From contig JAAKEZ010000003.1 of NCBI GenBank assembly GCA_018475625.1, forward strand, positions 1-64,000: DNA of 64,000 bases. Direction: 5' to 3'. The DNA comes from Candidatus Bathyarchaeota archaeon A05DMB-2 (GTDB lineage: Archaea; Thermoproteota; Bathyarchaeia; Bathyarchaeales; Bathycorpusculaceae). This document shows, piece by piece, positions 1 to 64,000 of the stretch; within the stretch, counting starts at the first letter, position 1, and the number at the start of each line of letters is the position of its first letter. The translations under genes were made by a program, and so were the position numbers. The notes below the pieces were generated by a model. The model saw only the letters and a list, made by a program, of their open reading frames with translations, searched no databases and was not told the origin of the DNA.

Positions 1-103
1 GGCTTACGTGTATGCTTGCGATTGAATCGTCTTCTTTGATGACTCGGATGTTCTTTTGGAGAAGCCTGACAACTGTTGTGGTTGGGTCTTCAAGCTCGCT
101 CAT
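1..103 (-). CDS. Partial virion gene running off the left edge
   Basis: An open frame starts with ATG at 103 (first residues MSELEDPTTTVVRLLQ) and runs off the window. The ATG overlaps the TGA of the upstream adaptor gene (ATGA), which is typical of coupled genes in a virion operon. The position after the connector and adaptor would suit a tail-completion or neck protein, but only 34 residues are visible, so the function is unknown. Confidence 0.6.
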   Translation of the reverse strand, partial: MSELEDPTTTVVRLLQKNIRVIKEDDSIASIHVS

Positions 104-1491
104 TGTCCGATGAGCCTCCTGAGAGTGGCTTTGAAGTGGGCTGTTTCGCCTCTCCAGTCGAAGGCTTGAATGTCTAAAACTTCGTAGTCAACGCCTTTGC
201 GGCGTATCTTATCATGTTGCTTTATGGGAGTGAAAACGTGGATGGTTAGGTAGTCGTTGAGTATGTAGCCTGGTTCTATGAGGATTTCTTCTGCTCTGGC
301 TGGTGAGATTATGGCTTTGATGTCTATGTCTTCGCCGTAGCCTGTTTGCTCTTGGGCTTCTTTGATTGGGTATAGGGTTATGGTTTCTCCGTTTTGGCGG
401 AGTATCTGAGTGAAGCGTGTTGTTGGAGGTTCATAGTTTAGGTATAGGAGTGAGAGCCAGCAGACGGTTGCCATAGCCTTCTTGTTTTCCACATAACTGT
501 AGTCCACATGCTTGACGCCCCAGAACATGAATTGGTCTTGATGCTTGTCGATGATTTTCATGCTGAATTCGAGGCTTGGCTTGTCGTGATGTTTGCGGAT
601 TTTCCAGAGGATTCCGCTTGTAACCGCATCATAATAGTCGCAGGCTGAGAATCTGCTGATGACATCTATGTAGCCTGCCCAGCAGATCGCAGGGTTGTAA
701 GCGGGGTATTGAGCGCTGGCTCGGATGGAGTTAATGAAGTTGTAAACCTTTTGGCATGTGAGGCTCCAGCCTTCATAGTCGTATAAGCCGAGTAAGGCGT
801 AGGCGAATGGGTCGTCGTAAATCTCGTTTTCGCTGAGTCCAATTCTGTGCCATTTGTCATCAGAAGGGTCGTAATAGAGCCAGAGGTTTTCAAAACCTTC
901 TCTGAGAAAATCGACTGCTTTAGTCATCATGTCTTGATAGCTGGATGCGTTTGCGGTGTCGTATTTCTCTGCGAGCATCTTCAAGCCAATAAGCCCATAG
1001 AGACATTCGATGTCCATTTGCAGAAGCCAAGCGTCTGCGATTGTTACGGCTCTTGCGAAACCGCCATAGACTTGCTGGTCCTGCATGGTTTTGAGGAATG
1101 TTGCTCCAGCAAGCTTGGCTGCACTCAGATAATCCGTGTCGTTTGTTAGTTCGTAGGCTTTCAAGAATGATGGGATGACTCGGCAAGCGTCTACGCTGTA
1201 ATAGTATGTGCTGTTTTCTGTGCTTTTGAATCCGCCATAAGCCTTCTTTGCTGGGTGTGTGCATTGTTGTGTTAGAATCCAGTCGGCAAGGCTCACGATT
1301 TTGTTGTAGATTTCTGTCTTTCTGGTTTCAAATTGCTTAGATGAGTAGGCTTCATAGAGAAAGTCTATGGCGAAGGCTGCAGCAAAGGCAGCTCTTCCAA
1401 ATGCTGGGTCTGGAATGTCAGGTGGAATGACGTATACGTAGGGCGCATAATCCATGACAAACTGGTAATAGGCTTCTGGCACAGTTCCCAA
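100..1491 (-). CDS. Glycosidase-like (alpha/alpha) domain fused to head-tail adaptor domain
   Basis: This is a 463-residue protein with a TTG start at 1491, four bases after the stop of the connector gene; an in-frame ATG at residue 13 is an alternative. Residues 1 to about 355 are rich in Trp, Tyr and repeated amphipathic helices (for example ADWILTQQ and LTNDTDYLSAAKLAG), as in six-hairpin glycosidase-type alpha/alpha barrels. The last 90 or so residues have the beta-rich pattern of phage head-tail joining proteins (LTIHVFTPIKQHDKIRRKGV, then EVLDIQAFDWRG). I infer a neck or adaptor protein carrying a sugar-processing or sugar-binding domain. No catalytic residues could be assigned, and enzymatic activity is unproven. 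Confidence 0.6.
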   Translation of the reverse strand: MGTVPEAYYQFVMDYAPYVYVIPPDIPDPAFGRAAFAAAFAIDFLYEAYSSKQFETRKTEIYNKIVSLADWILTQQCTHPAKKAYGGFKSTENSTYYYSVDACRVIPSFLKAYELTNDTDYLSAAKLAGATFLKTMQDQQVYGGFARAVTIADAWLLQMDIECLYGLIGLKMLAEKYDTANASSYQDMMTKAVDFLREGFENLWLYYDPSDDKWHRIGLSENEIYDDPFAYALLGLYDYEGWSLTCQKVYNFINSIRASAQYPAYNPAICWAGYIDVISRFSACDYYDAVTSGILWKIRKHHDKPSLEFSMKIIDKHQDQFMFWGVKHVDYSYVENKKAMATVCWLSLLYLNYEPPTTRFTQILRQNGETITLYPIKEAQEQTGYGEDIDIKAIISPARAEEILIEPGYILNDYLTIHVFTPIKQHDKIRRKGVDYEVLDIQAFDWRGETAHFKATLRRLIGQ

Positions 1492-1494
1492 GAC

Positions 1495-1848
1495 TCAGAC
1501 TCTCCCCACGTATGTTCCTTTCAAACGCTCAAGCATGCGCTGAAGCTCAGCTCGCAAAACATCAATGGGCGGAGCATTGCTTAGCACGGAGACGTTTTGG
1601 TCTCCAACAGAGAAACTTAAGCCAACTGCTGATCCGCCGGTCAGATAACAGATTGAGTAGATGGCTGCCAGAACTGTTATGAACTCTTTCTCAGCGTCCG
1701 TACAGTTTTGGTAGTCGATTTCTTTTCCAAGCTCAAGCTCCAACGTAACCTCGGCACGTTTCAGCATCTTCAAGATTTTAGCGTCTGGGACATCCGCAGA
1801 GCTAATGTTAACTACGTCGCGAACATCATCAACAGTCACGCTTGCCAA
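1495..1848 (-). CDS. Head-tail connector protein (gp6-like)
   Basis: A 117-residue protein with a TTG start at 1848; the upstream frame closes at a TGA nine codons before, so no earlier start exists. It opens with TVDDVRDVVNISSADVPDAK and a following helical segment (LKMLKRAEVTLELELGK), the usual layout of small phage connector proteins with a DDV/DV..Y-type N-terminus and an alpha-helical body. It sits directly before the adaptor-like gene, matching connector-adaptor order in tailed viruses. The family is inferred from layout and pattern, not from a catalytic motif. Confidence 0.6.
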   Translation of the reverse strand: MASVTVDDVRDVVNISSADVPDAKILKMLKRAEVTLELELGKEIDYQNCTDAEKEFITVLAAIYSICYLTGGSAVGLSFSVGDQNVSVLSNAPPIDVLRAELQRMLERLKGTYVGRV

Positions 1849-1883
1849 GACATCTGGCTCCGTGTGGTTTGATCACTTCTCTG

Positions 1884-1893
1884 CCTATAAATC
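1884..1893 (-). promoter_or_regulatory. Candidate TATA box for the connector-adaptor genes
   Basis: On the minus strand this reads GATTTATAGG, an archaeal TATA box about 40 bases before the TTG start at 1848. It would put a transcription start near 1863. It suggests the distal virion genes have their own promoter now that the cargo separates them from the portal. Confidence 0.45.
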
Positions 1894-2219
1894 GAGAAAG
1901 AAGCCAAAATTAAGCAATTTTCACTATGAAAAAGCAGATTTTAAATCTAATTTCAGGAATAGGCGACTTGTCATCATGTATTTGAAAAAGGAAAAAATGC
2001 TGAGCACACTATAGAGTGAGGATGGGATTTGCGCCACACACCAAGTGCAGACACCTCCCGCAACTCCCCTTTTTTCTGTTAGGTCTGGGTTGTTCTCTAA
2101 AATCCTCTCTTATAGGCTTCCGTAAGAAGAGCACGCATTAAGTTGTTGTGTTTATAATCAAGACGATTATGCCGAAGGTAGGCAAGCTCACGAGCGGCTA
2201 CGAAAAACCAGAAGAACCG
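1894..2219. other. Intergenic stretch between virion genes and cargo
   Basis: No convincing gene is present. A 21-codon frame (ATG at 2169, residues MPKVGKLTSGYEKPEEPLAF) with a TTTATAATC box 20 bases upstream is visible on the plus strand, but it is too short to support. A T/C-rich run at 2066-2078 could end transcription. Confidence 0.4.
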
Positions 2220-3233
2220 CTAGCGTTCCTTTAGGTAGCGATTAAAATTGAATACGGTTCTTCCTTGATATCGATATGCGTCACGGACAGAATTTTCAAC
2301 TGATATAGATACTACTTTATTTCCGAGACCAGGGACCATCTTGTCTATAATGTCAACGATGAAGCTATGAAATGCCTTTAAATCTTTTACCTTGTCTGAG
2401 ATTTCCCCATTAAACCCATGTGGAATATACACCTCAAAGTCATCGACTATTTTCTTTTCTAAATCAGCCTCGGCTGAGCCTGTGATGATTACTTGAGCTC
2501 TTGCTTGATTAGCGGTTCGGATGTTGTTGGGGGTAGCTTGAGGTTTTAGATTCTTGAATTCTTCTACAACATCAATCTCTTTTTCTTCTTTGCCCGTTGA
2601 AAGCACTTTTGAAAATGCTTCGATCTCCTTTGCTACTTCATCTTCATCAATTTCATAAGAGATTTTGAGTCTGTGAGATTTGGGTAATTTACTATTAACT
2701 TTTTCTTTAATGCGAAATTGATAGGACTTTTCGAGTATTTCTTGAATGAACCTTAGCGCATCATTATCCGTTATCTGAAATATGGTGTTGTTCTGAGCCA
2801 TATGCCGTGCGATCTTTGGATTTCTGATAGGAATAGGTCCTAATTTCAGCCATGTTACTGGTTTTCGATGACCATAAAGATCATAGTACGGTTTTACTAA
2901 TCTATCAATGCTCAAGAAATAAGGGCCTTCAACAATTCCTATATCCAAGATAGTGTAGTTGCCATAAGCAACCACAATATCACCTTCTTCGACTTTTTTG
3001 AAAGCCCAGAACTGATTAGCGGCATATCCCGCCTTGCTGAAGCCTTCCTTCCTTGCTTTTGCCCGCAGTTCGTCAACAGTTTTGAAGTTGTTCAGATTGC
3101 CGGCTTCTTCCCAACCAATTGCGATTACTTTTTCACTCTGCCATGTGCCTCTTCGCCATTGAAAATGACCTTTCCCCGGAGAAATTTTCCAAACCTTTAG
3201 ATCATTGAGAAAGCCCATCTTGACTCCCGTCAT
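2220..3233 (-). CDS. EVE/PUA-like domain protein, possible modified-DNA recognition
   Basis: A 337-residue protein. Residues about 12-150 show the pattern KISPGKGHFQW...IAIGW...FWAFKKVEEGDIVVAYG...DIGIVEGPYF, typical of EVE-like (PUA-fold) domains such as those at the N-terminus of McrB-type and HNH restriction proteins, which bind modified bases. The C-terminal half has no motif I recognise; its last 70 residues (VSISVENSVRDAYRYQGRTV) are mixed alpha/beta. A restriction or defence role is inference. The start at 3233 is ATG, and the second Met at residue 6 is an alternative. A minus-strand TATA-like CTATTTAAT sits near 3263-3271. Confidence 0.55.
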   Translation of the reverse strand: MTGVKMGFLNDLKVWKISPGKGHFQWRRGTWQSEKVIAIGWEEAGNLNNFKTVDELRAKARKEGFSKAGYAANQFWAFKKVEEGDIVVAYGNYTILDIGIVEGPYFLSIDRLVKPYYDLYGHRKPVTWLKLGPIPIRNPKIARHMAQNNTIFQITDNDALRFIQEILEKSYQFRIKEKVNSKLPKSHRLKISYEIDEDEVAKEIEAFSKVLSTGKEEKEIDVVEEFKNLKPQATPNNIRTANQARAQVIITGSAEADLEKKIVDDFEVYIPHGFNGEISDKVKDLKAFHSFIVDIIDKMVPGLGNKVVSISVENSVRDAYRYQGRTVFNFNRYLKER

Positions 3234-3350
3234 GAGTTTAGTAATTAGTTTGAGTCTTATTGATTAAATAGTTTGCTTAGAGTGAGGCTTGGGATTATTG
3301 ATTTAAGATGTCTCTAAGGAACATTTGAAAATATTCCTTGACTGGGCAAT

Positions 3351-3403
3351 GTTTCCTTAACTGACTATATAGGGTAAGCCCACCGAAACTTCGTTAAGAA
3401 CAG
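3351..3403 (-). pseudogene. Decayed second copy of the holin-like membrane gene
   Basis: Bases 3361-3403 match 5511-5553, inside the intact holin-like gene, at 34 of 43 positions. Read on the minus strand, the fragment encodes VLNEVSVGLPYIVS, then a stop where the intact gene has Gln, then GNI; the intact gene reads VLNGASVGLAYIVSQGDI. Similarity fades on both sides. It marks an old duplication or recombination that flanks most of the cargo genes. Confidence 0.65.
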
Positions 3404-3516
3404 TCAGTTACTTTTCCTTATTCAACAAATTCCTGAATAATAGAAGAGTATACATAGATGATAAGCAATATTAAAATAGACCTTTGAAGAGAAAAAATAG
3501 TTTCTTGGTGGTTTGA

Positions 3517-4536
3517 ATGGGCAGAACTGAACGAATGAACCTTATCGGCCAAATTGAAAAGATGACGGATTCCAGAGTACTCGTGCTTATGCTCGGTGAC
3601 AGAAGAGGGATGGAAACGAGAATCGCTGTTGATATTTTGCCGTTTTGTCAAGAGCATCTTACGAAAATGGGTTCGCAAAAAAGAATCAGCTTATATCTCT
3701 ATAGCACAGGAGGAATAACGATGGCAGGTTACGCGCTTGCCAACCTTCTCCGAGAATTTAGCGAGTCCTATGATGTGATCATACCTTTCAAAGCGCTAAG
3801 CTGCGCTACCTTAATTGTTTTAGGAGCAGATAGTGTCATTATGACCAAGATGGGTCAGCTCAGTCCCATAGATCCTTCAGTTGTTTCTCCTCTCGCACCT
3901 CTTGTGCCTATGCCTGGTACTCCAGGGCAGATGCGGGCAGTCCCTGTTAATGTGGAAGATGTCATTAATTACATCGATTTGGCCAGAAAAGCGCTAAACG
4001 TATCTGATGAAGAATTGCTCACTCGTCTTTACGATAGAATATCCCAGAGTGTTCATCCGCTTGTTCTTGGATCAGTTTACAGAAGTCGTGAACAAATCGG
4101 GTTCTTGGCACAAATGCTGCTTGAGAGACATATGACAGATAAAGAGCGAATCAAAAAGATAATAGATATTATCACAAGAGGGCGTTTCTCCCACGACTAT
4201 TTAATCGGAAGAAAAGAGGCTAAGGAAATGTTGGAGCTTCCAATAGTTGATGTCAAGCCGGAGCTTGATGCCGCTGTAGTTGATCTATACAACCAATATG
4301 ATGATTTGTTGCATTTAAGTGTCCCATATCATCCAGAACAAGTTTTGGGGGAGCAGGGCAACGTTGTTGGGTCCTTTGACCGAGCTATTGTTGAATCAAG
4401 GGATTTAACCCACGTATTTCGAAGCCGCAGGGAGGTTAAGCGTGTTGAACTTACGCCACCAGCAGTTCCAACACCACAAACGGGTTATTTGGAACGGGAT
4501 CTTGGTGAAGGATGGGTGACAGACAATACTATATAA
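3517..4536 (+). CDS. ClpP/SppA-class serine protease (SDH proteinase family-like)
   Basis: A 339-residue soluble protein of the serine-dehydrogenase-proteinase (Clp fold) class. It has an oxyanion-type Gly-Gly motif (LYSTGGITMAGYALANLL, about residues 60-80), the nucleophile region KALSCATLIVLGADSV (Ser near residue 92) and the family-typical QLSPIDPSV stretch just after. No signal peptide is visible at the N-terminus, unlike signal peptide peptidase. Plus-strand genes downstream (candidate antitoxin, Doc) follow at 42 bases. In a provirus a ClpP-like enzyme can serve as a prohead protease, but here a separate protease sits at 8713-9699, so a cargo or defence role is more likely. Confidence 0.65.
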   Translation: MGRTERMNLIGQIEKMTDSRVLVLMLGDRRGMETRIAVDILPFCQEHLTKMGSQKRISLYLYSTGGITMAGYALANLLREFSESYDVIIPFKALSCATLIVLGADSVIMTKMGQLSPIDPSVVSPLAPLVPMPGTPGQMRAVPVNVEDVINYIDLARKALNVSDEELLTRLYDRISQSVHPLVLGSVYRSREQIGFLAQMLLERHMTDKERIKKIIDIITRGRFSHDYLIGRKEAKEMLELPIVDVKPELDAAVVDLYNQYDDLLHLSVPYHPEQVLGEQGNVVGSFDRAIVESRDLTHVFRSRREVKRVELTPPAVPTPQTGYLERDLGEGWVTDNTI

Positions 4537-4578
4537 GCAACCGCTGCATAGTAAAAACATAAGGGAGTTGAGCGCCTT

Positions 4579-4836
4579 TTGAAAAATCTGGAGATTGAGG
4601 AACATCCCGGACAGACGACAGCAGGGCTTACCTCTGCGAGCCAGATTATTAACACGACCGATGCTACAAGTTTCGACCCCGCAAATACGTCTTCAGATGT
4701 TCCTGAGCCAGTCCTCTTGATTCCAGAACTCCTGCAGCCTTCAGAATTTGGTTCTTCTAAGGAAACCTTTCGGGAAGCCTTAAGACGATCCATGCGACGC
4801 AAAGCCAAGATACTTGAAGCTTTGGCGAAGTATTAG
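4579..4836 (+). CDS. Small acidic protein, candidate antitoxin for Doc
   Basis: An 85-residue protein, TTG start. The N-terminal part is Ser/Thr/Pro-rich and probably disordered. The last 30 residues form a basic helix (SSKETFREALRRSMRRKAKI). Its end overlaps the next gene's start by 23 bases. The position before a Doc-type toxin suggests an antitoxin, since Phd-like partners commonly lie there. There is no recognisable Phd or RHH motif, so the role rests on context. Confidence 0.45.
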   Translation: MKNLEIEEHPGQTTAGLTSASQIINTTDATSFDPANTSSDVPEPVLLIPELLQPSEFGSSKETFREALRRSMRRKAKILEALAKY

Positions 4837-5248
4837 CAAATTGCTGGTTCGCTATCTAAGCCGCGACGAAATAGAGACTCTGAATAAGTACCTGGCTATA
4901 AAGCATGGTTTCAAGCATGCTGTACTTCAGAATGGCAACTTAGATCTTTGTGTTGAGACTCCTCAACGAACTTTGTTTGGCACCGAGCTGTATGCAGATA
5001 AGCTTTGCAAAGCTGCTGCGCTGATGAAGGAGATTAGTAAACTACATCCTTTTGCAGCTGGAAACAAGCGAACCGCCTTCTTGGCAACTACTGTATTCTT
5101 GGAGCTAAACGGCTATGCTTTGTCCTGCGAGACCCAAGAAGCAATCGACATCTCTCTTAAAACTGCCCAATGCGTCTGTGACATTCAAGAAATTAATCAA
5201 TGGTTGAAGAAATATACTCGTAGAAGCCAATGGCAACCCACTGAATAA
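4814..5248 (+). CDS. doc: Doc/Fic-family toxin
   Basis: A 144-residue protein with the Fic-fold signature HPFAAGNKRTAFLATTVFL near residues 78-96, close to the Doc form H-P-F-x-x-G-N-K-R-T, and the upstream helix pattern FGTELYADKLCKAAALMKEI typical of the Doc N-lobe. Doc phosphorylates elongation factor Tu, and Fic relatives transfer AMP; which applies here cannot be read from the motif. The TTG at 4814 is the longest start, and TTG at 4841 (LLVRYLSRDEIETLN) also fits Doc N-termini. It forms a likely toxin-antitoxin pair with the preceding gene. Confidence 0.75.
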   Translation: MKLWRSISKLLVRYLSRDEIETLNKYLAIKHGFKHAVLQNGNLDLCVETPQRTLFGTELYADKLCKAAALMKEISKLHPFAAGNKRTAFLATTVFLELNGYALSCETQEAIDISLKTAQCVCDIQEINQWLKKYTRRSQWQPTE

Positions 5249-5422
5249 CTCGCTCTTGTGGCACGCGCTTCTGCAGAGGAACACGTTTCTGAAGAGAAAC
5301 TTGAATAACGTGAGTTCTTCTTCCATCTGTTCTTTCTATGATAAATGTGGCAAAATTTTCAAGGCTACTACTGTGAAGGCACGCTGAGCCACACTATTCC
5401 GAAGCCCAAAGACATCAATGAT

Positions 5423-5593
5423 TTACTCTTTTTCTTTGTAGTAGCTCAGTCCTGCTGTTACGCCTGTCGAAATGGCGAACCACACAATTGTTGCTGTTAT
5501 GTCGCCTTGGCTGACTATGTAGGCTAAGCCTACTGAGGCGCCATTAAGAACAGCGAGAACTGCAGCCAGCTTTGGTTTGAATTGGAATCCCAC
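5423..5593 (-). CDS. Small two-helix membrane protein, holin-like
   Basis: A 56-residue protein, GTG start at 5593 overlapping the TAG of the portal gene, preceded by GGAGG. The N-terminal MGFQFKPKLAAVLAVLNGAS leads into one hydrophobic helix, a short loop (YIVSQGDI), and a second helix (TIVWFAISTGVTAGLSYY) ending in KEKE. Size and topology resemble small holins or virion membrane proteins. It lies in the virion operon right after the portal gene. A broken relative is at 3351-3403. Confidence 0.65.
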   Translation of the reverse strand: MGFQFKPKLAAVLAVLNGASVGLAYIVSQGDITATIVWFAISTGVTAGLSYYKEKE

Positions 5594-6804
5594 TATTTCG
5601 CCTCCTTTTCAGTTTCTTGCCATAGTTCCCAGCCGAATTTTGTGGCGTTTTTGCGAAACTCTTCTGAGCGTATGAAACCTAATTCTGCAGCTTTTATAAG
5701 GTCAGCCATAACAACCTCTGGGGTTTCGGGACTGCCCCAGTTAAGGCGAATCTGAGCCTCCGTTGGATTGAAGCCCGCTTGAGACAAAATCACGTCAAAA
5801 ACATCCCTTTCTACTTGCCTCTTGATGTAGCGTTGTATGGGGTTTATGAGCATATCTTGCAGTTCCAAAGCCGCCTTTGCTGAGGCTTCTGTGAATCCAG
5901 GAGTGCTGAACAGGCGGGGTAGTGGTGTTTCGCAGCCGAGGTAGAATTGGTTTATGATGTGGTCTATGTAGTATTCGAAGCGGGCTCTTGGGTCGAGCAT
6001 GACTGGTTTTATGTCGCCTTTGCCTCTGTAGAAGAGCCATGCTCCTTCTTCTGGGCGGTTTCTTATGGCTGATTCAAACTTTTTGATGTCTTCGTCTTTG
6101 GCGTTTTCCAGCAGTGTCAAGACGTCTGGTCCAGCGTATTTTTCGAAGATGCTGGGCATTATGCGTTCTATTTTGGCTTTCATCCAAGCGTAGCTGGGTC
6201 GCCTGTTTGAGTTAAAAATGAGCGTGTGGAGTAATACTTGGAGAATGCCTATTCCGAAGCCTGAGTTGCCAATGTTGTTTATTCTCCAATGAATAACGGC
6301 TTCTGGGACAAGTTCCTTGTCGGCTTCGGCGTAGCTGTGTCGTAGCTTGTATCCTTCAGTTTTGTATGGTATTTTCAAGCCTTCACCTATGTAGGCTTGC
6401 TTAACCTTCTCGACGGCATCAATTGGAAGCTTTTGTAAGCTGACAAGTTTTTTAGGCGTGATTTTAAGCCAGAAATCGTTTCCGCAAGCGATGAGAACTC
6501 TTGCCATGTTATTGAGCAAAGCGTCAAGGTTGACATCTTCATTAAATTGATCAATTGTCTGTTTGGCTTTTTCCATTTGAGGGTATTCTTCGTTGGCTGT
6601 CGTGTAAAACCCCATGCCAACGGTGGCAGAGGCAAGCAGGTCAACTGACGCTTTGCAAGTTGGGTCTCTTTCATAGAGCTTCATGACATCGGCGAGCGGT
6701 ATGTCTGGGGAAGTTTCAGTAACCGTTTGAGTGGACGGGTAAGCAGTGCCGGATCTTGTAGAGCGAGTGAAAGCCTCGACAAGTTTTTTGACGATGTTAT
6801 TCAC
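5593..6804 (-). CDS. Portal protein
   Basis: A 403-residue protein, GTG start overlapping the upstream winged-helix gene. The layout is that of phage portal proteins: an N-terminal wing (LYERDPTCKASVDLLASATV), a central region with VLIACGNDFWLKI and EAVIHWRINN, then the stem and C-terminal crown with FYLGCETPLPRLFSTPGFTE and ELQDMLINPIQRYIKR. The portal forms the dodecameric ring at the capsid vertex for DNA entry. Unusually, it lies downstream of the major capsid gene. Confidence 0.85.
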   Translation of the reverse strand: MNNIVKKLVEAFTRSTRSGTAYPSTQTVTETSPDIPLADVMKLYERDPTCKASVDLLASATVGMGFYTTANEEYPQMEKAKQTIDQFNEDVNLDALLNNMARVLIACGNDFWLKITPKKLVSLQKLPIDAVEKVKQAYIGEGLKIPYKTEGYKLRHSYAEADKELVPEAVIHWRINNIGNSGFGIGILQVLLHTLIFNSNRRPSYAWMKAKIERIMPSIFEKYAGPDVLTLLENAKDEDIKKFESAIRNRPEEGAWLFYRGKGDIKPVMLDPRARFEYYIDHIINQFYLGCETPLPRLFSTPGFTEASAKAALELQDMLINPIQRYIKRQVERDVFDVILSQAGFNPTEAQIRLNWGSPETPEVVMADLIKAAELGFIRSEEFRKNATKFGWELWQETEKEAK

Positions 6805-7045
6805 TTTTCAAACCGCCAAGAAACTTGATGCCTTCCTCGGTGATCTCGTAGGGAGCGCGGTGTTCCTTTCCGCTTTTCCTCACATAGCCATTCTCGATGA
6901 GAAAATCGAATATACTTTCAAAAGTGCCGTGAGTGCCACACCGCTTAACCGTTCTCTTCTCAAGCTCTGTGCGGCATAAAGGCTGTCTCCTAAGCTCCGC
7001 TAAGACGATTCTCGCAAGCTGCAATCTTTCAGACAGCCTTCTCAT
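6797..7045 (-). CDS. Small winged-helix protein in the virion operon
   Basis: An 82-residue protein. The helix-turn-helix lies about residues 20-55 (LCRTELEKRTVKRCGTHGTF, then IFDFLIENGYVRKSG), followed by a wing (PYEITEEGIKFLGGL). The pattern matches archaeal winged-helix DNA-binding proteins of the ArsR/PadR type. It overlaps both the zinc-protein gene upstream and the portal gene downstream, so it is co-transcribed with structural genes. A regulator or DNA-packaging accessory are both possible. Confidence 0.65.
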   Translation of the reverse strand: MRRLSERLQLARIVLAELRRQPLCRTELEKRTVKRCGTHGTFESIFDFLIENGYVRKSGKEHRAPYEITEEGIKFLGGLKSE

Positions 7046-7296
7046 GTTAAGACAACTTCCATGGGTTCTTGTGTACTATAGAAAGGCGGAGAGTGGTTGT
7101 TGCAAACCATTAGAATCTGCATGTCGCGCTTTCCGTCCTTGCCATAAGTTTCAGGTGCTAAGTCGGGCGTGTAAGGCTGCATCGTGGCTTCGCATATTGG
7201 ACAATAGCGCCAGCAGTCGCAGACGATTAAGTCGTTTTTGCGGTGCGAACGGTAGATTCTTCCGCACTTCGAGCATTTGCCTTCATATTTTTCCAT
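7042..7296 (-). CDS. Small zinc-ribbon protein
   Basis: An 84-residue protein with four Cys in two CxxC-like pairs (CSKCGR near residue 8, CDCWRYCPIC near residue 26), a zinc ribbon, followed by a tail without motifs. It has an ATG start and overlaps the winged-helix gene by four bases. It sits between the capsid and portal genes. Function is unknown; a DNA-binding or virion minor protein is possible. Confidence 0.65.
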   Translation of the reverse strand: MEKYEGKCSKCGRIYRSHRKNDLIVCDCWRYCPICEATMQPYTPDLAPETYGKDGKRDMQILMVCNNHSPPFYSTQEPMEVVLT

Positions 7297-7322
7297 TCAG
7301 CTTCTAACCTGGATGGCTACGA

Positions 7323-8276
7323 TTACAATGATGTGCTTATGTTCGTCATTTTTGCAACGGCTTTGCTTCGCAGGACTCCTAAGCCGAAGCGTGTAGTAGC
7401 CCTAACGCCGTATTCGCCTGTTTTTGCGTCTTGCCAGTCTTCAACGGTTACGTCTCTTCGCAAGAGCATGACTGCAGCCACACGGGTATCAATGGCATAA
7501 GCTGTTCCGTTGGGCACCAGTGTGCTTGCTTGGACGCGCATGCCTAAGACGCTTGTGACCAAGCCTTGTTCCACATCTGTTTGTCCAGCTGGCAAGTATT
7601 GGGCGTGAATGAATTTGTCATCGTTTAATAGTTGATGGAGCTGTGTTTCGTGCACTGCGAGCACTGTGGGTCGCCAGTTTTCGCCTCTGACGGCATTGTG
7701 AAGTTTTAGCAGTCCGTTCCAGCTTAGGGCAGCTCCGCCTCCGGCGATTGGGGCGCCTCCTGCAAGGTCTGCGTCTGCGATGGCTCCGTAAAGCGAGAGG
7801 ATTTTTGTTGTTTCGTTTTCGCCTAAGGCTCTGCCTACTTTTTCGATCATGTTGTCCATGACGTTCCATGTGGCGTCTTCTGCGAATTCTCGGGTCCATT
7901 CTTCGCTTGATTCTGCAAGGGTGTTTGTTTGGATGTCTACGGTGCTGGTTTTTTTGCCGCTGAGTCTTGTGATTGCGCCTTCAGCATAGTTGTAAGCCAC
8001 TGCTTTCTCGTCGAGTGGGAAGCGTTCTAACGGTTCGGTTGTCTGTTTTACGTTGATGATGTTTCTGCCGATTAGTTCCGGGTAGGCTGCTTCTATGAGG
8101 GTGTCGTGCATGCGTCCTAAGGCGCCTGTCATGTCGCTGAATAGTCCTTCTTTGACGCCTACTTCCATGTATCGCTTGAGAAACGGATGCGTCACTGCTC
8201 GTTCTTTGACTTTTTCAACGAGCAGTTTGAACTCGTTGTCTTTTTGCATTAGGCTTTCGAAAAGTTTTGGTTTCAT
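7323..8276 (-). CDS. Major capsid protein, HK97 fold
   Basis: A 317-residue protein. The N-terminal 60 residues are charged and helical. There follow the E-loop and spine region (IINVKQTTEPLERFPLDEKA, AESSEEWTREFAEDATWNVM) and the A-domain ending VLGMRVQASTLVPNGTAYAI, then TRFGLGVLRSKAVAKM. This is the pattern of tailed-virus major capsid proteins in archaeal proviruses. It is flanked by the cement-protein gene six bases upstream and the zinc protein downstream, supporting the assignment. Confidence 0.85.
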   Translation of the reverse strand: MKPKLFESLMQKDNEFKLLVEKVKERAVTHPFLKRYMEVGVKEGLFSDMTGALGRMHDTLIEAAYPELIGRNIINVKQTTEPLERFPLDEKAVAYNYAEGAITRLSGKKTSTVDIQTNTLAESSEEWTREFAEDATWNVMDNMIEKVGRALGENETTKILSLYGAIADADLAGGAPIAGGGAALSWNGLLKLHNAVRGENWRPTVLAVHETQLHQLLNDDKFIHAQYLPAGQTDVEQGLVTSVLGMRVQASTLVPNGTAYAIDTRVAAVMLLRRDVTVEDWQDAKTGEYGVRATTRFGLGVLRSKAVAKMTNISTSL

Positions 8277-8282
8277 GGCTTA

Positions 8283-8711
8283 TCACTTGTTTACGTGAAT
8301 GAAGAGTAGGTCGCCGTCGGTTGTGGTGGTTTCGAGTGCGGTTCCGAGTTTGCGGTTGTAGAATATGGTGTATGTTGCTGTTCCGCCTTCGTCTACGGGC
8401 TGGTCAACGAGCTGTATGACTTTGCCGTTGGCAGCGCTGCAAACGGCTTTTCCGCGTGTTATGGCTCCGCCAGCTTTGACTTTGACTCTTCCTCGAGTTA
8501 GAACTGGGCATGGTTGTCCTGAAGAGACGGTTTTTGTGGCTATGCCTATGGCGTCGTCTCCGCCAGGCGAAGGCGAAACCTTGTCGTCTGCTGAGAGATA
8601 GACTGGGTCGCCTTTGGTTACGGCTGCTGCGGCTTCGAAGGTTTCGATTATGGCGTTTGGATCGTCTGTTTCGCCTATTGCCATCCAAGTTTTTCCTGAA
8701 ACATCAGCCAT
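8283..8711 (-). CDS. Capsid decoration (cement) protein, DUF2190-like
   Basis: A 142-residue protein, Gly/Ala/Val-rich beta pattern: ETFEAAAAVTKGDPVYLSAD, DDAIGIATKTVSSGQPCPVL, VKVKAGGAITRGKAVCSA. The run of AvtkGdpVyl, iGiA and aGgaItrGkaV motifs is typical of DUF2190-type stabilising proteins that sit on tailed-virus capsids. It lies between the protease and capsid genes, as in many phages. No enzyme motif is present. Confidence 0.75.
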   Translation of the reverse strand: MADVSGKTWMAIGETDDPNAIIETFEAAAAVTKGDPVYLSADDKVSPSPGGDDAIGIATKTVSSGQPCPVLTRGRVKVKAGGAITRGKAVCSAANGKVIQLVDQPVDEGGTATYTIFYNRKLGTALETTTTDGDLLFIHVNK

Positions 8712-8712
8712 T

Positions 8713-9699
8713 TCATTTTACTCCGTTTTTAGTTTTGGTTTCAGACAGTTCATCCTGCTTACTTCCAACTGTGACTTTTTGTGACCGTGACTCAAGCCTG
8801 CGGACTACGCCACGCAACTCTTGACAGAGCCTTTGCGGGCCAAAGCTCCAGCTTCTTTCAACAATTGGGCTGGGCAAAACAGACTGGATGAGGCTCACAG
8901 CCTCTTTGATTGGGATTATTGGCTCGCTTGGAGAAGGCTCTTTGAGAAGACTTTCAGCCAAGCTGACTTCCTCATGTTCTTCTTTTGGATTTTCAGGCTC
9001 TTTCAGCTGCTCTTTTGTTTGCAGTTTCTCCATTATTTGGATGTTTGTTTCTGGTATTCCTGGCACAGCTACAAGGCTTAATTCGGCGTTGTGTAAGCCA
9101 TGTGGAACTTTTCCATCTAAAATATCGAGGGTTTCGTAGTCTGCGCCTACGCTAACGTGCTGCACTAAGCCCTTGCGAATCTTGTCGGCAACTTCGCTCT
9201 CGTAAATTTCCGCTTCATACCAGAGGGCGTGTCCATCCCAGTCGGTTTTGGTGACTTTGCCGACTGCGCTGTCAGCGGAAACGTGCTCAATGTAGACTGG
9301 TGAATTAACAAGTTTAGAAGCGAAAGCTTGCAGTTCTTCGGGCGTGTAAATGTTAAAGTTTCTGCTCACGCCACTGGTCATGGCTACGCCGCGAATCCGC
9401 AAGGGCTTGTCAACAATCTTTTCCAAAACTTGGAAGGGCAGTATGGCGGAAACGTGCTCTTTGACCAAGCCTTCACGGTGCTGTTCAAACCAAGCCTTAG
9501 CCTTGTCAAGCGTCCAGCCTTTCTCTTTGCTGAACAGGTAACTCTGCACAGTGGTGGTGTCTTCACCCTTAAGCTTGCCAACTACAGCTTTAATGCCTTC
9601 CTCATCGCTTATGCTTATTGTGCGGAGACTATCCTGTTCAAAATCTTCGGGGTTACGATGCCCAGAACGAATGTACTGCTCAGTTTCTTCCCAAACCAA
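8713..9699 (-). CDS. Prohead maturation protease with C-terminal scaffold-like tail
   Basis: A 328-residue protein, TTG start; the frame upstream closes without an ATG. The N-terminus (WEETEQYIRSGHRNP) and the segment KGWTLDKAKAWFEQH match the leader found on phage proteases. Residues about 100-220 carry the catalytic-type His (VYIEHVSADSAVGKV) and Ser (GLVQHVSVGADYETLD) of the prohead serine protease fold. Residues 235-328 are Glu/Pro/Ser-rich and helical, suiting a scaffold that is removed during assembly. It is the first recognisable virion gene at this end; no terminase precedes it. Confidence 0.8.
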   Translation of the reverse strand: MVWEETEQYIRSGHRNPEDFEQDSLRTISISDEEGIKAVVGKLKGEDTTTVQSYLFSKEKGWTLDKAKAWFEQHREGLVKEHVSAILPFQVLEKIVDKPLRIRGVAMTSGVSRNFNIYTPEELQAFASKLVNSPVYIEHVSADSAVGKVTKTDWDGHALWYEAEIYESEVADKIRKGLVQHVSVGADYETLDILDGKVPHGLHNAELSLVAVPGIPETNIQIMEKLQTKEQLKEPENPKEEHEEVSLAESLLKEPSPSEPIIPIKEAVSLIQSVLPSPIVERSWSFGPQRLCQELRGVVRRLESRSQKVTVGSKQDELSETKTKNGVK

Positions 9700-9776
9700 G
9701 TCTTGTTGAACTCCGTCGCGTTTTTAAGTCAAATTTTGGAGACTTTGGATAAAAAGATGCGAGAAAGCATATAGCC

Positions 9777-9821
9777 AAGTAGTCAGTTATATGGTTATAT
9801 ACTTCTTAAGTAGTCAGTTAT
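9777..9821 (+). promoter_or_regulatory. Promoter with paired 14-base repeats for the RHH gene
   Basis: An identical 14-mer (AAGTAGTCAGTTAT) occurs at 9777-9790 and 9808-9821, with starts 31 bases apart (three helical turns). A TATA-like TTATATAC lies between them at about 9794-9801. The downstream gene encodes a ribbon-helix-helix protein, so binding of two dimers on one face for autoregulation is the likely role. The region also separates the divergently read protease gene. Confidence 0.7.
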
Positions 9822-9835
9822 TTTTGGAGACAGTG

Positions 9836-9955
9836 TTGCCGAGTCTTTCGGTTTATATCAGGCAAGCAAACTATGAGAAAATAAGAAAAGTGGCAGAAAA
9901 GAACGGAGCCACAATAGGACAAGTCATAAACAAACTAATACAAGAAAAGCTCTAA
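9836..9955 (+). CDS. Tiny ribbon-helix-helix DNA-binding protein (39 aa)
   Basis: The frame runs from TTG at 9836 (or GTG at 9833) to TAA at 9953-9955. GGAGA lies 6-9 bases upstream. The protein begins MPSLSVYIRQANYEKIRKVA and ends IGQVINKLIQEKL: one beta strand followed by two helices, a minimal ribbon-helix-helix fold of the CopG/Arc type. It is read away from the virion operon and towards the island. Paired repeats in its promoter suggest self-repression, and it may also control the divergent protease promoter. Confidence 0.75.
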   Translation: MPSLSVYIRQANYEKIRKVAEKNGATIGQVINKLIQEKL

Positions 9956-9998
9956 GTAAATTAATGCTCAGCAATCAAGTTTGATATGGACCTGAATA

Positions 9999-11360
9999 TC
10001 AGTTCTCTTTTTGCACGTAGTCCTTCAATGTTTGTCTGTCATTTTTCAAGAGTATTTTCTGGTCAAATGTGTCAAGAAGTAAGTCATGAGCCTTACTTGC
10101 TCCCTTCATTCCCCCTAAAGCGGAAAGTGGAGAGGTTTTTGAGTTCCAGTCAAATGATCTAAGTGGCAAAAGCATATCCGTCAAGATTTCCTCTCTTCGA
10201 AAATCAAGTCCCTGTTTTAAACATAATTGAAAAATGTCTTTCGCAAACCAATGCAACGAATAGACCCCCAGTGCCTTTAGAATCATGTACTCTCTTTCTG
10301 TCTTTTTGTCAAATGCTTCGGGAAACAGTTTCTTCAGAGCTTTCCAATAATTCTCTAGAAAACGAAGTTTATCATCATTGCTTAACTTAACGAAATTCTT
10401 GTCTGAGAGCAAAGGTTGAAGGGAAGAAACAAAGGAATTTAGCTGAATTGGCTTTCCAGTATCGCGCTTGCCACTCACGTTTATTTTACCTTCTAAAGGT
10501 GAAGATCTTTCCCTATTCAAAGCTATGCTTATCTCTGCACCAATGATCCTCCAGCTTTCTTTTTCAATTATCGAAAGCCCCTGAATACCACTTGCTTTAA
10601 TTCTATACAGTAACGCGTCTTTAAGAGAAGGACTTATGCCTTTTTGCGTCTTGTTAACGATGAAAAAAATCGTCCTTTCTATATCTTCCGGTGTAAAGCC
10701 ATTTTTATTTTGCTCAAGTTTACTGCCAATTTTTCCTGTAGCAACTATCGAATCGATGAAGACTATAGGAAGCTCATAATCCATTAAATCTGAAAAGAGT
10801 GAGGGGTTTAGGGATTTGGAAAAAACGAATTTTTCCCGAATTTTTCCAAATCCTCCCACCCTGTGTTGACCGTCTATAATCCAGATTGATCCCTTTTTCC
10901 TAGGTATCTTGAGAATACCGAAATCGCCATCCTGTTGTTTAAACTCGGTCTTTCTCAAGCTTACAAGCAAAGCGGGCATAACCGCCAAAGGGCAGTTTGA
11001 TAAGTACTCAACAAGTTCATTTGTTCTTTCTTCATACTGCTCTCGCTGGTAGCCTTCAAGTTCTTCTTCTTTGAATTTGTCCAGCTCATACAAATCTAAG
11101 ATGTCACTCACTTTCATCTTTCCTACGTACATTTCAATGTCTTTCTGAACAAGTTTGATCACTTTAACAAGGATTGAACTTCGTTGATTGATTGAGCTAC
11201 TTGCTAACTTGGAGAGAAGTCGCAATCTCTCATCTTGCTGTATTTTCTCTGGAAAGAAGAGATTCGGGTCGTTCCAACATTTCTCACAAACAAACTTTTC
11301 TCCGTTTTCGACAGGGTACATTTTACCGTTGATCTCATATCCGCAACATGAGCATATCAT
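9999..11360 (-). CDS. DGQHR-domain (DndB/DpdB-like) protein with N-terminal zinc finger
   Basis: A 453-residue protein. Residues 3-6 and 25-28 form two CxxC pairs (CSCCGYEI, CEKCWND), a zinc ribbon. The signature IWIIDGQHRVGGFGKI is near residue 155. DGQHR proteins include DndB, the regulator of DNA phosphorothioation, and related proteins of DNA-modification clusters; they have a ParB-like fold. The start overlaps the radical SAM stop (ATGA), so the two are co-translated. Likely partner: the radical SAM enzyme, which would be the modifying activity. The substrate is unknown. Confidence 0.75.
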   Translation of the reverse strand: MICSCCGYEINGKMYPVENGEKFVCEKCWNDPNLFFPEKIQQDERLRLLSKLASSSINQRSSILVKVIKLVQKDIEMYVGKMKVSDILDLYELDKFKEEELEGYQREQYEERTNELVEYLSNCPLAVMPALLVSLRKTEFKQQDGDFGILKIPRKKGSIWIIDGQHRVGGFGKIREKFVFSKSLNPSLFSDLMDYELPIVFIDSIVATGKIGSKLEQNKNGFTPEDIERTIFFIVNKTQKGISPSLKDALLYRIKASGIQGLSIIEKESWRIIGAEISIALNRERSSPLEGKINVSGKRDTGKPIQLNSFVSSLQPLLSDKNFVKLSNDDKLRFLENYWKALKKLFPEAFDKKTEREYMILKALGVYSLHWFAKDIFQLCLKQGLDFRREEILTDMLLPLRSFDWNSKTSPLSALGGMKGASKAHDLLLDTFDQKILLKNDRQTLKDYVQKEN

Positions 11361-12448
11361 TGAATCACCTCTAAAGGTTTCATGAATTCATTAAAAGCTT
11401 CATCAAAAGTATGACATTTCTCAACTTTAACCTTTAGCATTCCCTCATACGGTGGGAAAGCACCGCCGGAGCCTATGACACGTCTAGCTCTCTGCACTGC
11501 ATTTAATCTAATTTCGTCCCATTTTGGAGCTACATAGGTGTTCTTTGAAAGAGTATTTGTCGGTTGATAGCGCATAGGATAAGAAACTGCGCCCCAGCTT
11601 AATGTGTTCTTTATACGAGTAAACAAATCTTGTGGGCTGTCGGTAAAGTTGTAAAGAGCGTAAACAAGGATATTTCTGCCATCAATACCGTTTGACTTTA
11701 GAAGATTGATTGCTTTCCTGACGTAAGAACCCATGCCAATATAGTCATATGATAATCTTACAAAGCGATCTATCTTAACACGCGAGATCTTTTTCGCGAC
11801 ACGATCGGAAATCAACCTTGCATCAAGTCCTTGGTTAAAATCGACTCTAAGATCAAGCTCTTCGATTTCTTTGAGAACAGACTCCCATTTAGAACTTGCC
11901 AGAAAATTATTGTCAAAAAGTATCACTCGTTTGTGCCCTGGCCAAATCAAATGCCTTATACTGCTTTTCTCTGCTTTCATTTTGCCTTCTATGCGAGGAA
12001 CAGCACAAAAAGTACATGACCTTATGCATCCGCGAGAAGAGAAAATTATGCTGGCACTAACTTTTTTGTTCCAATCAGGGACCAGACTATAGTCAGGGCA
12101 AAGGTCTTCAGCTTCTGTGAAAATTCCCTTGAAAATGCGTTTTGGATTCACTCCACTGAGAGTTGCATGTTCAGGCATCAATGAAGCATAAAGTCCGCCA
12201 AGCCAGAGGTCAGCCTTGGGAAAAAGTATTGAATAGAACCGAACTGCTTCCCAGACAGGTTTCCAAGCCCAAGTAAAAAGACTCGTCACATAGATAATGT
12301 TAGGCTCTCTGGAAACATGCGTTGTTGTTCCTCTTACTAGTTCAGTTGTATCGCCTATTTTCTTGTGATATGAGGATAGCTTGAGTAAGCCCAGTGGAGG
12401 ATACCTAGTATAATATCTCGGCTCCACTAAGAGAACGTGTTTGGACAT
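11357..12448 (-). CDS. Radical SAM enzyme with B12-binding-like N-terminal domain
   Basis: A 363-residue protein. Residues 1-115 have a Rossmann-like pattern (LLVEPRYYTRYPPLGLLKL, ADLWLGGLYASLMPEHA) as in B12-binding radical SAM proteins, but without the cobalamin DxHxxG motif. The 4Fe-4S motif C-x3-C-x2-C is in RGCIRSCTFCAVP near residue 140, followed by the conserved VDFNQGLDARL segment. It is preceded by GGAGAG and a TTTAAAA box near 12510. It heads a two-gene operon with the DGQHR protein. The enzyme family is clear; its substrate is not, although the context points to nucleic acid. Confidence 0.75.
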   Translation of the reverse strand: MSKHVLLVEPRYYTRYPPLGLLKLSSYHKKIGDTTELVRGTTTHVSREPNIIYVTSLFTWAWKPVWEAVRFYSILFPKADLWLGGLYASLMPEHATLSGVNPKRIFKGIFTEAEDLCPDYSLVPDWNKKVSASIIFSSRGCIRSCTFCAVPRIEGKMKAEKSSIRHLIWPGHKRVILFDNNFLASSKWESVLKEIEELDLRVDFNQGLDARLISDRVAKKISRVKIDRFVRLSYDYIGMGSYVRKAINLLKSNGIDGRNILVYALYNFTDSPQDLFTRIKNTLSWGAVSYPMRYQPTNTLSKNTYVAPKWDEIRLNAVQRARRVIGSGGAFPPYEGMLKVKVEKCHTFDEAFNEFMKPLEVIQ

Positions 12449-12564
12449 GCGATCTCTCCTCTATTCCTCATTCTAAGTGGATCGTAGATGTTTGTCGTCA
12501 AGAGGTTTTAAAGTTTACCAAATGCGATTGCTTCTTTTGGTGTTGGGGTAAGTAAATACTACTC

Positions 12565-12587
12565 TTAGGTATTATTAGGTATATAAG
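12565..12587 (+). promoter_or_regulatory. TATA box and tandem operator of the small RHH gene
   Basis: TTAGGTAT occurs at 12565-12572 and again at 12575-12582, with starts 10 bases apart (one helical turn), running into the TATA box TATATAAG at 12580-12587. Repressor binding to the repeats would block the TATA box. The gene served encodes a ribbon-helix-helix protein starting at 12620. Confidence 0.6.
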
Positions 12588-12619
12588 ATTTTTATTACAT
12601 GCCATCCTTCTGATTATCG

Positions 12620-12769
12620 ATGGTTGGCTTGGCAAAAAAGAAAACTTCTGTCACAATTGATATCGATCTTCTTCTGTGGATTGAGAAAAAGGTTAAGGAA
12701 AAGAAGTTTGCAAGTGTTTCCCATGCAGTTGCATATGCTCTCGAAGAGTTGAAGAAAAGAGAGCCCTAA
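12620..12769 (+). CDS. Small ribbon-helix-helix regulator (49 aa)
   Basis: ATG at 12620 to TAA at 12767-12769. The protein has the strand KTSVTIDIDLLLWIEKKV, a turn KKFASVSHAVAYALEELKK and a short tail: a classical CopG/ParD-type ribbon-helix-helix with the phase F-A-S-x-S-H-A-x-x-Y-A-L seen in archaeal regulators. It lies on the opposite strand between the two island operons, ending eight bases from the AlbA_2 gene stop. It is well placed to repress itself and the neighbouring radical SAM operon. Confidence 0.8.
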   Translation: MVGLAKKKTSVTIDIDLLLWIEKKVKEKKFASVSHAVAYALEELKKREP

Positions 12770-12776
12770 CGTACCT

Positions 12777-13721
12777 TTATCGTAGATCTGGCCAGTGATC
12801 CTTGATGTAATCGGTCGCTTCACTTATGTCAAGTGGTTGGCTAGAATTCCCTGATCGAATGAAGAACTCAGTTTTTCCCTCGTATTTTAAGTAAACAGGA
12901 CGAGGCGATTTTTTTATTACAACCATGGCAATTTCCTTGCCCTCTATTTCGCCAAACTTCAAGTTGATTAGTGGTCTATTTATTTTACCTAGGTAGTTAT
13001 TTACTGTATTCGTGAAGTGAAGCTCAAAATCGTCCTTATTTCCTTTAGTCTGTGCCAAATCTTTGTCTAGACCCAGTATCTTTTTATTGTTATCCACTCC
13101 AATAAGCAATATTCCTCCTTCTGAGTTCATAAAAGACGAGATTGTTCTGGCCACTATCATTCCCATCAACTTGCTGGGTTGCTGTTTTTTATAATCCCAA
13201 ATGAGTGATGATTTGAATTCAACGGAATTGCTTTCCCCCATGTTTATCAGATCAGTAATCGAAAGGTCAATTATCTCTTCCAATGTTTGTGGTTTCTCTT
13301 GACTTTCTACATTCTCTTTGTATTTTCGCAAAAGTTCATTTTCAAGTTTTTTGATGTAGGATCCATAATCCCCACTAAAGACCTTGGCTTTTAAAATTGC
13401 GATACCACCGGTCGCGTATTCCTCAGCAATTGAATAGATCTTTTGTTCATCAAGCAAAACATTTAGGTTTTCCTCAGTTGCAACTGCTATCGATTTTATT
13501 AGAGTTCGCTCTTCGTCAGTAAAGTATTCTTCTCGAACGTATCCTTCTTTGTTCTTCAATGGGATTCTTCCGCCTTCATTAAAACCCACAACCATAGCAG
13601 CGAGCCATACTTCTTTGCTTTGGCAATTTGCGAATGGGCTGTCTCTTTCTTTGAGTCTATTAAAATCTGCAAGGTCTTTCTTGTCAACGTAGACCCGGTC
13701 AACTTTCTTCTTTTCTGTCAT
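12777..13721 (-). CDS. AlbA_2 (Schlafen-type) DNA-binding domain protein
   Basis: A 314-residue protein. Residues about 158-300 carry the AlbA_2 (formerly AAA_4) pattern: ESNSVEFKSSLIWDY, TISSFMNSEGGILLIGVDNN and KEIAMVVIKKSPRPVYLKYE, ending with FFIRSGNSSQPLD. This domain binds nucleic acid, and Schlafen relatives cleave RNA. The N-terminal 150 residues are unassigned and contain FANCQSKEVWLAAMVVGFNE. The start overlaps the SMC-like ATPase stop (ATGA), so it is the last gene of the four-gene operon. It probably acts as a DNA-targeting partner of the ATPase. Confidence 0.75.
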   Translation of the reverse strand: MTEKKKVDRVYVDKKDLADFNRLKERDSPFANCQSKEVWLAAMVVGFNEGGRIPLKNKEGYVREEYFTDEERTLIKSIAVATEENLNVLLDEQKIYSIAEEYATGGIAILKAKVFSGDYGSYIKKLENELLRKYKENVESQEKPQTLEEIIDLSITDLINMGESNSVEFKSSLIWDYKKQQPSKLMGMIVARTISSFMNSEGGILLIGVDNNKKILGLDKDLAQTKGNKDDFELHFTNTVNNYLGKINRPLINLKFGEIEGKEIAMVVIKKSPRPVYLKYEGKTEFFIRSGNSSQPLDISEATDYIKDHWPDLR

Positions 13722-15712
13722 TGTATAGTCTTCACCTCGGCAAGATTGCCATATTCTTTTTCTATTACATCAATGATGTAAGTTTTGCCTACACTGGCTG
13801 ATAACTCCTGTTTTACCTCTGGCGAGTATTCTTTTTCGGTGACTAGCAAAGTGACTTGTTTGCCTTTCAGGTAATTCGGGAGATTTCTTGCTATGCTTTG
13901 ACTGGGTTCAGAAGATATTCTTGCAAGTGGTGTGTCAATTATAATAGGCACATCAAAACCAGAGACACTATTTAAAGCCGCCATGAAAGATAAAGCGCAC
14001 ACTTGTCTTTCGCCTGCAGAAAGAGTACCTAGTCCTTCTCTGCCAGAGACATGAGGAACAGAGATATTGTACTCATCATCAATACATACACCTCTGTAAG
14101 TATCTTTCTTCCAGATTAAAGTCAAAAACTGCTCACTTGTCTTCTTTTCGATTTCATCTTTGACTCTCTTCATTATTCTATCTCTAACTTCACAAGCACA
14201 TTTAATACCCTCATCGCAAAGGGCTAATAATTCCAAAAGCGATTTATGCCTCATTTCCTTTTTTAGTTCTTGAGTTAATTCTGAATTGAAAGCTCTAATC
14301 ATCTTTTCTCGTCTTTCTATCTGAGCTTGCTGCTTGGCAATATCCCCAATTAGTCGCTCTTTTTCTTTCTCGTATCTTTCCCGTTCTTTCTCCCAAAGCT
14401 TAATGTTCTCAACATTGGATTGGCTAATTTCTTGGTTAATCTTGCTCAATTTCTGCTCTTTTTCTACTTTCAACTCTTGAAGTCTCTTAACTTTTCTGCC
14501 AAGCTCGATTATTTGTTGTGGGAAGCCATTTACGCTTTCCATCATTTTTCTTATAAGCGTATTAGCTGCAATAATTTCATTGCTTTTCTCAGAAAGTTGA
14601 CTTTCTGTCAAATATGTTTCCACTTTTTTGCGTCTTATGGTTGAATATTCATCCTTTCCAGAAATATCACTTCCACAGATGCATTTCCCTTTTTTAAGCA
14701 GACTCTCAATGAATATGGTTCGATAAGGAGGCGGTATTAGTCCTGCTTCTCTCCTCCCTTCAATCAAGTTTCTCGTTTTCAATAGCGCACCGTAGGAAAG
14801 AAGAATTGGCATATTGCTTCGCAGCAGTTTCAGGCGCACCTCCTCATTTTCTGCTATGTCCTCGTCGATAGTCGTGATATCTTTTCTTAGTTCTTCCCGT
14901 TGCTCTTCAAGCTGCTGTATGTTTTCTAGAGACGAATTTCTCAATTTTTCGCTAAATTCCTTTTCCAATCGTTCAGCTTCACTTTTCTTTTGAAATAATT
15001 CTTCAAGTACACTTTTGTCTGTTTCCAAAGAACGTGTATGAAGTTCTACATATTCTCGTAGTTCGTTAGCCCTTGAACTTAACCCGTGAGCAGTTTTTAG
15101 GAGTTCTCTCTTTCGAGCAGTTAGATGTTCTATTAGTTTCTCAAATAAGTCTAATTGTGAAATTTGAAAAACAGCGTTTTTGATGTCTCTACCTGTGTTC
15201 TCTTTAAAGTAATCATCCATTCTTTCTCCATCAAAGAAGAAATATTCTTCTATTGATGGGGGAATTCGATTGTCAATAATATATTGTGCATCATCGCCAT
15301 AAATTGGTCCTATCCAATCTCGCCCTCTTTGCTGCATTACTGTAAGAGAATGAGGAGATGTAATCTCTGCAAGGTTCCCATCTTTTCCTTTTTTATAGTG
15401 CTTACAGCGAGTCACAACCATCTTATTGCCGTCATTTTCTATGAACTGTATTTCCACTTTTACTTCAAATATATCGTTAGTACTCTCATGCAAAGTCGTG
15501 GTATTTACAATTGGCAAACCCTTGTATTTGCTGTCAACATGGAATTCCTCGCCGAATAAGCACCAAGTTATTGCATTTAACAAGTTCGTCTTTCCTGCTC
15601 CGTTAACACCTTGAATAACTGTGAAGTTTTTTGAAAGAGAACGGGAAAACTCTATTCGCACGCTTCGGTATTGCCTAAAATTTTTCAAGTCTATATAATC
15701 TATTTCCATCAC
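13718..15712 (-). CDS. SMC/Rad50-like ATPase of the DndD type
   Basis: A 664-residue protein. The Walker A motif GVNGAGKTNLLNAITW is near residue 38, with an N-terminal LKNFRQY strand as in Rad50 and RecF. EEYFFFDGERMDDYF (near residue 170) is the FFFDGE signature shared by DndD-type ATPases. Long coiled coils flank a CxC element (KCICGSD, about 334). The ABC signature LSAGERQVCALSF and Walker B IIIDTPLARI are near the C-terminus. DndD couples ATP hydrolysis to phosphorothioation or restriction. Here no DndC or IscS-like gene accompanies it. Start-stop overlaps link it to both neighbours. Confidence 0.8.
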   Translation of the reverse strand: MMEIDYIDLKNFRQYRSVRIEFSRSLSKNFTVIQGVNGAGKTNLLNAITWCLFGEEFHVDSKYKGLPIVNTTTLHESTNDIFEVKVEIQFIENDGNKMVVTRCKHYKKGKDGNLAEITSPHSLTVMQQRGRDWIGPIYGDDAQYIIDNRIPPSIEEYFFFDGERMDDYFKENTGRDIKNAVFQISQLDLFEKLIEHLTARKRELLKTAHGLSSRANELREYVELHTRSLETDKSVLEELFQKKSEAERLEKEFSEKLRNSSLENIQQLEEQREELRKDITTIDEDIAENEEVRLKLLRSNMPILLSYGALLKTRNLIEGRREAGLIPPPYRTIFIESLLKKGKCICGSDISGKDEYSTIRRKKVETYLTESQLSEKSNEIIAANTLIRKMMESVNGFPQQIIELGRKVKRLQELKVEKEQKLSKINQEISQSNVENIKLWEKERERYEKEKERLIGDIAKQQAQIERREKMIRAFNSELTQELKKEMRHKSLLELLALCDEGIKCACEVRDRIMKRVKDEIEKKTSEQFLTLIWKKDTYRGVCIDDEYNISVPHVSGREGLGTLSAGERQVCALSFMAALNSVSGFDVPIIIDTPLARISSEPSQSIARNLPNYLKGKQVTLLVTEKEYSPEVKQELSASVGKTYIIDVIEKEYGNLAEVKTIQ

Positions 15713-15912
15713 TTGCTCTCCTGGCGGCGACGCGTTTCAGCAGTCTCCATTATGATCCTATCGTAATCTTTTCCATAAAGAGGGCTTTTAATATGAGAAT
15801 TTCTTAACTCGACGTTCAAAAGCGCTTTAAGCATATCCTTGATTTCTTTGGGGAATTCGCTTTCTTCAATCGTTTCAATGATTCTTCTGCTAACGCCTGA
15901 CATATTTCTCAC
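15709..15912 (-). CDS. Small conserved-context protein of the island operon (67 aa)
   Basis: A 67-residue basic helical protein (MSGVSRRIIETIEESEFPKE, EIKDMLKALLNVELRNSH). It overlaps the SMC-like gene start by four bases and follows the helicase stop by five, so it is an integral operon member and likely a complex subunit. No family was recognised. Size and place are reminiscent of the small DndE-type or adaptor subunits of modification systems, but no sequence evidence supports homology. Confidence 0.6.
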   Translation of the reverse strand: MRNMSGVSRRIIETIEESEFPKEIKDMLKALLNVELRNSHIKSPLYGKDYDRIIMETAETRRRQESK

Positions 15913-15917
15913 CTATA

Positions 15918-18065
15918 TCATATCCCATATATTTCCTCCAAATTTGCCATTATTTCTAGGCATTCGGAAGAATTTTGAGCAGAACTTGCAAAGTCACGGT
16001 ATCTATCTAATTCCTTTGCTATTATTTTTCTTTCCAATTCTCCTAATTCCTGCGGAATGGTAGCCTTCAACAGAGGTTCAACTATAATGTCATGGATAAT
16101 TGCTTGTTTTTTATTTGGAAATTTTCTCAGTACGCGCCCTCTTCTTTGTATGTATTCTCGAGGATTGCCAGAATTATCCAGCATGATAGCGAGGCGTGCT
16201 GGAGGAACATCAACTCCTTCATCGAGACATTTCATAGAAACCAGAGCATGGTATTTTCCCTCAGAGAATTGTTTGATAAGAAATTCTCTTTCTGAAAGCC
16301 CGCCAAACTTGTTTTCTGGTCTGATACCTTCTTGCTCGGTAAACTTGTGCTGAATAATGTTCTTCTTGTTAAGAATATCTTGCACCGCGCGTATTTGATG
16401 AGGTGAACAGTAAACTAAACAGTACTTAACTTCTTTAACATCATCCAAAATTTTTTCAAGAATGGCGAGTTTATTCCGTGCATTTCTAATTATTTTTTGT
16501 CTCTTTATGCAAAGCAAAGTGAATATTTCGTCTCTTTCTTCTTCATTTTTTGAGCGATAATATGCCTTAGCTATCTTACGTGTTTCCTCCTCATACTTTT
16601 TCATTTCCTCTGGCGTTAAATAACTGAAATGCGGCTTGTATATGTAAGGAACCAAGTATCCTGCCTTAATGGCATCTCTGAGAGAAAACTCGAAAACAAC
16701 ATCACCAAAATAATTAAAGATTTTTTCAGTGCCCTTAAGATCAAACCATCTCTTAGGAGTAGCGCTTAACCCCAATCTGTAATCATATTCTTCTATAAGC
16801 CCCAGCCTCCTTTGGGGCGCTCCTATACCATGAACCTCATCTATCACCAAAAGCAATCGTTGGCTGGGGTCGCGTTTCTTGCTTTCGCGAATCATGTTAA
16901 TGAAATCGACTGTAGAAAAAGTATTGTGCGTTGTTAGAACCAAAAGTCGCTCACTAACTCCATTTTCAATATCAAGTAAACTGTCAACTAATGTGTCTTT
17001 CCACTTGTTCTGGCTACTATCGGCAACAATTTTGTCGCAATTAACCCCAAATTTGTTGAACTCCTTAGTCCACTGTTCACTCAAATGGATAAAGGGACTA
17101 CTTATCACTGCCACGACTTTAGTTTCTCCTGCAAACAATTCCTTGATACAACCTATCGCAGTAAGTGTTTTACCGGTACCTGTAGCCATCTCAAAAATGC
17201 CTTTTTTATTATTACCAAACCAGTTCTCAATTGCCTTCTTCTGATAATCTCTCAGTTCAAAAACCTGCCTATGATTCGCAGGGTGAACCCATCGGTCAAG
17301 ATCCAACTCGTCAATATCATTTGGGGCTATCTCGATAAGTCTTTCCTCTATTGCTCTAGGTATATCTACAACCTTTGTGCGCTTTGCTTGCGCATCCCAG
17401 AACTTTTTGAATTTTAATAAATCCGCCTCAAAATAGTCTCTTTCAGATTCAACCCAATTTCGAAAAACTTTGAACTCTTCTATGTTATTTTGCCATCCTT
17501 TTGCACTCTCATTGTCCGACCCGCTAAAAGATATTTTATCTCCATTGAGATCTTCCATGATCCCCACTTTTTGGTGAAAAATTCCTTGCTTTTCCACGTT
17601 TCTATAATCAAGAGGATAATCATTTTCATCAAGAACAATGGCTACTTTAATTTTTAGCCTTTTATTAGCCACCATCCACCCTAAGGCACGGACATGATCT
17701 TTTATAAATTCGTCTTCTATATTATCAAGCTCTCTTAACAGAGTTTTTTCTACTACCTTTTCTGGACTCTCGATGGCTTGTTTGATTGCCTCGATATCTT
17801 CTCTTCGAAACGTCGCTCCAGTTACTATCTTCACCGTACCGCCATTACGGATCAATCCAGAGATCCCTTTAGCTGCAATAGCAAGACTTGTTGAGGAAAA
17901 GAAACCTGTGAGTCGTGAATAATGAATCGAAACAGATAATGTTGGAACATAAAAGTCGGCAACTATGTTATCCGTATCTGAATCATACGACTTTTTCAGT
18001 CCAAGCTCCCGTAAACTCATTCTCTTTTCCTCGCTTTTTGGCGGGAAGCTGAAACTTTTGCGCAT
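15918..18065 (-). CDS. PLD-type nuclease fused to SF2 helicase
   Basis: A 715-residue protein. The N-terminal 250 residues look like a phospholipase-D nuclease: LTGFFSSTSLAIAAKGI, then GIFHQKVGIMEDLNGDKISF with H-x-K (H164, K166) followed by acidic E171/D172, and SGSDNESAKGW. The SF2 helicase core follows: Walker A MATGTGKTLTAIG (near 295), LLLVIDEVHG, LGLSATPKRW, then helicase C with FTEQEGIRPENKFGGL and QRRGRVLRKFP. Such PLD-helicases occur in restriction and defence loci. ATG at 18065, or the Met at residue 16 (18020), which suits the CTTTAAAAG box at about 18070. First gene of a four-gene operon. Confidence 0.85.
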   Translation of the reverse strand: MRKSFSFPPKSEEKRMSLRELGLKKSYDSDTDNIVADFYVPTLSVSIHYSRLTGFFSSTSLAIAAKGISGLIRNGGTVKIVTGATFRREDIEAIKQAIESPEKVVEKTLLRELDNIEDEFIKDHVRALGWMVANKRLKIKVAIVLDENDYPLDYRNVEKQGIFHQKVGIMEDLNGDKISFSGSDNESAKGWQNNIEEFKVFRNWVESERDYFEADLLKFKKFWDAQAKRTKVVDIPRAIEERLIEIAPNDIDELDLDRWVHPANHRQVFELRDYQKKAIENWFGNNKKGIFEMATGTGKTLTAIGCIKELFAGETKVVAVISSPFIHLSEQWTKEFNKFGVNCDKIVADSSQNKWKDTLVDSLLDIENGVSERLLVLTTHNTFSTVDFINMIRESKKRDPSQRLLLVIDEVHGIGAPQRRLGLIEEYDYRLGLSATPKRWFDLKGTEKIFNYFGDVVFEFSLRDAIKAGYLVPYIYKPHFSYLTPEEMKKYEEETRKIAKAYYRSKNEEERDEIFTLLCIKRQKIIRNARNKLAILEKILDDVKEVKYCLVYCSPHQIRAVQDILNKKNIIQHKFTEQEGIRPENKFGGLSEREFLIKQFSEGKYHALVSMKCLDEGVDVPPARLAIMLDNSGNPREYIQRRGRVLRKFPNKKQAIIHDIIVEPLLKATIPQELGELERKIIAKELDRYRDFASSAQNSSECLEIMANLEEIYGI

Positions 18066-18180
18066 CTGTGCTTTTAAAGCAAGAGTCTATCCAATATAAT
18101 AGGCATATTTGACATATTAATTTTGCAGCAAATAGACGCGTTAACAACCAAGTTTAACCAAAATAATCGCGAACACATGA

Positions 18181-18457
18181 TTAGTGTTCATTTTCTTCTT
18201 CTGATAGATTCTTTCGTCTAAGGCGTACTGTATCTCATATGAACTCTTCACTACTAGCATAACCCCAATTCCTTTCTTTTCTGCTATAAACTCTTTAATT
18301 TGCCCCAAAAAGTCGGGGAAATACCAACAGATCTGTTCAGTAATGTTTTGATTACATCTTCACAAGTTTGCATTTTACATGATTGCGCTATAAGCATTCC
18401 TAATGCTGCCGTCAGCTTTCCATGAAGTTCGTCGGATATTCTATGTGTCTTCAACAT
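18181..18457 (-). pseudogene. Broken CopG-type regulator gene
   Basis: The ATG at 18457 begins MLKTHRISDELHGKLTAALG, continuing to VIKTLLNRSV, then breaks. Reading continues in a second frame (YFPDFLGQIKEFIAEKKGIG) and a third (GYASSEEFI, stop, DTVRLRRKNLSEEENEH) ending at TAA 18181. Joined, these match archaeal CopG-like proteins with a C-terminal K-x-L-G-Y-x-x-x-E-E-F-I-R-D-x-x-R signature; the internal TGA stands where Arg is expected. At least two frameshifts and one nonsense change are needed, so it is a true remnant. Confidence 0.75.
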
Positions 18458-18464
18458 TCAACCC

Positions 18465-19223
18465 CTAAACTACATAATCGAGTTTACTCAAATAATCTTT
18501 ATCAAAAACACCATTACGCAATAAATTTCTAACTTCTTCTAACACTCGTTCGTTTCTCTCCGCCCAATCAGGATAATGCACAAGCACCTCAACCCCACAC
18601 GGATGCGAAACATCTCCAACCTTAATGACAACCCCATTACTCTTCGCAAACAAATCAATCGTCAACCGAGGCAACCGATGCCCCACATCAAACACATAAT
18701 GCGCACCCTTAAACCTGACACCAGCCAAAACCCCCTCCAAAACCTTAACATCAGTAATCAAACCCGTAAAACTAAACCCATTACAAACAAGCTGATACGC
18801 CCTACCCAAATTAGCAGGCTTCCGCACATACAAATTTACCCGTCCAGTCTCAAACCACTGCAACCTTCCAAGCTTATCACGCCACAACAACCACCTATTC
18901 CGCGCCCTACTAACCACCCAACCCTTCTCCAAAGCCTTCGCCCTGTCAACACCAGCAGGCACATAACACCATCCACGCCAAGCATGAATTGAACACTTTG
19001 AACCCCGCTCATGCCCATAGTGATACTTCCACTCTGCCCTCAAATTGCTCAAGTAACGCCAATACTTCCGATAAGGCAAATTCAACAACTTACACAAAGG
19101 CTTAGCAGTCAACAAAGGATTCTCATCAAGCAAAGCAAAAACCCTCTGCCGAAGACTTTCACTACCACTATCTCCACAGTGGAAAACCCGCCGCCTCAAA
19201 GACCCAGCAGAAAACTCAACCAA
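18465..19223 (-). CDS. Orphan element protein with N-terminal helix-turn-helix-like region
   Basis: A 252-residue protein, TTG start, four bases after the stop of the Cys-rich gene. Residues 20-65 (SESLRQRVFALLDENPLLTA, LCKLLNLPYRKYWRYLSNLR) look like a winged-helix. The centre has many Trp and Gly (WRGWCYVPAGVDRAKALEKG) and the C-terminus is mixed alpha/beta (VIKVGDVSHPCGVEVLVHYP). Base composition is skewed: the plus strand is very C/A-rich here, giving long shadow frames. I do not recognise a family; it probably belongs to an integrated element. Confidence 0.6.
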   Translation of the reverse strand: MVEFSAGSLRRRVFHCGDSGSESLRQRVFALLDENPLLTAKPLCKLLNLPYRKYWRYLSNLRAEWKYHYGHERGSKCSIHAWRGWCYVPAGVDRAKALEKGWVVSRARNRWLLWRDKLGRLQWFETGRVNLYVRKPANLGRAYQLVCNGFSFTGLITDVKVLEGVLAGVRFKGAHYVFDVGHRLPRLTIDLFAKSNGVVIKVGDVSHPCGVEVLVHYPDWAERNERVLEEVRNLLRNGVFDKDYLSKLDYVV

Positions 19224-19227
19224 AAAC

Positions 19228-19407
19228 CTACCACCTACCCTCTACTTCACACCCAACCAAACAACCACCACTGCCACGCTTAGCACAGCCCTTAAACCTG
19301 CAATCAGAAACCCGAAGAACCTCTGCCTGACGCTTACCAACAATCTCGCCACTCAGCAGAACCATACGCTGAGCAGCACAACACCAACACTCATAACTCA
19401 CATCCAT
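19228..19407 (-). CDS. Cys-rich small protein (59 aa)
   Basis: ATG at 19407 to TAG at 19228-19230. The protein starts MDVSYECWCCAAQRMVLLSG and ends with a second Cys cluster (CRFKGCAKRGSGGCLVGC). Seven or so Cys in CxC/CxxxxC spacing suggest a zinc-binding domain. It lies directly before the 252-residue orphan on the same strand, so the two form a likely operon. Function unknown. Confidence 0.55.
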   Translation of the reverse strand: MDVSYECWCCAAQRMVLLSGEIVGKRQAEVLRVSDCRFKGCAKRGSGGCLVGCEVEGRW

Positions 19408-19977
19408 ATCTAAGCAACAACCTCAAACCTCTAAACTGAAAAAGAAAAAGAGGGAAGATGATGGAACCCCTCAACTTTAAAGTATAAATTATAGCCTAAG
19501 CGAAGCCCTCTCCCGGGCTACCATTCTCTAGAGTTAAATTTATACCAATTTGAATGGCGAACAGGGGGCTCGCCATTTCCCCATTTTCTATTCTCTAGAG
19601 AGTTGGTAAGAGGTTTATTCAATGGAGAAATTCTTGTTTAGTTTTCATAACCAGACTGTTTTCCGCAGGAGGCAGCTTCTTGAAGATTTACAGCGATGAC
19701 CAATACCTGCCATATAAAATAATGAAACTGAGGGCGCAATCGCACAAGAAAAAAGAATGAACCACTTTTGCTGTTCAACGAGTTTTCTTTTATTCAGCTT
19801 TCGGTTTCTCTTCCTATTTCTTTGCTAGCATTCGCCCTTTTTCTCTCCTACCGGCTCTCGACGGCAAAACAGAGAGCGAGCATAGCGTTAACCGCCATAA
19901 ACCACGAAGGATATACGCTTTTCCCTTAACACATCAAACAACAAGCATCCAAAACCTCACCATCCAACAATAAGTTT
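19408..19977. other. 570-base intergenic region with hairpin and gene fragment
   Basis: Contents: a minus-strand A/T box near 19483-19497; ATTCTCTAGAG occurring twice (about 19523-19533 and 19589-19599); a perfect 8-base inverted repeat AATGGCGA/TCGCCATT at 19553-19560 and 19570-19577; and an open but start-less frame at 19599-19760 (plus) encoding FITRLFSAGGSFLKIYSDD and ending KLRAQSHKKKE. That frame looks like the end of a former gene, perhaps a homing-endonuclease-type protein. No intact gene is seen. Confidence 0.5.
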
Positions 19978-21528
19978 CTATTGTAGCATTGTGATTTCAG
20001 CTTGCCTTATTTGGCGCTTCGCTATCCCTGCGAAAGCCTTGTAGAATTCCTTAAGAATACGCTTGTACCCCTCATCTACGAAAGACAAGTCGATAAGATT
20101 ATCAGTCCAGCGAAGGCTATGCTCCGCGCACTGGAACAGCAACTGCTTGTGCAGTTCAGTCATCGCAGCATCCTTAAACCAATCCTCATTCTTCAGCCTG
20201 CCCAATGGAACGAAAAACAGCGGCACAATCAAGCTGCGAAAACCCTCAAGGTCATCCATCAACTCCATCGTCCTCAAAATATCCTCCTCCTTCTCCTCAG
20301 GAAGCCCCACAATCAAAGTGCAAGCCGGAACCATCATGTTATCATGCATCAAGCCCATGCCGTCCCGCACAACCTCAGGCCAATCCTCCGCTTTGAACGG
20401 ATGAGCCTTCGCAGGCATAATCCTCTTAGCAAGCTCAGCGGAACCCGTTTCTATACCCACTTCCGCACCCCACCACGATTGATTTTGGAGTATAATTTCG
20501 GAGAGTTCTGAGAAAAGCTTCGGCTTTGAAGCAGCTGCTGCTAGTGAACAGTGACTCCAACTGACAGCTGGCACCTTGCTCTTAACCGACTTGTGAAGCC
20601 TCAGCAACTTCTCATCATCAGGCACCGTTGTATGTGAACCGTACAGCATGACGTCTTCAGCATGTAGACAGATGACACGATTCTTACCTAATTCAACGTT
20701 GACTAATAGCTCCCGCATTATCTTGTCTAAAGGATACCAACGTAGAGGTCGGAGGGTGACATTACAGAATTCACATCCCCTACAGCAGCCCCTGCCAATT
20801 TCTATCAGACCATTAATAGACGGCTGAACAATATCCGGTATATCCTCCGAGCAAGGTGCGTCTTTAGCGGCAACCTCATAGAAAGTGGGAAGCATCTCGC
20901 CGTTTATGGCAGCTTTGACGATTTTTCCGATAACGTTTTCGGCTTCGCCTTCAACCACGCAGTCGATGACTCCTTCTTTGAGAAGCTGCGGTCTATAGCG
21001 GAACTGCCAAGCGCCTGGACCCCCCACTATAACTTTTAACCCACGCTTTTTTGCTTCCCTCATAACAGGGCTGTTCACTAACGCGTGGAAATACTTCGCT
21101 AAAAAAGGCTCTTTCTTGAAAGCAGACGCTAGAGTTGTTGATGCTGGGCCAAAACCAAAGGGATCCATGGTGTGAATTCCGACAACTTTGGCATTTTTAA
21201 TGTGTTTTCGGAGATGCTGTGGACTGACAGTTAAAACGTTAAAGCCCCCTTTTAGAAGTTGAGCTTCGATTTTTCTTAGGCCATAGGGCGCTGCTACGGG
21301 TACTCCGTTTTTTGTTTTCAAGGGCGGAAAAAACAAATAACTGTATAAGATGTTAGGGATGAAGTTGGGCGGTGCACATGTGCCGAAACCTAAAAACTCG
21401 TTGCCATGATAGTTGCTCATTAATGTTCGGTCAGCAGTTAAAAGCACGTCAATATTTCTGTCCGCTGTCAAAGGATGCTTCATTTTATAAGCGAAAGAGG
21501 TTTGGACGCTAGGCAACGTCACCACCAT
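19978..21528 (-). CDS. B12-dependent radical SAM protein
   Basis: A 516-residue protein. Residues 85-200 hold a B12-binding-type Rossmann domain (VVGIHTMDPFGFGPAS, GLKVIVGGPGAWQFR, GVIDCVVEGEAENVIGKI). The radical SAM motif is in IEIGRGCCRGCEFCNVTLRP (C-x3-C-x2-C, near residue 247), followed by the TIM-barrel part with GAEVGIETGSAELAKR and TLIVGLPEEKEEDILRTMEL. Archaeal members include the enzymes that form GDGT rings (GrsA/B) and other methyl or C-C bond chemists; assignment to one of these is not possible by eye. It stands alone. Confidence 0.75.
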   Translation of the reverse strand: MVVTLPSVQTSFAYKMKHPLTADRNIDVLLTADRTLMSNYHGNEFLGFGTCAPPNFIPNILYSYLFFPPLKTKNGVPVAAPYGLRKIEAQLLKGGFNVLTVSPQHLRKHIKNAKVVGIHTMDPFGFGPASTTLASAFKKEPFLAKYFHALVNSPVMREAKKRGLKVIVGGPGAWQFRYRPQLLKEGVIDCVVEGEAENVIGKIVKAAINGEMLPTFYEVAAKDAPCSEDIPDIVQPSINGLIEIGRGCCRGCEFCNVTLRPLRWYPLDKIMRELLVNVELGKNRVICLHAEDVMLYGSHTTVPDDEKLLRLHKSVKSKVPAVSWSHCSLAAAASKPKLFSELSEIILQNQSWWGAEVGIETGSAELAKRIMPAKAHPFKAEDWPEVVRDGMGLMHDNMMVPACTLIVGLPEEKEEDILRTMELMDDLEGFRSLIVPLFFVPLGRLKNEDWFKDAAMTELHKQLLFQCAEHSLRWTDNLIDLSFVDEGYKRILKEFYKAFAGIAKRQIRQAEITMLQ

Positions 21529-21568
21529 TTATATTAGAACGACTGCTTTCTAAACTGGCGAACATGGG

Positions 21569-21766
21569 TTACCTAGGAGGTAAAGGGTGAATTATTTCCA
21601 CACTCAGTTGAGTATTGAATGTGTCGCCGCCTTGGTTTACGGATGACCCGTCCACTAAATGTGCTGTCCCATCGGGGCAATAAACCTTTTCTCCTTTCAT
21701 AACTTTTTTGAAACGTCGACTGCACTCCCAAAGCAGGGGACAACCATCACAATCTCTTGATAACAA
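21569..21766 (-). CDS. Small Cys-containing protein
   Basis: A 65-residue protein, TTG start seven bases after GAGGTGA. Three Cys at the N-terminus (DCDGCPLLWECSRRFKKVMK) and one in VYCPDGTAHL suggest a metal site. It starts six bases after the stop of the 73-residue membrane-associated protein, so they share a transcript. Function unknown. Confidence 0.5.
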   Translation of the reverse strand: MLSRDCDGCPLLWECSRRFKKVMKGEKVYCPDGTAHLVDGSSVNQGGDTFNTQLSVEIIHPLPPR

Positions 21767-21772
21767 GTGCTG

Positions 21773-21994
21773 TCACCTCACTTTTTCTTTAATGAATATG
21801 ATGGACCTACCGATTTTTTCAACTCTATAGCCTAACTCGATTGCCAACACAGAGACTGCTCCCGCAAGTATCCCCCAATCTATTCCAGTTATACCTTTGA
21901 AACCCAGTGATTCAAAGACAAGGGTAAGCGGGATGATTGGGCTTCCAAGGTCTGTGAGTAACTTCTTTATTGAAGCCGCATCTATTTTGTCCAA
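21773..21994 (-). CDS. Small protein with one hydrophobic helix
   Basis: A 73-residue protein, TTG start (no other start in frame before the upstream TAA). Residues 15-55 are hydrophobic (LGSPIIPLTLVFESLGFKG, GILAGAVSVLAIELGYRV), then a basic end (KIGRSIIFIKEKVR). It is possibly membrane-bound. First gene of a two-gene unit; a minus-strand TATTTAAATATA box lies about 45 bases upstream. No family recognised. Confidence 0.5.
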   Translation of the reverse strand: MDKIDAASIKKLLTDLGSPIIPLTLVFESLGFKGITGIDWGILAGAVSVLAIELGYRVEKIGRSIIFIKEKVR

Positions 21995-22391
21995 TTCGAC
22001 TTTTTTTATCGTACGTGAGGCACCCTCAAATTAGACTATATTTAAATATAATCAATATAATAGAATATAAAATTTGCTTTCGAAGCTTGAACTCTACAGC
22101 ATGTTTACTATCAACCGCAGAACAATTTCTAAAAATCAAGCTTTAGAAAACAATTTGCACAATCTATTTTCACTGCTCTATGTTTCATCAGCAACATAAT
22201 CTGTATTCCCTTATGAAAAGAGTGAAAAGCTGAAAACAATTAAGATGTAGCTCTACGTTAAAAATCCACAGCGGCGTTTCTGAATCCCCTCCAAAAAACA
22301 TGGCGTTTGACGTCCACAAAATTGTGCTATCGGGTTCGTTTTGTTTATATATATGTGTTGGGATGTATGGTGTGCAAGAGGAAACTTGAGT
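21995..22391. other. Divergent intergenic region before rps12
   Basis: The left part (22035-22075) is very A/T-rich and serves as the minus-strand promoter for the small-protein pair. The middle shows no gene. The right end carries the rps12 promoter. Confidence 0.5.
22344..22353 (+). promoter_or_regulatory. TATA box of the rps12-rps7 operon
   Basis: TTTATATATA, about 45 bases before the ATG at 22392. Start of transcription is expected near 22375, giving a short leader. Confidence 0.65.
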
Positions 22392-22832
22392 ATGGGTTCT
22401 AAATCCCCAAGAGGCGAATTCGCTGCCCGCGCACTAGCCAACAAACGGAAAAAGTTCCGCTGGTCAGATCGTTACTTTAACCGCCGCATGCTCATGCTCG
22501 ACGAGAAAGTCGACCCGCTGCAAGGCGCGCCCATGAGTAGAGGCATTGTTCTTGAAAAAGTAGGCGTTGAAAGCAAACAGCCGAACAGCGCCATACGCAA
22601 ATGCGTCCGCACACAGCTCATCAAGAACGGGCGCGTCATCACCGCGTTCCTGCCCGGCGACGGCGCACTCAACGTAGTCGATGAGCACGACGAAGTCGTC
22701 GTGGAAGGCATAGGTGGAACACGCGGCGGAGCCATGGGCGACATCCCCGGCGTACGCTGGAAAGTTATCAAAGTTAACGGTGTCAGCCTGAACGAGCTCG
22801 TCTACGGACGAAAACAAAAACCCGCACGGTGA
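22392..22832 (+). CDS. rps12: Ribosomal protein uS12
   Basis: A 146-residue archaeal S12 located at the decoding centre of the 30S subunit. The ATG at 22392 ([20 protein letters not shown]) is chosen over an upstream in-frame ATG at 22341, because the former matches archaeal S12 N-termini and lies after the TATA box. Conserved segments: [57 protein letters not shown]. The stop overlaps the rps7 GTG start by four bases. Confidence 0.97.
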
Positions 22833-23416
22833 CACAAGTGAGCGCAGCGAAACAGGAAATTAAACTCTTCCAAAAATGGTCTTTCCAGGGCATCAAAGTC
22901 GAAGACCTCGGCTTGCAACGCTACCTCAACCTTACGCCCATGGTCACACCGCATAGCATGGGACGCCACGAGCACCAGCGCTTCCGCAAAGCACGCGTCA
23001 ACATCGTTGAACGCTTAATCAACAACCTTATGCGCCCAGGCAAAAACGCAGGCAAAAAAGCAAAAGCCACCAACATCGTAAAGCAAGCGTTTGACATAAT
23101 CTACCTTCGCACGGGTAAAAACCCCATCGAGGTCCTTGTGAAGGCGGTGGAAAACGCCGCGCCATGCGAAGACACCACACGCATCAGTTACGGTGGAGTC
23201 GTCTATCACCTCAGCGTGGACGTGGCGCCGCAACGCCGCATAGACCTCGCTATACGCCACATAACCGAAGGTGCACGCGCCGCCTCCATGAACAACCCCA
23301 AGCCTATCCAAGAAACCCTCGCAGAAGAGCTTATCCTCGCCGCTAACAAGGACATCAAAAGTGCAGCTGTTGCTAAACGAAACGAAATCGAACGCGTAGC
23401 CCAATCATCACGATAA
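22829..23416 (+). CDS. rps7: Ribosomal protein uS7
   Basis: A 195-residue archaeal S7, GTG start overlapping rps12 (GTGA). Conserved parts: [60 protein letters not shown] and the C-terminal [20 protein letters not shown]. It binds the 3' domain of 16S rRNA in the head of the small subunit. EF-1A, which often follows in other archaea, is here 10 kb away on the other strand. Confidence 0.97.
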
Positions 23417-23420
23417 GCGC

Positions 23421-24599
23421 CTAGCGCACATGGATTTCCACCACATCCCCATCATCCAAAACGAAACCTAACCCGACTTTTTGTGGACTAAACACCAACC
23501 TTTCAGACCACACCTTAGCAAAAGCGAAGTTCTCCACGAACTCGCCGTGGATGCTACGCGCTAAATCCGCAATTGAGGCGCCACGACGCAACGTAAACGG
23601 ATGACGCGAAGCCTCGCGGGCACCAGGTTCCTTCGTGTAAACCCGAATCACATCCAACACGCTGAACAGCACTGGTCCAAGCCTCTCCAGCCCCGCGTGT
23701 TTTTCACAGGAAACCGCCACCACCGGCATGCGCCCCGCCACAAACGCCTCCAACCGCCCCAAGCCCCCCATTGCGCCGGGCAAATCCAACTTGTTCGCCA
23801 CCACCACCGCTGGACGATAGGTGGTGCTCTCGAAAATCGCGTCCTCCACCTCATCCAGCGTCACTTCACCGCTGATTTTCACCAACGCGTCGCCGATGCG
23901 GTAGCTTCGTAACAGCGCCTCGACTTCTCGCATGGTGGAATCCATCAGCTTGCCCATCAGGATGATACGCAACCCAGCACCCATGTAACGGCGGTCGATG
24001 TCCACCCTGCCACGCGGCTTGCTTACCAGCACTCGGGCTTTTTCCAACTCGCTTAGCACCAGTCGCAGCTGTTCCACAGGGTCACTCGCCAAATCCACCA
24101 TCAACAAAAGCCCATCCGCGTTCCGCGCCAACGCAAGCGACTGCAAACCCCACGCCCTCCCATCCGCCGAACCCTCCATCAGGGCTGGCACCTCGACCAG
24201 TTGGAACTGCACATCCTCGTAGCTCATAACTGCGGGCACCGGCTCCCGCGTAGTATAAGGCGCCGGGGAAACCAGCACGTTCGCGTTAGTCAACGCTGAT
24301 AGCAAGCAGCTTTTGCCCACGTTCGTTACGCCTAGAACGGCTACTTGTGCGGCGCCTTCCTTTTCGATGAAGAATTTGGGTCCGCTTCTGCTGCCTGCAC
24401 GCTTCTGTTTCCGCTCTTCCATCTCTCTGCGCAGGACAGCCATCTTCTTCTTAATCTGCCCACGTAGCTTTAACGTGCCCTTGTGCTGTGGCACTAGGCT
24501 GAGGAACTCTTGCATCCGCTGGAGCTTCTCCTTCGGATTTCGTGTGGCTTCAACCTCAGCCCACTTGTCTTTGGCTTCAGGAGGCAGATTAGTCGGCAT
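23421..24599 (-). CDS. DRG/Obg-like GTPase with TGS domain
   Basis: A 392-residue protein. A basic coiled N-terminus (about 1-75) precedes the G domain: G1 GVTNVGKSCLLSAL (near 90), G3 altered to VEVPALMEG, and G4 ANKLDLPG (near 272). The C-terminal 65 residues form a TGS domain (RVYTKEPG...FTLRRGASIADLARSIH... LDDGDVVEIH). DRG proteins bind GTP and associate with ribosomes. The G3 motif lacks the usual D-x-x-G start (E-V-P-A), a point to verify. It converges with rps7, four bases from its stop. Confidence 0.85.
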   Translation of the reverse strand: MPTNLPPEAKDKWAEVEATRNPKEKLQRMQEFLSLVPQHKGTLKLRGQIKKKMAVLRREMEERKQKRAGSRSGPKFFIEKEGAAQVAVLGVTNVGKSCLLSALTNANVLVSPAPYTTREPVPAVMSYEDVQFQLVEVPALMEGSADGRAWGLQSLALARNADGLLLMVDLASDPVEQLRLVLSELEKARVLVSKPRGRVDIDRRYMGAGLRIILMGKLMDSTMREVEALLRSYRIGDALVKISGEVTLDEVEDAIFESTTYRPAVVVANKLDLPGAMGGLGRLEAFVAGRMPVVAVSCEKHAGLERLGPVLFSVLDVIRVYTKEPGAREASRHPFTLRRGASIADLARSIHGEFVENFAFAKVWSERLVFSPQKVGLGFVLDDGDVVEIHVR

Positions 24600-24753
24600 G
24601 CATGCTCAGCCTTATACTCGTCAAGCGCAGTTTATTAAAATAATTTTCACTTTTCCCTGAAAACGCCGAGAAAACCTGTTTTTCTGTCCGCCGTTGACAC
24701 CCGCAAAACAAAAGCCGTAGCCACTGGAACGCTTAAATAACATACGTCACGTA

Positions 24754-24775
24754 CTCATCTGGGACAACAGATGAG
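24754..24775 (+). promoter_or_regulatory. Perfect hairpin overlapping the cysS start codon
   Basis: CTCATCTG at 24754-24761 and CAGATGAG at 24768-24775 are perfect complements with a 6-base loop; the ATG at 24771 lies in the right arm. A TTAAATAA box at about 24733-24740 would start transcription near the left arm. It could be an operator for a dimeric repressor or a structure that masks the start codon. Confidence 0.45.
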
Positions 24776-26201
24776 CACCAAGGCAGAAGCAGGCATATGC
24801 TTTTTCAACACGTTAACGCGCCGAAAGGAAGCGTTCACGTCGATTGAGCCAGGCAAAGTGCGCATGTACACGTGTGGACCCACAGTTTACGGTTACGCGC
24901 ACATCGGCAACTTTCGCGCTTTCCTGTTTGAGGACTTGCTCAAGAGGTGGCTGCAGTACCGCGGGTTCAAGGTCACGCATGTGATGAACATCACGGATGT
25001 GGACGACAAAACCATACGGGGCAGTCGGAAAGAGGGCATACCGCTTAAGGAATACACGGCGCGATATGCAAAGGCGTTCTTCGATGACATAAATGCATTA
25101 AATATTAAGCCAGCCGATGTTTATCCACGCGCCACGGAACACATCGCTGACATGGTGAAGCTCATAGAAACGCTCATGCGCAAAGGCTATGCTTACCGCG
25201 GAGAAGACGGCAGCATCTACTACGCCATCAGCAAGTTCCCAGCATACGGCCAGCTCAGCCACATCAACTTGAGCGAGCTGAAAGCTGGCGCACGGGTGAA
25301 ATCGGACGAGTACGCGAAAGAAGAAGCACAGGACTTCGCGTTGTGGAAGGCTTGGACGCCTGAAGATGGTGACGTTTTTTGGGAGACTGCGCTGGGCAAA
25401 GGCAGACCTGGGTGGCACATCGAATGCAGCGCTATGAGCATGCGGTACCTCGGCGAAACCTTCGACATTCACTGCGGCGGAGTGGACAATATATTCCCGC
25501 ATCATGAGAATGAAATTGCTCAGAGCGAAGCGGCAACTGGCAAGCCGTTCGTGAGGTATTGGCTGCATAACGAGCATTTGCTGGTGGAGGGAAAGAAGAT
25601 GGCGAAGCGGTTTGGAAACTTTTACACGTTGCGTGACCTGCTGGCGAAGGGATATGACCCTATAGCGATTCGTTTTCTGCTGTTGTCCACGCATTATAGG
25701 CAACAAGCCAACTTCACTTTCGAGGGATTGAATGCTGCACACAACGCGGTTCTGCGGCTGAGGAATTTTGTGCGGCGTTTGCTTGACGCGGATGGTGCCG
25801 GAACAGGCGGAAAAGTCGCGGAGCTGATTGCTCAGGTGCAGGCTGGTTTCGGCGCCGCGATGGATGACGATTTGAACGTGAGCGTGGCGTTGGCGGCGCT
25901 GTTTGATTTCGTACGGGAAGTGAACAATCTGCTGGATGCGAACGCCGTTAGCCAGAGTGAGGCAGAAGCCGTTGCAGCGTTGATGGCGGGTTTTGACAGC
26001 GTGTTGGGCGTGGTCGGCAAGGTTGAAGCGGAGGAAATGTTGCCTGAGGAAGCAGAAGCCCTCATCAAGGAACGTGAGGAAGCGCGGAAAAATCGGGACT
26101 GGAAGAGAGCGGATGAAATTCGCTTACGGCTGCGGGAGATGGGAGTCATGGTTGAGGACACTGCTGCGGGCGTGCGTTGGCGGCTGGAGAAGAAGCGTTA
26201 A
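24771..26201 (+). CDS. cysS: Cysteinyl-tRNA synthetase
   Basis: A 476-residue class I synthetase charging tRNA-Cys. The HIGH motif appears as YAHIGNFRAFLFED, preceded by the zinc Cys in MYTCGPTVYGY. Other parts: MNITDVDDKTI, PGWHIECSAMSM, DIHCGGVDNIFPHHENEIAQ and the KMSKS variant KKMAKRFGNFY. The C-terminus has the usual helical tRNA-binding end with KNRDWKRADEIRLRLREMG. Full length. It overlaps the convergent lipoate-ligase gene by four bases at the stops. Confidence 0.96.
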   Translation: MSTKAEAGICFFNTLTRRKEAFTSIEPGKVRMYTCGPTVYGYAHIGNFRAFLFEDLLKRWLQYRGFKVTHVMNITDVDDKTIRGSRKEGIPLKEYTARYAKAFFDDINALNIKPADVYPRATEHIADMVKLIETLMRKGYAYRGEDGSIYYAISKFPAYGQLSHINLSELKAGARVKSDEYAKEEAQDFALWKAWTPEDGDVFWETALGKGRPGWHIECSAMSMRYLGETFDIHCGGVDNIFPHHENEIAQSEAATGKPFVRYWLHNEHLLVEGKKMAKRFGNFYTLRDLLAKGYDPIAIRFLLLSTHYRQQANFTFEGLNAAHNAVLRLRNFVRRLLDADGAGTGGKVAELIAQVQAGFGAAMDDDLNVSVALAALFDFVREVNNLLDANAVSQSEAEAVAALMAGFDSVLGVVGKVEAEEMLPEEAEALIKEREEARKNRDWKRADEIRLRLREMGVMVEDTAAGVRWRLEKKR

Positions 26202-26989
26202 GCGCTAGATGTTTTGCCGTTCTGGTTCCACGCGTCCGTGGCGTACTTGCGAGTGTAGAGTTTTTTTGCGAGTTCTGTCTCGTACGGTGTCAGCGTGGCT
26301 GGTTCCAGGTTGATTTTGAGGATGGCGTGGAATCCCTGTGCGAGGGTGTTGGCGGCTGTTTCTGCTGTTATTGGGTGTCCAAGTTCTTTTTGGATGCTGG
26401 TGATTTTGTGTTCTGCGATTTGTGCGGCTTGTGCGCAGGTACAGGGCGTGTTCACTCGAAGGAGTTGGAACATGAGCGGTAGGTTCACGCTGAGGAGGAT
26501 TGTGCCGTGCTGGAGCACGGTTCCGTGTCTTATCGCTTGGGCTGAACCGCTGATCTTTTTGCCTGCAACTATCAGGTTTGGGCAGTTTTTTTCGTTGCCT
26601 TGGTTGAGGTCGGCTGGTATGCCGATTAAACGGAGTGCGTCTGTTACGGCTTCATGGATGCGTTGATAGACTGCTGGGCTGTCTTTGCCGAGGCTTGTCG
26701 TTGTAGCGATGACGCTGTACGTGACTTCGCCAGCTTCGTCGTGGAAGACTGTTCCTCCACCGCTTATTCTGCGGACAAGGTCAACGCCATGTTTGCGTAG
26801 TGCATCGGTGTAAACGGTTTCTTGCGGGTTCTGGTTTCTGCCGATGCTGACTGCGCTGGGCTTCCACATGTAAAGTCTTAACGTGTTGGGGACTTGTTTG
26901 GCGATGTGTGCGGTTAAAATGGCTTCGTCGATTGCCATGTTCATGAAGGCGTTGCGTGTTTCAAGCGGAATTAAGCGCCAAGTGTCCAT
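26198..26989 (-). CDS. lplA: Lipoate-protein ligase A family
   Basis: A 263-residue BPL/LplA-type catalytic domain. Motifs: NMAIDEAIL near the N-terminus, VSIGRNQNPQETV, the lipoate-loop RRISGGGTVFHDEAGEVTYS, and NLIVAGKKISGSAQAIRHG with the catalytic Lys. The last 40 residues (LTPYETELAKKLYTRKYATD) resemble part of the accessory domain, so a separate LplB may not be needed. It attaches lipoate to 2-oxoacid dehydrogenase E2 or GcvH. The stop overlaps that of cysS. Confidence 0.85.
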   Translation of the reverse strand: MDTWRLIPLETRNAFMNMAIDEAILTAHIAKQVPNTLRLYMWKPSAVSIGRNQNPQETVYTDALRKHGVDLVRRISGGGTVFHDEAGEVTYSVIATTTSLGKDSPAVYQRIHEAVTDALRLIGIPADLNQGNEKNCPNLIVAGKKISGSAQAIRHGTVLQHGTILLSVNLPLMFQLLRVNTPCTCAQAAQIAEHKITSIQKELGHPITAETAANTLAQGFHAILKINLEPATLTPYETELAKKLYTRKYATDAWNQNGKTSSA

Positions 26990-27096
26990 GTTTGTCGGCT
27001 CTTTTCTTGGAAAGAATGGGGATTGGCTTAAATCTTTTGCTGTTTAATGTGGGCTGATATGTGAAATTTTTCTACAAGTCCCCTTATGCGCTCAGT
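26990..27096. other. Left part of the intergenic region before nop5
   Basis: No gene is seen. The region between lplA (divergent start at 26989) and nop5 holds the lplA upstream region here, then the inverted repeat copy (27097-27187) and the nop5 promoter. Confidence 0.4.
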
Positions 27097-27187
27097 TTTT
27101 CATAATGGTTTGGCTGTTTTCTGCGCCAATACGGATAGCCCCTCTATAGTTTTCTGCAACAGACCACCCAATAGGCTTAAACAGGCT
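27097..27187 (-). repeat. Copy 1 of a 90-base dispersed repeat
   Basis: This 91-base segment is the reverse complement of 35322-35411, apart from one inserted C/G and edge differences. Both copies, read in the same sense, keep one open frame encoding GGLLQKTIEGLSVLAQKTAK and ending PL-stop. The copy lies between lplA and nop5. It could be a small transposable relic, a gene-end fragment or a non-coding RNA. Confidence 0.8.
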
Positions 27188-27280
27188 GGTTCTGCACGTA
27201 AACGTGGAAATTTTGTGTGGAATATCGCTTTCCCTAACATTAGTTGATGATTCTTAACTTCCGTGCTGTTGTGGCAACAA

Positions 27281-27290
27281 CTATTTATTA
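27281..27290 (+). promoter_or_regulatory. TATA box of the nop5-fibrillarin operon
   Basis: CTATTTATTA, about 50 bases before the ATG at 27337. It predicts transcription start near 27312. Confidence 0.5.
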
Positions 27291-27336
27291 AGATGGCACC
27301 ATGCAATAGTTAGCTTGTGAAAATAGGGGTTAGACG

Positions 27337-28632
27337 ATGAAAGCTGTGATAGTTCAGTTTCCTTTCGGCGTGGTGGCTTTCGGCGAGGACGGCAACGTGG
27401 CAGATAAGGTGCTGTTTTCGAAGAAGCCGCAGCAGGCAGCCAAGACCCTGATGAAAATTGAGTCTGGAAAAATTTCCGAAATCATGTCCTTGATTGCGGC
27501 GCTTAAGGATGCAGGTTATGATTTGTTCGTTTTCGAGAGTTCAGGCGTAGCGGATGAGGTGCAGCGAAAGTTGAATGTTGACGTTGAGGTGGCGGCGGTT
27601 TCGGAGGCTGATGCGCTTCGCGGTCGCATGGCGGAGGCTGCAGTTGAAACGGGCTTTACAAAAGATGCTAAGGAACTTGCGGTGTGGAACCGCAACGTCA
27701 GCATGGAACTCGCTAAGCTGCGCGTGAAAGGTGCTGTGGAAAAAAGGGATTTGATTATCGCGCAAGCCATCCAAACGCTGGATGATTTGGACAGAACGGT
27801 GAACCTGTTCATGGGGCGAACCAGGGAATGGTACGGTGTCCACTTTCCCGAGCTTGACCGCTTAATCGAAAAGCACGAAACATATGCGCGTTTAGTGGCT
27901 GATTTGGGTTACCGCGAAAGATTCACGCTTGAAGCCCTCGAAAAAGAGGGGTTGCCGAAGGAACGGGCTGAGGCGACGGCGAAGGCGGCAGAAGCCAGCA
28001 TGGGCGCAGACATGGCGGAACAGGATTTGGCAGAGATTCAAGCCTTGAGTAGAAACGTGCAGAGCCTCTTTGAGTTGCGGAAGGAAATGGAGAATTACGT
28101 GGACAAAACCATGGAAGAAGTCGCGCCGAACACCCGCGCAATAGCTGGAGCACTTCTGGGCGCACGCTTAATCGCCGTAGCTGGAAGCCTGCAGAATCTG
28201 GCGCTGAAACCGGCAAGCACCATTCAGGTGCTGGGCGCTGAGAAAGCCTTATTCCGTTCGCTGAAGACTGGCGCGCGACCGCCTAAGCACGGCTTGATTT
28301 TCCAGCACGCCTTGCTGCATGATGCGAAGCGGTGGCAACGTGGCAAAATCGCTCGGGTCATAGCGGGGAAGCTTGCCATCGCGGCGAGGGCGGACGCTTT
28401 CGGCGGAAAATATGTTGGCGATGTGTTGAAGGCGGAAGTCGACAAGCGAATTGAGGAGATAAAGGAGAAGTACAAAGAGCCTCCGCCGATTCAGGAAAAG
28501 AAGCCGAGACCAGAACGTAGGGAACAGCGGTTCGAGCGGAGAGAGCAAGCACCAGAGCGCAGAGAGCGGCAGGTATGGCGGAACAGGCGAGACAGGAAGC
28601 GGAGAAAGGACAAGCGTGCACGTAAAGGTTAA
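27337..28632 (+). CDS. nop5: Nop5 (Nop56/58) C/D-box RNP protein
   Basis: A 431-residue protein of the archaeal C/D small RNP. The N-terminal domain (1-120) binds fibrillarin, the central part is a coiled coil, and the Nop domain is clear: MEEVAPNTRAIAGALLGARL, GSLQNLALKPASTIQVLGAE, ALFRSLKTGARPPKHGLIFQ, AKRWQRGKIARVIAGKLAI. It ends in a very basic Arg/Glu-rich tail (about 50 residues). It guides 2'-O-methylation with fibrillarin and L7Ae. The end overlaps the fibrillarin start by 17 bases. Confidence 0.95.
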   Translation: MKAVIVQFPFGVVAFGEDGNVADKVLFSKKPQQAAKTLMKIESGKISEIMSLIAALKDAGYDLFVFESSGVADEVQRKLNVDVEVAAVSEADALRGRMAEAAVETGFTKDAKELAVWNRNVSMELAKLRVKGAVEKRDLIIAQAIQTLDDLDRTVNLFMGRTREWYGVHFPELDRLIEKHETYARLVADLGYRERFTLEALEKEGLPKERAEATAKAAEASMGADMAEQDLAEIQALSRNVQSLFELRKEMENYVDKTMEEVAPNTRAIAGALLGARLIAVAGSLQNLALKPASTIQVLGAEKALFRSLKTGARPPKHGLIFQHALLHDAKRWQRGKIARVIAGKLAIAARADAFGGKYVGDVLKAEVDKRIEEIKEKYKEPPPIQEKKPRPERREQRFERREQAPERRERQVWRNRRDRKRRKDKRARKG

Positions 28633-29311
28633 GCCTCACCCGCAGTTTGCCGAAATCTACCAAGTCACACTTGAGGATGGCGCACAGCGGTTAGCCACAC
28701 GGAACCTTGTGCCGGGCAGAACCGTCTATGGCGAACGGCTTATCCGTTTTAAGGGCGTGGAGTACCGTGTTTGGGACGCTTTCAGGAGCAAGCTGGCAGC
28801 CGCCATCATCAAAGGCGTGCAAAACGTGCCCATAAGAAAAGACGACCAAGTGCTTTATCTGGGCGCGGCTTCAGGAACTACGCCAAGCCACGTTTCCGAC
28901 ATAGTCGGCGAAACGGGTCACGTTTACTGTGTCGAGTTCGCTTCAAGGTCTCTCAGGGACTTGGTGGACAACGTCTGCGCGTTCAGGCTTAACATGTCGC
29001 CGTTTTTGGCGGACGCACGGATGCCAGAGAAGTACGCCATATTTATCCCTGGAAAGGTGGACTGCATCTACTGCGACATAGCGCAGCCCGAGCAGGCGAA
29101 AGTGCTGGCGGACAACGCCGACGTCTTCCTAAAACCGTCAGGCTGGGCTATGCTCGCTGTCAAATCCCAGAGCATAGACGTGACAAAGGAGCCCTCGGAA
29201 GTTTATGTGCAGGAAGCGAAGGTGCTGCGGAAGCGGGGCTTCGACGTGAAGGAAGTTGTACGTTTAGATCCTTATGACAAGGCGCACGCGATGATAGTGG
29301 CACAACGATAG
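28616..29311 (+). CDS. flpA: Fibrillarin, rRNA/tRNA 2'-O-methyltransferase
   Basis: A 231-residue SAM-dependent methyltransferase. Motif I is VLYLGAASGTTPSHVSDIVG, with CVEFASRSLRDLV, ADARMPEKYAIFIPGKVDCI and DIAQPEQAKVLADNADVFL following, all typical of fibrillarin. GTG start (MHVKVKPHPQFAEIYQVTLE) within the nop5 end. It is the catalytic subunit of C/D RNPs. Confidence 0.96.
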   Translation: MHVKVKPHPQFAEIYQVTLEDGAQRLATRNLVPGRTVYGERLIRFKGVEYRVWDAFRSKLAAAIIKGVQNVPIRKDDQVLYLGAASGTTPSHVSDIVGETGHVYCVEFASRSLRDLVDNVCAFRLNMSPFLADARMPEKYAIFIPGKVDCIYCDIAQPEQAKVLADNADVFLKPSGWAMLAVKSQSIDVTKEPSEVYVQEAKVLRKRGFDVKEVVRLDPYDKAHAMIVAQR

Positions 29312-29381
29312 CCAAAGCGTTATCGTGAGAATCTGCTGGCGGCGTTTTTTCGGTATGCTTATAGGAAACGATGAATAATAT

Positions 29382-29391
29382 TTCATATGAA
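29382..29391 (+). promoter_or_regulatory. Palindrome at the ArsR-type gene promoter
   Basis: TTCATATGAA is a perfect 10-base palindrome located at the predicted transcription start set by CTTATAGG (29358-29365). ATTTCAT recurs 14 bases further on. This is a fitting operator for autoregulation by the following ArsR-family protein. Confidence 0.5.
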
Positions 29392-29416
29392 TAAGATTTC
29401 ATGTGAGGCCAATGAA

Positions 29417-29791
29417 ATGAAAATCTGTACAACATACGCGTGCCACAAATTCTTCGCAACGTTAGCCAACCCGACACGCCTGGCCATAGTCGAAATCCTA
29501 ATGGATAGTCCAAAAAACGTTGCCCAAATAGCACAGGTTCTGCAGCAGGAGCAAAGCATGGTCTCTCACAACCTCAAGCCACTGATGGAATGCGCATTTG
29601 TCTTCTCGGAGAAAAAAGGCAGAAAACGCGTTTACTCAGTAAACAAGGAACTCATTGAACCCCTGTTCCACCTGATCGCCTTCCACGAAAGCAAATATTG
29701 CCCTAATGGTAAGACATGCTTAACCAGAAGAGGCATAAAGCTGGAAAGAATGAGGGAAGCACAGAAAACCCTATACGTCAACCACGAATGA
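29417..29791 (+). CDS. ArsR-family winged-helix regulator
   Basis: A 124-residue protein from ATG 29417, which follows GTGAGG by eight bases; an earlier in-frame ATG (29387) would fall in the palindrome at the expected transcription start. The HTH is FFATLANPTRLAIVEILMDS then NVAQIAQVLQQEQSMVSHNL, ArsR/SmtB type. Cys residues in CTTYACHKF and CPNGKTC may sense metal or redox state. The family usually represses its own operon; no transporter follows, and the next gene is convergent. Confidence 0.85.
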   Translation: MKICTTYACHKFFATLANPTRLAIVEILMDSPKNVAQIAQVLQQEQSMVSHNLKPLMECAFVFSEKKGRKRVYSVNKELIEPLFHLIAFHESKYCPNGKTCLTRRGIKLERMREAQKTLYVNHE

Positions 29792-29817
29792 AAAACGCAT
29801 CAGACCGAAGGGCGGCG

Positions 29818-30408
29818 TCACTGAGGCGGTTTCGGCGCGACAACAACTCTTCTGTGATAAAGCCGCGCGGCGATGCAAAGCCCCGCCGCTACAACAGCCA
29901 GCCAGAAAGGCCACAGGAACCCCGCCGACATGAAGACGCTTATGGACACGTCAGAGGGAGAGACAAACGGTATCGAAAGCGGGCTGGTTGTTGAACCCAT
30001 GAGAGGAACGCTGATGCTGAGCACTGCTTGAAGAATCAATATGATAACGACGAGCCCGATTATGAAAAACAACACCGTAAACAGGGGCTTCTTGTAACCG
30101 AAGCTGAGCAGCTGCTTGGAATAAGACTTGTTAGGAAGCACCGAGTAAATGAGCATGGAGACGCCACTTGCGATTAACGTAAGTAATGCGACCACGTTGA
30201 ACGCCCAAATCAGCGGCACCGTGAAATTGATGTCTAAGAACCCGAAGTTGGTGTTCACGGGCGAAGCATTTGCCTTCAGCAAGTCGTCGCCGACGGTCAG
30301 CTGCCACCAAGGAACCAGCAGCGATACTGCTACGACTACTATGGTGATGATGCCGCCAGCGAGACCGAACCAATTAATCTTAGAAAATAAAGCGTTCATC
30401 CATTTCAC
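29818..30408 (-). CDS. Four-helix membrane protein
   Basis: A 196-residue protein with hydrophobic helices at about 14-34 (GLAGGIITIVVVAVSLLVPW), 65-88, 110-130 (FTVLFFIIGLVVIILILQAV) and 160-185 (FMSAGFLWPFWLAVVAAGL). A loop of about 30 residues follows the first helix. No family motif. It overlaps the upstream gene by four bases, so the two probably form one membrane complex. Confidence 0.7.
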   Translation of the reverse strand: MKWMNALFSKINWFGLAGGIITIVVVAVSLLVPWWQLTVGDDLLKANASPVNTNFGFLDINFTVPLIWAFNVVALLTLIASGVSMLIYSVLPNKSYSKQLLSFGYKKPLFTVLFFIIGLVVIILILQAVLSISVPLMGSTTSPLSIPFVSPSDVSISVFMSAGFLWPFWLAVVAAGLCIAARLYHRRVVVAPKPPQ

Positions 30409-30956
30409 CCCTTATAGGCTGGATTTGGAACCTCCATGGTCTGATCCATCTGCACCTGAATTCCCTTAACATCCACGGTGAAACCTACCAAGTTGGCGGG
30501 AACCATTGCCTCATCAGCGTGCGCGGTTTGAAAATGAGCAATTGCCCCTTCCGTCCAAGTGCCAAGAACCGTTAGCGTCTTGGTTTCGCCTTTAGGTATG
30601 CTGACTGGTTCGTCAAGGGTTATAATGCCAAGAGTGAACCCGTGAGCAACGCATAGAACATCCCCAGACATCGAGTTGACTGTGATGTCAAAGGGGAAAG
30701 TGTTAGTAAACTGAATGGTCTGCGAGAATGTCCGCGATGCAGGGTCGTATTGTGGCTCACCGACAGGCTCCATTTGGGGTCCGCCGGAACCGCCGCCCCC
30801 ACTACTCAAAGTGTCAATTATTTCGTTTGCTTCCGGAGGAATAATTAGTCCCAGCAGGTTGCCTTGGTTCGCCAGCAGGGTTCCTACAAGCGGTACTGCA
30901 ATAATCACTATCGTGATTACAGTAAGAATCAGGCGTACCTTGTCCATACTTGTCAC
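30405..30956 (-). CDS. Membrane-anchored extracellular protein
   Basis: A 183-residue protein: an N-terminal helix (LILTVITIVIIAVPLVGTLL), a flexible SSGGGGSGGPQ linker near residue 52, then a beta-rich domain (FSQTIQFTNTFPFDITVNSM, KGETKTLTVLGTWTEGAIAH) probably outside the cell. Partner of the four-helix membrane protein by overlap. No known family. Confidence 0.65.
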   Translation of the reverse strand: MTSMDKVRLILTVITIVIIAVPLVGTLLANQGNLLGLIIPPEANEIIDTLSSGGGGSGGPQMEPVGEPQYDPASRTFSQTIQFTNTFPFDITVNSMSGDVLCVAHGFTLGIITLDEPVSIPKGETKTLTVLGTWTEGAIAHFQTAHADEAMVPANLVGFTVDVKGIQVQMDQTMEVPNPAYKG

Positions 30957-31051
30957 TTCATTTTCCTAACTATTCCGATATTCTATATTTGGTGAACAAG
31001 GGTTTTTATGGTTTGTGAACGACCAATCTCAATTCAGCAAAACTGACGAAT

Positions 31052-31756
31052 TTATTCTTTGTAAGGCGTGTTCAAGACCTCTTTAACCTTGTTAGAAATA
31101 ACTGGTCCAAGCCCGTGAACCGTCTTCGCCCAGTCATCCACGTTAATCAACGCGTTCAAAGGCGTCTGATAAGACCGTAGTATAGCAGTGGCTTTCTCGT
31201 GTCCCACGTTCGGGAGGCTCGCCACGAAAAACACCTGCGCATCTGCTATAGTGTCCGTTCGCTTGAAAGGGTGAACTGTTGGCGTCCTCTTCTCCACAAC
31301 CTGTTCCTGTCGTGCGGCGACGTACAGGAAATCCACGGTTTCCTTTTGCGACGCGGTATTCACTATGGCTATGCCGTTCTTTGCGAGGTTGAACATGGCG
31401 CCCCAGATTGCCGCGGGCTGGATGTGGCTGAACTTGTAGATGATGGGCAAGTAACCCTCCAGAAGTATCAACGCCTTCGGGTAAGCGCCTTTAAGCCTGA
31501 ACAACTGCTCAAAAAGGTAACGCCGCGTGAGCGTGTAAACAAAATCGTGCACTGTTTTCCGCTCCACCGCACACTGGTCAGACAGGATATAGTCGCCTTT
31601 CTCAAGAGCCTCAGTTTTCACGGCGGCACCCCGCTCAATCAAGCCTTTCACTATTTTGGTGGCGGTGTTGGCTTCGCGGCAGTCAACGATTATAGTTGGC
31701 TCTTCGCCATTCTTCTTATTCTTCAGGTAAGGAAGTAGGGTTTCAGTTCCTGACAT
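31052..31756 (-). CDS. xpf: XPF/ERCC4-type structure-specific nuclease
   Basis: A 234-residue protein. The nuclease core shows IIVDCREANTATKIVKGLIE, GDYILSDQCAVERKTVHDFV (the ERKxxxD signature) and LFRLKGAYPKALILLEGYL. The C-terminus (155-234) is a helix-hairpin-helix pair (FVASLPNVGHEKATAILRSY, VHGLGPVISNKVKEVL). It lacks the helicase domain of euryarchaeal Hef; this short form is known from Crenarchaeota and works with PCNA. It cleaves branched DNA in repair. Confidence 0.9.
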   Translation of the reverse strand: MSGTETLLPYLKNKKNGEEPTIIVDCREANTATKIVKGLIERGAAVKTEALEKGDYILSDQCAVERKTVHDFVYTLTRRYLFEQLFRLKGAYPKALILLEGYLPIIYKFSHIQPAAIWGAMFNLAKNGIAIVNTASQKETVDFLYVAARQEQVVEKRTPTVHPFKRTDTIADAQVFFVASLPNVGHEKATAILRSYQTPLNALINVDDWAKTVHGLGPVISNKVKEVLNTPYKE

Positions 31757-31899
31757 GGGTTTAACTCCCGTAACGTAACCAGAGCTTTCACGTTTATTTC
31801 ATTTACGTTTCTGAGACAAGCATTCGCCATTCAGAATAATTAGTATGCGCTTTGATGACCCAAAAGTCTTTAGGCTGAACCACCAACCAGCATAGTGCC

Positions 31900-33405
31900 A
31901 TGTCGAGAATGGTTATGGTGAATCGGAAACAAGCAAGCATGCTGCTAATCCTTGCCCTCTCACTCATGTTTACCCAGCCAGCCATATGCGAAGGCTTCGT
32001 TGAGAACCCAAAGGTTCTGACGCTTGAAGCGGAACAGCACTGGGACACTTACGTGGTCGGCGGAACCTGCTGTTACGGCACGCACAACCTTTTCCTAGCA
32101 GACGTGGATAGCGACAGCACCATGGAGATAATCACGGGCGGGTTCTCGTATGAAACAGCAAACCACACGGGCCGCTGGGAAGCTCCATTCAAGATTTGGA
32201 ATTGGGATGGAAAAAACGTTACGCTGGAGAAAAGCGAAGGGTGGATAGGCAGCATCTCAGCGGTTTACGCGGCTGACGCCGATGATGACGGCAAGGCGGA
32301 AGTTTTCACGGCAGGCAACGCCGTAAACGCAAACGGTTCAGGATACGCTGCGTCGCTTAAGGTGTGGATTTGGAATGGTGAAGTTTTGGTTCAAAGAGCA
32401 AGCTACGAAGGAGTACCTGCGAGTTCAATCTACGTAAGCGATGTTGATGGAGATGGCATTTCAGAAATAATCACCGTCGGCAGAAATTACAACAGTTCGC
32501 AGTTAGGCTCGCAACTGTGCCTGTGGCACTTGAAAGACGACGCCTTAACACTTGAAGTTACCAAGGAACTGAGCGGCACCAACATAGCCACCGCTAGCTC
32601 TGTTTTTGCCTGCGATGTGGATAGCGACAGCCGAACAGAGATTGTCATAGGCGGATACGCAAACGCTCTTAACAGCAGCAAGGGGCTGCTTCAGATATGG
32701 AACTGGGACGGCGAAGACTTCTCCCAGAAAGCGGTTGTTGAATGGCGAAAGGTGGATGGTTACGCGTTGAACTCAGCTGGAGGAGTTCAAGGCAACACGG
32801 TCGTTAATAACGTAAAGGTGGATGATGTTGACAGTGACGGAACTCCTGAAATTGTGACAGGCGGCTTTACCTACGACGGCGAGGAAGTTAATGCTGAACT
32901 GAGAACCTGGAGCTGGAGCCAGAACGGCGTGATGCTTGAAAAAAGCCGCTATTGGACCACTAAAAACATTACCGAAATCAAATCCGTGAGTATAAATGAC
33001 GTTGACGGCGACGGAAGAAAGGAAATTGTGACCAGCGGCGTCTCCGCCGCATATGGCAGCTTTGGAGACACGAATGAAACTCAAGTGGCGCAGCTCAGGG
33101 TTTTGAGATGCGATGGAAAAGACTTGGAGTTCGCGCAGAATCTGGACTGGGTCAGCGGTGAGGGTTCATGCGCGTGGAACGTTGGCACAGGTGATTTGGA
33201 CAATGATGGAATGGTTGAAATTGTCACAGTTGGATGCATATCCGTGGAGAACCTCTGCGACCCTGATATGAGGGTTTGGTCGGTGGCACCTCTCCCAATG
33301 CATGGTGAATTATTGTTAGCAGTTGTTGCTGTCGCTGCTGCCGGATTGCTTTCTGGCACCTACTTTCTCGTCAAAAAGTTAGGAAATAAAAAGCAAGTGA
33401 ACTAA
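31900..33405 (+). CDS. Exported FG-GAP/VCBS beta-propeller protein
   Basis: A 501-residue protein. A signal peptide (ASMLLILALSLMFTQPAICE) is followed by seven repeats with calcium-type D-x-D-x-D-G-like cores: DVDSDSTMEI, DADDDGKAEV, DVDGDGISEI, DVDSDSRTEI, DVDSDGTPEI, DVDGDGRKEI, DLDNDGMVEI. This is an integrin-like propeller. A C-terminal membrane helix (LLLAVVAVAAAGLLSGTYFL) and basic tail anchor it outside. Role unknown; adhesion or surface structure is likely. Confidence 0.85.
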   Translation: MSRMVMVNRKQASMLLILALSLMFTQPAICEGFVENPKVLTLEAEQHWDTYVVGGTCCYGTHNLFLADVDSDSTMEIITGGFSYETANHTGRWEAPFKIWNWDGKNVTLEKSEGWIGSISAVYAADADDDGKAEVFTAGNAVNANGSGYAASLKVWIWNGEVLVQRASYEGVPASSIYVSDVDGDGISEIITVGRNYNSSQLGSQLCLWHLKDDALTLEVTKELSGTNIATASSVFACDVDSDSRTEIVIGGYANALNSSKGLLQIWNWDGEDFSQKAVVEWRKVDGYALNSAGGVQGNTVVNNVKVDDVDSDGTPEIVTGGFTYDGEEVNAELRTWSWSQNGVMLEKSRYWTTKNITEIKSVSINDVDGDGRKEIVTSGVSAAYGSFGDTNETQVAQLRVLRCDGKDLEFAQNLDWVSGEGSCAWNVGTGDLDNDGMVEIVTVGCISVENLCDPDMRVWSVAPLPMHGELLLAVVAVAAAGLLSGTYFLVKKLGNKKQVN

Positions 33406-33439
33406 AAATAGCTGGTTGAATTGATGAAAGTGTAAGCGT

Positions 33440-33625
33440 CTATTCGTACCTTGTTAGGTATAACGGTTTTTTTGCTTCCTTGCGCCTCTCTTCCAATGGA
33501 ATATCTTTCAGTGAGACATTCTCCAGCATTTCCTCTAAGCGCTCATCAACTGATTCGCGCTGCAGGTCTGGGCGAAGTTCCCTATCCAGAAGGGACCGCC
33601 GTGATTTTCTAACATGAGGCGTCAT
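33440..33625 (-). CDS. Small charged helical protein
   Basis: 61 residues from the ATG at 33625 (MTPHVRKSRRSLLDRELRPD); the frame is open to 33703, but the longer start adds an unlikely N-terminus. The rest is strongly charged (ESVDERLEEMLENVSLKDIP). Lies convergent to the FG-GAP gene. No family recognised. Confidence 0.4.
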   Translation of the reverse strand: MTPHVRKSRRSLLDRELRPDLQRESVDERLEEMLENVSLKDIPLEERRKEAKKPLYLTRYE

Positions 33626-33818
33626 GGCTGTTGCACTTTGGTTAATTTTCCATTCAACAAAATGACATTCAAGAAATATTAACGCTTGTGACTGTGGCAC
33701 CACAGCAACAAAGATTTATTACATAGAAGAATAGTGCCCATTGTCTATAACAAACTTCAGTTAAGCACGATTCAGCAGTTAAGTAGAAAAATTTTAACAA
33801 AAAATAAGGTGGGAAGAG

Positions 33819-35123
33819 TTAAGGTCCTTTTTTAGTGATTTCTTTGACGACTCCAGCCGCGACTGTGGTGCCCATGTCTCTGACGGCGAACCGCCCGAGT
33901 TCTGGAAAGTCATTGTAGGTTTCTATGGCTATGGGATGCAACGGCTCCATCCTTACCCAGGCTGCGTCACCTGTCTTAAGAAAACTAGGCTTCTCTTCAA
34001 CGACTTGGCCTGAGCGTGGGTCAATTTTCTTTATGAGTTCCGTGAACCTGCACGCGATTTGTCCAGTGTGGTAGTGGAGAACTGGCGTGTATCCTGCTGC
34101 GATTGCTGTTGGATGATAGATCACAATTATTTGTCCGATGAATTCTTTGGCAACTGTTGGCGGGTTGTCCACTGATCCGGCTACGTCTCCGCGGTGAATG
34201 TCAGTTTTTGCAATGCCTCTCACGTTCATTCCTATGTTGTCGCCTGGTTCTGCCACTGGTATTGCTGCGTGGTGCATTTCTATTGACTTGACTTCTCCAG
34301 TCTTGTTGGAAGGCATGAAGACAAGGGTAGTTCCTGGCTTGAGCACGCCTGTTTCAACTCTGCCAACGGGAACTGTGCCGATGCCTGTGATGCTGTAAAC
34401 GTCTTGTATTGGAATGCGCAAGGGCTTGTTAGTTGGCTTCGGAGGCACTTCCAAAAGGTCTAATGCCTCAATCAAAGTAGGTCCATTGTACCAGGGCATT
34501 TTTTCGCTTTTCTTAATCAGGTTGTCGCCTGTCCATCCTGAAACGGGTATGAAATTGACTTTTTCGATTTTGAAGCCTACCATCTTGAGCATTCTTGAAA
34601 CTTCGTTTTTAATTTCTTCGTATCGTTCTTTGCTCCAGTTAACAGTTGTATCGTCCATCTTGTTGACGGCAACTACGACTTGTCGAACGCCTAGAGTGAA
34701 CGCTAGAAATGCATGTTCACGTGTTTGTCCGCCTGGACCAATTCCTGCTTCGAATTCGCCTTTTTTGGCTGAGACGAAAAGCACGGCAGCGTCAGCTTGG
34801 CTCGCGCCAGTAATCATGTTCTTGACGAAGTCCCTGTGTCCGGGTGCGTCGATGACTGTGTAGTAGAATTTCTTAGTTTCAAATTTGAGGAATCGCAGGT
34901 CGATGGTGACGCCTCTTTCCCGTTCCTCCTTGAGGTTGTCCAGCACCCAAGCGTACTTGAAGGTGCCTTTGCCCATTTTCTCAGCTTCTTCTTCGAAAGC
35001 TTTGATGGTTCTCTCGTCGATGGCGCCTGCTAGATAGAGTAAGTGCCCGGTGGTGGTGGATTTTCCGTGGTCAACGTGCCCCATGATTACAAGGTTTAAG
35101 TGGGGTTTTTCGCTTTTGCTCAT
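33819..35123 (-). CDS. tef1: Translation elongation factor EF-1A
   Basis: A 434-residue GTPase delivering aminoacyl-tRNA. G1 is [18 protein letters not shown]3 is [20 protein letters not shown] and G4 is [10 protein letters not shown]; domains 2 and 3 follow ([40 protein letters not shown]). Full archaeal length. GGAAGG lies before the ATG at 35123, and a TTTAAGG box near 35153. Confidence 0.97.
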
Positions 35124-35321
35124 GTGTTTTTCCTTCCTCTTTTTTATTTTTTCCCTTAAATTTTAGTGATTTCGTTAACACAACTGTTCTTCCAATTATT
35201 TTAATCTTATCATGGCATTTCAGAGATTACACCTAAAGCTCAGAAATTACCGTTATAGCCTCGTTTCATTACTGTATAAATAAAGAGAGCAAAAGTTTGC
35301 GCTGTAAATTACATCCCAACG
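35124..35321. other. Intergenic region upstream of EF-1A
   Basis: It contains the EF-1A promoter near 35150-35162 on the minus strand. On the plus strand a strong TATA-like TATAAATA at 35275-35282 has no gene in front of it other than the dispersed repeat starting at 35322, which it could transcribe. Nothing else is seen. Confidence 0.4.
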
Positions 35322-35411
35322 AGCCTGTTTAAGCCTATTGGTGGTCTGTTGCAGAAAACTATAGAGGGGCTATCCGTATTGGCGCAGAAAACAGCCAAAC
35401 CATTATGAAAA
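35322..35411 (+). repeat. Copy 2 of the 90-base dispersed repeat
   Basis: The reverse complement of 27097-27187, nearly identical (one indel). Preceded by a plus-strand TATA box 40 bases upstream, so it may be transcribed. The copies face each other across an 8.1 kb block from nop5 to EF-1A and could support inversion. Confidence 0.8.
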
Positions 35412-35466
35412 CAGCACAGGGGGTGAGGCTACCCTGTTGAGGCGTCAACGCGCTGAGAACCTTTGC

Positions 35467-36042
35467 CTATTCTTCTTGCTTTTCCCACAGCTGCAGCTTC
35501 TGCTTCTTGAACTCGCTTCGCTTCCGCTGCAAGTATCTGTAGACCGTGTTGTGTTGGCTTCCGTTTATAAGCATCTGCACCGCGTTTCGCGCTGTGTCAA
35601 CCTGTTCGAAAGTGCCGATGATGCCCACCGTGTGACCGTAAACAACAACATCTGCCTCAGTTAATTCTTCAATCAGCTTCCGTGTTTTGCCGTTTGCCCC
35701 GATGATTCTGCCTTTCACACGCTTTATGTCCGATTCAGACCGCCCGAAAATCAGCCGCAAATCAATAATGTCAAAGATGTTGTCCTCATTGCGTATCAGA
35801 CGGAACGCGTGTTCTGGCGCAAAACCTCTGCCGATTGCTGTCACCACGTCCTTGGCTTTAAACAGCAAAGAAGGGTCAGTTGCCTTAGCGGAAAGAACGA
35901 TTGTCACGCCGCCGGATTCGCTTTCAACCTGCAACTCAACCATCAGTTTCTCCTCTATTTGCCGCTTCACCTTTCCATCTGGACCCAGCAAAACGCCCAC
36001 ACGCTCTTTCGGAATCCGCACAAAACCACTTGGCTTCGACAT
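35467..36042 (-). CDS. KH-domain protein, Dim2/Pno1 homologue
   Basis: A 191-residue protein with two KH domains: FVRIPKERVGVLLGPDGKVK (type-I GxxG, near 20) and GRIIGANGKTRKLIEELTEA (near 110). The layout matches archaeal Krr1/Dim2-type ribosome assembly factors that bind the 3' end of 16S rRNA. Three bases after the RIO1 stop, same strand: a ribosome-biogenesis pair. Confidence 0.9.
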   Translation of the reverse strand: MSKPSGFVRIPKERVGVLLGPDGKVKRQIEEKLMVELQVESESGGVTIVLSAKATDPSLLFKAKDVVTAIGRGFAPEHAFRLIRNEDNIFDIIDLRLIFGRSESDIKRVKGRIIGANGKTRKLIEELTEADVVVYGHTVGIIGTFEQVDTARNAVQMLINGSQHNTVYRYLQRKRSEFKKQKLQLWEKQEE

Positions 36043-36044
36043 TC

Positions 36045-36839
36045 TTAACCAACAACCTTCCTGTAAGCATCATCAACAGGTAAAACATTAACTCCTAACC
36101 GACTAAAGAACCTATTCAAGTTCGCCAAATCCCGACGCAGGAAAAACTCCGCCATGGGATGCGAAGTGGGAACAGCCTGCGCCATATCAAATATCACTGG
36201 TTTGCCCTTCCAAATCATAACGTTGTACTCGCTTAAATCACCATGCACCAAATCTGCCTTACGGTAAAGCCGCTCCAGAAAAGTCAACAAAATACCGTAA
36301 ACCTTCTCAGGGTCGCTTGGTAGCTCCTCCTTCAAAGACGGTGCATTGGTTCCATCTTTACCGATGAACTCCATCACCAAAACGTTATTCCGCACAGCCA
36401 CAGGCTTGGGAACACGCACCCGTGCACGGGAAGCCTGCTGCAAGTTGCGAAACTCCTTCTGCGCCCAAGCATAGATTAACGAACGCGTATCACGCTTTAC
36501 TCCTTTAAACCTATAGTCGCCTTCGATGTACTTGAGCATGCCTTTGCGGAACTCAGCGGAAGCCGTCAAGTAAATCTTCACTGCCAATTCTCTGCCCTCT
36601 TTGTCCTTGCCCCAGTACACACGGGCTTCTTTACCCGCATTCACCACTCCGTGGACCTCATCGAGCACGCCGCTGTTCAAGAAATCATAAATTACCATGA
36701 GGGTAGCTTGGTCAAAAACTTCTTCTAAAGTGGCTCGTTCAGAAGAGAAGTCATGTATCAGCATCCTGTCTCTTCTTTCAACTTCCTTCTCTTTATGTGC
36801 AAGTTTTTCACGAACTTTCTTCGCCATAACGTTCACCAT
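36045..36839 (-). CDS. rio1: RIO1-type atypical protein kinase
   Basis: A 264-residue kinase. The P-loop equivalent is VNAGKEARVYWGKDK (RIO1 usually STGKEA), then the catalytic Lys in LAVKIYLTA, the catalytic loop LVHGDLSEYNVMIW and metal loop PVIFDMAQAV. The flexible-loop segment FRKGMLKYIEGDYRFKGVKR is RIO1-specific. Met 5 is a likely alternative start. RIO1 acts late in 40S/30S maturation; Dim2 follows directly. Confidence 0.92.
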   Translation of the reverse strand: MVNVMAKKVREKLAHKEKEVERRDRMLIHDFSSERATLEEVFDQATLMVIYDFLNSGVLDEVHGVVNAGKEARVYWGKDKEGRELAVKIYLTASAEFRKGMLKYIEGDYRFKGVKRDTRSLIYAWAQKEFRNLQQASRARVRVPKPVAVRNNVLVMEFIGKDGTNAPSLKEELPSDPEKVYGILLTFLERLYRKADLVHGDLSEYNVMIWKGKPVIFDMAQAVPTSHPMAEFFLRRDLANLNRFFSRLGVNVLPVDDAYRKVVG

Positions 36840-36925
36840 GCTATAAGACGTTGATTATTTAAAAGCCAATCGAACCAAACCGCAATCTGCAGAAGCCTAT
36901 TGATCTGCCGCAAACCGCAATCATG

Positions 36926-37231
36926 TTATATTGTTAAGAGTCCCTTTCTTCGAAGAGTCTCAGCTTGCGCATGAGTGTACCGCCAAACCACATCGCCCCG
37001 CTTGTCACTTTGAAAATCCCAAGGCGAAACCAAAACCACGTCACCTTCACGTATCCAAACCCGCCGCTTCATCTTTCCGCGGATACGGCACAGGCGCTCA
37101 TGGCCGTCCTGACACTTCACTAGGATGCGGTCGAAACCGAGCAGTTTCACCACTACTCCTAAGACGTCACCCTGTGCGGGGTACACCATTTCGTTTAATT
37201 CGCCTTCGCTTAGCACTTTTTTCTTTCCCAA
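36926..37231 (-). CDS. eif1a: Translation initiation factor aIF1A
   Basis: A 101-residue OB-fold factor. Characteristic parts: MVYPAQGDVLGVVVKLLGFD, LVKCQDGHERLCRIRGKMKR, RVWIREGDVVLVSPWDFQSD. It binds the A site of the small subunit during initiation. 86 bases before rio1 on the same strand, so aIF1A-rio1-dim2 may be one transcript. Confidence 0.95.
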   Translation of the reverse strand: MGKKKVLSEGELNEMVYPAQGDVLGVVVKLLGFDRILVKCQDGHERLCRIRGKMKRRVWIREGDVVLVSPWDFQSDKRGDVVWRYTHAQAETLRRKGLLTI

Positions 37232-37397
37232 CGGCAGACCTCACGGTTTTCTGTGAGGAAGGCAATGGCTAAACTTGCTTAAAAGCATGCCCGTCCAGTC
37301 AGCGAATATTTAGGTTTAGACGTCTCAAGCGCGTGTTGCGGGCTAAGTTTAAATCTTCACATAGATACTAATCTAACACGGCAAGGAGTTGACCGGG

Positions 37398-38177
37398 ATG
37401 TCTTATGTTTTTAACATACCCTTCCATGGTAACATCAAACTGAAACACATCATAGACAAGATTAGAGAAGACGTGAAACTGCATACCTTCTGGAAATGCG
37501 CCAACGTCATGGCGATAGAACGCATGGGCTACACCGACCATGGTCCAACACACGTCAAAATCGTTGCCAACCTCGCACTAAAGCTGCTACGCATCCTCGT
37601 TGGCAAGCAAGTAAAGCCCAGCATAGTGAAGAACTACGGCATGAAGAGCGAGGACGCAGAAGTCGTTGTGGTTCTCGGCGCTATCTTCCATGATTTAGGT
37701 ATGGTTGTAACGAGAACAGACCACGAGAAATACAGCGTGCTAATCGCCTTAGAGTTCATTGAAAAATGCTTAACGCCCATTTACTCGCAGGAGGAACGCG
37801 CCATAATCTGCTCCGAAGTGCTCCACGCCATAGTCGCGCATGAAGAACCTTACAAGACCCTAACTGTCGAAGCAGGCATAGTCAGCATCGCCGACGCCTT
37901 GGACATGGAAGCTGGAAGAGCAAGAATCCCCTTCAAGGCAGGCAAAATCGATATCCACGCCGTCTCGGCACTGTCAATCGAGAAAGTGGAGATAATCGAA
38001 GGCGAAAAAGCGCCCATCACCATAAAAATTACGATGTCAAACTCCGCCGGCGTCTTCCAAATAGATGAACTGCTCAAGCCGAGAATTAAAAAATCAGGGC
38101 TCCAAGAGTACGTGCATGTGGTCGCCGAGATAACTGGAGAAAAGGAAAGAAGGATAATAGAAAAATTCGAGATTTAA
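37398..38177 (+). CDS. HD-domain phosphohydrolase
   Basis: 259 residues from ATG 37398; an in-frame TTG at 37389 is an alternative. AGGAG at 37384-37387 serves either. HD motif: MGYTDHGPTHVKIVANLALK, then IFHDLGMVVTRTDHEKYSV with the HD pair, and the distal SIADALDMEAGRARI. The C-terminal part (IDIHAVSALSIEKVEIIEGE) resembles archaeal HD proteins of unknown nucleotide substrate. TATA-like AGTTTAAATC at 37345. Confidence 0.75.
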   Translation: MSYVFNIPFHGNIKLKHIIDKIREDVKLHTFWKCANVMAIERMGYTDHGPTHVKIVANLALKLLRILVGKQVKPSIVKNYGMKSEDAEVVVVLGAIFHDLGMVVTRTDHEKYSVLIALEFIEKCLTPIYSQEERAIICSEVLHAIVAHEEPYKTLTVEAGIVSIADALDMEAGRARIPFKAGKIDIHAVSALSIEKVEIIEGEKAPITIKITMSNSAGVFQIDELLKPRIKKSGLQEYVHVVAEITGEKERRIIEKFEI

Positions 38178-38268
38178 CCAACCAAATGCACGATTCAGAA
38201 CTAAAAGGCTCAAACGCATAATTTATCAACTTGACGATTACCCATAGATAGGACAGGTGAATTGTTGA

Positions 38269-39657
38269 TTGGAAACGCGGAAAGAAATTGACCCCCTCGG
38301 CGAAAAACTGATTTCCAAAGACACATATTACGGTATCCAAACCGCCAGAGCCGTTGAGAACTTTCCTGTAAGCGGAATCAAGGCGCCCGCCGAATTCATC
38401 AAGGCATACGTTCTCGTGAAAAAGGCAGCAGCATTAGCCAACATGCAGGTTGGCTGGCTTGATCAAAAAATCGAAAAAGCAATCGTCCAAGCATGTGACG
38501 AAATCCTATCAGGCAAATTTCACGACCAGTTCGTGGTGGACGTTTTCCAAGCTGGAGCCGGTACATCCTTCAACATGAACGTTAACGAGGTCTTAGCCAA
38601 CCGCGCCTTAGAAATCATGGGCAGACCTAAAGGAGACTATAAAACCGTAAGCCCAAACGACCATGTCAACATGGCGCAATCCACTAACGACACGTTCCCA
38701 ACCGCCATTCACATCGCAGTACTCATTGCTCTGCAGCCTTTGACCAACGAGCTTGACAGGCTGGCCGAGGCCTTCGAAGAATTAAGCAAGAAACACCGTG
38801 ACACCATGAAGTCAGGGCGTACACACCTGCAAGACGCCGTGCCAGTCACCATTGGACAGGAATTCGGCGCTTATGCATCAGCGATAAAGCACGCATGTGA
38901 CCAGTTGAGAGAACGTCAGAAGCTTCTCTGCGAAGTGGCGTTGGGCGGCACTGCAACTGGAACCGGTGTGAACGCGCATCCACGGTACAAGCACACCGCG
39001 ATAGCTGCACTCGCGGACATGACGGGGTTTCCGTTGAAACCTGCCAGCAACACGTTTGAGGCACTTCAAAGCTGCAGACCAGCGCAAGCTGTTTCCAGCG
39101 CGCTTAAAGAGTTAGCGTTAGAGCTTATCCGTGTGGCGAACGACCTGAGGCTGCTTTCGTCTGGGCCAACGACTGGGTTAGCGGAGATTGCGTTGCCGCC
39201 TGTTCAGCCTGGCTCCTCAATAATGCCTGGAAAAGTTAACCCTGTGATGGCTGAATGCCTAGACATGGTGGCGTTTCAAGTGGTCGGCAACGATTTAGCC
39301 GTGTCTCTCGCGGTACAGGCAGGGCAACTGGACTTGAATGTGATGACACCCGTGATAATGCACAATATACTCTCATCCATCAAGCTTTTAACGAATTACT
39401 TGCCGGTTTTCAGGAAGAAATGCGTCGAAGGCATAACCGTGGACGAGAAGCGTTGCGCCGACTACGTGGATAAGAACCCGTCTTTAGCCACTTACCTGTC
39501 GCCGTACATAGGTTATCTGGAAGCCAGCAAAATCGCCAAGCAGGCACTGAAAGAGGGGCGCTCCGTGAAGGAAATTGCGCTGGAAAAAGGCTTGCTTACA
39601 TCCGAAGAACTCGAAAAAATCTTCAACCCAAAACGGTTAATAAACCAAGAAGAATAA
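38269..39657 (+). CDS. aspA: Aspartate ammonia-lyase (aspartase/fumarase family)
   Basis: A 462-residue lyase. Conserved regions: YYGIQTARAVENFPVSG (aspartase-like), GAGTSFNMNVNEVLANRAL, KSGRTHLQDAVPVTIGQEF and the signature GSSIMPGKVNPVMAE with the catalytic Ser loop. The C-terminal GLLTSEELEKIFNP matches aspartases. It converts aspartate to fumarate and ammonia. Fumarase activity cannot be excluded by motif alone. TTG start at 38269. Confidence 0.85.
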   Translation: METRKEIDPLGEKLISKDTYYGIQTARAVENFPVSGIKAPAEFIKAYVLVKKAAALANMQVGWLDQKIEKAIVQACDEILSGKFHDQFVVDVFQAGAGTSFNMNVNEVLANRALEIMGRPKGDYKTVSPNDHVNMAQSTNDTFPTAIHIAVLIALQPLTNELDRLAEAFEELSKKHRDTMKSGRTHLQDAVPVTIGQEFGAYASAIKHACDQLRERQKLLCEVALGGTATGTGVNAHPRYKHTAIAALADMTGFPLKPASNTFEALQSCRPAQAVSSALKELALELIRVANDLRLLSSGPTTGLAEIALPPVQPGSSIMPGKVNPVMAECLDMVAFQVVGNDLAVSLAVQAGQLDLNVMTPVIMHNILSSIKLLTNYLPVFRKKCVEGITVDEKRCADYVDKNPSLATYLSPYIGYLEASKIAKQALKEGRSVKEIALEKGLLTSEELEKIFNPKRLINQEE

Positions 39658-39710
39658 ATTTCGATGTTATATTTTGTGCCGCAGAGCCAACTGTGCATAA
39701 CTCCAAGCTT

Positions 39711-39774
39711 GTCAAGAAACCTTTACAAGAAAAAGTGCTGGTAGTCAAGAAAACTTGACAAAAACCTTTTTACC
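39711..39774 (+). promoter_or_regulatory. Operator-like repeats and TATA box before the surface-protein cluster
   Basis: GTCAAG at 39744-39749 and CTTGAC at 39754-39759 form an inverted repeat with a 4-base AAAA spacer. A third half site GTCAAGAAA begins at 39711, 33 bases upstream. The TATA-like CCTTTTTACC at 39765-39774 follows at once. A dimeric regulator binding here would control the three downstream exported proteins. Confidence 0.5.
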
Positions 39775-39802
39775 GTGGAAAAAGCCCCTTCCAATCAGGG
39801 AT

Positions 39803-40675
39803 ATGCCTGTGGAAAAGAAGGCGCTTTTAGCTGCAATCTTCATTTCATTGCTCTTTTTAATAGCGATAACTGAAGTGGTCTTCGTCAGGTTAGCGCAGGC
39901 AAATCCTTATACTAGGTATGACGTCAAGCATGTATCTCCACCAGAAGGGGCGATTCCACTCGTAATCTCTGTATTGTCTCCAAATGACAATGCCGTATAC
40001 AACGTTAATGATATTGCTCTTACCTTTACCGTTAGCGCGCATAACACCGATATTAAGGCCATAAGCAATGTGTCTTTTACGGCTAGCTGGCTACAAGAGA
40101 AAACAGTTGTCTACAATTACAATCCTGTATCTCCAGATTTTTGCAGTTATAATGAAACTTTTTGGGACCTGCCCGATGGCGAATACAGTATAGTCATCAC
40201 AGCTATAGGCGACGGTTCCTATGTTGAAGAAAGGGTACCCTACATTGAAGGGACGATTTACCATTTTGATATGATAACAGTTGCTGTGGTTAATTTCACG
40301 ATTGCCACTTCTCCAAAAGTTTCAATTCTTTCTCCGAAAAACGAGACTTACAGTTCGTTGGCGGTTCCGTTGAATTTCACTGTTAACAAATTGTTTTCAA
40401 AAATCTCCTATGTGCTTGACTATCGAGAAAACATTACGATTGGGGGGAACGTCACGCTCACTAGCTTATCTAACGGGGTGCATAACATTACAGTCTATGC
40501 GTGGGATGCTGCTGGAAACGGTGGTTCCTCGGAAACCGTAACTTTCACTGTTGCTGGGTCAGAATCTTTTTCGGCTATGTTTGTTCCGGCTGTTTCCGTA
40601 GCCTCGTTGGCCGCTGTGGTAGTTGGCTTGTTGATTTACCGAAGGAAACATCGACAGGTGGTTCCACAAACATGA
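39803..40675 (+). CDS. Exported Ig-like protein with C-terminal anchor
   Basis: 290 residues from ATG 39803, just after the predicted transcription start; a TTG at 39755 would start before it. Signal segment LLAAIFISLLFLIAITEVVF ends near ANPYTRYD. Two Ig-like segments follow, the second KVSILSPKNETYSSLAVPLN ... ITVYAWDAAGNGGSSETVTF, which is repeated in the next two proteins. The C-terminal helix (VPAVSVASLAAVVVGLLIYR) and KHR tail anchor it. The stop overlaps the next ATG. Confidence 0.75.
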   Translation: MPVEKKALLAAIFISLLFLIAITEVVFVRLAQANPYTRYDVKHVSPPEGAIPLVISVLSPNDNAVYNVNDIALTFTVSAHNTDIKAISNVSFTASWLQEKTVVYNYNPVSPDFCSYNETFWDLPDGEYSIVITAIGDGSYVEERVPYIEGTIYHFDMITVAVVNFTIATSPKVSILSPKNETYSSLAVPLNFTVNKLFSKISYVLDYRENITIGGNVTLTSLSNGVHNITVYAWDAAGNGGSSETVTFTVAGSESFSAMFVPAVSVASLAAVVVGLLIYRRKHRQVVPQT

Positions 40676-41826
40676 AAGATACTCCCGCCGCCTTAATCCT
40701 GATATGCCTGATGACTTTAGGCGCAGTTCGCATTCAACCCATTGAAGCCCAGTACCAATGTGACATCACCATAAACGCTGACGGAAGCATAAGCCCCTCA
40801 ACAGCGCCCATACGGCAAGATGGCGACAGGTACATCTTAACTAGCGACGTAATTGGAGGCGTATTCGTAATGAGAAGCAGCATTACGGTTGACGGGAATG
40901 GACACACTGTCGAAGGCGAAGTAGGCGGAATCATCCTGAAAAACGTCAAAAACTTGACCGTGAAAAACTTCATCATAAAAGGCGGTCAATATGGCGTTGA
41001 TTTAAGTGAATGTTCCTACGTAACAGTCGTTAACAATACAATAATGAGAACATCGTTTTTCATTGCAAATGAGGGATTAGGTGGTATTAGTGTTCGTGGT
41101 GGGCATTATAATATAATAGTTGGGAATAGATTGGAGAATAATTTTTACGGCATGTATCTTATGGTTGCGAATAGCACAATAATTGAAAACACAATCATAA
41201 ACAACAGTGTCGGAATATATTTGCAGGACTCTTCTAACAACACCATGTATCATAATAATTTCATCAACAATGGCATGAACGTGATGTATAGGTCACAAAT
41301 ATCTTCTCGGTTATTGAATACTTGGGACGGCGGTCCCTCTTCTGGCGGAAACTACTGGAGTGATTATGATGGTCCAGACGCTAACGGCGACGGCATAGGC
41401 GGCTCACCCTACATTATTGACTCTAACAATCAAGACCGTTACCCGCTGATGAAACCATGGGAACCCGACAATGCTCCTCCGCGCAGTTTCATCTTATCAC
41501 CTGAAAACAAGACGTACAATGACAGCAATGTCATTCTGGTTTTTTCCACAAGCGAACCCGCTTCAAAAATAAGCTACAGCATAGACGGGCAAGATAGCGT
41601 GGCCATTACTGGCAACACTACGCTGAGCAAGTTGCGAAACGGCTCCCACAACCTAAAGGTGTACGCAACTGACAAGGCGGGGAATACTGGTGTTTCCGAA
41701 ATCGTATATTTCACCGTTGACGCCCCGGAGCCTTTTCCACTGGCACCCGTTGTCGTTGCTTCTGCATTGTCTGTGGTTATTATTGGTGTATGGTTCTTGG
41801 TTTACTTTAAGAGACGTAAAAGGTGA
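40672..41826 (+). CDS. Exported NosD-like beta-helix protein with Ig-like domain
   Basis: 384 residues from ATG 40672 (ATGA overlap). Signal peptide: AALILICLMTLGAVRIQPIE. Residues 60-210 are right-handed parallel beta-helix (PbH1/NosD) repeats, for example GGIILKNVKNLTVKNFIIKG and NSVGIYLQDSSNNTMYHNNF, ending with NYWSDYDGPDANGDGIGGSP. An Ig-like domain follows (FILSPENKTYNDSNVILVFS), then the APEPFP motif, a membrane helix and KRRKR. Such proteins may bind carbohydrate or metal. Confidence 0.8.
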   Translation: MKDTPAALILICLMTLGAVRIQPIEAQYQCDITINADGSISPSTAPIRQDGDRYILTSDVIGGVFVMRSSITVDGNGHTVEGEVGGIILKNVKNLTVKNFIIKGGQYGVDLSECSYVTVVNNTIMRTSFFIANEGLGGISVRGGHYNIIVGNRLENNFYGMYLMVANSTIIENTIINNSVGIYLQDSSNNTMYHNNFINNGMNVMYRSQISSRLLNTWDGGPSSGGNYWSDYDGPDANGDGIGGSPYIIDSNNQDRYPLMKPWEPDNAPPRSFILSPENKTYNDSNVILVFSTSEPASKISYSIDGQDSVAITGNTTLSKLRNGSHNLKVYATDKAGNTGVSEIVYFTVDAPEPFPLAPVVVASALSVVIIGVWFLVYFKRRKR

Positions 41827-42689
41827 TTCTCATGAAAAGAAAGGTATTTTCACTAACACTTATCTTGGTAATGATATTCTCGGCAGTAGTTGGAATACAG
41901 TTTAATTTGGGAAGCGCAAACCCATATATTCGTGATTTTGTGGAAGAGAGAGAAATGCCAGCACCCGAAGGTACTGAACCAATTACAATATTGATTATCT
42001 CTCCAGAAAATTGTAAAGTCTACTCCTCAAGCAATATCTCTCTCAACTTCAACATCAGCTGGCCAGAATCAATAGATTTCTTTTGGCTATTCCAAATATA
42101 TTATAACGCAAGCTGGCAACCAAACAAAACTAATGTCGATTATGGAAGTAGTGCGCGCTCTATTACTATTAACTTGACAGAAATACCTGAGGGCTCTCAC
42201 CAATTAGAAGTTGTTGCGGTCGCAAAATATACGGGCTACATATCTCACCAAGAAATTAAAAATAATCTCTATCTTACAGCTTATTATGTGAGTTATAGGC
42301 TGAATGGTTCTTCAATAGTCAACTTCACTATTGACCTACCTCCAAAAATATCAATCCTTTCTTTAGGGAATAAGACTTACAGCGCACCTAATGTTGAGTT
42401 AGATTTCGCTGTTAATGAGCCAATTTCCGAAGTCGCTTACAGTTTAGATGGGAAAGAAAACGTGACTATTGCTGGAAATACAACTCTGACTGGTTTATCT
42501 AACGGAGCGCATAACGTGACTGTTTACGCTTGGGACGCTGCTGGAAACACTGGAGCCTCAGAAACAATACAATTTAACGTAGAAGCGCCCGAGCCTTTCC
42601 CAACAACGCTTGTAGCAACCGTTTCTGCAGCGTCAGTAGCCATAATCGGCATAGGCAGCCTTTTCTACTTCAGGAAGCACAGGCACTAA
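41823..42689 (+). CDS. Exported Ig-like protein with EPFP-type anchor
   Basis: 288 residues (or 285 from the ATG at 41832); overlaps the previous gene by four bases. Signal VFSLTLILVMIFSAVVGIQF. The last 110 residues (KISILSLGNKTYSAPNVELD, NVTVYAWDAAGNTGASETIQ) are a paralogue of the same domain in the two preceding genes. It ends APEPFPTTLVATVSAASVAI, a helix and a FRKHRH tail. Function unknown; a surface protein. Confidence 0.75.
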   Translation: MILMKRKVFSLTLILVMIFSAVVGIQFNLGSANPYIRDFVEEREMPAPEGTEPITILIISPENCKVYSSSNISLNFNISWPESIDFFWLFQIYYNASWQPNKTNVDYGSSARSITINLTEIPEGSHQLEVVAVAKYTGYISHQEIKNNLYLTAYYVSYRLNGSSIVNFTIDLPPKISILSLGNKTYSAPNVELDFAVNEPISEVAYSLDGKENVTIAGNTTLTGLSNGAHNVTVYAWDAAGNTGASETIQFNVEAPEPFPTTLVATVSAASVAIIGIGSLFYFRKHRH

Positions 42690-42753
42690 GTAAAAAGAAC
42701 AAGCACCGTTTCAGTCGCTATTTTTATAAGCAAAACCCCTAAAGTAAGAGCCC

Positions 42754-43545
42754 ATGCAGGCGGAAATCGGAATAATCGGCGGAACAGGTCTATATGACCC
42801 AAAACTCCTCAAGAGCATCGAAGAAACCACTGTGGACACGCCTTACGGCGCGCCTTCTGACTCCATTATCACTGGCGAGTTGGGCGGCAGGCGCGTGGCG
42901 TTTCTGCCGAGGCACGGCAAAAACCACACTATAAGACCGACGGACGTCAACGCCCGCGCAAACATTTTTGCTTTGAAGAAGCTTGGCGTCCAGCGGATTC
43001 TTGCGTCTTCCACAGTCGGCTCTTTAAAGGAAGAGTACAAGCCTGGGGACATTGTGTTTGTGGACCAGTTCATTGACAGGACTACAAGGCGCGAGCAGTC
43101 GTTCTATACAGCCGCAGAAAAACGGGTATGCCACATCTCTGTTGCGGAGCCCATGTGTCCTGAGGTGCGGCAGATTTTGATAGCAGTCGCCCGAGACATG
43201 GGCATTCGCGCGCACAACACTGGAACCTACGTTTGCATCGAAGGACCGCGGTTCTCGACGAAAGCGGAATCCCGAATGTATAGGACTTGGGGTGCCGACA
43301 TCGTGGGAATGACGCTCGTGCCCGAGTGCGTTCTCGCCCGCGAAGCCGAGATATGCTACGCTTCAATAGCAACTGTTACGGATTATGATGTGTGGAAGGA
43401 CCATCCGGTCTGCGTTGACGAGATTGTGGCGACCATGAGGGCGAACATTGAAACTGTGAAGCGGATAATCGTTGAGACTGTGGCTCGGCTGCCGAAAGAA
43501 CGCGGTTGCGAATGCGGAAGCGCTTTAAAGAGCGCGTTTGTTTAA
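42754..43545 (+). CDS. mtnP: S-methyl-5'-thioadenosine phosphorylase
   Basis: A 263-residue purine phosphorylase of the PNP/MTAP family. Motifs: IGIIGGTGLYDPKLL, VAFLPRHGKNHTIRPTDVNA, ASSTVGSLKEEYKPGDIVFV, GTYVCIEGPRFSTKAESRMY and MTLVPECVLAREAEICYASI. It cleaves methylthioadenosine to adenine, which the next gene can salvage. A C-terminal CECGS extension is unusual. TATA-like TTTTTATAAGC near 42720. Confidence 0.92.
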   Translation: MQAEIGIIGGTGLYDPKLLKSIEETTVDTPYGAPSDSIITGELGGRRVAFLPRHGKNHTIRPTDVNARANIFALKKLGVQRILASSTVGSLKEEYKPGDIVFVDQFIDRTTRREQSFYTAAEKRVCHISVAEPMCPEVRQILIAVARDMGIRAHNTGTYVCIEGPRFSTKAESRMYRTWGADIVGMTLVPECVLAREAEICYASIATVTDYDVWKDHPVCVDEIVATMRANIETVKRIIVETVARLPKERGCECGSALKSAFV

Positions 43546-43560
43546 TGTGAGGTGCAAGGA

Positions 43561-44106
43561 ATGAAGAAAGAAGGCAAGAATTTGAATCTTAAGTCCAAGA
43601 TTCGCAGGATTCCAGAGTTTAAGGGCGTGGTTTTCTGGGACATCACCCCGCTTCTTAAGGATAAAGACTGCTTTAGGGAAGCCATACAGCGTTTGGCTGA
43701 ACATTACCGCGGCAAAAAAATCGATGTCGTGGTGTCAAACGAGGCAAGAGGCTTCATAATCGGCGCCGCTTTAGCTTACAAGCTCGGCGTCGGTTTTGTT
43801 CCCATACGGAAGAAGGGCAAACTGCCATACAAGTGCGTTGACCTCACGTACAAGAAAGAGTATGAGTGCGACACAATCGAGATTCACGAAGACGCCATCC
43901 AGCGAGGGCAGAAGGTCTTGCTTATCGATGACTTGTTGGCAACGGGCGGCACCGTTAAGGCAAACATCGAGTTGATCGAGAAACTTGGCGGAGAAGTGGT
44001 CGGCATCGGCTTCTTGATTGAGCTGGGCTATCTTGATGGCAGAAAAGCGTTAGGCGACAAGTACGATGTGTTTTCCCTGATTCAATGCGACACTACCAAC
44101 GGATAA
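43561..44106 (+). CDS. apt: Adenine phosphoribosyltransferase
   Basis: 181 residues from ATG 43561, with GAGGTG nine bases upstream; a GTG at 43552 is an alternative. PRTase motif VLLIDDLLATGGTVKANIEL (near 135), FKGVVFWDITPLLKD near the N-terminus and VVSNEARGFIIGAALAYKLG. It converts adenine to AMP, completing methylthioadenosine salvage with mtnP, 15 bases upstream. Confidence 0.92.
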   Translation: MKKEGKNLNLKSKIRRIPEFKGVVFWDITPLLKDKDCFREAIQRLAEHYRGKKIDVVVSNEARGFIIGAALAYKLGVGFVPIRKKGKLPYKCVDLTYKKEYECDTIEIHEDAIQRGQKVLLIDDLLATGGTVKANIELIEKLGGEVVGIGFLIELGYLDGRKALGDKYDVFSLIQCDTTNG

Positions 44107-44147
44107 TTCCGGTTCGCCCTTTTTGCGACGGAATTTTTTTATCTTGC

Positions 44148-45263
44148 TTATTCTCTCCACTTGAACACTTTTGCAGCAGCCACAAACAGAACAATCGTGA
44201 TCACTGTAACCACGGCTATGTCTAACAGTGCCTGCGCATAATTCGCGTAGACCATCACTGCGTTTAAGCCCTCAATTATATAGTACAACGGCAGCACATG
44301 TGCGATGCTTTGCAGGTATTGAGGCATGATGCTGATGGGGAAAAACGTGCCAGAGAGAAACATCATTGGAAATGTCACTATGTTTCCGACTACGCCTGCT
44401 GTCTCAGGGTTCTTGGTCACTGTTCCCACGAGCATGCCTAAAGATGCGAAAAGCATTGGACCGAGAATGAGGAAGGGTATCAGCCAAACGGTTAAGGTGA
44501 CATGCGCACCAAAGGCAAAAACTCCAACCGCGACCATGAGCAAGAAGGAAACTGCTGATAAGACGATGTAAAAAAGCACTTTAGAGGCTAACCACTCCAT
44601 CTTGGTAAGGGGAGTCAGTGATAGTTGCTTGAACAATTTTATTTTCTTGTATTCTGAGGATATGTTAACAAGAGAGAACATCGGGCTGACGAGTATGGAA
44701 AACCCTACAAGACCGGGAATTAAGAAGTCAACGTACTTGGTTTGCTCAGTGTTAACCGTGGTCTGAGTCAAACCTATAATCGATGAACCATTAAATCGCC
44801 TCAAGTTAAATTCATTTGCCAAACCAATAACTGTCCCGCTGACTATGGCGCTGGAACTTGCTGAAGGGTTGCCGTAAACGGTTACGTTAATAGGTATGCT
44901 TGCAAGGTAGTCGGCTGAGAAATTCGCGGGAATGATTATACCGTCGGACGATGAATGGTCCGCGAGATATCTGGAGAAGTTTTCTGAAGGGCTCACCAAC
45001 TGCACATTTACCGTGCCTGTGTGATTGAGAGCATCGATAAAAGATGTAGCCACATCCATGGATTGCGTTGGAAACGGACCCGTATCTTGGTTTTGAACGT
45101 AGACTGTTATCGTGCCAGAGGAGTTTCCTGAGAAGATTGCGCCGAAAATCAATATCAGAATTACAGGGAATATTAAGCCAAAGAATAGTCCAAACTTGTT
45201 TCGTAAATATCCTCGACTGAACACTCGAAGGTCTGAAATGGTTCTTTTAGCGCTGAACATCAC
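44148..45263 (-). CDS. ABC-2 type exporter permease
   Basis: A 371-residue protein with one N-terminal helix (GLFFGLIFPVILILIFGAIF), a large extracellular domain (about 45-175) and five C-terminal helices including the ABC-2 signature region NIVTFPMMFLSGTFFPISIM. The start overlaps the ATPase stop by four bases. Typical of DrrB/NatB-like drug or lipid exporters. Confidence 0.88.
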   Translation of the reverse strand: MMFSAKRTISDLRVFSRGYLRNKFGLFFGLIFPVILILIFGAIFSGNSSGTITVYVQNQDTGPFPTQSMDVATSFIDALNHTGTVNVQLVSPSENFSRYLADHSSSDGIIIPANFSADYLASIPINVTVYGNPSASSSAIVSGTVIGLANEFNLRRFNGSSIIGLTQTTVNTEQTKYVDFLIPGLVGFSILVSPMFSLVNISSEYKKIKLFKQLSLTPLTKMEWLASKVLFYIVLSAVSFLLMVAVGVFAFGAHVTLTVWLIPFLILGPMLFASLGMLVGTVTKNPETAGVVGNIVTFPMMFLSGTFFPISIMPQYLQSIAHVLPLYYIIEGLNAVMVYANYAQALLDIAVVTVITIVLFVAAAKVFKWRE

Positions 45264-46228
45264 CTGCTGCCTCCTTGGTTTCCGGGCTTTCTGTTGTTAC
45301 GTTCAGTTTTGATTTCTCCATGTTCGTCCATGATTCCGCTCACCAATTTGACAAATACGTCGTCCAAACTGTCACGGCGCGTGTGAATTTCGCCCCAGTC
45401 CAGCCCTGACTGTTCAGCAGCCGCCAAAGCTGCTAACGCATCGATTTTTTGGTTAAGCTGTATGCTAATTAAGTCCTTGCCGTCGAAGTCGACTTTCAGT
45501 TCCGTGTTCGCCTTGATGTGATCCGCCAGCTTTTCTGTGCCATGAATTTCCAGCCTTTCCCCTGAACCGTGCTCTGCAATGATTTGGTCCGAGGTTCCCA
45601 TGGCAACGATGTGCCCGTGATTCATGATGGCGACCCTGTCGGAGAGCTGCTGTGCCTCGTCGAGATAGTGAGTGGTGAGGATAATGGTTTTTCCCCTGCT
45701 CCGCAGGTCTCTGATGACCTCCCAAATCGCTCTCCTAGCATTCGGGTCAAGCCCCGTGGTAGGTTCGTCGAGAAAGAGAAGTTCAGGAGAATTAACAAGC
45801 GACAGCGCAAGCCCCATCTTCTGCTTCTGTCCTCCTGACAGATTCTCGAAAAGGACGCCAGCGGAATCATCCAGCAAAACCTCTTTCAAAATTTCGTCTG
45901 GATCCACTCTGACGCCGAAAAGGTCCGCGTAGTACTTCACTGCTTCCCGAGGATTTGCCTTTTCAAAGAAGGTGAACTCCTGCGGTATGACCCCGATTTT
46001 CTTGTGAAGTTCGTAGCCGTTTTCCCATGGGTCAAGACCAAGCACTTTCACGGTGCCCTCATCCCTTTTTCGCAACCCCTCCAGAATCTCTATGAGTGTG
46101 GTCTTGCCTGCGCCGTTGGGGCCGAGAAGACCGAATACTTCGCCTTTCTCAACAGTAAATGATACGCCGTCAACTGCTTTTATGTCGCCGTAATATTTTT
46201 TGACAGAAGAAATTTCAACCGGAAGCAT
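45260..46228 (-). CDS. ABC exporter ATP-binding protein
   Basis: A 322-residue ATPase. Walker A LLGPNGAGKTTLIEILEGL, signature ENLSGGQKQKMGLALSL, Walker B LLFLDEPTTGLDPNARR and the switch His in IILTTHYLDEAQ. A C-terminal DUF4162-like part ends with TRRDSLDDVFVKLVSG. It pairs with the ABC-2 permease downstream. Substrate not predictable. Confidence 0.92.
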   Translation of the reverse strand: MLPVEISSVKKYYGDIKAVDGVSFTVEKGEVFGLLGPNGAGKTTLIEILEGLRKRDEGTVKVLGLDPWENGYELHKKIGVIPQEFTFFEKANPREAVKYYADLFGVRVDPDEILKEVLLDDSAGVLFENLSGGQKQKMGLALSLVNSPELLFLDEPTTGLDPNARRAIWEVIRDLRSRGKTIILTTHYLDEAQQLSDRVAIMNHGHIVAMGTSDQIIAEHGSGERLEIHGTEKLADHIKANTELKVDFDGKDLISIQLNQKIDALAALAAAEQSGLDWGEIHTRRDSLDDVFVKLVSGIMDEHGEIKTERNNRKPGNQGGSR

Positions 46229-46374
46229 TTAGGACATCTCGTTTTAATGACTGGGGTCATTCACAGTGTTATCTTGTTGCTTCGCCATAAACGTGACTGT
46301 TGAAAATATAGTTTTCGGAGTCTCACCAATGCTTTACAAGTTTTTATGAAGCATCTGATAACTTTATCAGCAAG

Positions 46375-46749
46375 TTATTGAGCTTGGGATGCCATGAAGC
46401 ATTGCAGGCTTGCGACGTAATCGGTGAACATGACATCTCTCTTTTTCGGGACGTACATGAACTCTTGGTTTCTTTCATGGAGCGCTTTAATGATGTTCAT
46501 TTCGAGGATTTTTGCTCCGACGCCGAAGCTTTGCTCAAGTGCGTCGGCGAAGGCTTCGATTTTGCAGGGTATTTCGTGTTTGGTGATTTTGTAATCGTTT
46601 TCTAGGTGCTGGTAGATGGTTTTTTTGCTGTTTTCTCCGAGGAGGGAGAAGGTTTCGTCTACTGCGTCTTGGATGGTTTTTTCGAAGTTTATTTTTTGCG
46701 GTTTTGGCTGGATGCTTTGGCGGGTTTTGGGGGCTGTCATGGGGTTCAC
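46375..46749 (-). CDS. Conserved archaeal helical protein
   Basis: A 124-residue protein (Met 4 is an alternative start). The core FEKTIQDAVDETFSLLGENS plus KKTIYQHLENDYKITKHEIP then EAFADALEQSFGVGAKILEM is a helical module I recognise as recurrent in Thermoproteota and Nitrososphaerota, without assigned function. Stands alone between the ABC operon and the GYD protein. Confidence 0.6.
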   Translation of the reverse strand: MNPMTAPKTRQSIQPKPQKINFEKTIQDAVDETFSLLGENSKKTIYQHLENDYKITKHEIPCKIEAFADALEQSFGVGAKILEMNIIKALHERNQEFMYVPKKRDVMFTDYVASLQCFMASQAQ

Positions 46750-46940
46750 TGTGCAGTTTTGTTTTACTGTTGGTTTGTATTACATGACTACATATCACGT
46801 CGCAAGATTTAATATATTGCTTGCTTTGACACTCGACATATTCCCAAAACCGATATAAACCCGCAAACAGACACATAGGCAGCGACAGACGTTCAAAACC
46901 CTTAAATCACCCCGCAGAAGCATCTTTTCATGGTGATTCC

Positions 46941-47228
46941 ATGCCCATATACATTCTCCTATCCACGCTAACCTCCGAAGGCAGAAAAACCATCAAAGAA
47001 AGACCCGAAAGAATCAAAGAAGTCAACAAAGAAATCGAAGCCTTTGGCGCCAAAGTCCTCCAACAATACGCTGTTCTAGGAAGATATGACTTCGTCAACA
47101 TTGTCGAAGCACCCAGCAACGACGCCATCACACGAGTGTCCATTGAGCTGGGCTCACGCGGAACCGTACACATCATGAGCATGCCAGCCACGCCCATAGA
47201 CGACTTCCTGTCAATGCTCAAAAAATAA
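46941..47228 (+). CDS. GYD-domain protein
   Basis: A 95-residue ferredoxin-like fold protein. It begins MPIYILLSTLTSEGRKTIKE, has the core VLQQYAVLGRYDFVNIVEAP with the G-x-Y-D signature, and ends VHIMSMPATPIDDFL. GYD proteins are small and of unknown function. CTTAAATC near 46900 is the likely TATA box, and a T-run follows the stop (47254-47265). Confidence 0.8.
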   Translation: MPIYILLSTLTSEGRKTIKERPERIKEVNKEIEAFGAKVLQQYAVLGRYDFVNIVEAPSNDAITRVSIELGSRGTVHIMSMPATPIDDFLSMLKK

Positions 47229-47350
47229 CCGCCGCGCCGCGCGAACCCGCCTCTTTTTTTCTTTTCAGGCTGAGCGTTGCCGCGACCGCGGAGTTCAAGT
47301 TGCTATTTGCAGTTCATAACCCTTTTTAGCCGTGCACGCTGAGATGCATA

Positions 47351-47783
47351 TTGCTGGTGACTGATGCAGTGAAGGCACTGCCTAAAAAACGCGGACACCA
47401 AACAAAGCGAAACCTCAGCCTAACCTTCGCATCTGCAGCCGGCGCCGTCAAGTACCAAGCGCTCTAGTACGAAGCTTGCATCAGTTTGTACGCGTGGTGC
47501 ATGTACTGGATTTCACACGACATTTTCGTTTGGCACAAGCCCCTTGCGGAAATAAGCGTGCTGAACTATGCTGGCTCAATCGCTTCGGTAGCGCTCATAT
47601 GGCTGGGCAGCAGAATTTGGAGAAACCGTCCAAAGGAATTTCTGAAACCGCAGCTAAAACAGCCATTTCCGCCGCCTCAGCAACCAGTCGCTACAGGGTT
47701 CGCTTGCGCTCATTACTTTGGGTATTTGCGTCAACTTGATAAATCCGCGAAGATACCCTGCAGAATGTTTAACTTGCGGGTAG
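47351..47783 (+). pseudogene. Broken membrane protein gene with CAHxFGYL zinc module
   Basis: From TTG 47351 (or GTG 47357) the frame encodes LVTDAVKALPKKRGHQTKRN and stops at an in-frame TAG (47465-47467). It continues in the same frame as YEACISLYAWCMYWISHDIF, a membrane helix (ISVLNYAGSIASVALIWLGS), a Pro-rich linker and CAHYFGYLRQLDKSAKIP. A frame shift is then needed to read AECLTCG before TAG at 47781. The C-terminal module recurs in the intact protein at 60247. Amber plus frameshift indicate decay. Confidence 0.6.
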
Positions 47784-48039
47784 GTAATTTTGTGTTTCTC
47801 CACTGAAAAGTAATGAATGCATTTGCTGAACCGTTTTTGGCGGTCAGGTTACAATTAGATAATATAACAGAGAATGCGCTTTCATGTAGAACCCTTTAAC
47901 ACATTGGCTGGTCCAAGGCTTGTTCGCCTGCGAGGTTGGCTTTTATGTTTATTCCCCAGAAGTGTAAAATTTTATATATCCAAGTTAGTATTCCACAATG
48001 AGCGAACAGTTTCGCAAATAAGATATAGGAGAAAGGAAA

Positions 48040-50787
48040 ATGCAAAGGCTAAACAGGAAAACCACGGCTATTGCTGTAACTTTGCTCATGATTTTGACTA
48101 TTGCAATCCCGCTGGCTGCTATACCAACCGTTAACGCAGGATTCAATAACGAAACAGCGGCCGCAGTTGCTGCAGGCATGCATTGGCCCCCACCGGGACC
48201 AGAAAATGCCGAACGCAATGCCTCCGCTACTAGGCTGCTCCTCTGGAACCGCTTCAAAGATCAGATTCCCACATGGGTGTTCCTCACGGCTGCACCTAAT
48301 CCTGTGGGCGTCGGTCAACGATTTAATCTTGTGATGTTCAATCCTCAAGTCCCACCAGGCGCACTCATTTTCAACGACGTTGTTTATCAATACACTATTG
48401 ACGTTGTGAAGCCTAATGGAGCTACAGAAAAACTTCCTAGCACTGGCACGTTCGTCTCCGATTCAACTGGTGCAGCGTACACGACATATATCCCTGATCA
48501 AACTGGAAACTATTCATTTACGGTGAAATTCCATGAACTGTTCTACCGCTGGTACTATGACACCACTCCCGGCTCCGCCATGACAACAAACTCTACTTAT
48601 CAAGACTACTATGGCACTACTTTCAAAGAAAGCACTTACACACTTAAGGTTACAGTACAGGAAGATCCGGTAAGCCTTGTCGGCTTGCCCAATATACCTC
48701 CATTGCCAACCGAGTATTGGACACGCCCAATTGAAGGCCAAAACACCGAATGGTACAGAGTTTCATCAAACTGGCTAAACAACTGCCATGACCGCGATAA
48801 CGGAGGCAACGAAAACAGATACCAGCCCGACGGCATAGCACCCGAGAGCGCACACATATTGTGGACAAGACCAACTGAGGATAACGGAGTAGTCGGCGGA
48901 AACGACCTTTCGCGACCCGGCAACGTTTTCAACGCAGGATCTCAGTACCAGCCTAGATTTGTCGCTCAGGTAATCATGTACGGCAGACTCTACTATTCAC
49001 CAAACATCTACACTCGCGGCGCAGGCGATTTGTTGGACTGCGTGGATCTGCGGACTGGCGAACTATTATGGGAAGTGAACACCACAGCACTAGTAGGACA
49101 ATCATTCCAGCAATATTCACTAACAACTGAAGGATCAACGTGGTTCGGCTACTACTACAGTCAAGACGACCCGAACGAACACGGAATTCAAAATCCAGGC
49201 TGGCTATTCAGCGTCAACTATGCGCGCGCACTTCAACCAGAACGGGGCATTGTCTCACCGCTTAGAATAAACAACGTTCCTTCAGGCTTTGAGATACAAG
49301 GTCCAGCAGGCGAAAATCTACGCTACGTCCTTACCAACCTTGGAACCTCTGCAAATCCAAACTACTATCTAGCTCAGTGGAACTCGTCCAAAGTAATCCC
49401 CATGATTACTGCAGGTAGCGACCCAACATCGACGGCGATAGACGCAAGCCTGCCATCACGTTATGACTGGAACGTATCTTTCCCCATCAAATTCACCACA
49501 GCCCCAACCATCAGAGCAGCAAAACTAGGTGACATACTATTCGGTAGCAACGGTTCTTGGCCTACAGGCACTAGCGGTCCCTCATATGCTTATCCGGATG
49601 AGGTTACAATTTGGGCAGTAAGTTTGAAGCCTGGGAGCATAGGACAGCTAATTTACATGAAGAACATTGATGTAGATGATGCTCAACGCAACACGAACAT
49701 CATGTTCGAACGCGCATCTGCAGACGAAGGTGTCTGTGTCGCCATCGAAGTCCCGAATTGCAAATTTATTGGCTACAGCATATACGACGGAACCAAACTA
49801 TGGGAAACTGATTCACAATCAGACGGCAATCCCTATGGTTACTTCACATGGCCTAGCTTGATATCGCGAACACAGACCAAGCTTGCTTACGGTATGCTCT
49901 ACACGGGAGGCTACACTGGGTGGGTCACAGCCTACAACCTCACAAACGGAAACATAGTATGGAGAAATGTATATCCTTCCGGCGGAGAGAAAATCCAGAA
50001 CTATGTCCAGATGATAGGTCTCGTCTGTGATGGAAAGCTTTACGTAGGAACCCACGAACACTCCGCTGACACACCGCTGTACAAAGGCGAACGCCTCCAC
50101 TGTCTCAACGCCACCACTGGAGAGGAAATATGGAACCTATCAGGATGGGTTTATCCCAGTAGCATTGCAACCGCAGACGGCGTCCTCATTTACTGGAACA
50201 ACTACGACGCGCAAATATATGCTATCGGCAAAGGACCCACAGCAACCACCGTCTCTGCACCTGACGTCGCCGCGCCGTTCGGCACGCCAGTCGTGATAAA
50301 AGGCACGGTTATGGACATTTCCGCTGGCACAAAGCAAAAAGAGCAGGCAGCCCGATTCCCCAATGGCGTTGCAGCTGTTTCGGAGGCAAGCATGACTGAG
50401 TGGATGGAGTACGTGTACATGCAGAAGGCAAGACCATCAAACGCTACTGGTGTTGAAGTCACCTTAAGCGTGATTGACGCGAACAACAACTGCAGGGAAA
50501 TAGGCAAAACCACAAGCGACGCTAACGGCTTCTACAGCTTCGAATGGACACCTGATATACCGGGCAAGTACACCGTCATCGCCACGTTTGCTGGCAGTGA
50601 AGGTTACTGGCCGTCGCAGGCTGAAGACGCGTTCACCGTGATGCAGGAGCCAGCATCCACGCCAGCACCGACGCCTATGCCTGAATCGATAGCCGACGTG
50701 TACTTTGTGCCCGCAGTCATCGGCATAATCATAGCAATCGCCGTAGTCGGAGCCATAACAATACTGATGCTCAGAAAACGACCGTAA
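48040..50787 (+). CDS. Large exported PQQ-type beta-propeller surface protein
   Basis: A 915-residue protein. Signal peptide AIAVTLLMILTIAIPLAAIP. The N-terminal 200 residues are beta-rich. Residues about 210-740 hold PQQ-like repeats (LLDCVDLRTGELLWEVNTTA, VTAYNLTNGNIVWRNVYPSG, LHCLNATTGEEIWNLSGWVY). An Ig-like part (GFYSFEWTPDIPGKYTVIAT), a PASTPAPTPMP linker, a membrane helix and an RKRP tail complete it. Likely a cell-envelope protein; no enzymatic residues could be assigned. Confidence 0.8.
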   Translation: MQRLNRKTTAIAVTLLMILTIAIPLAAIPTVNAGFNNETAAAVAAGMHWPPPGPENAERNASATRLLLWNRFKDQIPTWVFLTAAPNPVGVGQRFNLVMFNPQVPPGALIFNDVVYQYTIDVVKPNGATEKLPSTGTFVSDSTGAAYTTYIPDQTGNYSFTVKFHELFYRWYYDTTPGSAMTTNSTYQDYYGTTFKESTYTLKVTVQEDPVSLVGLPNIPPLPTEYWTRPIEGQNTEWYRVSSNWLNNCHDRDNGGNENRYQPDGIAPESAHILWTRPTEDNGVVGGNDLSRPGNVFNAGSQYQPRFVAQVIMYGRLYYSPNIYTRGAGDLLDCVDLRTGELLWEVNTTALVGQSFQQYSLTTEGSTWFGYYYSQDDPNEHGIQNPGWLFSVNYARALQPERGIVSPLRINNVPSGFEIQGPAGENLRYVLTNLGTSANPNYYLAQWNSSKVIPMITAGSDPTSTAIDASLPSRYDWNVSFPIKFTTAPTIRAAKLGDILFGSNGSWPTGTSGPSYAYPDEVTIWAVSLKPGSIGQLIYMKNIDVDDAQRNTNIMFERASADEGVCVAIEVPNCKFIGYSIYDGTKLWETDSQSDGNPYGYFTWPSLISRTQTKLAYGMLYTGGYTGWVTAYNLTNGNIVWRNVYPSGGEKIQNYVQMIGLVCDGKLYVGTHEHSADTPLYKGERLHCLNATTGEEIWNLSGWVYPSSIATADGVLIYWNNYDAQIYAIGKGPTATTVSAPDVAAPFGTPVVIKGTVMDISAGTKQKEQAARFPNGVAAVSEASMTEWMEYVYMQKARPSNATGVEVTLSVIDANNNCREIGKTTSDANGFYSFEWTPDIPGKYTVIATFAGSEGYWPSQAEDAFTVMQEPASTPAPTPMPESIADVYFVPAVIGIIIAIAVVGAITILMLRKRP

Positions 50788-50941
50788 ACTGCCAGCGAAA
50801 ACGCTGAGCTTTCACCTTCCCCTTTTTTAGTTTCTTTAAAAATCCTTGATTGTGGTTCCATCTTCACACAGGCTATATAGTTACCATATTAACTAAGTAT
50901 GCTTAGGATACTTAGGATACTGGCTATTGGAGGAATCAGAA

Positions 50942-51018
50942 TGGTGCCGAGGGCCGGGTTTGAACCGGCGACAACTCGGTCTTCAGCCGAGCGCTCTCCC
51001 AGGCTGAGCTACCTCGGC
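50942..51018 (-). tRNA. trnF: tRNA-Phe (GAA)
   Basis: On the minus strand: acceptor GCCGAGG, D arm with AGCTCAGCCTGGGAGAGC, anticodon stem-loop CTCGG-CTGAAGA-CCGAG with GAA, and T arm GCCGGTTCAAACCCGGC. The 3' CCA is encoded (50942-50944). Body without CCA is 50945-51018. An integrated element abuts its 5' end; the element now supplies the upstream sequence. Confidence 0.95.
51005..51018. repeat. Attachment site, tRNA side
   Basis: The first 14 bases of tRNA-Phe (acceptor strand and start of the D arm on the minus strand), identical to 59527-59540. One mismatch followed by CG extends the similarity to 17 bases. Confidence 0.85.
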
Positions 51019-51065
51019 GCGTTTTTCCATGCTTTCTGGATGACCTCGGGATATGGAGAGCCATT

Positions 51066-52244
51066 TCATTTACGTTTCCTCAGAAATATTAAGTTATCTT
51101 TCTGGCATACGTATTCAAAGCCTACCTCAAGCAGCATTGTTAGCTCTTGTGGTGTGTGAGCAATCTTAACTGTGAACTCGTCGTCGCTGTAGTCAGCGAA
51201 CATTTTTCTTTCGATAGTGATGTATTTTTCAGTGTTTTTCATGCTTTTATGTCCAAGAAAGTCTCTCACGAACAAGGCGTCTTTCGTTCTGTGGTAAAGC
51301 ATTGTTGCCTTCCAGTGCCGCAGCGTGTGGAATCCTATTTTTAACAGTCTTGGGTTTTGGAGTTTAGCTGCTTGTTTTCTTCTCAGATGTAGAAACGCGG
51401 ATTTCAGAGAGTCCATTTTGCAGTCTCCGAACATTTTTTCGCTGTTTTTAGGCAAAGCATTAAGCTGTGCTATTAGCTGCGGAGTAACTTTCCATATGCG
51501 CGGCCGTGAACGCTTCTCAGGTTCATTCAAGGTTATGGTGTTTCTTTCGGAGTCAATGTCTGTCCACCTCAGCCTTTTTGCTTCTCCGCGTCTCATAGCC
51601 GTCTCTTTAAGCAACAACAAAAAAGCTGAAAGTTTCTTTGGCGCTGCTGAAATCAAACAGTCTATTTCTTGTTCTGTTGGAATGAAAGGTATGCTTTCAG
51701 TGACTGTGCATCTTGGCGGTTCCCAAGTCATTTTATTCAGCTTAAGAAACATTGTATAGGCGTTTATAACGTTCTTCCGTCGGTTAGGACTCCAAATTTG
51801 CTTTGAAATCACGTCTTTCACTGATTCGCTGTCGAAAAGGTTAGCTCCTCTTTCCATCAGCACTTTTAACGCTATTCGGTTAAGCCGTATGGTTTCTTCG
51901 CTGTATCCTTGTCGCTTCATGTAAAGGCAGAGTTCAACGATTTTCCCTTTGGCTTCTTGCTGTGTCTTTCCGATTTCTCCAGCAACAGTTTTATTTTCTG
52001 TTGCTGAGTCCAATTTTTTCGCTTCCTCAAGGATAGCGCATAATTGGTGATTTCTTTTTGTCGGATTCTGTTTAAATATTTTCTTGGAAAAAGCAAAGTG
52101 TTTAGCCGCGGGGTCGCTGAACCTTGTTTCGCATTCTTTGCAGAGAAAGCGCTGTATCTCTGAGCCATTATAATTGCGTTTGCCCGCACGAACCACATCA
52201 TTACTCCCACACTCGGGACATATAGGAGAGACAGAGACAGCCAT
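51066..52244 (-). CDS. int: Tyrosine recombinase (integrase) with zinc finger
   Basis: 392 residues from ATG 52244, chosen because GGAGG lies 11 bases before and the TAA of the methyltransferase overlaps it; the frame is open further up inside that gene. Zinc ribbon: CPECGSNDVVRAG then CKECETRF. Core-binding region about 110-190. Catalytic residues: Arg in ETAMRRGEAKRLRW, H-x-x-R in GFHTLRHWKATML, His in FLGHKSMKNTEKY with the Tyr nucleophile. It recombines at the tRNA-Phe attachment site 48 bases away. Confidence 0.9.
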   Translation of the reverse strand: MAVSVSPICPECGSNDVVRAGKRNYNGSEIQRFLCKECETRFSDPAAKHFAFSKKIFKQNPTKRNHQLCAILEEAKKLDSATENKTVAGEIGKTQQEAKGKIVELCLYMKRQGYSEETIRLNRIALKVLMERGANLFDSESVKDVISKQIWSPNRRKNVINAYTMFLKLNKMTWEPPRCTVTESIPFIPTEQEIDCLISAAPKKLSAFLLLLKETAMRRGEAKRLRWTDIDSERNTITLNEPEKRSRPRIWKVTPQLIAQLNALPKNSEKMFGDCKMDSLKSAFLHLRRKQAAKLQNPRLLKIGFHTLRHWKATMLYHRTKDALFVRDFLGHKSMKNTEKYITIERKMFADYSDDEFTVKIAHTPQELTMLLEVGFEYVCQKDNLIFLRKRK

Positions 52245-52798
52245 TAAGTAGAAGCCTCCTGTAGAAAAATTGAAAGTTGCGGTTGCACTTGCGGGTTTTT
52301 CGGTTTCTCTTTCTTCAACTTCATGAAGCAAAACCATAAAGTTTGAACATGCTTAATAACGCCGCCCGTCTTACCCCGTTTCGGGTTATTTGCTGAGATT
52401 TGATAGATTAGCGGCTTCTCTGGAAATAATTTGAGAATCCTGTCGGCTGAAACATACTGGTTACTCCATTTAAATAACAAGACACCTTCAACTTTGAGAA
52501 CACGCCACAACTCTTCGAATCCACGTTTCAAATCGCGCTGCCACGTTTCAGGACGCAAAAAACCATAATCACGCTTCATGTTGCTGTTGCCTAACTGTGC
52601 GTTTTCGATTATATGTGGTGGGTCCCAAATTATCAGCTTGAAAGTTTCGTCTGGAAAATTAAGTTTACGAAAATCGCCCACTATATCGGGTTCGCATTCT
52701 GGACGCGCATCCAAATAAATCGCGTTAGGATGATGCTTATTAAACCACATCATTCTGTACCCAGCGGTTGCATCTAAAATCAACTTTTTATCAGCCAT
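52244..52798 (-). CDS. SAM-dependent DNA methyltransferase-like protein
   Basis: A 184-residue class I methyltransferase. LILDATAGYRMMWFNKHHPN is the SAM-binding start, YLDARPECEPDIVGDFRKL the acidic loop, and LIIWDPPHIIENAQ the catalytic DPP-H motif as in amino-methyltransferases of DNA. GVLLFKWSNQYV follows. No target-recognition domain is visible. Overlaps by one base with both neighbours, so it is tied to replication and integration genes. Confidence 0.75.
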   Translation of the reverse strand: MADKKLILDATAGYRMMWFNKHHPNAIYLDARPECEPDIVGDFRKLNFPDETFKLIIWDPPHIIENAQLGNSNMKRDYGFLRPETWQRDLKRGFEELWRVLKVEGVLLFKWSNQYVSADRILKLFPEKPLIYQISANNPKRGKTGGVIKHVQTLWFCFMKLKKEKPKNPQVQPQLSIFLQEAST

Positions 52799-55302
52799 TA
52801 AGCATCATCCCCGTGCTCAGGATGGTTATGGTAGTTTGTAAGGTGTATTTCCAAGTCTGTTTTGGTTGCAAAAACCATAGTACGATTGGCTTTCTCGCAT
52901 AGTTTACAGTAAAATAAACTAAAATCCTTTGGTAATTTCTGAATCTGCCGATTCTCCACTTGTCTTTCACCAAAAGAAAAGCCAGAATCGCTTAGATTTG
53001 GATTGGAAATCTTGTTTTCAGGAACAGTAAAAAATTTTTCACCTTCAACTCCTTCAACTGGTTCTGGAGTAGGTAATTTTTTTTCGTTTCCTAAGAAACT
53101 GATTTCCAATCCATGTTTACGCCATTCCTGAGCTTCTTTAACCATTTCAGCAATCAAATTATCGGCAGATTTGATTTTGTCCAATATTCCTGAGGTTTTT
53201 CGTTCTATTTCTTCCACATCATACAACAGCGTGTAGGTTTTAGGTTTTTTTTGGTCGCTTGAAACATAGCCACTAGCTTCGAGTTGACTAAAAAAGGCTC
53301 GTATGGTTCTTTCGCTTTTACCAATTTTAACCGCTATCTTCTCTCTTATTTTTTTAGTAATTTCCGACCCTTTAACACTATACGCGATTTCTTCCTCAAT
53401 CGGCTCTTTATCAACATACTTTTCTTTAATTTCTACGATTTCTTTTAAGGCGTTGAAAACTGCCTTGGTGCGGCTATCAACTTTCGAAAGCATTGCCGAT
53501 AAGGGAGACAACGCTATTTTTAACGCTTCAATCGCCACAGTAGGCGTTAAAGCGTAAACATCGTTGTTTAGTTTTTCTAAACGTTTCACATTAAGCATGG
53601 CATAGAGTTTAACGAAAGTTAATAGTTTAGCCATGTCACCACGAACGCGTAGTACCTCAAAACCCAATGTGTTAAGCAACGTCTGAGGAAACAGAATTAA
53701 GATGTTTTTCGGTTCAAACTGCTCTATGAATCGGCTGTAAACTTCGCTACTAAATTCCTCATCTGTAAGTGTGCGCAACCCTAATGCCTTTTCTGCTTTC
53801 TGCTTTTCCTGTTTAGCTAACCATTGGGCGATTTTCCGCGTTTGCTCAGGTGTCTCATCCAAACCGAAAAGCCAAGCTCTGCGCTCAAACTGTGGATCAA
53901 GCAAAAGGCGTGTAGTGCTGCTTATCGTGGTTATGGCTGGAATTTTATGTTGCTCCGTGGTGAAGCCGCCTTTTTCGTTTTTTACTGTGACCTCGACAAC
54001 GTAACCTTGATCATCGCTTGAAAGAAACTTAACTGTTGAAACGCCTTGAGTTTCTTGATCCATCGCCCCCAACTCTTTCAGACTCAAGATTTCAAAACCT
54101 TCCAGATTTGTGTAGTCCAAGGCGTGTTCAGAAAAACGACCAACGTCTTTAACTTTGTACCCTCTCGTGAGAACACGCATCAACGTGGATTTTCCCGCAC
54201 CTTCAGTCGCCTTGAAAAGAATAATTTGCTTCATTTCTGCCTGTTTACATTTTCCAGATAGATTCAAAACGACAACGGCTTTTTTGGTGTTTTCTTCACC
54301 TGTGAGTATGTTGTCCAAGTGTGGCGATAATGCCTCTAGTTGGTTTTCAGCGTCTAAAATTTTCTGCAATTCTGCGTTTAAAGCCGCTTCTGTGGCATCA
54401 TCAAAAACTGGCTTCTCCTGAGTTTGGTTTTCAGTTTTTCTTAATGCGCAAAAAACGTTTTCGTTGCAATGCTTCTTTAAAATCGGGTCAGCACAGCCAA
54501 AAACGTACTTTCCCTTTATTGCGCTGCTGAAAATATCGTTCAGCTCTTGCGTTGGTAGTTTAGGATTATTTAGCTTATTCCAAAACTCAAGTTGCACTTT
54601 AGCCTTTTTCGGCTCTAGCTGTCTAAAATTTACGAAATATGCGCTAAGTCGGATGGCAACTTCGTTTCTTAAGCCTTCATTTACACCTTTCAGTAATTCG
54701 CGTATGCAAGGGGGATGTTCACCTTTGAAGGCGGCGGTTTCTTTTCGGTCAAACCATGTTGCATTTTTCTCTTCAGCTTTAATACCTACTTTGTATAATG
54801 CGTCATAGAGCAAGTCTTCTAAGTCTTGCACAACGGTAGGCGTGTTGTCATTTAATCGCTTATAGCCTTGACTAGGCGCCATCGCACAATAACAATGCTC
54901 GCCTAAAAGCTCAACTGCTGCTTCATTATGAAAAGTCTTAACGGTTCTAGGCTTCTGGTGCGTGTAATAAATCCAATGTTGCCCTTTGCTCGGGGTCTCC
55001 TCTATCGCCGTTATCGGCAACTCCTTCAAAACCTGATTTCCCTTTTCTACGGCTTCAGGTGAAAGGTTCTTAAGGTCAAAATCAACTACTGCCAAATATA
55101 ATCCGTCATTATTCTTGGTTCCACATATGACGCCTAAGCCGTCGGCATCATTGAAGTTTAAACTGTTAAACTCTTGCTGTGTCTGCCTCTCACTTTGCCA
55201 TTTTTCCCATTTTGCTAATGGTTGCTTTCCCTTTATTGTGAATACGTTGAAGCCAATGTTGTGGTAGGCTTCAGCGGCGGCTTTTAGCTCGGCAGCGTTC
55301 AC
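52798..55302 (-). CDS. Primase-polymerase/superfamily 3-type helicase replication protein
   Basis: An 834-residue protein, GTG start. Residues 1-170 are a prim-pol domain: PLAKWEKWQS, GLYLAVVDFDLKNL with acidic D74/D76 and His109 in KGQHWIYYT. Residues 195-290 resemble a PriCT helper with Cys270, Cys279 and Cys285. The ATPase has Walker A FKATEGAGKSTLMRVL (about 364-376) and AITTISSTTRLLLD. A winged helix (about 640-690) and a C2H2-like YCKLCEKANR...HLTNYHNH tail end it. It initiates element replication. Confidence 0.88.
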   Translation of the reverse strand: MNAAELKAAAEAYHNIGFNVFTIKGKQPLAKWEKWQSERQTQQEFNSLNFNDADGLGVICGTKNNDGLYLAVVDFDLKNLSPEAVEKGNQVLKELPITAIEETPSKGQHWIYYTHQKPRTVKTFHNEAAVELLGEHCYCAMAPSQGYKRLNDNTPTVVQDLEDLLYDALYKVGIKAEEKNATWFDRKETAAFKGEHPPCIRELLKGVNEGLRNEVAIRLSAYFVNFRQLEPKKAKVQLEFWNKLNNPKLPTQELNDIFSSAIKGKYVFGCADPILKKHCNENVFCALRKTENQTQEKPVFDDATEAALNAELQKILDAENQLEALSPHLDNILTGEENTKKAVVVLNLSGKCKQAEMKQIILFKATEGAGKSTLMRVLTRGYKVKDVGRFSEHALDYTNLEGFEILSLKELGAMDQETQGVSTVKFLSSDDQGYVVEVTVKNEKGGFTTEQHKIPAITTISSTTRLLLDPQFERRAWLFGLDETPEQTRKIAQWLAKQEKQKAEKALGLRTLTDEEFSSEVYSRFIEQFEPKNILILFPQTLLNTLGFEVLRVRGDMAKLLTFVKLYAMLNVKRLEKLNNDVYALTPTVAIEALKIALSPLSAMLSKVDSRTKAVFNALKEIVEIKEKYVDKEPIEEEIAYSVKGSEITKKIREKIAVKIGKSERTIRAFFSQLEASGYVSSDQKKPKTYTLLYDVEEIERKTSGILDKIKSADNLIAEMVKEAQEWRKHGLEISFLGNEKKLPTPEPVEGVEGEKFFTVPENKISNPNLSDSGFSFGERQVENRQIQKLPKDFSLFYCKLCEKANRTMVFATKTDLEIHLTNYHNHPEHGDDA

Positions 55303-55424
55303 TTTTTAACGCCCCCTTTTTTGCTGCTGCGTTTACACAGCAACTTAACTTTGCAGTCCCCGCAAGTATTATGCGGCAGCGACGCACCATAATAGCCAAT
55401 GCAACCCGGCAAAGTGTCATTCAT
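55299..55424 (-). CDS. Tiny Cys-rich protein (41 aa)
   Basis: ATG 55424 (inside the end of the AbrB-like gene) to TGA 55299-55301, which overlaps the GTG of the replication gene. The sequence begins MNDTLPGCIGYYGASLPHNT and continues CGDCKVKLLCKR: four Cys with C-x-x-C spacing, a likely zinc knuckle. The overlaps on both sides support a coupled, real gene. Confidence 0.7.
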   Translation of the reverse strand: MNDTLPGCIGYYGASLPHNTCGDCKVKLLCKRSSKKGGVKK

Positions 55425-55650
55425 GTCGGCGCTCCTTTTTTTTTGGTTGCCCAAGAAGCTGATCAATAAGCTCGGCTTTGTCTCTCATAATATGCTCCAT
55501 ACTTTTTGGAACTATCAATAGAAGTGAGTCATAGAGAATTGTGACGGTACTTCCTGTCTTCAAGTCGTGGTAATCACGGTAGGGCTTGGGTACAACGACA
55601 ACGCCGCTGGTTCCATGTTTCATTATTTTATGTTCTGATTTCGCTGGCAT
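55417..55650 (-). CDS. AbrB/SpoVT-type DNA-binding protein
   Basis: A 77-residue protein with the swapped-hairpin pattern MKHGTSGVVVVPKPYRDYHD then LKTGSTVTILYDSLLLIVPK, typical of AbrB-like regulators. First gene of the minus-strand operon, divergent from the winged-helix gene. It may control the shared promoter. Confidence 0.75.
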   Translation of the reverse strand: MPAKSEHKIMKHGTSGVVVVPKPYRDYHDLKTGSTVTILYDSLLLIVPKSMEHIMRDKAELIDQLLGQPKKKERRHE

Positions 55651-55684
55651 TTCGCCACCTCACTTTCATATTGTCTTATCACAA

Positions 55685-55715
55685 GTCTTATATACCTTTA
55701 GTGTAGTTACTACAG
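55685..55715. promoter_or_regulatory. Divergent promoter with palindromic operator
   Basis: TCTTATATACC at 55685-55695 serves as TATA box, and TATATAAG reads equally on the minus strand. GTAGTTACTAC at 55705-55715 is an 11-base perfect palindrome around a central T. It lies between the AbrB-like and winged-helix genes, both candidates to bind it. Confidence 0.55.
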
Positions 55716-55727
55716 TGGAGATATAAA

Positions 55728-56702
55728 ATGCAACAACAAAAACCTCGAAAACTACGACAGGGAGAAATCAAGATTCTTAAAGCCTTGGAGCTAGGCGCAA
55801 AAACCAATAAAGAAATTGGAAAAGAAACAGGTTTCAGCAACCAGCCAACACTACTTTCTGCGTATCTAAAAAACCTCCAAAAACTCGGACTAATCACACG
55901 CGACATTGACACGCGTAAATACCGTTCCGAAAAAATCTCCGTTGAAAAGCTGTTTTTTAACGACGTTTCAGAGTTTTTAAACGAACAAGTAGCCATAGAC
56001 CTTAAAAGCGACAAAAAACCGTTAATCCTCGCGCCTTTATGGTTTGCAGTAACGGATTCAAAAGCATCTGAGTTTAAGCAAATATTGGAAAAAACACTGG
56101 AAAAACCTGAAAGCATAGTTGCACTAGTCGAACCGTTTAATATTGTTTGGCGTGCATGGCAAAACTACATTCTCGCACAACGCAAACCCAAGGATCGCGA
56201 AACTATAACACGTTATCAGGAGCTGCTCTTGGAATGCTATAAACTCGCCACAAAACTGCCACCTATTGAAGAAGCCGCCGACCTTGTGGAAACGTGCGTT
56301 CGCGAGAAGCTGCGTCAGGAATTTCCTGAAAAGCAAAGTTTCTCAGAGGATGTTATCTCCATTGAGGTTGAAAGGCAGTTAAAAATTATGCGAGAAACCA
56401 TTGACGGAATACAGCAGCCTTGGAGTTTAGAGGATCTTGAAAGGCGCCTTCGCATCCGAGACTCTTGGCAGTCCCTTCAAACTCCCGATCAAGAAACACA
56501 AAAGCGCCTAGAGAAAATCTTGAATTTTCTGGAAGATCCAGCAAATAAAAAAGTTTACGAAAGCTATTTAAAAAGCCTTGAAGATGCGCCTAAAACTTTG
56601 GTGGTATACCCAGCTTTAGGGTTCAAAGGTTATATCAAAAAACTGAAAGAGTTGTATCCTGAAAAGGCTAAAACTCTGCAAGGCGGTGTCCCCCATGCGT
56701 AA
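55728..56702 (+). CDS. Winged-helix regulator with long helical C-terminus
   Basis: A 324-residue protein. Residues 10-65 are a winged helix (QGEIKILKALELGAKTNKEI, LLSAYLKNLQKLGLITRDID). The remaining 250 residues are mostly helical (KLATKLPPIEEAADLVETCV, ISIEVERQLKIMRETIDG) with no known domain. Possible element copy-number or excision regulator by its divergent position. The stop overlaps the start of the membrane-protein gene. Confidence 0.7.
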   Translation: MQQQKPRKLRQGEIKILKALELGAKTNKEIGKETGFSNQPTLLSAYLKNLQKLGLITRDIDTRKYRSEKISVEKLFFNDVSEFLNEQVAIDLKSDKKPLILAPLWFAVTDSKASEFKQILEKTLEKPESIVALVEPFNIVWRAWQNYILAQRKPKDRETITRYQELLLECYKLATKLPPIEEAADLVETCVREKLRQEFPEKQSFSEDVISIEVERQLKIMRETIDGIQQPWSLEDLERRLRIRDSWQSLQTPDQETQKRLEKILNFLEDPANKKVYESYLKSLEDAPKTLVVYPALGFKGYIKKLKELYPEKAKTLQGGVPHA

Positions 56703-57054
56703 TGTTGAAAAGTTGGCTTGGGCCGCCGCTGTTGCTATGTGCGCGCTTTTCCCCTTAGACTTCTTTAAGGTCGCGCCCTTCACAATCTTCGGCTTGCCCT
56801 TCGGCTGGCACTTTTTCCCCGAGATTGCCTTATGCTTTCTCTGCGGCTGGCTGTTCACAGAGACCCCGAAACGATACATGGTTGCCGCTGTCGCCTACTG
56901 CATTGCCATACCCATAACGGTTATGGTTGCTTTGTCGTTGGCTTTAGATTCTATTATAGTTCTCTTTGCTTATCCTGTTATCATAGGCGTTTTGCCTGTT
57001 CTACTCGGCTTCATGACCTCAAAACTTTTTTCATGGTTTCAGAAAAAACTTTAG
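56695..57054 (+). CDS. Small polytopic membrane protein
   Basis: 119 residues from ATG 56695 (GTG 56686 is an alternative), GGCGG upstream. Four hydrophobic segments: AWAAAVAMCALFPLDFF, FFPEIALCFLCGWLF, YMVAAVAYCIAIPITVMVAL and VLFAYPVIIGVLPVLLGFM. No family motif. Overlaps the winged-helix gene end. Confidence 0.65.
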   Translation: MRNVEKLAWAAAVAMCALFPLDFFKVAPFTIFGLPFGWHFFPEIALCFLCGWLFTETPKRYMVAAVAYCIAIPITVMVALSLALDSIIVLFAYPVIIGVLPVLLGFMTSKLFSWFQKKL

Positions 57055-57487
57055 TTCCATCACTTTTTTCTCATTTCACTAAAAAATTTTTCTGGAAAAA
57101 ATTTTGTTGCCTCAAAAAATTTTTCTCTAAAGAAAAAAATTCATTAAGAAAAAATTTTCTACTTGACAAAATTTTTCAGCCCGCACAAACTTTCTCTTTT
57201 CAAGTTTTCCTTTCGACCTTCGTTAAAAGAATAAAGTAACGATCTCCTATACCTATTATTAGTAATTCAACCCGTCATTTTTTTGAAGTTCGTATTTATT
57301 TACTATACAAACAACTACTACTTTAAGGGGGAAGCTTCTTTTGTTTAAAACAGCTTGAAAATTTAATCTTAAGAAATTATCATTAAATACTCAATAGAAA
57401 CGGCCGTTCGCCAACATTCTTTTAACTATTTTCTATTACTATAAAATATATTTATGCGCAAAACAAAAAATATTAAACCATCACTAG
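57055..57487. other. 433-base A/T-rich non-coding region
   Basis: No gene. The left third holds the A/T iterons listed separately. The right part (57390-57480) is very A/T-rich with ATAAAATATATTTATG near 57440-57455. It lies between convergent genes, so its richness is not explained by promoters; a replication origin of the element is possible. Confidence 0.5.
57081..57176. repeat. Six A-tract/T-tract iterons, possible origin
   Basis: Near-palindromic A6T4-5 blocks begin at 57081, 57096, 57114, 57133, 57149 and 57168, that is every 15-19 bases. Separators are C/G-containing (CTGG, GTTGCCTC, CTCTAAAG). A regular array of bent A/T blocks in an element with its own primase-helicase suggests an origin or a nucleoid-protein site. 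Confidence 0.55.
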
Positions 57488-58333
57488 TTAAACTGATGGC
57501 ACTTTCATGGTTTCAAACAACTTCGTGGGAGACAGTTTAGCATACCTCTGAGCCATAGCATCGCTTTTCCAACTAAAGAACCTCATAAGCTCCCACTCTC
57601 TCCAGCCATATTCAGAAGCAAGCTGTGAAGCTCGCATAGACCTGAACCAATGCGGGCAGATGTGTAAGCCGATGCGTTCTCCTAAGTCTCTTACAATTTG
57701 ATATGCCCGCACTGTTGACATAGGCTTATTCCCGTTTTTCGCGTAACTTGGAAACAACCAATCATCCATTCTGCGCATCCAGTTGACCATGTGAATTGTA
57801 AGCGGTTCATCTATTGGAATCTCTAAGACATTTCGTCGGTCGAGAACGGGCTTAGTTACGTATTTGCGTTTAACCCAACCCCCAAACTGAGGCAAGAAGT
57901 GATACTTCAAAGATGGGTCAGGGTCGCCTTCACCTTCCCATTTTGCTACGACTTCGCGCTCTTTTTTGAATCGCTTAACCACAGGCATATCCCTGATTAT
58001 TATTCTGTCTTCTTTCACGGTAAACATGCTTTTTCGCAGACCCAAAACTTCGGAAATGCGCCCACCAGTCTCAAAAGCAGTGGCTACCAAGCCTTTGTCG
58101 CGTAGAATAAGCTTCAACCTAAGCTCTTCAACTTTCCATCTTGGAAGCTTTGCAAATTTGCCTCGCAAAAAAACATTTTCCTTGTAATACTCAGTGTCGC
58201 CGCATTCGTCAACTAGCCTGAGAAGAGTTTTCCAACCGCAAAACTCTGGAAGGTCTCCAACTTTAAAGCGCACATACTCGTCACCGTGCTCTTGCCAGTA
58301 CCAGCCACGAGTTTTTAAAATTGTTTCAGTCAT
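57488..58333 (-). CDS. Second tyrosine recombinase
   Basis: A 281-residue protein. Catalytic pattern: Arg in FETGGRISEVLGLRKS, H-x-x-R in CPHWFRSMRASQLA, a Trp in place of the second His (FFSWKSDAMAQRY) and the Tyr in that segment. The N-terminal 85 residues form a core-binding-like domain. It differs from the integrase at the other end. It could resolve multimers or invert DNA, or be an excision partner. Confidence 0.8.
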   Translation of the reverse strand: MTETILKTRGWYWQEHGDEYVRFKVGDLPEFCGWKTLLRLVDECGDTEYYKENVFLRGKFAKLPRWKVEELRLKLILRDKGLVATAFETGGRISEVLGLRKSMFTVKEDRIIIRDMPVVKRFKKEREVVAKWEGEGDPDPSLKYHFLPQFGGWVKRKYVTKPVLDRRNVLEIPIDEPLTIHMVNWMRRMDDWLFPSYAKNGNKPMSTVRAYQIVRDLGERIGLHICPHWFRSMRASQLASEYGWREWELMRFFSWKSDAMAQRYAKLSPTKLFETMKVPSV

Positions 58334-58388
58334 GGCTCTTGCCTCTGTTTAATCATGTATAAACTTTTGTGTGTTTGTTTAAACTTTA

Positions 58389-58556
58389 TTATGCAGCCCT
58401 CCGCAGCACAATATTGCGTTTTCTGTGAAGGCGGACCTCGATGACGCTGCACGATGGGTTCCAACATTCAAATCTGTTCTGTCTATGGTTAAAGCGCATT
58501 TTACTATTGCAGTCAGGACACCTTCCATTACTAAGCGTTAATCTCTGTCGGCTCAT
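58389..58556 (-). CDS. Tiny zinc-ribbon protein (55 aa)
   Basis: ATG 58556 overlaps the TGA of the membrane-protein gene; TAA at 58389-58391. The sequence has CPDCNSKMRF and FECWNPSCSVIEV, two CxxC-like pairs of a zinc ribbon, and a basic C-terminus (VRLHRKRNIVLRR). Likely nucleic-acid binding. Confidence 0.7.
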   Translation of the reverse strand: MSRQRLTLSNGRCPDCNSKMRFNHRQNRFECWNPSCSVIEVRLHRKRNIVLRRAA

Positions 58557-58771
58557 GTTTCAAACACCTCTTCAAGCCTTTGTTGCTCTTTTGACTGCTG
58601 AACCAAAGCCTCAAAAATCATGATTGTGAGATAAAGCGCGAAGCTGACTAACAAAACGCCAACCTTTAAATGCCATTCAAGCTCGCTTCTTAACGCGAAA
58701 GCTCCAACTAAAATCGATAAGAAGCCCAAAGCTAAAGCTGTTTTAGAAAGGTTGCTGAACCTAAACGTCAT
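58553..58771 (-). CDS. Small two-helix membrane protein
   Basis: A 72-residue protein with helices LSKTALALGFLSILVGAFAL and VGVLLVSFALYLTIMIFEAL and a charged tail (QQSKEQQRLEEVFET). Overlaps the AT-hook frame upstream and the zinc-ribbon gene downstream. Function unknown. Confidence 0.6.
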   Translation of the reverse strand: MTFRFSNLSKTALALGFLSILVGAFALRSELEWHLKVGVLLVSFALYLTIMIFEALVQQSKEQQRLEEVFET

Positions 58772-58856
58772 TCTGCTTTCTCCTCTGCTTCTGCATTCTC
58801 CAGTAGCGTCTCAGTTCTGTGTCTGGTTTTCTTGGTCTGCCTCGGCCTCTTTTCAT
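58761..58856 (-). CDS. Micro-protein with AT-hook (31 aa)
   Basis: ATG 58856 to TAG 58761-58763, overlapping the next start by 11 bases. It begins MKRGRGRPRKPDTELRRYWR: R-G-R-P-R-K is a textbook AT-hook that binds the minor groove of A/T-rich DNA. A longer frame covers the same bases in another register, but its sequence lacks any protein-like pattern. The element's A/T iterons would be a natural target. Confidence 0.6.
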   Translation of the reverse strand: MKRGRGRPRKPDTELRRYWRMQKQRRKQNDV

Positions 58857-59007
58857 GGCTGGTCAAAAAGAAACGCTTTTTCCAAGAATAAAAGTAGCAT
58901 CTAAAATGTTTTATATGAAAAAGACTAGGTGTTTTTGCGTCACTTAGCCTACCCTTTTTGTGTAAAAAATGCAAGGTCGTGATGTACGTAGTAATATTGC
59001 AAATCAT

Positions 59008-59212
59008 CAGGCTGGCAAGTTTTCGAAAGTTTTCGATTTCTTGCCAAGTTGCAATTGCCTAGAGCCTTAGAGACCCCTTGCAAGGAAATACATCGGGCTT
59101 TTCCTCAATTGAGGAAACCCCTAGTTACGTCTAGTGTTGTTGCTGGTTTTGTTGGTGTTTCTGGGAGAATTTTAGAGAAGATTGCAGCAGTCATGGAAGC
59201 AGCAGAAAAAAC
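59008..59212. other. Non-coding stretch with inverted repeats
   Basis: TGGCAAG (59013-59019) and CTTGCCA (59040-59046) are inverted around two copies of AGTTTTCGA. An 18-base palindrome lies at 59100-59117. A start-less open frame on the plus strand runs to 59216, but no gene is supported. Confidence 0.45.
59100..59117. promoter_or_regulatory. 18-base perfect palindrome
   Basis: TTTCCTCAATTGAGGAAA reads identically on both strands with no spacer. Located in the non-coding stretch near the element's right end, between minus-strand genes. A repressor or recombinase site is likely. Confidence 0.55.
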
Positions 59213-59437
59213 TTAGACTTTTTTACAGTTAGAGACCTCTTGCAGTGCTTGATCTATCTTTTCAAGCACGCCAACCAACTCAACCGTTAACGTGTTGAAC
59301 CTTTCAGGACTGCGCCTTCTCAGCTTGCTGAGCCTAAAGCGGTAGCGCATGAAAGCGTTGTAGCTTTCGCGCTTGCTGGTGTCGCCGTTGCATAAGAGCG
59401 CTGGTAGCTTCTTAATCACGCGTTTAGCGTTTACCAT
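59213..59437 (-). CDS. Small basic helical protein
   Basis: A 74-residue protein, ATG 59437 after GGAGG. The sequence (MVNAKRVIKKLPALLCNGDT, FRLSKLRRRSPERFNTLTVE, VLEKIDQALQEVSNCKKV) is basic in front and ends in an amphipathic helix. It is the outermost gene of the element at this end. It could be an excisionase-like factor by size and place, without motif support. Confidence 0.55.
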   Translation of the reverse strand: MVNAKRVIKKLPALLCNGDTSKRESYNAFMRYRFRLSKLRRRSPERFNTLTVELVGVLEKIDQALQEVSNCKKV

Positions 59438-59526
59438 GCGCTAAAGCCTCCAAAAAAACAAAAAAAGAGGGAAGATAGCTGGAAAAATCGGAAAATCTCC
59501 AACAAAATAGCCAACAAAGCCGAGAA

Positions 59527-59540
59527 TGAGCTACCTCGGC
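59527..59540. repeat. Attachment site, distal side
   Basis: Exact copy of the first 14 bases of tRNA-Phe. On its right, about 45 bases away, GGCTTTAAAGTT (59579-59590) has the right position to be the original tRNA-Phe TATA box, stranded by the insertion. Confidence 0.85.
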
Positions 59541-59700
59541 ACGCACCAAGGGGAGTACAAATCAAAAGTGAAGCGAGTGGCTTTAAAGTTTTCTGATTGG
59601 GCTTTTGAGGTTCCTGTTTGGATTCTGAGCTTTTTATAATTCACTGAAGGAAACATCGCTTATTACCGACCGCTTCTTTACTATTCTTGGAGGTTTTGGC

Positions 59701-59889
59701 ATGTCAAGAAAAGCAGCAGTCATCACCTTTGAATTGGTTGACGAGAGCGTGGGAAGCTCGAACCGCGTGATTGCTGATGACCTGCTCAAATGGTTCAATG
59801 AAGAAGCGTTGCCCGCACCTTGGGTAAAAAAAGTTAGGGTGGTTTCTGTTCAGCGGTCAAAAGTCGAACAACGCAACGTGGTGGGTTAA
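59701..59889 (+). CDS. Small conserved archaeal-type protein
   Basis: A 62-residue protein, ATG after GGAGG (spacing ten). It reads SRKAAVITFELVDESVGSSN, then a helix (DDLLKWFNEEALPAPWV) and strand KKVRVVSVQ: an alpha/beta fold. No family recognised. First gene beyond the element. Confidence 0.55.
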   Translation: MSRKAAVITFELVDESVGSSNRVIADDLLKWFNEEALPAPWVKKVRVVSVQRSKVEQRNVVG

Positions 59890-60075
59890 GAGGTAACCTA
59901 TTAACGCGCTGGCGACGAAGCATAGGCAAAGCAGCACAGCGTCATTTCTGTTGCTTCTAGGAGCATAGTTTGACGTTTTCCGCATCTCATGACACCTTGA
60001 CTTGGCTCTTTTTGGCGGGTGAGGGGAAAGGTTTTATGAAGGAAAGCTACGTATTTTGAGTTCAGATGGGTAAGT

Positions 60076-60149
60076 GGGCCGGTCGTCCAGCTCGGTAAGA
60101 CGTCGCCCTCACGCGGCGAAGATCGCCGGTTCAAATCCGGCTCGGCCCA
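60076..60149 (+). tRNA. trnV: tRNA-Val (CAC)
   Basis: Acceptor GGGCCGG pairs with TCGGCCC (one G-T). D arm GTCCAGCTCGGTAAGAC, anticodon stem-loop TCGCC-CTCACGC-GGCGA with CAC, T arm GCCGGTTCAAATCCGGC, discriminator A, no encoded CCA. A T-run follows. TTTTATG about 40 bases upstream is the likely TATA box. Confidence 0.95.
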
Positions 60150-60246
60150 TTTTTTGGTGTTTTTTTGTTGTACGGCTGGGCGAAAAGGTTTATTAAATCT
60201 AAATATTTGAGATAATCTGTCGTTACTTCCAAAATGTGGGTCATAA

Positions 60247-60690
60247 ATGGAAAGAAGCATCAGCTCAATAAAGTTTGACGCTGAGAGTAGCTTGGTTACC
60301 GAGATCCATGAAAGCAGCAAATGTAGCATCTGCGGCGAAGAATACGAGACACCCCTCTTCACGGTAGTCTCATCCGGATACCTCATAGCCGAATACTACG
60401 CGTGCCCCCACTGCCTCTCCAAAGTCCATCATACCAAAAGGCAAAAACGAATAATCTCAGTTGAAGAGGACGAAGAAGAAGCGGAAGCAGCAAAAGAGGA
60501 ACTTGAGCGGACCGAGGAAGTCGAAGTTGCAGAGCCCGAACCCGTAAAGCTCGAAGTCAAGACGGAAACCGAAGAGGCCTCCAGTTCAGCGTGCGCACAT
60601 AACTTTGGGTATTTGAAGCAGCGCCCGAAAAACACGCCCATTCCTGAAGAATGTTTCATCTGCAACAAGATGATCGAATGCATGTCCTAA
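60247..60690 (+). CDS. Two-zinc-site protein with acidic linker and CAHxFGYL module
   Basis: A 147-residue protein. The N-terminal zinc site uses CSICGEEY and ACPHCLSKVHH; the middle (75-110) is almost pure Glu/Ala; the C-terminal module is ACAHNFGYLKQRPKNTPIPE followed by CFICNKMIEC. The same module ends the broken gene at 47.4 kb. It is probably a metal-binding adaptor. TATTAAATC near 60192 may be the TATA box. Confidence 0.7.
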   Translation: MERSISSIKFDAESSLVTEIHESSKCSICGEEYETPLFTVVSSGYLIAEYYACPHCLSKVHHTKRQKRIISVEEDEEEAEAAKEELERTEEVEVAEPEPVKLEVKTETEEASSSACAHNFGYLKQRPKNTPIPEECFICNKMIECMS

Positions 60691-61166
60691 TAAAGCCAGA
60701 ACCGTCAACTCCCCCAGTTTTTCCATAACAAGTAATCATTATTCCAGAGTTTTAATCACCAGTGTCGAACCTGTCCAAGTTTAGGGGTCTGTCAACGTCA
60801 ATTCTTCATCTTTCCCCATCAGACTGGGACGGCGACATCATCCCCCATGAATAGAACGGGTTTACCCTGAAATAAAGCCTTTGCCACACAATGCAACAGT
60901 GCTTTTGCAGATTTCAAGCACATTTGGCGTTTGTCGTTGCAAAGGACAGAGGAGATGGGTCTACCCCCGCTGAGCTGATAGCGCTATACACGGCTCCGTT
61001 AAAAGAGGACTAAAGACAAAAATTGCATATAAGTTCAGCCTGCATCAACCCAGCACCTTGGCGCCGTAGCGCTGCGTGATTGTGGATTTTGGATTCATAT
61101 TTGCCGTTCATAAGTTAGTTAAATTGGTTAAGCTTATTGCTGTGCAGTATCATTGGAGGAAAGTAC
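60691..61166. other. 476-base region without a supported gene
   Basis: One short frame (60891-61013, ending GSTPAELIALYTAPLKED) is visible but has no upstream signals. TTGCATATAAG near 61023-61033 resembles a TATA box for a transcript towards the next small gene. Nothing else is seen. Confidence 0.4.
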
Positions 61167-61349
61167 GTGAAGCAGCAGGTTTCATTAAAGAACAGGAAAG
61201 AATTAAAAGCCAAAATGCAGAAGGTTTTCGGCGAAAAAATCAAAGGACTCTCGACAGAATTGCAGGAAATATTGATAGATGACATGGCCACTGCCTTCGA
61301 AAATAGACTATACGTGTTAAACCGTGCACACGCAAAGGATGGCTGCTGA
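61167..61349 (+). CDS. Small helical archaeal protein
   Basis: 60 residues from GTG 61167, chosen because GGAGG lies seven bases upstream. Core: MQKVFGEKIKGLSTELQEIL followed by IDDMATAFENRLYVLNRAH. The L-S-x-E-L-Q-x-I-L-x-D-D-x-x-T-A-F-x-N-R pattern is one I recognise as recurrent in archaea. Function unknown. Confidence 0.65.
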   Translation: MKQQVSLKNRKELKAKMQKVFGEKIKGLSTELQEILIDDMATAFENRLYVLNRAHAKDGC

Positions 61350-61437
61350 TGCAACGCCATGAAGAAAAATCATTAGTTTCAATACATAAAAGCTTTATAC
61401 AAAAAACAACGAATAGGTCAAAAAAAGAGGCATAAGT

Positions 61438-61731
61438 ATGAGACGTTCCAAACTGGAAATGTATGTTGACATCCTCAAAGTTCTAGCTCACAGAGGACCA
61501 TTAAAACTTACTCATGTCATGTACAAAGCCAACGTTAACTGCAGCGTTCTCAAAGAATACCTTGACTTCCTGATTAAACAGGGCTTGGTGGAAGAGAGAA
61601 CAGTTGGGAAGCGACGTGTTGTTTACGCCATCACGCAAAGAGGCATCACCGTACTGAAGTACTTCAGGGAACTCAAGCAAGTGCTGCCGATAGTCGAAGA
61701 AGCCAGAAATCAGGCGCCTATTCCGTTCTAA
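61438..61731 (+). CDS. Winged-helix regulator (97 aa)
   Basis: Helix-turn-helix: MYVDILKVLAHRGPLKLTHV, MYKANVNCSVLKEYLDFLIK, then wing GLVEERTVGKRRVVYAITQR. Matches the archaeal single-domain winged-helix family. CTTTATAC at 61393-61400 and GAGG before the ATG. Likely a local transcription regulator. Confidence 0.8.
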   Translation: MRRSKLEMYVDILKVLAHRGPLKLTHVMYKANVNCSVLKEYLDFLIKQGLVEERTVGKRRVVYAITQRGITVLKYFRELKQVLPIVEEARNQAPIPF

Positions 61732-61977
61732 AATTCCTGTTCCCTTTTTAACACTTCACAATTCTGTTTGTTATTTTTTTAAGTGGAGACTGCCTTTCTG
61801 TGCCCATGTTTGCTTTTTAGGTTTGCGGCTTAGTCGTTTCTGCGGTTTTGTTGGTGCCTGGCTTTTTTTTAAGTACTTGGTGTAGTTGTTGTGAATAATT
61901 ACCTATGTGTCGTAAGACTTAATAAACAGCCTATAAATAGCTATACTGTACACGTGAAAAACACTTGGGGAAAGCCC

Positions 61978-62352
61978 GTGACCAAAGAAGAAATCCTCGG
62001 CAAAAAGCCTCTTCAACTGCTCGAAAAAATAAAAGAAAACCTAGAAAGGCTGAACGAAAAAATGGAAGTCATGATTGAACTTCAAAAACACGGCAAAAAA
62101 GACACGCAGCCACTTCAAGACGCATCACTGGACGTTATGACACTGCTCTCCATGCCTGACCACTTGAGAAAAACAGCCATGACCATCTGCAGATGTGGAA
62201 GAGCCACAGCAGAGGAAATTGCACACCAGACAAACCGTGCGCGAGCAGTAGAAAGCGCGTATCTGAATCAACTAGTCATCATGGGTTACCTCAAGAAAGA
62301 GCGCAAAGGAAGAAAAGCTTACTTCTACGCTGACAGAGAAAGCCAAGGGTGA
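61978..62352 (+). CDS. Winged-helix protein paired with MinD-like ATPase
   Basis: 124 residues from GTG 61978, the start best placed after CTATAAATAG (61931-61940); the frame is open back to 61891. A coiled segment (LLEKIKENLERLNEKMEVMI) precedes the winged helix (MTICRCGRATAEEIAHQTNR, YLNQLVIMGYLKKERKGRKA). The stop overlaps the ATPase start by four bases, as ParB-like or regulator partners do. Confidence 0.7.
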   Translation: MTKEEILGKKPLQLLEKIKENLERLNEKMEVMIELQKHGKKDTQPLQDASLDVMTLLSMPDHLRKTAMTICRCGRATAEEIAHQTNRARAVESAYLNQLVIMGYLKKERKGRKAYFYADRESQG

Positions 62353-63140
62353 AAAAAGAAATGAATAGAATAATAGCCGTACACTCATACAAAGGCGGAA
62401 CCGGCAAAACACTGCTGTCAGTAAACTTGGCAGCCACATTAGCGAAGCATGGGAAAAAAGTCGGACTTTTCGACCTTGACTTTCGAGCACCAAGCCTCTT
62501 CGCCATATTCAAAATGCCAAAAGCCGAATATTGGCTCAACGATTACCTAAACGGTGCATGCGACATCAACAAAGTCCTCATCGACCTGAGCCCAAGGATC
62601 CAGGGAAAAAACAACTTCTTTGTGGGTCTTGCAAACCCAGCAACCGAGGCAATACGGGACATGAGCGCGAAAGACCGAAAATGGGAAATGCGAGCGCTAG
62701 GAAGACTCTTGTCCTTGCGGAACACGCTACTCAACGATAAAGAGTTTGACTACCTGATTTTCGACACCAGTCCCGGGCTTCAGTACTCCTCCATAAACGC
62801 AATTGTCGCTGCCGACTTCGTAGTTGTGGCAACAACTGGTGATAGGTCGGACGTGGACGGAACCAGCCGAATGCTTCGCGAACTGTACAACCTGTTTGAG
62901 AAGAAAACTGGGCTGGTGCTGAACAAAGTTCTTGATTCCTCCTCAAAATCGAAGAAAGACGAGATGCACCGGAAAGTTAAGGATGTCTATCAGGTTCCGC
63001 TACTGGGGCTGGTTCCATGCTTCTGCGAGGTTCTTCGAGCTGAAGGCAACTTCATATTCGCTCAGGACAAGTCAGATCACCCATTCACGAAGATTCTGGA
63101 TGAGATGGCGAAGCGAATAGAGAACAACGAGGTCAACTAG
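62349..63140 (+). CDS. MinD/ParA-family ATPase
   Basis: A 263-residue deviant Walker ATPase: IIAVHSYKGGTGKTLLSVNL, GLFDLDFRAPSLFAIF, YLIFDTSPGLQYSSINAIVA, VLNKVLDSSSKSKKDEM. No clear membrane-targeting helix at the end, so cytosolic. Paired with a DNA-binding winged-helix protein; a partition-like or positioning role is inferred. Confidence 0.85.
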   Translation: MKKEMNRIIAVHSYKGGTGKTLLSVNLAATLAKHGKKVGLFDLDFRAPSLFAIFKMPKAEYWLNDYLNGACDINKVLIDLSPRIQGKNNFFVGLANPATEAIRDMSAKDRKWEMRALGRLLSLRNTLLNDKEFDYLIFDTSPGLQYSSINAIVAADFVVVATTGDRSDVDGTSRMLRELYNLFEKKTGLVLNKVLDSSSKSKKDEMHRKVKDVYQVPLLGLVPCFCEVLRAEGNFIFAQDKSDHPFTKILDEMAKRIENNEVN

Positions 63141-63267
63141 CTACCTTCCCATTTTTCGGGAGCAACTTCCTTTTTCGTCTGTTTCGAACACGCGCATGGC
63201 TTAAGTTCGATGCAAACGCTTATAGAACGCTACCGCTGCTAGAGTTCGCACGAACGGGGAAAACGGT

Positions 63268-63894
63268 TTGGGCAGGTCAGCGATTGTCTTAGCAGGCGGA
63301 TTTTCCAGCAGGTTCGGTCAAGACAAAGGAGTCTTGGAGCTCGGCAATAAGCCGTTGATGCGGCACGTGATTGACGCAGTTAACCCAATCGTTGACGAAA
63401 CGATTGTGGTGACGAACGCAGAGGAGAAAATCAGAGAGTACGCCAAGATTGTGGGGCAAAACGTGCGGTTTGTGGTTGACGTTTGCGAGTCTCAAGGACC
63501 ATTAGTTGGCGCGTTAACGGGTTTCAGCGCCGCACAGGGCAAGTACTCGTTGCTGGTGCCTTTTGACACGCCCTTCGTTTCCAGAGAAGTTGTCACGTTG
63601 CTATTTGAGCTGTGCATCGGCAAGGCAGCTGCGATTCCAAGGTGGCCTAACGAGCAGATTGAGCCTTTGCAAGCGGTTTATCAGACCAAACTTGCGTTGG
63701 AAACCGCAAGACAGGCGGTGAATGAGGGAGAACTGAACATGCGCGCCATGATTGCGAAGCTGCGTGGAGTGCGGTACATTTCCACGCTGGTCATCCAACA
63801 GTTGGATCCTGACCTGAAGACTTTCTTTAACATCAACACACCTTTTGACCTGAAAAGAGCCATCGCGATGATTAAGTCAAGAAAAGCCCGATGA
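63268..63894 (+). CDS. mobA: Molybdenum cofactor guanylyltransferase
   Basis: A 208-residue nucleotidyltransferase. Signature AIVLAGGFSSRFGQDKGVLE, then VVDVCESQGPLVGALTGFSA and LLVPFDTPFVSREVV with the metal Asp, and FFNINTPFDLKRA at the end. It attaches GMP to molybdopterin, implying a Mo/W bis-MGD enzyme in this organism. TTG start. Confidence 0.9.
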   Translation: MGRSAIVLAGGFSSRFGQDKGVLELGNKPLMRHVIDAVNPIVDETIVVTNAEEKIREYAKIVGQNVRFVVDVCESQGPLVGALTGFSAAQGKYSLLVPFDTPFVSREVVTLLFELCIGKAAAIPRWPNEQIEPLQAVYQTKLALETARQAVNEGELNMRAMIAKLRGVRYISTLVIQQLDPDLKTFFNINTPFDLKRAIAMIKSRKAR

Positions 63895-64000
63895 TGAATA
63901 CCGTGGAACTGACGCGTGAAATTTCTCTATAGCCTCCTTATTTAAAGGGACTGAATGGAAACGGTTTTGATACCTCATAGGGACTTATCGAGAAAAACAG

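What the first reader, a model, noticed from the sequence alone, without database searches (positions are those of the whole stretch)
9999..18065. Candidate undescribed defence or DNA-modification locus: PLD-helicase, 67-aa protein, DndD-like ATPase, AlbA_2, radical SAM and DGQHR
Seen: two tight minus-strand operons with start-stop overlaps, separated only by a small RHH regulator. The ATPase has the FFFDGE signature of DndD, and the DGQHR protein is DndB-like. Established: Dnd systems need DndC (PAPS-reductase-like) and a cysteine desulfurase; neither is here. Inference: a radical SAM enzyme replaces the sulfur chemistry, giving a different DNA mark that the helicase-nuclease and AlbA_2 protein could police.
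Basis: partly seen in the sequence, partly recalled or inferred. Interest (0 to 1): 0.85.

Follow-up and report, generated by a model that had tools for sequence, protein, structure and literature searches.

The report
Restriction system with radical-SAM mark writer
An archaeal virus-defence locus joins a known DNA-restriction machine (PbeABCD) to a radical-SAM enzyme plus a DndB-like helper that, in dozens of unrelated genomes, occupy the place where other restriction systems keep their DNA methylase or sulfur-marking genes, suggesting an undescribed DNA self-mark.

Summary
Operon 1 (18065-12777) is not undescribed: it is PbeABCD, the Dnd-linked restriction module (PbeA E=5e-230, PbeC 1e-134). 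Its fourth gene is PbeD (DndE-like) fused to an AlbA_2 domain. Operon 2 is a divergent radical-SAM protein (phrog_9298) plus a DndB/DGQHR protein. The genome has no DndC.

The new result concerns operon 2. Retrieved by radical-SAM sequence alone, 18 of 80 loci from many phyla also carry PbeABCD and about ten carry a DISARM-like drmABC. Others carry a GHKL-ATPase or a ParB/unknown pair. Visible DNA methylases are rare. Retrieved by PbeA alone in one methanogen family, 20 of 40 Pbe loci carry the radical-SAM gene, 11 only a methylase and 2 a DndC-like gene. Genome-level co-occurrence is 23/25 versus 15/114 (p=3e-14). The tree needs at least 19 partner switches, including between sister genes. 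Viruses carry the gene too. Three Pbe loci in the window's own phylum show three writers: DndA, methylase, radical SAM.

Best reading: the radical-SAM/DGQHR pair writes a self-mark on DNA that PbeABCD reads. The chemistry is unproven; the fold is closest to TsrM and MiaB. No held paper describes it.

The parts
15918..18065 (-). PbeA: HKD(PLD)-type nuclease fused to an SF2 helicase (715 aa)
   Evidence: PADLOC PbeA 5.4e-230; TIGR04095 dnd_restrict_1 1.2e-129 (below its cut-off); HQK...GSDN at 164-185, Walker A GTGKT, DEVH
15709..15912 (-). PbeB: 67-aa small protein (GTG start)
   Evidence: No family in any library; 43-48% identical over 46-58 aa to the small ORF between pbeA and pbeC in other loci; in the published system PbeB has 66 aa
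13718..15712 (-). PbeC: CxC-type ABC ATPase, DndD-like (664 aa, GTG start)
   Evidence: PADLOC PbeC 1.4e-134, DndD 2.8e-54; TIGR03185 DndD 169.8 bits, below the 245.85 cut-off; CIC at 344-346, Walker A GVNGAGKTN, LSAGE
12777..13721 (-). PbeD (DndE-like) residues 1 to about 140, fused to SLFN_AlbA_2 (residues 163-297)
   Evidence: 54% identical to stand-alone 146-aa PbeD in G293; TIGR04062 1.9e-10, below cut-off; SLFN_AlbA_2 4.1e-22. A similar fusion is found in G154 (L034)
12620..12769 (+). Small 49-aa ORF between the operons, possible RHH regulator
   Evidence: Only weak library matches; assignment unverified
11357..12448 (-). Radical-SAM protein, proposed mark writer (363 aa), CxxxCxxC at 141-148, pI 9.6
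   Evidence: phrog_9298 2.7e-65; AlphaFold pLDDT 94 and Foldseek to TsrM/MtaB/MiaB; family alignment with invariant C141, C145, C148, DNN 179-181
9999..11360 (-). DGQHR/DndB-DpdB-like ParB-superfamily protein with two N-terminal CxxC pairs (453 aa), proposed helper of the writer
   Evidence: PF14072 DndB 1e-13; PADLOC DpdB 2.9e-17; TIGR03187 DGQHR 4.4e-34; DGQHR at 163-167

Best explanation
The locus is a two-part, restriction-modification-like antiviral system. Part 1, PbeABCD, is the restriction half: the ABC-ATPase/DndE-like pair (PbeC/PbeD) finds sites on DNA, and the HKD-nuclease/helicase PbeA acts on DNA lacking the self-mark. Part 2, the radical-SAM protein with its DGQHR (DndB/DpdB-like) partner, is the modification half. 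It writes a self-mark on host DNA, most likely on a base and by a radical C-methylation or methylthiolation type of reaction, replacing phosphorothioation (DndCDEA) or methylation. Shown here by sequence and comparison: identity of PbeABCD, absence of DndC, the recurrent and exchangeable linkage of the radical-SAM gene to at least three unrelated restriction modules, and its fold class. Inferred: that the substrate is DNA, that the product is a self-mark, the chemistry, and that PbeABCD reads it.
For: (1) PbeABCD identity; papers show that PbeABCD needs a mark, all four genes are needed, and 320 of 553 pbeAC lack dndCD, pairing unknown. (2) No DndC in the genome. (3) All six genes recur in another genus, in divergent instead of tandem layout, at 43-63% identity, and most of the set in Methanolinea L038. 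(4) A scan by radical-SAM sequence alone gave 80 loci; 18 carry PbeC, about ten carry DISARM-like DrmA/B/C with or without DrmE, 16 a GHKL ATPase, 6-10 a ParB_N protein with or without an unknown 500-aa protein. (5) Visible methylase motifs in only 3 of 18 Pbe and 1 of 9 DrmB loci, no SGGKDS DndC motif. (6) Converse sample by PbeA alone: 20 of 40 loci with radical SAM, 11 methylase only, 2 PP-loop; genomes with radical SAM have PbeA in 23/25 versus 15/114, p=3e-14; distance from -41 to 1738 nt, 17 of 20 under 525 nt. (7) In the window's phylum three kinds of Pbe locus have three writers: DndA (L031), an amino-methylase (L034), radical SAM (window, L011). (8) At least 19 partner switches on the tree, e.g. 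sisters L038 Pbe / L039 DISARM. (9) The DGQHR partner is of the DndB/DpdB kind, and DGQHR or DGERR proteins flank the writer in 17 of 80 loci and on cultured plasmids pNL1 and pR132505. (10) Viruses carry the same enzyme, as they carry methylases.
Against: No modified nucleoside has been measured. Of the fold's best matches two act on tRNA (MiaB, MtaB) and one on tryptophan (TsrM), none on DNA. Five of 20 radical-SAM Pbe loci also have a methylase nearby, and exclusivity is only a trend (p=0.11). Methylase absence rests on motif patterns, not on curated models. BA2 (L036) has the radical-SAM/DGQHR pair without PbeA in the assembly, though its contig ends there. The Pbe-linked radical-SAM copies outside the window's clade usually have no DGQHR next to them.
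Confidence: 0.68

Rival explanations
1. The radical-SAM enzyme is a defence effector or signal maker, not a writer: like viperin it makes a modified free nucleotide, or like MiaB it modifies tRNA, and restriction modules merely keep it as an extra layer.
For: Closest solved folds include tRNA methylthiotransferases MiaB/MtaB; anaerobic hosts; phages also carry tRNA-acting genes (tRNA ligase near it in LoVEphage).
Against: It fills the slot held by DndCDEA or methylases, a DGQHR/ParB partner recurs, it swaps among restriction types, and viruses carry it near DNA methylases and ParB genes, as expected of a protective DNA mark.
Confidence: 0.17
2. PbeABCD here works with ordinary phosphorothioation supplied from elsewhere in the genome, and the radical-SAM/DGQHR pair is an unrelated neighbour.
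For: Housekeeping cysteine desulfurases are present; the assembly is a 96%-complete MAG in 110 contigs.
Against: No DndC match; the only strong PAPS-reductase-like gene (C77) is not DndC and lies in a virus-like region; the two halves stay linked across genera and phyla.
Confidence: 0.04
3. The linkage only reflects defence-island clustering: any defence gene would be found near any other.
For: The genes lie in variable regions beside a provirus; several loci hold other defence genes.
Against: Adjacency is tight (often overlapping reading frames), 23 of 25 radical-SAM genomes in one family have PbeA, and methylases or DndC are missing exactly where radical SAM is present in most loci.
Confidence: 0.06
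4. The radical-SAM protein repairs or removes DNA lesions or marks (an eraser, like spore photoproduct lyase) made by the restriction module or by viral modification.
For: Radical-SAM DNA repair enzymes exist (established knowledge); the mark chemistry is unknown.
Against: An eraser would not explain the lack of a writer in these systems; the fold matches methyl/methylthio transferases rather than photoproduct lyase.
Confidence: 0.05

Closest known systems
DndCDEA-PbeABCD of haloarchaea (Xiong 2019, PMC6459918)
   Same: Same four-gene restriction module in the same order, with a 66-67 aa PbeB and an ABC-ATPase PbeC
   Different: No dndCDEA; radical SAM + DGQHR instead; PbeD carries an extra AlbA_2 domain
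CxC ABC-ATPase/DndE systems (Iyer, Aravind 2024, PMC10853773)
   Same: PbeC has the CxC motif; HKD+SF2 PbeA; small protein; DndE-like PbeD; some have methylases in the same place
   Different: That survey mentions radical SAM only for DndC; a radical-SAM partner is not described
DISARM (DrmABC + DrmE/DrmD + methylase)
   Same: Sister genes of the window's radical SAM stand behind drmA-drmB-drmC(-drmE)
   Different: Those loci mostly lack a visible methylase; radical SAM stands in its place; the window itself has no drm genes
Dpd 7-deazaguanine DNA modification (DpdA + DpdB)
   Same: A writer enzyme paired with a ParB-superfamily DGQHR/DpdB protein
   Different: Writer is radical SAM, not a TGT homologue; DGQHR protein is below the DpdB equivalog cut-off
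Radical-SAM methyl/methylthio transferases TsrM, MiaB, MtaB
   Same: Two-domain fold: N-terminal Rossmann + radical-SAM barrel (TM 0.60-0.64)
   Different: 12-15% identity; only the CxxxCxxC cysteines are invariant, no auxiliary-cluster cysteines, no sequence match in PDB

Membership tests
PbeABCD restriction module | PbeA: HKD nuclease + SF2 helicase | tested here: met
   PADLOC 5.4e-230; HxK..GSxN and helicase motifs
PbeABCD restriction module | PbeC: CxC-type ABC ATPase | tested here: met
   PADLOC 1.4e-134; CIC at 344-346
PbeABCD restriction module | PbeB: small protein of about 66 aa between pbeA and pbeC | tested here: met
   67 aa, position and 43-48% identity to cognates; it matches no curated model
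PbeABCD restriction module | PbeD: DndE-like protein of about 150 aa after pbeC | tested here: met
   N-terminal half 54% identical to stand-alone PbeD; extra AlbA_2 half; TIGR04062 41 bits, below 74
PbeABCD restriction module | Blocks virus replication depending on a DNA mark | not testable with these tools
   Needs plaque or plasmid tests
Dnd phosphorothioation (DndABCDE) | DndC PP-loop sulfurtransferase | tested here: not met
   TIGR03183: no match in the genome at E<=0.001
Dnd phosphorothioation (DndABCDE) | DndD over the equivalog cut-off | tested here: not met
   169.8 bits against 245.85; it is PbeC
Dnd phosphorothioation (DndABCDE) | DndA/IscS cysteine desulfurase | tested here: inconclusive
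   General Aminotran_5 enzymes exist, none at the locus
DndB/DGQHR family | PF14072 or TIGR03187 over cut-off | tested here: met
   51.5 against 29.1 bits; 118.5 against 58.85
DpdB (7-deazaguanine systems) | NF041060 over cut-off | tested here: not met
   58.9 against 300 bits
DpdB (7-deazaguanine systems) | DpdA (TGT) partner | not tested
   None at the locus; the genome was not searched for it
Radical-SAM superfamily | CxxxCxxC in a radical-SAM barrel | tested here: met
   Invariant in 73 sequences; fold match to TsrM/MiaB; Pfam PF04055 below cut-off for the window protein, above it for relative L069
Cobalamin-dependent (class B) radical-SAM methylase | N-terminal cobalamin-binding domain | tested here: inconclusive
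   TsrM is the top fold match; profile match to a B12-type radical SAM reaches the N-terminal domain (88%); PF02310 not matched
DNA-modifying enzyme | Modified nucleoside in DNA that depends on the gene | not testable with these tools
   Needs mass spectrometry

The most novel reading that the evidence does not exclude
A whole family of radical-SAM enzymes, spread over bacteria, archaea and viruses, writes an undescribed DNA self-mark. It serves as a portable, exchangeable modification module for PbeABCD, DISARM-like, GHKL-ATPase and ParB-linked restriction systems: a further writer class beside SAM-dependent methylases, phosphorothioation and 7-deazaguanine insertion.
Probability: 0.6. Interest if true: 0.93.

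Novelty: new variant of a known kind. Interest (0 to 1): 0.83.

Why it matters
More than half of known pbeAC loci (320 of 553) have no phosphorothioation genes, and what self-mark they use has been an open question (PMC6459918). This gives a concrete, widespread answer that can be tested in cultured, non-pathogenic organisms. If true, it adds a radical-chemistry DNA mark to restriction biology, explains many orphan Pbe and methylase-less DISARM loci, and makes phrog_9298 a viral protection gene. It would also offer a new enzyme class for modifying DNA.

Tried and rejected
Single-sequence scans of viral contigs with the radical-SAM protein and with PbeA found nothing; the family alignment then found over 550 viral matches. 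Sequence search of PDB with the family profile: no match. AlphaFold of the DGQHR protein was only moderate (pLDDT 77) and gave no structural match below E=0.001, so its role rests on sequence families. PADLOC does not know the radical-SAM protein. Whether the locus lies inside the provirus could not be settled: no att-like repeat and no tRNA near it, and relatives of the neighbouring gene gave no empty site. The PAPS-reductase-like gene on contig C77 was considered as a DndC and rejected. Paper searches for radical SAM with DISARM, Pbe/DndD, defence islands, MORC or DNA modification found no description; supplementary tables, subscription papers and most preprints could not be read.
Full report
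What is there. The six minus-strand genes and the small plus-strand ORF are at the stated coordinates, with 4-nt overlaps inside each operon. The window lies at the start of contig C78 of a 2.48 Mb, 96%-complete genome. The genome belongs with Bathyarchaeota-like MAGs: the same-family genome G293 holds a contig of the same 29,746-base length and content as one of 'Nitrososphaerota archaeon Nl494_bin6', and the closest named relative of the radical-SAM gene is from Bathyarchaeota BA2.

Operon 1 is known. PADLOC models identify 18065-15918 as PbeA (5e-230) and 15712-13718 as PbeC (1e-134). PbeA has an HKD-type HxK...GSxN motif and helicase motifs; PbeC has the CxC motif. The 67-aa protein sits where the 66-aa PbeB lies in the published system. 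The 314-aa protein is PbeD (DndE-like, 54% identical to a stand-alone 146-aa copy) fused to an AlbA_2 domain. Xiong et al. [quoted passage not shown] Iyer and Aravind (PMC10853773) describe these as CxC ABC-ATPase systems, some with DNA methylases; radical SAM appears in that text only in connection with DndC.

Operon 2 is the new part. The 363-aa protein is a divergent radical-SAM enzyme. Pfam scores it below cut-off, but it matches phrog_9298 at 3e-65, and a 73-member family alignment has the CxxxCxxC cysteines and a DNN motif invariant. AlphaFold gives a confident model (pLDDT 94). Its best solved matches are TsrM (cobalamin radical-SAM methylase), MtaB and RNA-bound MiaB. No other cysteine is invariant, so an auxiliary Fe-S cluster as in MiaB is unlikely. 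The N-terminal domain resembles cobalamin-type domains, but Pfam's B12 domain does not match. The protein is basic (pI 9.6). The 453-aa protein passes the DndB and DGQHR cut-offs but not that of DpdB.

No phosphorothioation. DndC has no match in the genome. Cysteine-desulfurase-type aminotransferases are present, as in all control genomes.

The two halves belong together. In G293, of a different genus, the same six genes recur at 43-63% identity with the operons divergent instead of tandem and PbeD without AlbA_2. In Methanolinea the set recurs again: PbeA, PbeC, PbeD, radical SAM and DGQHR are visible. In Methanoregula UBA247 the same radical-SAM/DGQHR pair stands behind a DISARM-like drmA-drmB-drmC cluster, while its PbeA lies elsewhere in the genome.

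The radical-SAM gene is a shared module of several restriction types. A scan of 84,980 species genomes with the family alignment gave 80 loci. Eighteen hold PbeC, most with PbeA/PbeD directly adjacent, in Phycisphaerae, Coriobacteriia, Actinobacteria, Lokiarchaeota, methanogens and others. About ten hold DrmB/DrmC-like genes; PADLOC and Pfam confirm DrmA 2e-91, DrmB 1e-19, DrmC 9e-15 and DrmE 6e-13 on representatives. Sixteen hold a GHKL ATPase with weak similarity to type II restriction enzymes. Six to ten hold a ParB_N protein with or without an unknown 500-aa protein. Methylase motifs are visible in only 3 of 18 Pbe loci and 1 of 9 DrmB loci, and no DndC motif in any (motif patterns, so a lower bound).

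The converse test. In the family of Methanobrevibacter curvatus (139 species genomes), 38 have PbeA and 25 the radical-SAM gene; 23 have both, p = 3e-14 by Fisher's test without correction for kinship. Of 40 Pbe loci retrieved by PbeA alone, 20 carry the radical-SAM gene next door, 11 only a methylase, 2 a PP-loop (DndC-like) gene, and 7 show no writer, several on short contigs. Mutual exclusion of radical SAM and methylase is a trend only (5 loci have both; p=0.11). In the window's own phylum, the Pbe loci of G207 and G154 have a DndA-like cysteine desulfurase and an amino-methylase in the same place.

Evolution. On an 82-gene tree the partner module changes at least 19 times. Supported sister pairs differ in module: L038 Pbe / L039 DISARM, L081 Pbe / L087 DISARM, L079 Pbe / L080 DISARM. 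This is how methylases behave among restriction systems. The window's gene groups with BA2, G293, Methanolinea, Methanoregula and Marinitoga camini virus 1 (98% SH-aLRT).

Viruses and plasmids. More than 550 viral contigs encode the enzyme, some with DNA methylases, ParB-like or PAPS-reductase-like genes nearby. Marinitoga camini virus 1 has a copy 47% identical over 98% of the length; no match was found in the related virus 2. On conjugative plasmids of Rhizobium and Novosphingobium aromaticivorans (pNL1), DGQHR, radical SAM and a GHKL ATPase are consecutive genes. These are cultured organisms for a direct test.

Mechanism. Most likely the radical-SAM/DGQHR pair writes a self-mark on DNA and PbeABCD acts on unmarked DNA. 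The DGQHR protein may work as DpdB does for 7-deazaguanine insertion, where an ATPase role is reported (PMC12839542). Shown: gene identities, absence of DndC, linkage, switching, fold class. Inferred: DNA as substrate, base methylation or methylthiolation as chemistry, self/non-self use.

Verdict. Its label 'undescribed' fails for operon 1, and its central inference about radical SAM survives every test that could be run, without chemical proof.

Noticed in passing
window 100-9699: Virus head genes (major capsid 7323-8276, portal-like 5593-6804, prohead-protease-like 8713-9699) lie right beside the locus at the end of the contig; contig C77 of the same genome begins with tail-like genes and a PP-loop gene and may be the other half of the provirus. 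Whether the defence locus is viral cargo is open.
   Followed up: partly
window 19978-21528: A cobalamin-type radical-SAM protein, conserved in five of six relatives searched (67-91% identical); in G178 (L014/L090) it sits directly beside another member of the writer family, so this gene may mark an insertion hotspot.
   Followed up: partly
L088:6653-9991 and cluster c9: An 1100-aa protein without any Pfam or PADLOC match takes the place of DrmE in methylase-less DISARM-like loci of Methanoperedens and others.
   Followed up: no
L049:7484-10004, L069, L060 (clusters c6/c12): A ParB_N protein (DGERR motif) and an unknown 500-aa protein form a further partner pair of the radical-SAM gene, possibly a new restriction pair.
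   Followed up: no
L059, L061, L071 (clusters c20/c21): Two proteins without family matches (about 387 and 550 aa) precede the radical-SAM gene, in two loci with a GHKL ATPase between.
   Followed up: no
L034:7256-8176: A PbeD-AlbA_2-type protein also occurs in G154, next to a methylase-type Pbe system, so the fusion is not tied to the writer type.
   Followed up: partly
L277 (G591:C83): A 2207-aa open frame contains PbeA, apparently fused to another large domain.
   Followed up: no
L036:11035-13758: Bathyarchaeota BA2 has two different DGQHR genes in tandem behind the radical-SAM gene and no PbeA in the assembly; the contig ends there.
   Followed up: partly
L118:4781-7891: Bacteroides phage LoVEphage carries a PAPS-reductase-like gene a few genes from its radical-SAM copy, and DNA methylases on both sides; a possible viral modification block.
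   Followed up: no
window 18465-19223: A 252-aa basic protein with a weak HTH match and no family lies upstream of PbeA.
   Followed up: no
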